This document shows positions 1 through 25,156 of a stretch of 25,156 bases of DNA, piece after piece. The DNA is taken from positions 1 to 25,156 of the IMG/VR virus record IMGVR_UViG_3300049811_000652; one strand, 5' to 3'. Positions within the stretch are counted from its first letter, which is position 1. The number at the start of each line of letters is the position of its first letter. This DNA is from a virus. Below the pieces are notes generated by a model. It was not told the origin of the DNA and did not search any database. It saw nothing but the letters and a program-made list of their open reading frames with translations. The translations under genes and the position numbers were made by a program.

Positions 1-126
1 GCTGGAACCGATCGGCAATATCCCGCCCGCCGAGGCGGAAGCGAACTACTACGCGACCCTTGAGCCCATCAAAATGGCCGCGTAGGACTTAAGAACCCAA
101 GCCTCCGGCAAACCCAGTGCGGTTCA
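1..126 (+). mobile_element. Right end of an IS3-family insertion sequence
   Basis: The transposase 3' end is followed after about 9 bases by a terminal inverted repeat at about 95-126. Read from the outside in on the minus strand it begins TGAACCGCACTGGGTTTGCC and continues GGAGGCTTGGG, a close match to the common IS3-family terminus (TGAACCGCCCCGGGTTT then a GGAG block). The element therefore ends at 126. The other end and the target duplication are outside the window. The insertion lies about 110 bp beyond the tape measure stop codon, where the distal tail genes would normally follow. Confidence 0.85.
2..85 (+). CDS. IS3-family transposase OrfB, C-terminal end (partial)
   Basis: The window opens inside a plus-strand frame that reads 27 codons and stops at TAG 83-85. 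The residues LEPIGNIPPAEAEANYY followed by a short tail ending MAA match the extreme C-terminus typical of IS3-family (DDE, OrfB) transposases, which integrate the element through a circular intermediate. The catalytic core lies outside the window, so activity cannot be judged. The assignment is supported by the IS3-type terminal repeat just downstream (to 126). It is transcribed toward the prophage tail operon, so it converges on the minus-strand tape measure gene. Confidence 0.85.
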   Translation: MEPIGNIPPAEAEANYYATLEPIKMAA

Positions 127-235
127 CTATCTCGCGGCAGGCTTCTCTGAGTCGCCACTCGATCCGATGGTGTTGAGCGCCCGCACGAAGGATTTCAGCG
201 ACGCCATCGGTGGATAATTCATCACAGGTTGCGTA
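127..235 (-). other. Residual sequence between tape measure gene and IS; possible truncated gene
   Basis: This 109 bp stretch carries no complete gene. Reading on past the tape measure stop (TGA 238-236) in the same minus-strand frame gives an open, protein-like stretch (DELSTDGVAEILRAGAQHHR, then IEWRLREACREI) that runs straight into the IS at 126. In another frame a short ORF from ATG about 222 stops at 127. The first looks more natural and may be the start of a phage or host gene cut off by the IS, but I do not recognise it. A 10-mer, ATCACAGGTT, occurs at 221-230 and again at 235-244, overlapping the tape measure stop codon. Confidence 0.3.
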
Positions 236-3200
236 TCACAGGTTCCGCCTCGCTCGTTCAAGTGCCGAGGCCATCTCGGCGGTGATCTGCCCCTGCGCGC
301 GGCGGAACGAGCCCGCATCCGGCGTCGCGATGTTGAAAGTCACCATGATCGGCGCAGCCTGCTCGCCCCGCTGGTCATAGGCGGCGGTCTCCTTGCGGTT
401 CAGCACCCGCTCGCCGGTCTGGAGGATGGCCGGGACCTCGCCGGGCCGGATGTAGCCGCCGCCATGAAGGCGCGGCGCACCCGCGAACAGCATCGCGGGG
501 ATGTGCCGTCCGGGTCCGCCCGCGCCGACCAGCCCGCCCTCGTGGAACAGGCCGGCGAAGATCTTGCCGAGTTCACCGAAGATGTCGCCGCCGGTCGCCA
601 GCGTCGGCGCGTTGCCGCCGAACAGGAAATTCTTGAGCGGGTTCATCACCGCGAGCTTGATCAGCTCGTTCATGATGTCGTTGATCGCCGCCTGGCCGGC
701 ATCCGCCCACGATTTCCAGTCGGTCTTGCCCTGCGCCAGCAGCGTTCCGAAGCGGTCGAGCGCATTGCCGATCGCACCCTGCAAGGCTCGCTGCGTCGCT
801 TCCTGCCGCTGAAGTTCCGTCGTGAGCTGCTGCACCCGGACGGCGTTCGCCACGATGGCCCGACCTTCCTCGCTCGCGAGGTCGATGCCGCGCCGCCGCA
901 GATCCTGTTCGGCGCGGATCGTGGCCAGCACCGTCTCGCGCTGCTGGGCGGACGCGCCGATCAGGCCGATCTGGGTTTCGATCAGGGCGATCTCGGCGCG
1001 CTGATCCTGCAAGGTGACTTGCGCCTCCGCCTGGCGCTCAAGCGCGAACTGGCGGCGGGCTGCGGCGAGCGCGACCTGTCCCTCGGCTCCCGCCGGATCG
1101 ATCCCTTGCCGCCGAAGTTGCTGCTCGGCGCGGATCATGGCGATGGCTTCCGACCGTGCCGAGGCTCCCTGCTTCAGCAGTTCGACCTCGCGAGCGAGAC
1201 CGGTGTTCTGCTGCTCATAGTCGAAGGCCGCCTCGCGGCCCGCCGTCTGCCGCCCCAACTGGTTGAGCCGTCTGATCTGCTCGCGGGAATAGCTGGCCTC
1301 GGGATCGTTCGGATCGATGCCGAGCCGCTTCAGCTCCTGCTCGAAACGCAGCTGATCGACGCCCTCGCGGCGCGCGGCGGGGCCGCGCCTGACCAGCGAC
1401 AGTTCCCGCTCACGCAACGCGATCTCGTCGCGGCGTCGTTCGATCCCCTGAAGCAGGTCCGTGCGGTTCTGCTCGCGGTAAAGCTGTTCATAGGCTTCGC
1501 GCGTGCGGTCGATGATGCGTCCGAGCTTCTCCTTGGCCTCGCCCTCCGCCAGCGTCTGCGCCGTGATCAGCGGGCGCAGCGCCTGCTCGACCTGCATGAT
1601 CTGCTGGGCGCGCTGGGACGAGAGCGCGCCCGATGCGATCGCTTCGTTCAGGCGGCGCTGACCGTCGATCTGCCGGCCAAGTTCGGATACCTGACGGGCG
1701 GCCTCGACCGCCTGTTCGGCGATCCGTTCCCTTAAAGCCTGCCGCGCGCGGGTCTCCGCGTTGACACCCTCGCGGGCCTGATCGACGAGCCCCTGGCGGC
1801 GTGCTTCCGCGCGTGCGGCGGCCTCAGCGCTTTCGAGATAGGCCTCGGCCAGCGAAAGCGTGGCGCGGATCGAGATTTCGGTGGCGGAGGTCTGCCCCAC
1901 CACTGCCTGCGTCGCCGCATCCACCGAGGGTCGGTAGCGGGCGAGTTCCGTGATGACACGCCGATAGGCCGCTTCGACCTCCGCCACGTCAGCCAGTTTC
2001 GAGCGGACCAGCGGATCGGCGAGCGCAGCGCGCAGCACGCCTTCCTGCGTCCGCAGCCGCTCGATCTCGCGCGCGCCGGGATTGGTGTCGCGGGCGATCT
2101 CGCCGGCGCGGACCGATTGCTCGTTGGCGCGGGCCTCCGCGGCGATCCGACGGGCGCGCTCCTGTTGGTCGTTGAGCTGCCGTTCGAGTTCAGCGATCCG
2201 CCGCTCGACCTGAGGCAGCATGAGCGGGACGACATTGCCGCGCACGTTCGCCCTCAGGCGCTCCTGCTGCCAGCGCAGCAGGTCAAGTTCCTCGGTCGGC
2301 GTGCGGCCATCCACGGCCCGGTCGACAGCCTTGCCGAGCGCGTCGAAGGCGTTCGAGGCCGAGCGCCCGACGAACTGCCAGGCCCGGCCGAGTGCATTGA
2401 CCGCCTGTTCTGCGTCAGCCAGCGAGGGCGCGAGCGCGTTCAGGATGACGCGCTGCGCCTCCGCCCGGTTGTTCTGGTCGACCAGCGTGCGGACATAGGC
2501 GCGGGTGCGATCGTCCAGGAACCGGATGCGGTCGTTGAGTTCATCCGCGCCGCGCAACGGATCGGCCAGCGCGCGGGCGAGTTCCTCCGCGCCCTGCCTG
2601 GTCTCGACGCCGAGCGTGACGCCAAGGTTGCGCGAGACCGCGATGGCGCGGCCCATCTCTTCCGCGCCGATCTTGCCGGTGCGCAGGAAGGCGACCTGCA
2701 TGTCGCGCGCCGACGACACCGAGACCTTGCCGGCCTCCGCGGAGGATTGCGCGACCAGTTCCAGCTGCGCGGCGGTCGCGCCGGACGCACGGCCGACGCC
2801 CGCGAGCGCCGTGGAGACTGCCCGTGTCGAGGCGTCATTGGCGAACCACGCCGCCGTCAGCACGCCAACCGAGACCGCGACGCCCGCGATGACGTCACCG
2901 ACCACGCCGATGGCGGAGCCGAGCGTCATGATCGTGCCGCGCAAGCCGCCGAAGGCCTGCGTCACCTGTCCGCCCTGCTGCATCAGGATGGTCATCGGCG
3001 ACATGCCGGTGGACATCGATGCGATCACGTCGTTCACCGTGTACTGAAGCGTCATGACCTGCTGGGTCGTGAGCTTCGAGGTGGCGCCGACGCCCTTGAT
3101 CGCCTGCGCGGTCTGATCGAAGCGCGATTTCGACAGCGCATTCGCCGCCGCCTGCTCGGCGGTGGTGATCGCGCCACGGCTCGCGAGCGCGGCATGCTCG

Positions 3201-3592
3201 GCGAGTTCGGCATTGAGCCGGTCCTGCGCGGCGGCGAGCGGATCAGGCGTCGCCCGCAGCGCCCGGGCTCGGGCCTCATAGCGTTCCGCTTCCCGCGCGG
3301 CCTGTTCGAAAACCTCGGCTGACGCGCGCGCCGAACCCGCCGCTTGGCGGTCGACGCCCAGAACCTGATTGAACCGCCCTTGCGCGGCGTCGGCCTGCGC
3401 GGCCATGCGTGCGGCTTCCGCCAGGCGCTTGAACCGGGCGGTTTCCCGATCGGTCGCGGCTCCCGTCTTCTCAAGCGCCCGATCGACCTGTCCGAAGGCC
3501 TGCGTGCCCGCCTGTCCCACCTCCTCGAAGGCGCGCTTGACCTCCGCCTTGCCCTCGACGCCGAGGCGGATCGAGACATTGGTGGTGGACAT
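236..3592 (-). CDS. Phage tail tape measure protein
   Basis: This 1118-aa protein sets siphovirus tail length: it is the scaffold round which tube subunits polymerise and is ejected with the DNA. Residues 1-170 are helical and charged. Residues about 175-250 (TLQYTVNDVIASMSTGMSP, then MTILMQQGGQV and a long hydrophobic Gly/Val/Ala stretch) match the N-terminal signature of TMP_2-type tape measures. Residues 250-950 are Arg/Glu/Gln-rich coiled-coil-like sequence with three exact 72-residue repeats. The end (TDWKSWADAGQAAINDIMNE, HEGGLVGAGG, GERVLNRKE) is like lambda gpH C-termini. I chose ATG 3592 because MSTTNVSIRLGVEG looks like a tape measure N-terminus, but no Shine-Dalgarno precedes it. 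The frame stays open upstream through a DUF1799-like chaperone domain, with a GTG at 3826 and the frameshift site at 3928, so a larger product is possible. The C-terminus looks complete. Confidence 0.92.
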   Translation of the reverse strand: MSTTNVSIRLGVEGKAEVKRAFEEVGQAGTQAFGQVDRALEKTGAATDRETARFKRLAEAARMAAQADAAQGRFNQVLGVDRQAAGSARASAEVFEQAAREAERYEARARALRATPDPLAAAQDRLNAELAEHAALASRGAITTAEQAAANALSKSRFDQTAQAIKGVGATSKLTTQQVMTLQYTVNDVIASMSTGMSPMTILMQQGGQVTQAFGGLRGTIMTLGSAIGVVGDVIAGVAVSVGVLTAAWFANDASTRAVSTALAGVGRASGATAAQLELVAQSSAEAGKVSVSSARDMQVAFLRTGKIGAEEMGRAIAVSRNLGVTLGVETRQGAEELARALADPLRGADELNDRIRFLDDRTRAYVRTLVDQNNRAEAQRVILNALAPSLADAEQAVNALGRAWQFVGRSASNAFDALGKAVDRAVDGRTPTEELDLLRWQQERLRANVRGNVVPLMLPQVERRIAELERQLNDQQERARRIAAEARANEQSVRAGEIARDTNPGAREIERLRTQEGVLRAALADPLVRSKLADVAEVEAAYRRVITELARYRPSVDAATQAVVGQTSATEISIRATLSLAEAYLESAEAAARAEARRQGLVDQAREGVNAETRARQALRERIAEQAVEAARQVSELGRQIDGQRRLNEAIASGALSSQRAQQIMQVEQALRPLITAQTLAEGEAKEKLGRIIDRTREAYEQLYREQNRTDLLQGIERRRDEIALRERELSLVRRGPAARREGVDQLRFEQELKRLGIDPNDPEASYSREQIRRLNQLGRQTAGREAAFDYEQQNTGLAREVELLKQGASARSEAIAMIRAEQQLRRQGIDPAGAEGQVALAAARRQFALERQAEAQVTLQDQRAEIALIETQIGLIGASAQQRETVLATIRAEQDLRRRGIDLASEEGRAIVANAVRVQQLTTELQRQEATQRALQGAIGNALDRFGTLLAQGKTDWKSWADAGQAAINDIMNELIKLAVMNPLKNFLFGGNAPTLATGGDIFGELGKIFAGLFHEGGLVGAGGPGRHIPAMLFAGAPRLHGGGYIRPGEVPAILQTGERVLNRKETAAYDQRGEQAAPIMVTFNIATPDAGSFRRAQGQITAEMASALERARRNL
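881..1528 (-). repeat. Three 216-bp (72-codon) coding repeats in the tape measure gene
   Basis: The protein motif IRAEQ-x-LRR-x-GID recurs at exactly 216-bp steps. The GID-containing tetrapeptides are encoded at 881-892 (RGID), 1097-1108 (QGID) and 1313-1324 (LGID). Each unit continues with an acidic segment and a helical run ending in an Arg/Gln-rich stretch. Identity is clearest over about 25 residues and the DNA has diverged, so this is an old protein-level repeat and not a recent duplication. Unit borders are arbitrary. Since tape measure length sets tail length, each unit may correspond to a fixed tail increment (inference). Confidence 0.7.
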
Positions 3593-3928
3593 GGGCGGCG
3601 TTGCTCGATCGCGATTGGGACGGCCGGCGTCGCGGCCATAGGCGGCCACGATGATCGGCTCGATCTCGGGAAGGATGTCGGCGAGCAGCGGCGAGGACGC
3701 ATCCATGGCCTCAGCCAGGGCGAGCACCGCGCCGAAGTCGATGGCGTAGACGCCGCCCATCACGGCGCGAACCTGTCCCGCGCAGCGGCGGATGACTTCC
3801 CAGGCGAGAAGCCCCTCGGCCGTCACCGGCGCGTGCTCGACGTAGGTGCAAGCCCCGCACCGCGATGGACAGGCGGCGCAGTAGCCATCGCCGCCCTCGA
3901 AGTGCCAGCGCGCGAGGGCGATCAGACG
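3593..3928 (-). CDS. Frameshift-expressed extension of the tail assembly chaperone (GT-type, DUF1799-like)
   Basis: This is the -1 frame entered at the slippery heptamer 3934-3928. It gives 112 codons: RLIALARWHFEGGDGY, a Cys cluster (CAACPSRCGAC), then EGLLAWEVIRRCAGQVRAVM and GGVYAIDFGAVLALAEAM. The Gln-Val-Arg, Met-Gly-Gly and Asp-Phe-Gly-Ala pattern resembles DUF1799, the T-type chaperone domain expressed by frameshift in lambda/HK97-like phages, which ties tail tube subunits to the tape measure. It has no good start of its own (only GTG 3826 without Shine-Dalgarno), which supports expression by frameshifting. Unusually there is no stop before the tape measure ATG at 3592, so a frameshifted ribosome would continue into that gene. 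Confidence 0.65.
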
Positions 3929-4299
3929 TTTTTTTCATCGAGCCTCGTCAGGGCCGGGCCGACATAGAGCCGGTCGATGGCGTCGAAGGCGGGCCAGACC
4001 TCGAGCAGCTGATTGATGGCGACCGGGTTCGGATCGATCGGCTTGCCGCCGGCATCGCCGATGCCCTCCCACGCCACGATGCCGCTCAACGCGAGCGAGC
4101 GCGTGAAGGCCGCGCCGGCAGCGACGGTGGTGCTCCTGTCAAGCGGCTGATCGCCCTCAACCTTCGTGCCGAGAGACTCGGCGGCGGCTGCGCGGGCGAC
4201 CAGCATGTCGGCGACCGAGATCGGCCGGAACTGGATGCGCACGCCCGGCAGGATGTCCAGCCAGAACGGATCGCGGGATGGTGTCGAGAGCTTGAGCAA
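3922..4299 (-). CDS. Tail assembly chaperone (G-type)
   Basis: This 125-aa protein lies between the tail tube and tape measure genes, the standard place for the G chaperone of siphoviruses, which holds the tape measure and recruits tube subunits during tail assembly. The start is TTG 4299-4297, preceded by a perfect AGGAGG with 5-nt spacing. The N-terminus (LSTPSRDPFWLDILPGVRIQ) describes a substitution-tolerant beta-rich start followed by an Ala-rich helical body, as in Rhizobium-type tail chaperones. The last codons run GAA AAA AAC GTC TGA, so a slippery A AAA AAC lies just before the stop. Function is inferred from position, size and the frameshift signal, since direct sequence similarity is modest. 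Confidence 0.8.
   Translation of the reverse strand: MLKLSTPSRDPFWLDILPGVRIQFRPISVADMLVARAAAAESLGTKVEGDQPLDRSTTVAAGAAFTRSLALSGIVAWEGIGDAGGKPIDPNPVAINQLLEVWPAFDAIDRLYVGPALTRLDEKNV
3928..3934 (-). promoter_or_regulatory. Programmed -1 ribosomal frameshift site (A AAA AAC)
   Basis: Seven A residues followed by C (minus strand 3935-3928) form the heptamer A AAA AAC in the zero frame of the tail chaperone, two codons before its TGA at 3924-3922. Slippage by -1 bypasses the stop and joins the G-type chaperone to the DUF1799-like frame. Position and sequence match the known frameshift signals between the two chaperone genes of lambda- and HK97-like phages. I did not identify a clear downstream stimulatory stem-loop by eye. 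Confidence 0.75.
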
Positions 4300-4321
4300 G
4301 GGAACCTCCTGGTGAAGCGGA

Positions 4322-5569
4322 TCAGTAGGACGCGACGTCGTTGGTGAGCACGCAGGTCGCGGCGCGGTTCAGCACCGGATCGATCGCGGCCTGGAATGCG
4401 AACGCGGCCTGCACGCCGCCCGGCCCCTGGATCTGACGGTCGCCGCGGGGCAGGAAGACCCGGTGCGCGGTCCAGACCAGCGAAGCGGCTGCGCCAGCTG
4501 CCCAGCGGAACTGAAGCTCGCACGGCAGGCGGTTGGTCGCCTGATCGAGCAGGACGCGGTCCTCGAAGCGGGTGGTGATATTGCCGGTCAGGGCGATGAT
4601 CCCCGGATCGGCATCGGCGATGCGCCCGTCGCTTCGGATCACCTCGACCGCTTCGAGGTTGTTCGAATAGCTGAGTTCCGCCGAGATCACGTTGCCGAGC
4701 GCCACGTTGTTGCGGCGGACCTCGCCCTGGAACTGGCCGAAGCGTTCCAGCACAAACTCGGTGAGCGTGCCGGCCTGCGCCGTCGCGGCGATGGTCTCGC
4801 CCTGCGCCATAATGTTGAGCGAAGCGGTGAGCAGCCCGGATCGCTGCGCCTGAACCTGGAAGCTGTTGATGCGCGCGCCGTAGTTCATGCCGAAGAAGGG
4901 CACGTCGGGAAGCTGGACCTCGATGGACATCGAGGGGAGAGCCTGCGCGCCCGAGAACCAGGTGTGGCTGTTGGCGCCGCCCGACAGCGTCGCCCCCGAC
5001 AAAGTGGCGCGCGTCGGCGCGTTCGTCGCCAGCGTGCGCGCATTGCCGCCCGGTCCCAGCGCCTTGGCAGTCAGATTGACGACCGCGCCAACCGCCGCGG
5101 CCGCAACGTTCGCGCTCGGATTGATGATCGCCGCGAGCGCGGTGGCGGTGAGCGCCGCCGTGCCGCCGAGGTTGAACTGCTGGCCCGTCGCGCCGGAAGC
5201 TACGGCGGTATAGACGGTGCCATCGACCGTCACCGTGTCATTGACCAGAAGGTTGGCGGTCAGCGTGATCGTGGCGGTGGCTGCGGTCGCCGCGACCGTC
5301 GTTGGCGCGCCCATCAGGCCGCGCAGCCAGACACCGATGTTGCGCGTATCCACGGGAACGACGAGATCGCCCATGTTGGTGATCACGTCATAGACCGGCG
5401 CCAGCGGCTCACGGCCAAAGCCGAGGAGTTCGCTGGCAATCAGGCCCTGTTCTTCGCCGATGTTGACCGAGGCGAAGGGCATGCGGCGAAAGCCGGTGCC
5501 GGGCGGTGTGCAATAGGTGGTTTCAAACACGGCGGCGAGAGCCGCGTTCACGCCGCGTGCGCGAGGCAT
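4322..5569 (-). CDS. Phage tail tube (major tail) protein
   Basis: This 415-aa protein is the subunit that polymerises into the non-contractile tail tube. ATG 5569 is preceded by AAGGAG with 8-nt spacing (AAGGAGTATCGATATG). Residues 1-90 (NVAALAAVFETTYCTPP-like start, 'PFASVNIGEEQGLIASELLG', 'DLVVPVDTRNIGVWLRGLMG') and 200-415 (MSIEVQLPD, FQVQAQRSGLLTASLNIMAQ, FEDRVLLDQATN, LQFRWAAGA) are typical of Phage_tail_tube_2-like proteins. Residues about 91-199 form an inserted, Ala/Thr/Gly-rich beta domain (VNDTVTVDGTVYTAVASG). It is followed directly by the chaperone gene 22 nt downstream. The upstream neighbour would normally be the tail terminator, now separated by the GTPase-like insertion. Confidence 0.85.
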   Translation of the reverse strand: MPRARGVNAALAAVFETTYCTPPGTGFRRMPFASVNIGEEQGLIASELLGFGREPLAPVYDVITNMGDLVVPVDTRNIGVWLRGLMGAPTTVAATAATATITLTANLLVNDTVTVDGTVYTAVASGATGQQFNLGGTAALTATALAAIINPSANVAAAAVGAVVNLTAKALGPGGNARTLATNAPTRATLSGATLSGGANSHTWFSGAQALPSMSIEVQLPDVPFFGMNYGARINSFQVQAQRSGLLTASLNIMAQGETIAATAQAGTLTEFVLERFGQFQGEVRRNNVALGNVISAELSYSNNLEAVEVIRSDGRIADADPGIIALTGNITTRFEDRVLLDQATNRLPCELQFRWAAGAAASLVWTAHRVFLPRGDRQIQGPGGVQAAFAFQAAIDPVLNRAATCVLTNDVASY

Positions 5570-5737
5570 ATCGATACTCCTTCGTCGAGATGGTTACGGC
5601 GCTGGTCTGCAATGGCTGAGGGGCTACCGGTTGGCCTGACGGGTTGGACGCTGAATAGCGAAGCCCGCTCTTGGAGCCGCAAGGCAGCAAGTGCGGGCGG
5701 CTGCCACTGCGCGATTTTCGTCCGCATCTCATAAGCT

Positions 5738-5819
5738 GCGTTGTTCTGCGTTGTTCTGATCCGCATTGACAGTGCGATCTACGGTCTGTAGAAAGCCTAG
5801 GAACAACGGAGAACAACGC
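5738..5819. repeat. Two pairs of inverted AGAACAACGC-type repeats flanking a promoter
   Basis: On the plus strand GCGTTGTTCT occurs twice in tandem at 5738-5747 and 5748-5757 (the two are joined head to tail). The reverse complement appears as GGAACAACGG (5800-5809) and AGAACAACGC (5810-5819). The four sites form a near-perfect two-copy inverted repeat separated by about 42 bp, and the promoter-like elements lie in the gap. The right pair overlaps the ribosome binding site and ends one base before the ATG. This is the arrangement expected of operator sites for an autoregulator, or of iterons. Confidence 0.7.
5766..5794 (+). promoter_or_regulatory. Putative sigma70-type promoter of the GTPase-like gene
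   Basis: A perfect -35 TTGACA (5766-5771) is followed after 17 bp by TAGAAA (5789-5794, four of six consensus -10 bases). It sits exactly between the two inverted repeat pairs and 26 bp upstream of the ATG at 5821, so repeat-bound protein would be expected to block it. The Shine-Dalgarno is GGAG at 5808-5811. Confidence 0.6.
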
Positions 5820-5820
5820 C

Positions 5821-8082
5821 ATGACCGATCGCAAGTTCACTGCCTCGAAGACCAGATCAAACCGCCCCGGCTGGAGCGTGACATTCCGGCACCCGGTTCG
5901 CCGAGACAGCCGAAATGAGTGGGGCCTCAAGGTCAGAAAGGGGCTTGGAACCTCCGACGATGCAGAAGCCGACCGACTGGTCGGGCAACTGAATGAACTG
6001 CTGCAGAACGAGTCCTGGTGGTCTGGCGATCGCCGCAAGGATGCAGCACTCGAGTTCGACGACATCGTGGTTTCCGCATTCTTCGACGGTATCGAAGCAG
6101 AAGTGCATGATGCGGAAGCGAGCCGCTCGGCCGTCATTGCTCTCCCCAACCGCGACGACGGCTACAGCACGGTCTTATTTCTCGGAACAACGGGAGCGGG
6201 CAAGACTACCTTGCTTCGCCATGTCATCGGTTCTGACCCGGAGACCGATCGTTTTCCGTCGACATCGACAGCCAAGACGACCACTGCCGATATCGAGATC
6301 GTCGTTGCACCCGGCGACTTCTCCGCTGCGGTGACGTTCATGCCAGAGCACGAGGTACGCGCGCACATTGATGAATGCATCGAGGAGGCTTGCCTCGAAG
6401 CGATCCAAGGCAAGTCGGACCCGAAAATCGCCGCAGCGCTTCTCGAGCATCGGGAGCAGCGGTTCCGCCTTTCGTACATTCTCGGCGGATGGAATACAGC
6501 CCACGAGAGCGACGACGACGATTTCGCTTTCGAAGACGAGCCAAAGCCGGACACGGCGATCAGCGAAGACGAGGAAGTCACGGCGGAAGAGATCGAGAAC
6601 CAACGCATCCGCCTGCTGGGCTTTGTCAATGCCATCAAGGACCTTGCGAAAGAGACGGGCACTTTCTGCGAGGCACAGATCGGTCGGCTCAGCGACGAAA
6701 AATCGGCTGATGGCAAGGCCGCCTGGCTTGAGCTGTTCGGCGTCGAAGCATTCAAGAACCCTCGCTTCTCGACGCTCGCGCTAGACCTGATGGACGAGGT
6801 AGCCGAGCGCTTCGACCGCATCGAGGTTGGGAACACCGAGCGATCCGCAACCGGGTGGCCGACCATCTGGACCTACAATAGCGACGACCGTGATGACTTC
6901 CTTGCGGCTGTTCGCTGGTTCTCGAGCAACCATCACAAGCAGTTCGGTCGGCTGCTCACGCCCCTTGTCGACGGAATCCGCGTTCAAGGACCACTCTACC
7001 CTGATCTTGATGAACAGGACGAAGAGTTGAAACTGGTGCTGCTGGACGGTCAGGGCCTTGGTCACACCGCAAGCAGTGTCTCCTCGGTTTCCACTCGCGT
7101 GACCAACAAGTTCTCGCGCGTCGATATGATCCTCCTGGTTGATAATGCGCAGCAGCCGATGCAGGCCGCCCCGCTTGCCCTCCTTCGAGCCGTTGGCAGC
7201 TCAGGCTTCGCAGACAAGCTAGCGATTGCCTTCACCCACTTTGATCAGGTCAAGGGTGCGAACCTTGGCTCTTTCGACCAGAAACGCGACCACGTCCTGG
7301 GCTCGGTCGGCAATGCCATCGTGAGCCTGCGCGACATTGTGGGTGCAGGTGTTGCTGGTGCTGTCGAACGGCAGGTCGATGGTCATTCCGTGTTTCTTGG
7401 CGGATTGGACAAGCCGACCGCCAAGCTGCCTAGTGGCTTCAAGCGCCAACTCGAGAAACTGGTCGAAATGATGCGCTCGTCGGGCGCACCGAGCGAAGAG
7501 ACGGACTGCAGCCCGATATACGAGCTAAAGGGCTTGGAAATCGCGATGCACGACGCAATCGACGCATTCAGAGATCCTTGGCGGGCTCGTCTGGGCATTT
7601 CCTACCACGATGGTATCTCCAAGGAGCACTGGACGAGGATCAAGGCCCTGAGCCGCCGCCTCGCTTCGCGTTGGGCGGACGAGTACGACAATCTGACACC
7701 AGTGGCCGATCTTCTCGCTCGGCTACAGGAGGAGGCATCAAAGTGGCTAGACCGACCTGCCGACTGGACGCGGCTTCCGCACACGGATGATGAACGCGAG
7801 TTGGCTCTCGACCGGATCCGCAGAACAGTATTCGCGCGCCTGTACGATCTGACAAAAACAAGGCTGACAGACGACCAAGTGACCGGCTGGCGAGAGGCAT
7901 TCGATCACAGTGGGCCAGGGTCAGCAATGCGCAGGGCCCACACGATTGAGACGATTCATGACGTGGCCGCGCCCCGGATCAGTGCCGCAATGACTGCGGA
8001 CGCACGTCTGTTCCTGAGCCGCCTGCATGAAATCCTACGTGAAGCGATCAAAGAAGCTGGAGGGCAGATCGCTTCAAGCTAA
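5821..8082 (+). CDS. Large P-loop GTPase-like protein of unknown function (cargo gene)
   Basis: This 753-aa cytosolic-looking protein has no signal or membrane segment. Residues 8-66 (SNRPGWSVTFRHPV, GLKVRKGLGTSDDAEADRLV) resemble the Arm DNA-binding N-terminus of tyrosine integrases, without any integrase catalytic domain. Residues 116-129 hold a Walker A/G1 motif (LFLGTTGAGKT). Residues about 146-160 (PSTSTAKTTTADIEIV) could be switch I. An acidic insert (DDDDFAFEDE region, about 230-260) follows. DGQG (409-412, after LVLL) fits G3, and THFD (472-475, after LAIAF) fits a G4-like motif. The rest is helical and ends at 753. This suggests a dynamin- or septin-like GTPase with long insertions. 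It lies opposite to the tail operon, between tail terminator and tail tube genes, with its own promoter. Its GC content (about 57%) is lower than that of its neighbours. Function is unknown; a phage-borne defence or host-takeover role is inference. Confidence 0.85.
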   Translation: MTDRKFTASKTRSNRPGWSVTFRHPVRRDSRNEWGLKVRKGLGTSDDAEADRLVGQLNELLQNESWWSGDRRKDAALEFDDIVVSAFFDGIEAEVHDAEASRSAVIALPNRDDGYSTVLFLGTTGAGKTTLLRHVIGSDPETDRFPSTSTAKTTTADIEIVVAPGDFSAAVTFMPEHEVRAHIDECIEEACLEAIQGKSDPKIAAALLEHREQRFRLSYILGGWNTAHESDDDDFAFEDEPKPDTAISEDEEVTAEEIENQRIRLLGFVNAIKDLAKETGTFCEAQIGRLSDEKSADGKAAWLELFGVEAFKNPRFSTLALDLMDEVAERFDRIEVGNTERSATGWPTIWTYNSDDRDDFLAAVRWFSSNHHKQFGRLLTPLVDGIRVQGPLYPDLDEQDEELKLVLLDGQGLGHTASSVSSVSTRVTNKFSRVDMILLVDNAQQPMQAAPLALLRAVGSSGFADKLAIAFTHFDQVKGANLGSFDQKRDHVLGSVGNAIVSLRDIVGAGVAGAVERQVDGHSVFLGGLDKPTAKLPSGFKRQLEKLVEMMRSSGAPSEETDCSPIYELKGLEIAMHDAIDAFRDPWRARLGISYHDGISKEHWTRIKALSRRLASRWADEYDNLTPVADLLARLQEEASKWLDRPADWTRLPHTDDERELALDRIRRTVFARLYDLTKTRLTDDQVTGWREAFDHSGPGSAMRRAHTIETIHDVAAPRISAAMTADARLFLSRLHEILREAIKEAGGQIASS

Positions 8083-8124
8083 GCGAATGCCAGAATGTCT
8101 GCACATCGAGCTTGCTAGCGTTGC

Positions 8125-8565
8125 TCAATTCAAGGGATCGGCGGTGTCGTAGGTCGCGACGATCACGACATCGGCGAAGCGGCCGGCTTGACTGCCCGTG
8201 GTCTCGATGTCCTCGGAGGACGGGGCCTCCGCCTCGATCCAGTCGACAAGCCCGCCGAGTCTGCGATTGGCGATGATCGCCGCACCAATGGCGGCAAGCA
8301 TCTCGTCGAGCACCTGTTCGCGCGTGAGCGTGGCGCTCTCGAATGCGGCGATCTCGACGGGAATGCGATGGGTGTAGAGGTAGGATACCGGCGAGAGCGG
8401 GACGTCGGGCTCGCCCGGATCGCCATCGCGGATCACGACCAGTCCCCCCGGCGGAATGCGCTCCGGTTTGGCGAGATTGCGCTTCACCTCCGCGCCCGGC
8501 AGGGCATCGGCGACGAGCGCCTTGACCGCGCCGAGGACGGTTTCGCGTTTCGAGGGCATGGACAA
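8125..8565 (-). CDS. Tail terminator-like (tail completion) protein
   Basis: This 146-aa protein (144 aa from the internal ATG at 8559) sits between the DUF6441 gene and, beyond the inserted cargo gene, the tail tube gene. That is where siphoviruses carry the terminator that caps the finished tail and joins the head. The sequence (RIPPGGLVVIRDGDPGEPDV, HRIPVEIAAFESA, LDEMLAAIGAAI) is like a protein widely annotated in alphaproteobacterial prophages and gene transfer agents, sometimes mislabelled 'acyl-CoA transferase'. The 441-nt frame begins at TTG 8565, only 7 nt after the preceding gene's TGA. Neither start has a strong Shine-Dalgarno, so translational coupling is likely. Confidence 0.75.
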   Translation of the reverse strand: MSMPSKRETVLGAVKALVADALPGAEVKRNLAKPERIPPGGLVVIRDGDPGEPDVPLSPVSYLYTHRIPVEIAAFESATLTREQVLDEMLAAIGAAIIANRRLGGLVDWIEAEAPSSEDIETTGSQAGRFADVVIVATYDTADPLN

Positions 8566-8572
8566 AGAGCTT

Positions 8573-9205
8573 TCAGGATCGCGGCCAGTGCCGCGCGATC
8601 AGGGTTGGCACGCGCGCGGCTTGCCGCCTGGCGATCGCATCAATGTTGAGCCGCTTGCGCAGCATGACCTGGGGCACGAGCAGGAACACGATCACGGTTG
8701 AATGACCGGTCTTGCGCCTGTTCGCTGCCGCCAATCCTCGCGTGTTGAGGCGAGCCGTATCGGCGACCAGCAGCGAAGGGCCGTGCTTGCGGTAGACGAA
8801 GCGCAGCCGCATGCCGGTGCGTCGCTCCCAGCCGCCGGGCGTGATGCGTGACGCGCGCCCGTTCGGCCCACGCCCACGCGCTCCTGCGGCTGGTGTCGGG
8901 ATCGCCAGCCAGAAACCTCGCGCTGATCGGATCGTGACGCCGCGATCAAAGGCGTCGATCAGCTTCGGGGCCTTCGACCAGACGAAGGCTGCGGCCTCGA
9001 CGCTTTCGCCGACCTCGGGGAACACCTTGCCCCGCCATGTCCGCGAGAGGCGTTCGCCAAGTCCCCACGCCACCACGTCTTCGCGCAAGCGCTCTTTCAA
9101 CTCGGTTGACGCGTCGCGCATCGCGGATGTGACGGCGCGCTCGATCCCCTGCTGCGTGCCCGCCAGCGCCTTGCGCATGTCGGGACTTTCGATGCTGAAG
9201 CGCAT
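8573..9205 (-). CDS. DUF6441 family phage structural protein
   Basis: This 210-aa protein matches the DUF6441 family found in the head-tail connector region of alphaproteobacterial prophages. Recognisable features are the start MRFSIESPDMRKAL, an N-terminal amphipathic helix (TSAMRDASTELKERLREDVV), the WRGKVFPEVGESVEAAAFVW core, FWLAIPTPAAG, and the basic C-terminus (RRKTGHSTVIVFLLVPQVML). Its place between the gpFII-like attachment protein and tail terminator suggests a minor tail or neck component, comparable with HK97 gp10-type proteins. It overlaps neither neighbour: 4 nt separate it from the upstream stop and 7 nt from the next start. No catalytic motif is visible. Confidence 0.8.
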   Translation of the reverse strand: MRFSIESPDMRKALAGTQQGIERAVTSAMRDASTELKERLREDVVAWGLGERLSRTWRGKVFPEVGESVEAAAFVWSKAPKLIDAFDRGVTIRSARGFWLAIPTPAAGARGRGPNGRASRITPGGWERRTGMRLRFVYRKHGPSLLVADTARLNTRGLAAANRRKTGHSTVIVFLLVPQVMLRKRLNIDAIARRQAARVPTLIARHWPRS

Positions 9206-9209
9206 GGGG

Positions 9210-9524
9210 TCAGACCTTCACCGCCTCACAGGTGAGAACGAGCCCCACGGGATCGGATGAGGGCGTCCCAATGACCTTGAAGGTGTCCGCGCCGATCACC
9301 ACGAGATCACCTTCCTCGATTGCAGCGGCTTCCGTCCGGCGCAGGTCGATGAGAACGGTCGCCATCAAGGCGCGGGATGCGCCGAACTCGACCACGGCAT
9401 CCGGGTGGCGGCGGATGACGCGAATGGGGACACCCGGGCCGACGCCGCCCGCCTGCCAGAGCGCGGTCTCGCTAAGGTTCGGATCGGAGAACAGGGTGTC
9501 GAGCGCAGCACGGAAGGCCTCCAC
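9210..9524 (-). CDS. Head-tail attachment protein (gpFII-like)
   Basis: This 104-aa protein begins at GTG 9524, with AAGGAAAGGG just upstream. Its beta-rich sequence (ALDTLFSDPNLSETALWQAG, VPIRVIRRHPDAVVEFG, EEGDLVVIGADTFKVIG) fits the Phage_attach/gpFII family, small proteins that bind the completed head connector and form the docking site for the tail. Length is typical for the family (about 100-120 aa). It stands directly before DUF6441. The capsid decoration gene lies on the other side of the inserted Xre-RES module. Confidence 0.8.
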   Translation of the reverse strand: MEAFRAALDTLFSDPNLSETALWQAGGVGPGVPIRVIRRHPDAVVEFGASRALMATVLIDLRRTEAAAIEEGDLVVIGADTFKVIGTPSSDPVGLVLTCEAVKV

Positions 9525-9553
9525 CGATTTCCCTTTCCTTAGGAAGTTTCATG

Positions 9554-9577
9554 TTATATAGTTTCTCCAGAAAGGAG
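9554..9577 (+). promoter_or_regulatory. Putative -10 and Shine-Dalgarno of the Xre-RES operon
   Basis: TATAGT (9557-9562) matches five of six -10 bases and lies 27 bp upstream of the chosen ATG. I see no convincing -35 17 bp before it. AAAGGAG (9571-9577) is 6 nt before ATG 9584 and decides that start over the ATG at 9551 and 9578. The -10 lies in a short AT-rich patch (GTTTCATGTTATATAGTTTC) between the divergent phage gene and the antitoxin, a plausible site for autorepression. Confidence 0.45.
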
Positions 9578-9583
9578 ATGCCC

Positions 9584-9964
9584 ATGACGGTCCTTTTGTC
9601 TGCCGCCACCCGCCCGGAAGCCGGCCCGGTCGTCACCAAGGCTGTTCTTCGTGCCGCGGATCAGTTGGGCGTGACCGCCCGGATCCTCGCCACCGTCATC
9701 GGTGTCAGCGAGGCGACGGTCTCGCGCATGAAGCGCGGGGAATTCGGTCTTGAGCCTGGGACGAAGCCGTTCGAGCTGGCGGTCCTCTTCGTGCGCCTGT
9801 TCCGCTCCCTAGACGCGATTGCGGGAGGCGACGCCAGGGTCGCGGCAAGCTGGCTCGTCAATCCCAACACCGCTCTCGACGCTCAGCCGATCGAGAAGGT
9901 GCAAACCGTGAGCGGACTTGCCGATGTCATCGCCTATCTGGACGCGCGTCGCGCTCTCGTCTGA
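9584..9964 (+). CDS. MbcA/ParS/Xre family antitoxin of a RES toxin system
   Basis: This 126-aa antitoxin neutralises the RES toxin encoded next to it and usually represses its own operon. Residues about 20-52 form an Xre-like helix-turn-helix (LRAADQLGVTARILATVIGV, SEATVSRMKRG). Residues about 65-126 carry the MbcA/ParS toxin-binding (DUF2384) domain, with the signature 'AASWLVNPNTALDAQPIEKV' and 'VIAYLDARRALV' at the C-terminus. The ATG at 9584 follows AAAGGAG by 6 nt. It overlaps the toxin start by about 41 nt. The pair runs opposite to the surrounding structural genes. Confidence 0.9.
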   Translation: MTVLLSAATRPEAGPVVTKAVLRAADQLGVTARILATVIGVSEATVSRMKRGEFGLEPGTKPFELAVLFVRLFRSLDAIAGGDARVAASWLVNPNTALDAQPIEKVQTVSGLADVIAYLDARRALV

Positions 9965-10700
9965 GTTCCGCCGCTTCGACGGCGCGTGCTGGCGGCTCGT
10001 CGAGGCCCAGCACCGCGTCTCGACCTTGAAGCTGACCGACTCCCTCTCCGAACAGGCCTTGCTCGAAGACCTGATCGAAGAGACGAAACCGACGATCCCG
10101 CCGGACTGCCGCCATCTCGATTTCCTGCTGGCGACGCCGTTCCGATATGGCGCGATCTATCCGACAGGGTCCCGCTTTCGGCGTGCAGGGCGCACGCTTG
10201 GCGTCTACTACGCGGCAGAATACCCAACGACCGCTGTCGCCGAGATGGCGTTCTACCGGCTGCTGTTCTTCGCCGAGTCGCCCGCCACGCCGTGGCCCTC
10301 CGATGCAGCCGAGTACACGGCCTTCTCGGCTGCGGTGTCGAGCGTGCGGCTGCTCGATCTGATGAGCGAACCGCTCTCGCAAGACAGTGTCCTCTGGACG
10401 GATCTCACCGACTACGGTCCCTGCCAGGCCTTCTCTGACGCCGCCCGAGCGGCGGATGCTGACGTGATCCGCTACCAGTCGGTGCGCGATCCGGATCGAC
10501 GGGCCAATCTCGCGATCCTGATGTGCCGCGCCTTCGCAAGGCCCGCGCCGGTCGACCGGCAGACTTGGCGCATTCGGCTAAGCCCATCCGGCGTCCAGGC
10601 CATATGCGAGTTCCCTCGACAGGGGGTTGAGTTTCCGCGTGGAACCTTCGCCGCCGATCCGCGGATCGCGGCCCTCAATTGGGACCGTGGCGACCTTTAG
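9924..10700 (+). CDS. RES domain toxin (NAD+-degrading)
   Basis: This 258-aa toxin belongs to the RES family, which depletes cellular NAD+ by hydrolysis or phosphorolysis and arrests growth. Recognisable parts are the N-terminal WRLVEAQHRVSTLKL, FRYGAIYPTGSRFRR, the core GVYYAAEYPTTAVAEMAFYR with the conserved Glu (about E107), and RYQSVRDPDRRANLAIL with the conserved Ser (about S186), giving the R-E-S residues. ATG 9924 is chosen because GAGCGGA lies about 8 nt upstream; a TTG at 9918 is an alternative. It is translationally coupled to the antitoxin. Its TAG overlaps the TAA of the convergent DUF2190 gene, so the module fits into the structural operon with no spare sequence on this side. Confidence 0.9.
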   Translation: MSSPIWTRVALSSEFRRFDGACWRLVEAQHRVSTLKLTDSLSEQALLEDLIEETKPTIPPDCRHLDFLLATPFRYGAIYPTGSRFRRAGRTLGVYYAAEYPTTAVAEMAFYRLLFFAESPATPWPSDAAEYTAFSAAVSSVRLLDLMSEPLSQDSVLWTDLTDYGPCQAFSDAARAADADVIRYQSVRDPDRRANLAILMCRAFARPAPVDRQTWRIRLSPSGVQAICEFPRQGVEFPRGTFAADPRIAALNWDRGDL

Positions 10701-11032
10701 GCCACCCCGTTCAGCCGAACGCGGCCGATCGTATCGTTGGCGCCGCCTGCCACCGGTTCGGTCGCAGAGCCGATCAGGGTGTTCGATGCGACGACGGTCG
10801 TCGCGAGACGGGCGGCGTTGTCCCAGTAGATGCGCGCGCCGACGGCCCATGCCTGGGACGGCGCCTTGCGCAGTTCGACGACGCCCTCGGTAAGGGTTTC
10901 GACCTCGGCGTTAATGGCCGCCGATCCGGTCGCGATGCCGAAGATCGCGCCGACCAGCAGTCCATCGCCGGAGGCGACCGCATAGGGGGCGGGAAGCGTG
11001 ATGGTGTTGCCGGGCTGGATGTAGCCGCGCAT
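10697..11032 (-). CDS. DUF2190 family capsid decoration/stabilising protein
   Basis: This 111-aa protein starts at ATG 11032 behind GGAG (7-9 nt). Its all-beta, Gly/Ala/Val-rich sequence (RGYIQPGNTITLPAPYAVAS, GDGLLVGAIFGIAT, AINAEVETLTEGVVEL, VGARIYWDN) matches DUF2190 proteins. These are encoded just after the major capsid gene in many prophages and are thought to decorate or stabilise the shell. The sequence is full length. Its stop shares bases with the stop of the convergent RES toxin gene. The upstream capsid gene ends 48 nt away. Confidence 0.85.
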   Translation of the reverse strand: MRGYIQPGNTITLPAPYAVASGDGLLVGAIFGIATGSAAINAEVETLTEGVVELRKAPSQAWAVGARIYWDNAARLATTVVASNTLIGSATEPVAGGANDTIGRVRLNGVA

Positions 11033-11080
11033 GGGACTTCTCCGAGAATGTCAGGTGTTGGGGAAGAGTTCCGGCGGCAA

Positions 11081-13060
11081 TCACGCGCCGGGATTGCGGT
11101 AGAGGCCGCGCCAGTCGATCGCCTTCGCGCCGAAGTCGAGGCGGCACTTGATCTCGACACCGTCGACATCGAAGCCGTTGCGCGTCTCGATGTAGGCGCC
11201 TTGCTGGCCTTCGAGATAGGCGTATTCGATGGTGTCGATCTGGGCGGGGTTGGCGGCGAGATACCAGGCCGTGAGGCTCGCGGCATCGAGACGAGGCTCG
11301 GAGATCGGCGTCAGGGTGCGGATAGAGGACGGCACCACGTTGCCGGTCTGGGCGGGCACGAGGTTCTGCGCCACCAGCTGCTCGGCGGCGAGTTCGAGCG
11401 ATGCCGGCACGATCAGATAGGCGGGCCGGACATTGAGGATCGTCTTCTTGTCGAGGCCGGTCTGGCGGGCCATGGCCGCACGCGCCGCGCCGATCGCAGT
11501 GACGCTGAGCGCGGTGGCCGGGTTCGCCAGATTGCCGTGGTTCTGGTGGAACAGCGCGATGGAATCGCTCATGGCGGCGTTGGCCAGGATGATGCCCCAG
11601 ACCACATCGCTCTCCAGCGTCGCGATCGCCGTGCCATACATCGCCGGAATGCGGGTGAAGGCATCGAGATCGTCGTTGATGAGGACCTGCCGGGTGACCG
11701 CGACGACGCGCCCGTAGGTCTCGACCCGGTAGCTTTCGCGCCCTTCGGCGAGGGTGCCGCGCTTGAACTCGCCGCCTTCGTTCACCTTCACGAGCTGCGG
11801 CGCTTCTCCGAGCTGGACACGATGCATCGCCTTGAAGTCGGTCGCGAGCACCTGCCGGCAGAAGGGGACATAGGTGCGCGTATAGGCATCATAGGCCTGC
11901 CGGAGCGTCTTGCCCGTCACAGCGGCGAGGACCTCGGGAAAGTCCGAGGTGGAGTGAAGAGCGCGGGTGGCGATCTCGTCGCGCGACATGCCCCGGACAT
12001 TGACGCCCGAGCTTGAGAGGAACTCGCGGGCATGCTCCACGAGCGTCATGCCGCGATACTCCCGCGCCGGTTCACTCAGAGGGAAGAGCGTCGGCGAGTA
12101 CCGGTGCAGAAGAGCGTTCGACACGGCGTCGCGACGGGTGACGCGTTCGTCGCGGCCGCCGAGCGGGATGCTGACCTGAGGCGAAACCCGCGTCTTCTCG
12201 GCATCGGTCGCGACCTTGTCGAGGATCTCGCTGCGCGCAGCGTCGAGCGTGACACCGCGCTTGACCAGATCGTCGGCGAAACTGCGCTCGAGGTGCAGGC
12301 GACCTGCAAGATCGTAGATGGTTCCGACACGTTCGCGTTCGGAATCGCGCGCGCGGGCGGCGATCGTCTCAGCATCGATCACCGGCGCGCTCGATGCGCG
12401 ATCCTGCGGTTCAGGCGCGGCCTGGCGCGTCTGCGTTTCGGCATTGTCGGTCACAGCGTCGTCCATGGCTGCTTTCTCCTTGGATGGAGCGTCGGCGCGG
12501 TGGACGACGCAGGGGTGAAGGGGCAAAGAACTTTCGGAGGATTTCTCGGAGCGGAAACCCGCCGCCGGATCAGCGCCGATCGGCACTGCGGAAATCTCGA
12601 AGGGCGTCCAATCGACCGCGCGCCACAGCTCGGGCGCGCCGGCCTGCTTGGTGACCTCGAAGCGATGGACCTGGTAGCCGATCGACACCGCACGGATGTG
12701 CCCGGCCTCGACGTCCTTCCAGAGCGACTCGACCTCGGCCCGGTCGGAGAAGCGGACACGGGCGACGCCTCGTCCATTCTCGATGCGGGCGCTGCCCGGC
12801 AAGACCGAACCGATGACGCTGTCGAGCGCGGAGGCGTCATGCACCTTCAGGAGTGGCGCGCCCGCGTTGAGGCGATCGAGGCGGACGGAGCGTGGGTCCA
12901 TCGCCAGTTCCTCGTCGAACGGATCGCCGAAGAAGGGATTGCGGCGCACGCGAGCACCAGTGGACCAGACCACCTCGATGGTGCGCTCGGCCGCATCGAT
13001 CGACGCAGGCAACAGGTCCGCCGCCCGCGTCAGCGGTGGCAGGTCGATATGTCGGTTCAT
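11081..13060 (-). CDS. Prohead protease / major capsid protein fusion
   Basis: This 659-aa protein combines the maturation protease and shell subunit that most phages encode separately. Residues about 25-175 form a herpesvirus-type prohead serine protease domain, with a likely catalytic His at 74 (LLKVHD), Ser at 126 (RAVSIGY) and the FEISAVPIGAD motif. Residues 180-320 are a charged linker resembling a scaffold/delta domain (KEKAAMDDAVTDNAETQTRQ, then helical RARDSERERVGTIYDLAG). Residues about 330-655 form the capsid fold (YRGMTLVEHAREFL, DFPEVLAAVTGKTL, FALFHQNHGN-like motif, AAEQLVAQNLVPAQ). The whole matches the known protease/capsid fusion family. ATG 13060 follows the portal stop by 11 nt with only a weak Shine-Dalgarno. 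Confidence 0.93.
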   Translation of the reverse strand: MNRHIDLPPLTRAADLLPASIDAAERTIEVVWSTGARVRRNPFFGDPFDEELAMDPRSVRLDRLNAGAPLLKVHDASALDSVIGSVLPGSARIENGRGVARVRFSDRAEVESLWKDVEAGHIRAVSIGYQVHRFEVTKQAGAPELWRAVDWTPFEISAVPIGADPAAGFRSEKSSESSLPLHPCVVHRADAPSKEKAAMDDAVTDNAETQTRQAAPEPQDRASSAPVIDAETIAARARDSERERVGTIYDLAGRLHLERSFADDLVKRGVTLDAARSEILDKVATDAEKTRVSPQVSIPLGGRDERVTRRDAVSNALLHRYSPTLFPLSEPAREYRGMTLVEHAREFLSSSGVNVRGMSRDEIATRALHSTSDFPEVLAAVTGKTLRQAYDAYTRTYVPFCRQVLATDFKAMHRVQLGEAPQLVKVNEGGEFKRGTLAEGRESYRVETYGRVVAVTRQVLINDDLDAFTRIPAMYGTAIATLESDVVWGIILANAAMSDSIALFHQNHGNLANPATALSVTAIGAARAAMARQTGLDKKTILNVRPAYLIVPASLELAAEQLVAQNLVPAQTGNVVPSSIRTLTPISEPRLDAASLTAWYLAANPAQIDTIEYAYLEGQQGAYIETRNGFDVDGVEIKCRLDFGAKAIDWRGLYRNPGA

Positions 13061-13071
13061 GTTGCGAAAGC

Positions 13072-14592
13072 TCAGTTGTCGGGATTGTCGGGTTGGCCGG
13101 TGGCGTCAGCCTGCATCACGCCGGTCTTCGTCACGCGCCGCGGATCGCTGTCGAGAATGAGCCCGAGGGCGTCGATTTTGGCGTTCATCGCGGCGATCTC
13201 GGCGAGCACCGCGTCGGGGTTGTGGCCCTGACGGGCGATGGCCTGCGCCAGCGACATGGTGCCCGAGCGCAACGCCAGAAGATCGGCCATCGCGTCCTTC
13301 AGCGGGTCCACGGCTTCGAAGCGCGGCGGCGACCATTCGACCGCAATGTCCGGCCGAGGCAGTTTCCCGGCTGCCCATGCGGCCTGACAGAACCAGACCC
13401 ACATGGGCTGGCAGATAACCGGGATGACGATCTGCCATTGGACGGCATCGATCAGGCGACGAAACTCGACCAGCCCCGCCCGGATCGACGAATAGTTCAC
13501 CTGACTGAGATCGCCGGTCAGCAGCTCGTAGGGCATGCGGAACCCCGCCGCCACGATGTGAAGCTGCGCGCGGAGCCACTCGCCAACGCCTGCCGTCGTG
13601 GCGGGTTGATTGAAGCGGATATCCTTTCCGCCGCGCGCATAGGCGATCAATCCGGGCTCGAACTGTTCGACGCGTTTGCCGTCGGCGTCGACCACCGACG
13701 GGGCGATGCCCTGATTGGTTTCATCGGCGCCAAGCACGATGCCGACGACACAGGCTTCCGTCTTCTTGCGGACCAGTTCGGCCTGCGTCCAGTCATCGAG
13801 ATCACGCAGCGCGCGCATCACCGGCGTGCCCCACGGGACGCCGCGCACCTGCGTGCGCTGTTTCTCGTAGAGATGCAGCACCTCGCTCGCCGGAATGGCG
13901 AGGCTCTCCAGACGTCGGCGCATAGTGACGACGGCGTCGCCAGGGTGCTGGGCATGGAGCCAATAGGCGCGGCGTCGACCGAGGGAATCGAATTCGATGC
14001 CCTGCAGCAGCCGCCCGCCATCGGCGAGATCGCCGTTGCGGGTGTTGTCCAGCAGATCGGCTTCAATGATCTGCACCTGGAGCGGAACGGAGAGACCATC
14101 GCTGAGACGTCGAGGCCGGCGGCGGATCAGCACCTCGCCCGCCTCGATCATCTCCCGGACGGCCAGGGTCTGCAGCCCGAAGATGTCGAACTGCCCGTCG
14201 GCGTCGCAGGCGGCGGACCACTCGGTCCAGAGCCGGTTCACCGTCTCGTCGAGCCTTGCGTCACCCGTCGCAGCGCGCGGAATGATGCCGCTGCCGACGA
14301 TGTTGTTGACCAGCACGGACACGGCCTTTGCCGCGTGCGGATTGTTGCGGGTGAGATCGCGCATGCGATCCCGGAGCAGGCCGCTGGCGGCGGCGATCTC
14401 GGCATCAGCCGATGTTCCCGCCGCCTTCCAGCTGTCGGTGCGCCGTCCCTTGGCCGCGCCGTCATAGGCACGGGCATAGCCATGGGTCTTGGCGCTCAGC
14501 GCCTCGAAGCTGCGCCGCGCGAGCGCCCGCCTCACACCAGCCTCGGGCGCGGCCCATGCCACCATCCGGTCGAGGAAGGTGATCTGGCTCAC
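13072..14592 (-). CDS. Lambda-family phage portal protein
   Basis: This 506-aa portal subunit forms the dodecameric ring at the capsid vertex through which DNA is packaged and ejected, and on which the terminase docks. It matches the Phage_portal_2 (lambda gpB) family: 'ARRSFEALSAKTHGYARAYD', DSWKAAGTSADAEI, RDLTRNNPHAAKAVSVLVNN with IVGSGIIP, AGEVLIRRR, VLHLYEKQRTQVRGVPW, FRMPYELLTGDLSQVNYSS and IRAGLVEFRR. The start is GTG 14592, with its GTGA overlapping the stop of the gpW-like gene. Size is normal. It directly precedes the protease/capsid fusion. Confidence 0.95.
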   Translation of the reverse strand: MSQITFLDRMVAWAAPEAGVRRALARRSFEALSAKTHGYARAYDGAAKGRRTDSWKAAGTSADAEIAAASGLLRDRMRDLTRNNPHAAKAVSVLVNNIVGSGIIPRAATGDARLDETVNRLWTEWSAACDADGQFDIFGLQTLAVREMIEAGEVLIRRRPRRLSDGLSVPLQVQIIEADLLDNTRNGDLADGGRLLQGIEFDSLGRRRAYWLHAQHPGDAVVTMRRRLESLAIPASEVLHLYEKQRTQVRGVPWGTPVMRALRDLDDWTQAELVRKKTEACVVGIVLGADETNQGIAPSVVDADGKRVEQFEPGLIAYARGGKDIRFNQPATTAGVGEWLRAQLHIVAAGFRMPYELLTGDLSQVNYSSIRAGLVEFRRLIDAVQWQIVIPVICQPMWVWFCQAAWAAGKLPRPDIAVEWSPPRFEAVDPLKDAMADLLALRSGTMSLAQAIARQGHNPDAVLAEIAAMNAKIDALGLILDSDPRRVTKTGVMQADATGQPDNPDN

Positions 14593-14798
14593 CGGTCGCC
14601 CCGTCCGAACCCGGCATGGCCCGCGATTGGGCGCGGCACGCCGGAGGATGCCGTGATCTCGGTCTCGATGGTGCGGATGCGCTTCAGCAAGTCATCCGCC
14701 GAGCCATATTCGACCGTCTTGCCGTCGTAGCTGACCCGGAGCGTGCCGCTGGCGTAAGCGCGCTTCAGCGCATCGAGTTCGTCGGTCGTCCAGGCCAT
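14589..14798 (-). CDS. gpW-like head-tail joining protein
   Basis: This 69-aa protein (MAWTTDELDALKRAYASG, VSYDGKTVEYGSADDLLKRI) has the size and sequence of lambda gpW, a small alpha/beta protein that attaches to the portal after packaging and prepares the head for tail joining. ATG 14798 has GAGGAT 6-8 nt upstream. It lies between the large terminase and portal genes, as in lambda, and its TGA overlaps the portal GTG start. Confidence 0.9.
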   Translation of the reverse strand: MAWTTDELDALKRAYASGTLRVSYDGKTVEYGSADDLLKRIRTIETEITASSGVPRPIAGHAGFGRGDR

Positions 14799-14807
14799 GA
14801 CAGATCC

Positions 14808-16859
14808 TCAGAACCACTTCCCGCGCGGGCCGAGCCAATCGCTCTGCCGCTTGGTCGATGGCGGGGTTGGGCGGGCGAGACGCCCGGCTTTGATGTTCGC
14901 GTGCGTGTCGTCAGTATCCGCAGGCTGCGGGCCGACCTGATCTTCGAGATCGCGCCACTTGTCCTCGGACCAACGATCGGCTCCGGCGATCCAGACGGCG
15001 GCGCGGGCATAGACCCGGCAGTCCAGTGCCTCGTTTCGTTCGCGCACCTTCTGCCATTCGAGCTTCTGGAAGCCGCGCTTGGTCGTAACGGTCACAAGAT
15101 GCTCGGCAACGAGCTGCTTCACCCATTCGGCGTCGACACCTTGTGGAAGGTGCACAAGTCCGGCCGGGCCCTGCGCTCCATCCGCGTTCGACCGGCTTTC
15201 GCCGCGCCGCTGGCGCGACGGTCCGGTCTCACCCTCGTCGATGGGCTTCGACAGCCGCAGAAACCGATAGGTCTCGGCCTTGAATGTTGAAACTGCGATG
15301 GTCCAGAGCCGCGCGCCGCGGCGGATCTTCCGGCCGCCTTCGGTCGCATCGACGAAGGACGGGCCAGTCACCGGCGCCGCGCGATTGAACCCCTCGACAC
15401 CCTTGATGGGAACGACCTGCGCAAAGCCCTGCCGGCGCGCCCATGCATAGACGGCCGGCGCTTCGAAACCGGTGTCGATCGCCAGTTTCGAGAGGCTCAG
15501 CCGAACGCCATGAGCGTGCGGCCAAGTCTGGCCGAGAAGGTCCGTCAAAGCGGCCCAAGCCTCGGCGCTGTCCGGGCCGCCGGGGATGACGATATGGTCC
15601 ACGAGCCAGCTCGCGAGCCCGCGACCCCAGGCCCAGACCGAGACTTCGATGCGATCCTTCTGGATGTCGGCGCCGGCCGTCAGAAACAGACCGCCGCTCG
15701 GCAGCGTGCCGATGCGCCATGGCTCGCGCCGCTCGTAGAGCCGCTGCCAGTCCGGCGCTTCGCCGGTTTCGATCCAGGTCTCGCCAAGGACGCCGTTCTT
15801 GAAGCTGCGTTTGGCTTCGTCGCTCGTCTGCGCGGCGTCCCACATCCGGGCGATATCGGCCCATGAGAGCCACCCCACCGGCGAATAGAGCCCGGAGAGG
15901 TGGTAGCCGACGGTGCTCGATTGCGCATCGTCGCGCGTGGGACGCCATTCGCCGGACATCATCAAGGCCGTCTTGTGATGCTCCTCGATCCGGCCCTCAC
16001 AGGCTTCGCAAGAGTAGTGCGCCGTGTGCGGTTGCCCCTTGTCCCAGCGCAGGCGCTCGAAGCGGAGCCACTGGCGGTGATCGCAATGCGGGCAAGCCAC
16101 GAAGTAGCGCCGCTGGTCGCTCGCCTCGAACTCGCGCTCGATCCGCGACACGCCGTGGATCGTCGGCGTCGATGTCAGGAAGACCTTCGATCGCCAGGAG
16201 AACGTGCGCGTGCGGGCCTCCGCGAGTGCGACGGGGTCGCCTTCCTCGTCGGCGGACGGCGGATAGGCGTCGACCTCGTCGAGAAACAGGTAGCGAGCCG
16301 GCATGGAACGCAGGCCGACCGCGCTGTTGGCGCCAGTGATGACCAGAAGCCCCGCCGGAAACTCCTTCGACAGAACCGTGTTGCCCGCGTCGCGCGAGCG
16401 TTGCGGTTTGACGCGCTCGCGGAGCACCGGGCTTTCCGCGATCAGCGGATCGATGCGCTGGCGCGAGAAGCGCTTGGCCAGTTCCACCGTCGGCTGGACC
16501 GCGAGCATGGGCCCTGGCGCATGGTGGATGACATAGCCGATCCAGTTGTTGCCCGCTTCCGTCGCTCCGACTTGCGCCGCCTTCATGAAGACGATGCGGC
16601 GCGCGGCGTTGCCGGGCGAGAGCGCATCCATGATGGCGCGCATGTAGGGCGTGCGGGAGGAAGCGTAGCGCCCCGGCTCGGCCGAAGCACGCGGACTCAG
16701 GAACCGGTGCCGATCCGCCCATTCCGAGACGGTGAGCGCGGGATCGGGCGTCAGCCCATCGCGCCAGGCCTGGACGAGCGCATCGACCCCTTCGAAGACG
16801 AACAGTTCATCGGAAGTCTGTGGCGACCTCGGCGAGATCGGCGAGGTGCGCTCGGACAT
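14808..16859 (-). CDS. Terminase large subunit (GpA family)
   Basis: This 683-aa protein is the packaging motor and DNA-cutting enzyme, and it matches the lambda gpA family. The N-terminal ATPase has a Walker A-like loop at about 91-101 (FMKAAQVGATE), an adenine-side segment PMLAVQPTVELAKRFS and Walker B at 190-197 (YLFLDEVD). STPTIHGVSRIEREF resembles motif III. CPHC and CEAC around 255-290 form the zinc-binding pair of the family. The C-terminal nuclease begins near AGADIQKDRIEVSVWAWG, with an acidic residue expected to bind metal. ATG 16859 follows GGAG by 5 nt and lies inside the small subunit gene, overlapping it by 53 nt. This type implies cos packaging (family inference). Confidence 0.95.
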   Translation of the reverse strand: MSERTSPISPRSPQTSDELFVFEGVDALVQAWRDGLTPDPALTVSEWADRHRFLSPRASAEPGRYASSRTPYMRAIMDALSPGNAARRIVFMKAAQVGATEAGNNWIGYVIHHAPGPMLAVQPTVELAKRFSRQRIDPLIAESPVLRERVKPQRSRDAGNTVLSKEFPAGLLVITGANSAVGLRSMPARYLFLDEVDAYPPSADEEGDPVALAEARTRTFSWRSKVFLTSTPTIHGVSRIEREFEASDQRRYFVACPHCDHRQWLRFERLRWDKGQPHTAHYSCEACEGRIEEHHKTALMMSGEWRPTRDDAQSSTVGYHLSGLYSPVGWLSWADIARMWDAAQTSDEAKRSFKNGVLGETWIETGEAPDWQRLYERREPWRIGTLPSGGLFLTAGADIQKDRIEVSVWAWGRGLASWLVDHIVIPGGPDSAEAWAALTDLLGQTWPHAHGVRLSLSKLAIDTGFEAPAVYAWARRQGFAQVVPIKGVEGFNRAAPVTGPSFVDATEGGRKIRRGARLWTIAVSTFKAETYRFLRLSKPIDEGETGPSRQRRGESRSNADGAQGPAGLVHLPQGVDAEWVKQLVAEHLVTVTTKRGFQKLEWQKVRERNEALDCRVYARAAVWIAGADRWSEDKWRDLEDQVGPQPADTDDTHANIKAGRLARPTPPSTKRQSDWLGPRGKWF

Positions 16860-17370
16860 GGGTCTCCAGAACCTTCTGCATCGCGTGCGCTTCGAGGCCT
16901 AGCTCCGCCGCCATCAATGCCGCGATCCGCGCGGGCCAGTTTGCCCAAGCATCGCGCTCCTCGCGCGCCAGTCGAAAGACGAGAGCCGTCGCCCGCGCCC
17001 GGTCGATGACCTCGCCCTTCATGCGCTGCAGCCGCAGACGCCGTTCCTGCGCCTTCAGCACCTCGTTCGCGGTCTTCGCCTGGAGGAACGTGGTTCCGCC
17101 GCCAGCCGGAGACGGCGCGATCCCGCTCTCGCGTAGAGTGTCGCCGACAGCGGACAAGGCCGCATCGGGAACGGGCTTCAGCTTTGCCTCGCCGCCATCC
17201 CGGCGCTGCTTCGCGGGGTCGGTCATGGACGCGCGGCGCGCATCGCTTGCCCGCGCATCGATCGAACCGTCGGCATGAAGGACGAGCCTTCCGGAAGTCT
17301 TCGCCTTCTGGATCGCGCCCCGCGACAAGCCGACATGGGACGCGTACTGGCGCTCGCTCAAGCCCTGCAT
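16807..17370 (-). CDS. Terminase small subunit-like protein
   Basis: This 187-aa protein immediately precedes and overlaps the large terminase gene, the place of the DNA-recognising small subunit. The N-terminus (GLSERQYASHVGLSRGAIQK, AKTSGRLVLHADGSID) is a winged helix-turn-helix like lambda Nu1 and binds packaging-initiation DNA. A charged linker follows, then a helical C-terminus (RLRLQRMKGEVIDRARATAL, LETHVRAHLADLAEV) that oligomerises or contacts the large subunit. I chose ATG 17370, preceded by GGAG at 6 nt. The frame is open further, to 17454, but that extension reads through the palindromic promoter region and looks non-coding. Confidence 0.88.
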   Translation of the reverse strand: MQGLSERQYASHVGLSRGAIQKAKTSGRLVLHADGSIDARASDARRASMTDPAKQRRDGGEAKLKPVPDAALSAVGDTLRESGIAPSPAGGGTTFLQAKTANEVLKAQERRLRLQRMKGEVIDRARATALVFRLAREERDAWANWPARIAALMAAELGLEAHAMQKVLETHVRAHLADLAEVATDFR

Positions 17371-17380
17371 GCCAGCTCCG

Positions 17381-17395
17381 AAAACATAATGTTTT
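17381..17395. promoter_or_regulatory. Perfect 15-bp palindrome upstream of the terminase operon
   Basis: AAAACATAATGTTTT (seven-base arms around one A) lies 11 bp upstream of the terminase small subunit ATG and 71 bp upstream of the divergent plus-strand gene. It is AT-rich in a GC-rich region and includes ATAATGTTTT, so it may overlap the start of the late structural operon. I read it as a probable operator for a late-gene regulator. The regulator is not in the window. Confidence 0.5.
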
Positions 17396-17465
17396 GATGC
17401 ACTTATTGCCTTGATAAGCGCGCCCGGCAGAGCCTGTATGGGGTCACGGACCAAGGAGATCCCGG

Positions 17466-17687
17466 ATGACCCGCGCCACCAAGAACGCCCAGGCCCTCGA
17501 CGCGTTCATCGCCCGCAAGGTCGAGATCGACGCCATGCTGGCCCGGCTTGCCGCCCTCAGCGATGAGCACTTCGAGGTCCATCCCGACGAGGTGCATTGG
17601 GGCCATGTCGGGACGCTCGCCCACTACGCCGAACTCCTGAAGCGCATCACCGACAGCGCCTTCCGCGAGGGCGAACACGCCGAATGA
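17466..17687 (+). CDS. Conserved hypothetical protein (73 aa)
   Basis: This small acidic, soluble protein begins at ATG 17466 with AAGGAG at 7 nt. The sequence (MTRATKNAQALDAFIARKVE, IDAMLARLAALSDEHFEVHP, HWGHVGTLAHYAELLKRITD) is mainly helical, with two His in a GHVGTLAHY turn. I have seen this kind of protein only as a hypothetical next to DUF3489 genes in alphaproteobacterial prophages. It is divergent from the terminase operon and co-directional with the DUF3489 gene, separated from it by a hairpin. Function is unknown. Confidence 0.8.
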   Translation: MTRATKNAQALDAFIARKVEIDAMLARLAALSDEHFEVHPDEVHWGHVGTLAHYAELLKRITDSAFREGEHAE

Positions 17688-17706
17688 TCCGGCCGACCTC
17701 CGCGCC

Positions 17707-17726
17707 AGCCCCGCGATTGCGGGGCT
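17707..17726 (+). terminator. GC-rich hairpin between two small genes
   Basis: AGCCCCGC-GATT-GCGGGGCT is a perfect 8-bp stem with a 4-nt loop at 17707-17726. It lies 20 nt after the stop of the 73-aa gene and 54 nt before the DUF3489 start. Only two T residues follow, so it may be an attenuator or an RNA-stability element and not a full intrinsic terminator. Confidence 0.5.
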
Positions 17727-17780
17727 TGGCCTCGTAGAAGCGCTGCGATGGTCGCGCCGCTCTCGAACCGGAGGTTCAAG

Positions 17781-18347
17781 ATGACCCAGCTTTCCGACAC
17801 CCAAGCCATTATCCTGAGCGCTGCTGCGCAGCGCCCCGAACGCATTGCCCTGCCGCTGCCCGAATCCTTACGCGGTGGCGCGGCCGCCAAGGTCGTCAGC
17901 ACGATGATCGCGAAGGGCTTGCTGGAAGAAGTCGAAGTCAACGCACGACGGGGCGAACCGGTCTGGCGCGAAACCGGCGACGGCCACGGCACGACGCTGG
18001 TCGCGACCGATGCAGGCCTTGCCGCCATCGGCATCGAGCCGGATGAAACCGAAACCGCGCGCGCTAGCGCGACAGAAACGCCGCCGCAGGACCTCGCTCC
18101 GGATGGCGACGCCGAAGCCGCACATTCGAAGCGCACGCCACGCGCCGGGACCAAGCAGGCCGCGCTGATCGCCATGCTGCGTGCGCCGGACGGCGCGACC
18201 ATCGAGGAGATCACCACCGCCACCGGCTGGCAGGCCCACACGGTGCGCGGGGCGATCGCCGGTGCGCTGAAGAAGAAGCTCGGCCTCGACGTGACATCCG
18301 AGAAGGTCGAGGGACGCGGGCGGGTTTACCGTCTTCCTGCAGAATGA
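17781..18347 (+). CDS. DUF3489 domain-containing protein
   Basis: This 188-aa protein has two helix-turn-helix-like halves. Residues 1-75 (LSDTQAIILSAAAQRPERIA, LPESLRGGAAAKVVSTMIAK) are a winged-helix-like N-terminus. A charged Glu/Ala/Pro linker follows. Residues about 115-185 (TKQAALIAMLRAPDGATIEE, ITTATGWQAHTVRGAIAGAL, KKKLGLDVTSEKVEGRGRVY) are the DUF3489 domain, which looks DNA-binding. I chose ATG 17781, with GGAGG 6 nt upstream, over the earlier start at 17748. The family is frequent in alphaproteobacterial prophages; its role is uncharacterised, and a regulator is a reasonable inference. A strong hairpin follows the stop. Confidence 0.88.
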   Translation: MTQLSDTQAIILSAAAQRPERIALPLPESLRGGAAAKVVSTMIAKGLLEEVEVNARRGEPVWRETGDGHGTTLVATDAGLAAIGIEPDETETARASATETPPQDLAPDGDAEAAHSKRTPRAGTKQAALIAMLRAPDGATIEEITTATGWQAHTVRGAIAGALKKKLGLDVTSEKVEGRGRVYRLPAE

Positions 18348-18367
18348 ACGCGAACTCAAGGACTCAG

Positions 18368-18391
18368 GCCGTCGCCCCGCCGGGCGGCGGC
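18368..18391 (+). terminator. Probable intrinsic terminator after the DUF3489 gene
   Basis: GCCGTCGCCC-CGCC-GGGCGGCGGC forms a 10-bp stem (one T-G wobble) with a 4-nt loop, 20 nt after the stop. It is followed by TTCGT, a weak T-tract typical of alphaproteobacterial terminators. Its symmetry may also let it stop transcription coming from the minus-strand gene that ends at 18455. Confidence 0.6.
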
Positions 18392-18454
18392 TTCGTATGA
18401 TCGGTCGCAGCAGAGAACCAAGGCAAAATTAGACCCAATGCAAACGCTGATCTT

Positions 18455-19186
18455 TTATATGTCCATCACCTTGGCGAGGGTGCTTCCAAACTGGTTCATG
18501 AACTTTGTTTTCGTTCGTTCCAGTAAGTTTTGCACTCTTGGGCCTTCAATCCAACGCGGGTCCTCGGGAAACTTGTCGGCCGCAACGAGTTCCTTCCAGT
18601 ATAGATCACGATCCTCGTCGGTGAAGAGTCCTTGCAGCTCGCAGAGGACTTCGAAAGGGCTGCTCCTTCCACAAATCGCGTGCACCTCGTCGTAGTTCAG
18701 GTGTGCATCCATGATAATTTCGTGCTGACGAAAATTGAAGTTTAGAAGGGCGTCTGCATGCACGCCGCCGCGTCTTTTAAACTCATGGACTCTTTGCTTG
18801 AAGGTTGGATCGGACCATAACGCTGGCACATTGAGGACTACCTCGCCTTCTGTGGGGCGGTGGGCAAATATCACTGAGAAGGTGCCATCGCGGAGAGGGT
18901 CTTTGAATTCCTGCGCAAACTTCGCATTGGTAGTCCAGGCCGCGACGCCCTCCTCAATGCGCCCATTGATGAATAGCGGCCCAAGGTCACCGCCATTCTG
19001 TGGGTTGTTTGGCACCAGAAAACGTTTCCGGTAGCAGACATGGGGGCACGTGAGAAACTGGCCAGAGAGCCCCTCTGCTGCTGTTGCTGCCTGCAACTCC
19101 TCGGTGATCTTCAAGCGACGTGCGGAATCTTCACGCCAGCCATTTTGCCAACCGCCTAGTGCTGAAAGCAATCGATCTGAGAACAT
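18455..19186 (-). CDS. Low-GC hypothetical protein, possible ADP-ribosyltransferase-like fold
   Basis: I do not recognise this 243-aa protein with confidence. It is far lower in GC (about 45-50%) than its neighbours, which marks recent acquisition. Motif order hints at an R-S/T-E ADP-ribosyltransferase: CYRKRFLVP (Arg about 53), then AAWTTNAKFAQEF (Trp-Thr-Thr 84-86), a beta strand TFSVIFAHRP, and RQHEIIMDAHLNYDEVHAI (Glu 156), which resembles the ExEI/V strand of that fold. No signal peptide or membrane segment is seen. It starts at ATG 19186 with only a GGGG-like site. It lies between the DUF3489 gene and the methyltransferase cluster. A host-modifying or defence cargo gene is the inference; the fold call is tentative. 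Confidence 0.65.
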   Translation of the reverse strand: MFSDRLLSALGGWQNGWREDSARRLKITEELQAATAAEGLSGQFLTCPHVCYRKRFLVPNNPQNGGDLGPLFINGRIEEGVAAWTTNAKFAQEFKDPLRDGTFSVIFAHRPTEGEVVLNVPALWSDPTFKQRVHEFKRRGGVHADALLNFNFRQHEIIMDAHLNYDEVHAICGRSSPFEVLCELQGLFTDEDRDLYWKELVAADKFPEDPRWIEGPRVQNLLERTKTKFMNQFGSTLAKVMDI

Positions 19187-19267
19187 TGAGCCCCATTATG
19201 CTATGCAGATATTGTTCATTGGTGGCGTGAGAGCCTAAGTCCAATACACTCGCATAGCAAATGCAGG

Positions 19268-19483
19268 CTAGCCCATCCGCAAAGCTTCGAACAGCCGTCG
19301 CAAGGTGAACGAGCGCGCGATGCTCACCACGGTGAAGATTGCGCCAATGGTCAGGTTCTCCGCCAGAGTCGGGTGGACCCCGAACAATGGAAAGACGAGA
19401 AGCTGCGTGATGACAGCAAGCCCGTAGCCCACTGCGACGTTCGCGAGGGACTCGACCAGCGACATGGCGCGCGATTGCTTCAT
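19268..19483 (-). CDS. DUF7220 family small membrane protein
   Basis: This 71-aa protein has two hydrophobic helices (about 14-32, VAVGYGLAVITQLLVFPLFG, and 43-55, LTIGAIFTVVSIA) flanked by basic residues and ending RSFTLRRLFEALRMG, so it should sit in the inner membrane. The sequence (MKQSRAMSLVESLANVAVGY) matches DUF7220, a family of small phage proteins usually found next to methyltransferase and early genes. Function is unknown. It lies 12 nt after the cytosine methyltransferase stop and is probably co-transcribed. No strong Shine-Dalgarno is visible. Confidence 0.8.
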   Translation of the reverse strand: MKQSRAMSLVESLANVAVGYGLAVITQLLVFPLFGVHPTLAENLTIGAIFTVVSIARSFTLRRLFEALRMG

Positions 19484-20682
19484 GCAAGCACCCGATCATC
19501 CAGCGGCCAGCAATTCAGCCGCGAGAGTTCTGAGCGCATGCGCCGCAACCAGCGGGACCACGCCATTGCCACAGAGGCGAAGCCGGTCCACCCGGTGGGC
19601 CAGCCCATCAGCGCCTCGACGAACAGCGGGTTCAAGGTCCGGCGCGCATCCGAGGAATCGCTCCCAGCCATCGGCATCGTCAGGACCTGGCGGCCAAGCA
19701 GGCCGTTCACCGGCGTGTTCGCCAATGTCGTTGCCCCGTCCTTGTGATCGCGCGCCGTCGGCGTCATCCACATTCCCGCTGCATGGGTCAGATCGGCCGT
19801 CCGGCGGTTGCCCGCGCTCGGCTTGCAGCCATCGTTCGCCATCGGCGTCGGCCAGTCCCGCGCCATGCGATCCAGGCCCTTCTCGTCCTTGCGCTCGCCA
19901 CCCCGGCTGCGGAAACTGTCGGTCTGCGGCGTCGGCCAGAGCGCCGCCGTTGTGGCGAGATTCATCCCGTGCTGCCCCGCTTCCTGCGAGGGCGTCGGCT
20001 TCATCTGCCGGTTCTCGTTGGCGCTGGCCCTCGGCGTCGGCCAGAGCCGCAGCAGTTCCGTCCGGTTGCCGCCACTCGACCGGGTCCCGGAGCAGGCGCG
20101 CGGGGTCGGCCAGTTCGTCTCCTTCGCGGACTGCGAGGATAAACAGCCGCTCGCGCTTGTGGGGCGCGCCGACTTCCGCCGCCGTGAAGAGACCTGCCGC
20201 AAGGCGGTAGCCCATGCCGACCAGTCCGCTGGCGACTTCGGGGAAGCCGAGGCGGAGATGATGGGCGACATTCTCAAGAAAGACGAAAGGCGGCTCGATC
20301 TCGCGGATGATGCGGGCGACATGAGGCCAGAGGTGGCGCGGATCGTCCGCGCCCCTGCGCTTGCCCGCGACCGAGAACGGCTGGCACGGATAGCCCGCAG
20401 TGACGATGTCCACCGCGCCGCGCCACGGTTTGCCGTCGAAGCTGGCAACATCGTCCCAGACAGGCGCGCGATCCAGGGACGCATCTTCCATCCGCGCCAC
20501 GATAATGGCTGCGGCGAAGGTTTCCCGTTCGACATGGCCCACAGCACGATATCCGGGGATGGCGATGGTGAGCCCGAGGTCGATTCCACCAGCGCCGGAG
20601 CAGAGGGACAGGCCGAAAAGGCACGCGTCTCCGGCTCCGGAAGCATCTCCGGAGGGATGTAGAGCCACGTCATGCATGTCAC
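19480..20682 (-). other. Long alternative open frame overlapping the cytosine methyltransferase gene
   Basis: A second minus-strand frame stays open for 400 codons across almost the whole methyltransferase gene. Its translation holds repeated WPTP-x-A motifs (NWPTPRAC, LWPTPRAS, LWPTPQTD, DWPTPMAND, MTPTARDHKDG). Its end, LNPLFVEALMGWPTGWTGF, resembles the C-terminal motif of many phage proteins annotated near methyltransferases. It could be a real overlapping gene, or a mirror of conserved methyltransferase codons in GC-rich DNA. It has no ribosome binding site I can identify. Confidence 0.3.
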
Positions 20683-20737
20683 GCGGCGGATTTGCGCGTT
20701 CGCGCGGGTTCAGGAGAGGCGTCGGTGTCGGATGCAT
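19496..20737 (-). CDS. DNA cytosine-5 methyltransferase (Dcm-like)
   Basis: This 413-aa enzyme transfers methyl from S-adenosylmethionine to cytosine C5, probably shielding phage DNA from host restriction. Motif I is LSLCSGAGGIDLGL (44-57). Motif IV is GYPCQPFSVAGKRRGADD, with catalytic Cys 118. Motif VI is FVFLENV (about 151-157) and motif VIII PHKRERLFIL. The recognition region is full of Ala-Asp-Ala/Gly repeats (ALADAEGQRQ, GLADADGERW). RLCGNGVVPLVAAHAL near the end is motif X-like. The start is uncertain: ATG 20737 lies inside the upstream gene, while ATG 20677 begins 2 nt after that gene's stop. A second 400-codon frame overlaps it on the same strand. No matching endonuclease gene is next to it. 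Confidence 0.9.
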   Translation of the reverse strand: MHPTPTPLLNPRERANPPRDMHDVALHPSGDASGAGDACLFGLSLCSGAGGIDLGLTIAIPGYRAVGHVERETFAAAIIVARMEDASLDRAPVWDDVASFDGKPWRGAVDIVTAGYPCQPFSVAGKRRGADDPRHLWPHVARIIREIEPPFVFLENVAHHLRLGFPEVASGLVGMGYRLAAGLFTAAEVGAPHKRERLFILAVREGDELADPARLLRDPVEWRQPDGTAAALADAEGQRQREPADEADALAGSGAARDESRHNGGALADAADRQFPQPGWRAQGREGPGSHGAGLADADGERWLQAERGQPPDGRSDPCSGNVDDADGARSQGRGNDIGEHAGERPAWPPGPDDADGWERFLGCAPDLEPAVRRGADGLAHRVDRLRLCGNGVVPLVAAHALRTLAAELLAAG

Positions 20738-22046
20738 CGGGCGGAGTGCCCGCTCCGTTCCCCAGCCGCTCGGCCTTCACCTGCGCAAAGGTCCATCCGT
20801 CGCCATCGAGGATCGCCTCGCGACCAGTTTCGGCCTGCCAGCGCTCGATGGCGACATCGACATAGGCCGGACTGATCTCCATCGCGAACACACGGCGGCC
20901 ATTGGCTTCACCCGCCATGATCTGCGAGCCCGAACCGGAAAACGGCTCGTAGCAAAGCCCGCCGCGCGCCACATGCTGACGCATCGGGATCCCGAAGGCG
21001 TCGAGCGGCTTCGGCGTCGGGTGATCGGGCCGGTCGTCCTTGGCGAAGCTGGGCAGTGCCCATGTCGATGGCAGCGTTTCCTCGGCCACCTTCGGCGGGC
21101 GCTTGCCCTTGATCCAGCCCATGAAGCAGGGCTCGTGCTTCCAGAGGTAGTGCGACCGGGTCAGAACCCCGCGGTCCTTCACCCAGATAATCTGCTGATG
21201 GACGAAGGCCCCAGCCTTCTCCCAGCAGGCCTCCAGCATCGCCTGGCGGCGCGAAGCGTGCCAGCAATACCAGGCGGCGTCCTCGGTGATGGCCTCGGCA
21301 ACGGCTGCCGCGATGAAGCCATCATAGAGCTCCGCGCCCTGCGAACTGTCGTCCCAGGTCACGCCGTAGGATGGCGACCAGTCCTTGTTGCGGGTCGGAT
21401 GGTTCGAGCCGTCGTAATCGACGAGATATGGCGGGTCGGTGGCGAACAGGATCGCCCGCTCGCCATTCATCAGGCGGCGGACATCGGTATGGCTCGTGCT
21501 ATCGCCGCAGAGCAGCCGGTGATCGCCAAGAATCCAAAGGTCCCCGATGCGAGATGCCGGATTGCGCGGCGGTTCCGGGATCACGACGGGGGCGACGCCC
21601 GCGCCGTCCGATGCCTCGTCGCCCGGTTCGAGCGCGAGCAGCCGGTCGAGTTCGCCATCGGAGAAGCCGATCAGCGACAGGTCGAATTCATCGGCGACGA
21701 GTTCCTGCAACTCGCCGGAAAGCAGCGCATCGTCCCAGGCGCCGAGTTCGGTCAGCTTGTTGTCGGCGATGCGGTAGGCACGACGCTGCGCTTCCGTCAG
21801 ATGGTCAAGCACGATGACCGGCGCTTCGGTGAGGCCGAGCTGCGCTGCAGCCATGATCCGGCCATGGCCGGCAATGACCTCGCCATCGCTCGACACCAGC
21901 ACTGGGACCGTCCAGCCGAACTCCGCCATACTGGCGGCGATCCTGGCGACCTGGTCTGCGCCATGGGTCTTGGCGTTGCGCGCATAGGGGCGCAGGCGGT
22001 CGAGCGGCCAGGTCTCGATCGCTTCGGGGGCGAAGCTGAGGGTCAT
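20679..22046 (-). CDS. ParB-like nuclease domain / DNA amino-methyltransferase (N4-C or N6-A)
   Basis: This 455-aa phage enzyme has two parts. Residues 1-140 are a ParB/Srx-like domain (WPLDRLRPYARNAKTHGADQ, then GEVIAGHGRIMAAAQLGL at 55-72). Residues about 165-435 are an amino-methyltransferase with motif IV DPPY (204-207) ahead of motif I EPFSGSGSQIMAGEANG, the order of the beta class. It methylates adenine N6 or cytosine N4 and probably protects phage DNA. I chose ATG 22046 because MTLSFAPEAIETW is where homologous proteins begin. The frame is open to 22286, but that part is encoded by tandem heptamer repeats and looks non-coding. It overlaps the cytosine methyltransferase start. The Shine-Dalgarno is weak. 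Confidence 0.92.
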   Translation of the reverse strand: MTLSFAPEAIETWPLDRLRPYARNAKTHGADQVARIAASMAEFGWTVPVLVSSDGEVIAGHGRIMAAAQLGLTEAPVIVLDHLTEAQRRAYRIADNKLTELGAWDDALLSGELQELVADEFDLSLIGFSDGELDRLLALEPGDEASDGAGVAPVVIPEPPRNPASRIGDLWILGDHRLLCGDSTSHTDVRRLMNGERAILFATDPPYLVDYDGSNHPTRNKDWSPSYGVTWDDSSQGAELYDGFIAAAVAEAITEDAAWYCWHASRRQAMLEACWEKAGAFVHQQIIWVKDRGVLTRSHYLWKHEPCFMGWIKGKRPPKVAEETLPSTWALPSFAKDDRPDHPTPKPLDAFGIPMRQHVARGGLCYEPFSGSGSQIMAGEANGRRVFAMEISPAYVDVAIERWQAETGREAILDGDGWTFAQVKAERLGNGAGTPPDASDTDASPEPARTRKSAA

Positions 22047-22090
22047 GATGTCCGGTGATGGCTGGGCGTGTAGCCGTCGATTGGCCGCTG

Positions 22091-22125
22091 GATGCCGGAT
22101 GCCGGATGCCGGATGCCGGATGCCG
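22091..22125 (+). repeat. Five tandem copies of GATGCCG
   Basis: Perfect 7-bp units run from 22091 to 22125, about 45 bp upstream of the ParB-like methyltransferase start. As a short perfect tandem it is likely length-variable by replication slippage. Seven is not a multiple of three, but the tract lies outside the coding part I support. Confidence 0.85.
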
Positions 22126-22498
22126 AGCCGGACTCCGCGAAGGGTCCAGGCATGGCAAGCGTCATAAGGCAAAAAAGCAGTGTTCGTCGGGACTTCCGAG
22201 CGGCCGTGAAAGACGCTGGACTCTCGCTGGCTTCCCAAAAAATCCGGCCTGCCGCTAGCGACGTTTCGCGCCGCGCCCTCCCGCATAGGGTATCCGCCGG
22301 GAAGGAACCAGGATATCGGCGGATCAAACCCAAATGGGCGTAATCGGGTGTCGAATTGGTGCGCGCCTGTCGCGAGGTTGACTGAAATCTAGCCCATCAC
22401 GGCCCGTTTCGTCTCGCCGGGAAATGTCTCACTGAAAATTGTCTCACGAACCGCAAGGGGCTTGACAACCGATCGGCTGGAACTGCGACGCAGGGCGT

Positions 22499-22531
22499 GG
22501 TATGTAATACCTGAGATCAATCCGGTATTAC
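22499..22531. promoter_or_regulatory. Probable VapB operator (GTAATACC-N12-GGTATTAC)
   Basis: Perfect inverted 8-mers lie at 22504-22511 and 22524-22531 with a 12-nt spacer. An extra GGTAT at 22499-22503 makes a second small palindrome with ATACC. This is 10 bp upstream of the vapB ATG. The architecture (8-N12-8) is the one described for FitAB-type VapBC autoregulation, in which the antitoxin-toxin complex binds both half-sites. TATGTAAT in the left half may be the -10. Confidence 0.65.
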
Positions 22532-22541
22532 GAGGATCGCC

Positions 22542-22781
22542 ATGCCCGCTACCGTCACCAGTAAGGGACAGGTCACCATCCCCAAGCCCATCCGGGACCG
22601 CCTCGGCATCAAACCGGGGACGAAGGTGGCCTTCAGTCTCGACAAGGATGGCCGCGCCTTCATCCAGGCCGAGGATGCAGGGCGACCGCTGGCGAGTCGC
22701 TTCGAGCGCCTGCGTGGCACGGCCACGACGCGCCTCAGCACGGATGAGATCATGGCGCTTACGCGGGGCGAAGCTGCTTGA
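22542..22781 (+). CDS. vapB: VapB antitoxin (AbrB/MazE/SpoVT fold)
   Basis: This 79-aa antitoxin binds and inhibits the PIN toxin encoded after it, and represses the operon. Residues 1-48 (ATVTSKGQVTIPKPIRDRLG, IKPGTKVAFSLDKDGRAFIQ) are a typical AbrB swapped-hairpin DNA-binding domain. The C-terminal tail (LASRFERLRGTATTRLSTDE) is the part that enters the toxin active site in this family. ATG 22542 follows GAGGA by about 6 nt. Its TGA overlaps the toxin start by 4 nt. Confidence 0.93.
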   Translation: MPATVTSKGQVTIPKPIRDRLGIKPGTKVAFSLDKDGRAFIQAEDAGRPLASRFERLRGTATTRLSTDEIMALTRGEAA

Positions 22782-23179
22782 TCCTCGTCGACACCAATGT
22801 GCTGCTCGACATCGCAACGAACGATCCGAACTGGGCGGACTGGTCCATCGAACAGTTGGACGCAGCTGCAGTGCGTGGTCCGGTGGTCATCAATGCAGTG
22901 GTCTATTCGGAGTTCTCGGTCGGCTATGACCGGATCGAAGAGGTCGAACGCCTCCTGAAGGACGTGGACATCGGATGGGCTGATGTCCCCCGCGAAGCAT
23001 TGTTTCTGGCGGGCAAGGCTTTTCAGCAATACCGCCGACAGGGCGGGAGCAGAACGGGCGTCCTGCCTGACTTTTTCATCGGCGCGCATGCGGCAGTGTC
23101 GGGCATGACCCTGCTGACCCGCGATCCTGCGCGGTATCGGTCGTACTTCCCGAAGGTCGGCCTCATCTCGCCACCCTGA
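22778..23179 (+). CDS. vapC: VapC toxin (PIN-domain ribonuclease)
   Basis: This 133-aa PIN-domain endoribonuclease cuts RNA (tRNA or rRNA in studied homologues) when freed from VapB. The acidic metal-binding residues are present: Asp 5 (ILVDTNVLLD), Glu 45 (VVYSEF), Asp 98 (GVLPDFFIGAHAA) and Asp 116 (LLTRDPARY), so the enzyme looks intact. The start is TTG 22778, overlapping the vapB stop (TTGA) and implying coupled translation. At the 3' end it overlaps the convergent DUF6362 gene by 17 bp, so the module is packed tightly between the phage genes. Confidence 0.94.
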   Translation: MILVDTNVLLDIATNDPNWADWSIEQLDAAAVRGPVVINAVVYSEFSVGYDRIEEVERLLKDVDIGWADVPREALFLAGKAFQQYRRQGGSRTGVLPDFFIGAHAAVSGMTLLTRDPARYRSYFPKVGLISPP

Positions 23180-23603
23180 CGGCAGCGCGTTCAACCACGA
23201 ACCGCTGCGAGCGCTTTGCGGGTGGCCGCCGTCCATTGAGCCGCCACGTGATCACGCTCAGCGCGTATTCCCAGCGGCGATGCGCCGTGGCCCGCGATAG
23301 CCCGAAGCGCCAGCAGATGGGCTTCCACGGTGTGCCCTCGGCGCGCGCCCAAACGAGCTTGGCGTCTTCCGGCTCCAGCCAGACAAACCAATCGAAGGTC
23401 TTTTCCATACGTGAAACGGCGGCGGGCGACGGCGGGGGGCGGCGCAGTCGTGGGGGCTCCTGGCCGACGAGATCCGCGAACTCGTACACAATCTGTGGCC
23501 AGGTGCTGAAATACCCTTGGCCCTTAGCATCGGGCAGGCGCTTCAGGACATCGGCCGCCTCGGCGAGCCGTTCTTCCACCTGATCACGGGTCCAGACGTC
23601 CAT
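23163..23603 (-). CDS. DUF6362 family phage protein
   Basis: This 146-aa protein matches DUF6362, common in alphaproteobacterial prophages. The N-terminal half (MDVWTRDQVEERLAEAADVL, GYFSTWPQIVYEFADLVGQE) is followed by a Pro/Arg-rich linker and then a helix-turn-helix-like segment (DWFVWLEPEDAKLVWARAEG, WKPICWRFGLSRATAHRRWE, ALSVITWRLNG). The last part resembles sigma-factor-like or RinA-type helix-turn-helix domains, so a late-gene regulator is possible (inference). ATG 23603 is fixed by AGGAGG 7 nt upstream. The start overlaps the end of the preceding 67-aa gene by about 20 nt, and the 3' end overlaps vapC. Confidence 0.88.
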   Translation of the reverse strand: MDVWTRDQVEERLAEAADVLKRLPDAKGQGYFSTWPQIVYEFADLVGQEPPRLRRPPPSPAAVSRMEKTFDWFVWLEPEDAKLVWARAEGTPWKPICWRFGLSRATAHRRWEYALSVITWRLNGRRPPAKRSQRFVVERAAVRVAR

Positions 23604-23787
23604 GCCGCGCCTCCTTTCTGTATCCGTAGAGCTTGTCTCCGAGTTGCCGCACGAGCTCACGCTCGGGCCAGGTCAGGCGCGGATCGGTCTCGCTGACCAC
23701 GAGGACCTTCTGCTCGCGCCAGCCTTCGCGCTTGATCTCTTCCGGCGATCGCCGTTTGCCGCCGAAACCGGGTGGCGCCCATCTCAT
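23584..23787 (-). CDS. Conserved hypothetical protein (67 aa)
   Basis: This small protein starts at ATG 23787 with AAAGGAGG 7-8 nt upstream. Its ATG overlaps the TGA of the resolvase gene (ATGA), so it is clearly a translated operon member. The sequence (MRWAPPGFGGKRRSPEEIKR, EGWREQKVLVVSETDPRLTW, PERELVRQLGDKLYGYRK) is charged and soluble. It is a typical small early-region phage protein of unknown role, occurring between RuvC-like and DUF6362 genes. A longer upstream frame exists but is a shadow of the resolvase gene. Confidence 0.8.
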   Translation of the reverse strand: MRWAPPGFGGKRRSPEEIKREGWREQKVLVVSETDPRLTWPERELVRQLGDKLYGYRKEARHGRLDP

Positions 23788-24326
23788 CGCACGCCTCCTT
23801 TGGTCTCGATGGCCCAAAGGAGCAGCGCGATGGCATCGGCTTCGTTGTCGTCCTTCGGGTTGAAGCCTCGCGCCGTGACGGCGGCGATGACGGCGTCCTT
23901 GCCCGCATTGCCCTTGGCCGTCGCATGGCGCTTGATGGTGCCGACGGGCACGCCCTGATAGGCGATGGCTCGATGCTCGCACCATGCGGTCAGCGTTGCG
24001 AGGAAGCCGCCATAGAGGTGGGCGGCATCGACGCCGAGGTGGCGACGCACCTCTTCGAAGTAGATCGCTTCGAGACTGCCGGCGTCGGCGATCAGGGTGT
24101 CGAGCCACGCTGAGAACCGAACGAAGCGCATGCCGCCGCCATCGAAGCGGCTCGGCCGGAACGAGACAGAGCCATGCAGGATCTGGCCGGTTGCAAGGCG
24201 CAGGGCCCAGCCGGTCGTGGTGCCGAGATCAAGGGCGAGGATCGCGCGCTGTCCTGGACGCAAGGGATCGGCGCCGATGGGTGCCGCAGTGGGATCACGA
24301 GGTGCGACAAGGACGGGCTCGCACAC
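23784..24326 (-). CDS. RuvC-like Holliday junction resolvase
   Basis: This 180-aa protein (from GTG 24326) has the RNase H-fold acidic residues of RuvC-type endonucleases: Asp 33 in ILALDLGTTTGWAL, Glu 91/92 in LEAIYFEEVRRH, and Asp 160/164 in NPKDDNEADAIALLLW. Such phage enzymes cut branched DNA before packaging or during recombination. PVGTIKRHATAKGNAGKDAV fits the family. The frame is open up to ATG 24632, which has a strong AAGGAG and overlaps the previous stop, giving a 282-aa alternative. That 102-residue extension is encoded by inverted repeats and hairpins and does not look like a folded domain, so I prefer the short form, although its GTG lacks a Shine-Dalgarno. The stop overlaps the next ATG. 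Confidence 0.85.
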   Translation of the reverse strand: MCEPVLVAPRDPTAAPIGADPLRPGQRAILALDLGTTTGWALRLATGQILHGSVSFRPSRFDGGGMRFVRFSAWLDTLIADAGSLEAIYFEEVRRHLGVDAAHLYGGFLATLTAWCEHRAIAYQGVPVGTIKRHATAKGNAGKDAVIAAVTARGFNPKDDNEADAIALLLWAIETKGGVR

Positions 24327-24628
24327 TGTTGCCAACGCTGCCGACGACACAGATCGCGACGGACGAGCGCGCCTGATGGGCGCTCGCTCGTCTCTCCCGT
24401 AGGGAGAGCAGGAATTCTGGCAATCTGGCAACTTCCTCAAGCCATTGAGATCGAACGACTTTTTGAAGCTGCCAAGCTGCCGGAGGGAAGTTGCCAGATT
24501 GCCAACCGGCAACTTCGTCGTTTCCGCAAGATGCTGACGAGAAACGGCTTTTCGTGCCGGGAAGTTGCCAGTTGCCGAAGTTGCCAGTTGCCAAAACCGC
24601 GCCGTTGGCAACTTCTCGCCGGGGGAAA
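24327..24628. other. Repeat- and hairpin-rich leader in front of the resolvase gene
   Basis: These about 300 bp hold no independent gene, although the resolvase frame is open through them from ATG 24632. They contain two adjacent hairpins (GACGAGCG 24362-24369 / CGCTCGTC 24385-24392, and CTCTCCC 24392-24398 / GGGAGAG 24402-24408) and the GGCAACTTC repeat array at 24418-24615. The strong ribosome site and ATGA coupling at 24632 mean ribosomes probably enter this stretch, making a leader peptide or an extended resolvase. Confidence 0.55.
24418..24615. repeat. Array of GGCAACTTC repeats in both orientations
   Basis: Six perfect copies of the 9-mer occur: GGCAACTTC at 24427-24435, 24508-24516 and 24607-24615, and its complement GAAGTTGCC at 24487-24495, 24561-24569 and 24577-24585. 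Two perfect larger structures include them. One is a 19-bp inverted repeat (24418-24436 with 24486-24504, 49-nt gap). The other is a tandem pair of 16-mers, GAAGTTGCCAGTTGCC, at 24561-24576 and 24577-24592. This is far more than chance in 200 bp and suggests protein-binding iterons or a structured RNA. Confidence 0.9.
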
Positions 24629-25156
24629 TCATGGGGTCTCTCCTTCGGGATAGACCCAGACGAGCGGGTTCTCGACGTCGAGCACGGCGCCAGTCTGGGC
24701 TGCCTTGTAATGGGTGGGAAGAACGGGAATGAAGGCGGGCGTCACCTCGCCGGTGTCGGGATCGACGCTCTCGCCCGATGGGAACTGCATGCCCTCGATC
24801 ACCAGGTACCCTAGCTTCGAGCGGGCGTTGGGCAGGCCATAGGGACCGCCGTCGCGGGTGAACTTCACGTAGCCCTTGGTGGCGAGGACACTCACCCGCT
24901 CACGGATCGTCGTGCGCCCGCCGAGCCCCGCCTGGTTCTCGAAAGCCTCAGCGAATTGCAGGGCGGTGAAGAGGTGTCCGGCGCGCGCCTGCTCATCGAG
25001 AATGTCGAGGATCACATCGCGCTTGCGCGCGCGCTCGGCATCGAGTCGCTCACCAAGGTCCTTGCGCACCAGGCGCTCGGATTTCGGATCGAGCATGATC
25101 CAGCGGCCTTGCCGCTTGTCGATGAGGATGGGATCGATCGCGGGACCGTTGCGCAG
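24629..25156 (-). CDS. Winged-helix-like early phage protein (partial, 5' end beyond window)
   Basis: The frame is open from the right edge to TGA 24631-24629: 175 codons are visible, and the first ATG inside is 25096. Residues upstream of that ATG (AIDPILIDKRQGRWIM) look protein-like, so the true start is outside the window. The middle (RKRDVILDILDEQARAGHLF, TALQFAEAFENQAGLGGRTT, IRERVSVLATKGYVKFTRDG) looks like a winged helix with a recognition helix near GRTTIRERV. The C-terminus (VTPAFIPVLPTHYKAAQTGA, VENPLVWVYPE) is conserved in prophage hypotheticals. It may be the end of a larger replication-associated protein. Its stop overlaps ATG 24632 (ATGA). Confidence 0.75.
   Translation of the reverse strand: MRNGPAIDPILIDKRQGRWIMLDPKSERLVRKDLGERLDAERARKRDVILDILDEQARAGHLFTALQFAEAFENQAGLGGRTTIRERVSVLATKGYVKFTRDGGPYGLPNARSKLGYLVIEGMQFPSGESVDPDTGEVTPAFIPVLPTHYKAAQTGAVLDVENPLVWVYPEGETP

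Follow-up and report, generated by a model that had tools for sequence, protein, structure and literature searches.

We analyzed a 25,156-bp virus record (the window), in which the genes for a siphophage tail are encoded on the minus strand (Table 1). Between the genes for the tail terminator and the tail tube, and antisense to the tail operon, lies a gene for a 753-aa protein, as described in an earlier, sequence-only reading of this DNA. The lower GC content that this reading attributed to the gene is borne out by the values of 59.3% for the gene and 66.3% for the rest of the window. The dN/dS of the gene (0.05-0.08, for two pairs with unsaturated dS) points to strong purifying selection.

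Table 1. Features of the window around the GTPase gene and its operator
Feature	Coordinates	Strand	Remarks
Tape measure gene	236-3826	-	PHROG 24, E 2e-44
Tail assembly chaperone-like gene	3922-4299	-	
Tail gene, tail-tube position	4322-5569	-	One flank of the insertion; PHROG 290 'minor tail protein', E 3e-50
Complete operator	5738-5819		19-nt inverted repeat, arms 5738-5756 and 5801-5819, 95% complementary, framing the promoter
Upstream tandem half-site pair	5740-5757	+	GTTGTTCT-GC-GTTGTTCT; 10 bp from start to start; adjoins the -35 box on its 5' side
Promoter, sigma-70-type	5766-5794	+	TTGACA (5766-5771), 17 bp, TAGAAA (5789-5794); read from sequence
Downstream inverted tandem pair	5800-5817	-	GGAACAAC-GG-AGAACAAC; covers the expected start of transcription and GGAG, a Shine-Dalgarno-like sequence
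GTPase gene	5821-8082	+	753 aa, ATG start; predicted dynamin-like GTPase with N-terminal DNA-binding-like domain
N-terminal domain	5821-6087	+	Residues 1-89; beta-beta-beta-alpha plus two short helices; arm-binding-like part 8-62; AF2 of the domain alone, pLDDT 83
G1/P-loop GTTGAGKT	6184-6207	+	Residues 122-129
Helical insertion	6346-6813	+	Residues 176-331, between switch-I region and G3; secondary structure of the model
G3-like DGQG	7045-7056	+	Residues 409-412; D409, G412, G414 and H415 invariant
Family hallmark VDNAQQPMQAAP	7138-7173	+	Residues 440-451; nearly invariant
G4-like THFD	7234-7245	+	Residues 472-475; H473 invariant; T472, F474 and D475 at least 90%
Tail terminator gene	8125-8559	-	Other flank of the insertion; PHROG 4204, E 5e-24
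Head/protease gene	11081-13060	-	
Portal gene	13072-14592	-	
Terminase gene	14808-16859	-	

For comparison, we retrieved 80 contigs of related phages via a neighbouring tail gene. Phages with 93-98% identical tail proteins (L065, L067, L068, L070 and others) have an empty terminator-tube junction of 62-139 bp, with no GTPase gene, and two contigs (L078 and L079) contain the same GTPase insert as the window. In a further group (L003-L006, L008, L012 and L022-L024), a GTPase with 80-91% identity is encoded one gene further up, between the terminator gene and the homologue of the gene at 8573-9205, and in L013, a 44% identical copy lies upstream of the homologue of the gene at 9210-9524. Because the junctions occupied in the window, in the L003 group and in L013 differ, there are three different insertion points in the same type of operon. 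Given that near-identical phages have the empty junction and that relatives carry the gene at other junctions, the GTPase gene is a moron, which agrees with the insertion previously proposed from its layout.

Relatives also carry other, unrelated inserts at junctions of this tail operon, which in this phage group is therefore a hot spot for morons. These inserts (L085 8087-10408, L093 7085-11439, L117 7092-9613, L127 6759-8434 and L142 1678-3012) include, by eye, a large signalling-type protein, a transporter-like gene and a phage Gp37-like gene, among others. The window itself harbors a second antisense insert of two genes (9584-10700, plus strand) between the genes at 9210-9524 and 10697-11032; by eye, this is an Xre-type and RES-like toxin-antitoxin pair, and its second gene has no PHROG match. 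It is present in L065, L071, L075 and others and absent from the close relatives L067, L068 and L070, and is thus another moron. Conversely, a 346-aa gene that is absent from the window is found between the homologues of the genes at 9210 and 8573 in L078 (1266-2306) and L079 (4906-5946, minus strand). Elsewhere in the window, the GC content drops to 0.55-0.59, below that of the GTPase region, at 18001-19500 around a 243-aa gene (18455-19186, minus strand), and an AbrB-type antitoxin and PIN-type toxin pair was recognized by eye at 22542-23179 (plus strand).

The three nucleotide-binding motifs on which the original GTPase assignment was based are located exactly at the residues given for them; in 37 homologues, with identities as low as 32%, most of the motif residues are invariant or conserved above 90%. 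G1, KTT and DxxG are conserved, and the G4 motif has the form THF(D/E), without the usual lysine of (T/N)KxD, D475 being changed to E in some Actinomycetota. The hallmarks of the family are DGQGLGH, VDNAQQPMQAAP, FTHFD and the helical insertion. Structure prediction had been proposed as a check, a missing P-loop GTPase core being taken to count against the assignment; the AlphaFold (AF2) model obtained with 37 homologues (pLDDT 85.7, pTM 0.85) contains such a core, with a dynamin-like fold. The solved structures closest to the model are those of the Campylobacter dynamin CjDLP (Z 14.4, 249 residues), followed by mitofusins (Z ~14), Fzo1, SynDLP and BDLP (Z 12.5, 374 residues over 113-749), and generic GTPases rank lower (Z ~10-11). 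In the predicted model, the G domain, with a fold closest to that of dynamins, is followed by a helical neck/trunk region. A search of a viral structure library yielded only giant-virus dynamins, with E-values of 7.5e-4 or weaker. We found no membrane-spanning segment in the protein sequence (highest 19-residue hydropathy, 1.2), and the protein may still bind membranes through amphipathic segments. Thus, judging from the model, the protein is a dynamin-like GTPase; its full membership in the dynamin superfamily is a less firm claim, given a G4 motif devoid of the usual lysine and an action on membranes that is hypothetical.

The N-terminal domain, which the sequence-only reading had likened to an integrase Arm domain lacking a recombinase, indeed shows a distant likeness to integrase arm-binding domains, which recognize accessory DNA 'arm sites' (PMC8138268, PMC4880445). 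In the model, it consists of strands 8-12, 18-28 and 34-41 and a helix, 47-62. The core-binding and catalytic domains of recombinases are absent, and the remainder of the protein is the GTPase. Pfam DUF6538 matches 7 of 25 members weakly (best E 0.0089, below the cut-off), and an hhalign comparison of the domain with DUF6538 proteins gave a probability of 75% (P 2.6e-5) over only 27 columns. The DUF6538 proteins for this comparison were taken from host genomes because no relatives of the L040 integrase were confirmed in viral contigs; in the host genomes, DUF6538 mostly occurs within large open frames, two of which end, by eye, in tyrosine-recombinase-like sequence. A fold search with the domain alone produced generic beta-beta-beta-alpha matches, reaching a Z of 5.6 at most, and the matches listed include no integrase. 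A scan of viral contigs for other proteins with the same domain retrieved only this GTPase. The kinship of this domain with integrase arm-binding domains is therefore best described as suggestive, not proven.

Directly upstream of the gene, we identified a four-site operator and a 19-nt inverted repeat, neither of which figured in the sequence-only reading, even as the start that it assigned to the region, 5738, falls on the left arm of the repeat. In order, the operator comprises two GTTGTNNC sites, TTGAC and two inverted copies 10 bp apart that end beside the ATG. The gene had been credited with its own promoter, and a TTGAC-containing promoter is indeed conserved in divergent upstream regions: the promoter is missed by a strict consensus scan, its -10 box matching only 4/6 positions, and TTGAC is invariant in 21 aligned divergent upstream regions. 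These 21 regions have 21 invariant columns in common, all within the sites and the -35 box. The 10-bp spacing and the GTTGTNNC core are kept in divergent homologues, the two pairs are 44-53 bp apart, and the overall architecture persists at 45% protein identity and across phyla. An RNA attenuator or hairpin was considered and rejected, the left arm being upstream of the promoter and hence untranscribed.

Three or more half-sites were detected upstream of 29 of the 37 long-form homologues (averaging 3.4 in 140 bp; background, 0.26) and of none of the 12 short forms, which are devoid of the N-terminal domain; this joint loss of domain and sites is confounded by phylogeny because the short forms are all actinobacterial. 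GTTGT sites are also missing upstream of two intact long forms (L017 and L034), three long forms from Rhodococcus and the pseudogene L043, and L016 and L059 have two recognized sites each. In the Rhodococcus long forms (L047, L049 and L050), whose N-terminal domain is diverged, a GATAGTAATG stretch is common to all three and an inverted TTGAC...GTCAA element to two; these elements perhaps represent a different operator. In the Rhizobium plasmid copy L016 (9900-9995), degenerate half-sites, GATGTTCC and GGTACATC, accompany a more diverged N-terminus, a possible case of co-evolution of the domain and its sites.

The operator is highly specific for this gene family. Across 57.6 Mb from 12 whole genomes, we counted 23 tandem pairs, and all of them, checked against the gene coordinates, are at a GTPase promoter. 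When 2.9 million viral contigs were scanned at the DNA level alone for the upstream pair followed by TTGAC, 75 stretches were returned. The inverted pair, which completes the operator, is present in 12 of these, and all 12 carry the GTPase gene, including a 47%-identity homologue that had escaped the protein search; the GTPase gene is present in none of the remaining 63, in which the inverted pair is lacking. Among 385 genomes of one class, three complete operators were found, each of them before a GTPase gene. In everything searched, the complete operator is thus confined to the front of this GTPase family.

We searched for a conserved neighbour or partner gene beside the GTPase gene and found none. 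Because no other gene is conserved beside the operator, the encoded protein is the best candidate for its reader, and we strongly infer that the GTPase itself binds these sites. We have moderate confidence that the effect of binding would be repression of its own promoter, which is likelier than activation because the downstream pair covers the expected transcription start and the Shine-Dalgarno sequence.

Homologues with 32-99% identity were detected in 12 viral contigs, 11 plasmids and 44 genome contigs from Alpha-, Beta- and Gammaproteobacteria, Acidobacteriota, Nitrospirota, Planctomycetota and Actinomycetota. The homologue survey that the sequence-only reading had suggested thus reveals a family located on phages, plasmids and chromosomes, at several loci, and not one fixed tail-operon gene. 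In the phylogenetic tree, the copies from Acidobacteriota, Nitrospirota and Planctomycetota nest among the alphaproteobacterial ones, as expected under horizontal transfer, and a Sinirhodobacter chromosome copy (L029, 96% identical) branches inside the phage copies. The distribution is patchy: of 296 genomes from one family, only two contain the gene, and no homologue matched in 50,697 annotated phage genomes. Searches of Pfam, NCBIfam, PADLOC, PHROGs and PDB sequences returned nothing past the P-loop. In three copies (L043, L045 and L063), the GTPase frame is interrupted by stops or frameshifts, such that they look like pseudogenes.

The surroundings of the non-phage copies are rich in defence genes. 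Their 148 nearest neighbours match 309 PADLOC families (E<=1e-10), compared with 68 for 148 random genes, a crude ratio given that the counts refer to families rather than genes and are inflated where families share one protein, and that the control genes come from genomes of the same set but from fewer genomes than the test set. Within the limits of this control, the family is enriched in defence islands and on mobile elements. By eye and by annotation, type I restriction methylase genes are present at six loci and helicase genes at five, and genes for BREX, AbiE, Abi, DNA methylase or a patatin together with a nucleotidyltransferase are found beside plasmid copies. No clear defence system was seen in the plasmid contexts of L014 and L016, and the copies L033, L038 and L014 are in ordinary surroundings. 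Dynamin-like defence proteins are known: in infected Bacillus, DynA causes a delay in lysis (PMC8844932), and the annotated defence systems include Dynamins/Eleos (LeoABC; PMC13335696, PMC11811056). Based on gene neighbourhood, mobility and analogy with these proteins, we consider that the GTPase on balance probably has a defence role.

The GTPase resembles several known groups and differs from each. The best matches to the model, the bacterial dynamin-like proteins (the CjDLP pair, SynDLP, BDLP and IniA) and mitofusin/Fzo1, share the G domain and the helical region; however, the GTPase shows no sequence match to solved chains past the P-loop and is set apart by THFD in place of (T/N)KxD, the helical insertion 176-331, the N-terminal DNA-binding-like domain, the dedicated operator and the lack of a membrane-spanning segment. 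Dynamins/Eleos (LeoA/LeoABC) and Bacillus subtilis DynA are likewise dynamin-like GTPases annotated as phage defence, experimentally so for DynA (PMC8844932, PMC13335696, PMC11811056). The PADLOC LeoBC model, however, touches only the P-loop of the GTPase (residues 107-135, E 0.013), and our GTPase is encoded by a single gene, with no LeoB/LeoC partner or neighbouring dynamin gene, and comes with its own operator and N-terminal domain. With integrase arm-binding domains and DUF6538, it shares the beta-beta-beta-alpha pattern and a (V)RxSLGTxDxxEA motif, but this similarity is weak, there is no core-binding or catalytic recombinase domain, and the sites frame a promoter rather than an attachment site. 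Like prophage morons, the gene has its own promoter, is antisense to the late operon, is lower in GC and is absent from close relatives; unlike them, it belongs to a family with members on plasmids and chromosomes as well and comes as a cassette equipped with a four-site operator of its own. The literature searched, mostly outside subscription journals, describes no fusion of a dynamin-like protein with a DNA-binding or integrase domain. In the sources searched, then, no described family or system matches this GTPase, and a prior description elsewhere is possible.

Taken together, these observations lead us to lean, by a modest degree, towards a single-gene mobile cassette that encodes a soluble dynamin-like GTPase, represses itself through four sites and serves in phage defence. 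The arm-binding-like N-terminal domain would recognize the four sites, spaced by 10 bp, around its own promoter. In the resting lysogen, little GTPase would be made, and this protein would bind the tandem and inverted pairs and thereby keep its own level low. An incoming phage or another invading element would then change the GTP state or drive dynamin-like assembly, such that the protein leaves the operator; the promoter would be released, and GTPase assemblies would accumulate and block or abort the infection. That the trigger is a phage and the output is defence is proposed with moderate to weak confidence. More tentatively still, and short of what we would call probable, the GTPase could represent a defence family not previously described, whose members are dynamin-like and act as their own transcription factors, combining infection sensor, switch and effector in one protein, with an arm-binding-like domain, probably borrowed from phage integrases, that couples the GTP state or assembly to release of the four-site operator.

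Other explanations have to be considered. Under the same autoregulation by the operator, the product could be that of a lysogenic-conversion gene with a role in host stress, for instance, in membrane or DNA maintenance, rather than against phages. The membrane-surveillance roles that Bacillus DynA also has (PMC8844932) and the copies in ordinary surroundings are compatible with such a function, which nevertheless appears rather unlikely in view of the enrichment of defence families in the neighbourhoods, the very patchy distribution and the lack of a membrane-spanning segment. Alternatively, the N-terminal domain could be chiefly an effector or sensor that binds invading DNA, with GTP-driven assembly bridging or compacting it and the operator being a by-product or one target among others. 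The combination of dynamin-like assembly with DNA binding would suit bridging, and four sites in two inverted pairs would permit it. However, the site is long and specific, and because it is essentially unique to the GTPase promoter, both in the whole genomes and in the 2.9 million viral contigs, a general target on invaders is not seen; moreover, the short forms do without the N-terminal domain, so that we regard this possibility as improbable.

The repeats might instead be bound by a host-encoded regulator or constitute an integration or maintenance site, the N-terminal domain having some other role. This option draws on the fact that operator binding by the GTPase is deduced from sequence and that the family link of the N-terminal domain is weak. 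Against a host regulator stands the conservation of the operator across phyla and across phages, plasmids and chromosomes, exclusively ahead of the GTPase gene and unaccompanied by any other conserved gene. We also rejected an interpretation as insertion-site repeats or transposon ends: the repeats are absent from the empty phage junctions and confined to the 5' side of the gene and are therefore not insertion borders. Overall, we deem this option very unlikely. Least probable of all, and hardly credible, is an addictive or selfish toxin-like GTPase held in check by its own operator and of no benefit to the host. A single, horizontally mobile, autoregulated gene would fit this description, but there is no antitoxin partner, and a lone autorepressed gene gives no post-segregational killing; the low dN/dS, for its part, shows only that the gene is functional.

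To conclude, few anti-phage proteins are as poorly understood as the dynamin-like GTPases, and the self-repressing GTPase proposed here bears on the question of how single-gene defence proteins stay quiet until infection. A candidate regulator, its exact DNA sites and a widespread protein family are now sufficiently defined for direct testing, and the operator provides a DNA-only detector of divergent members of this GTPase family.
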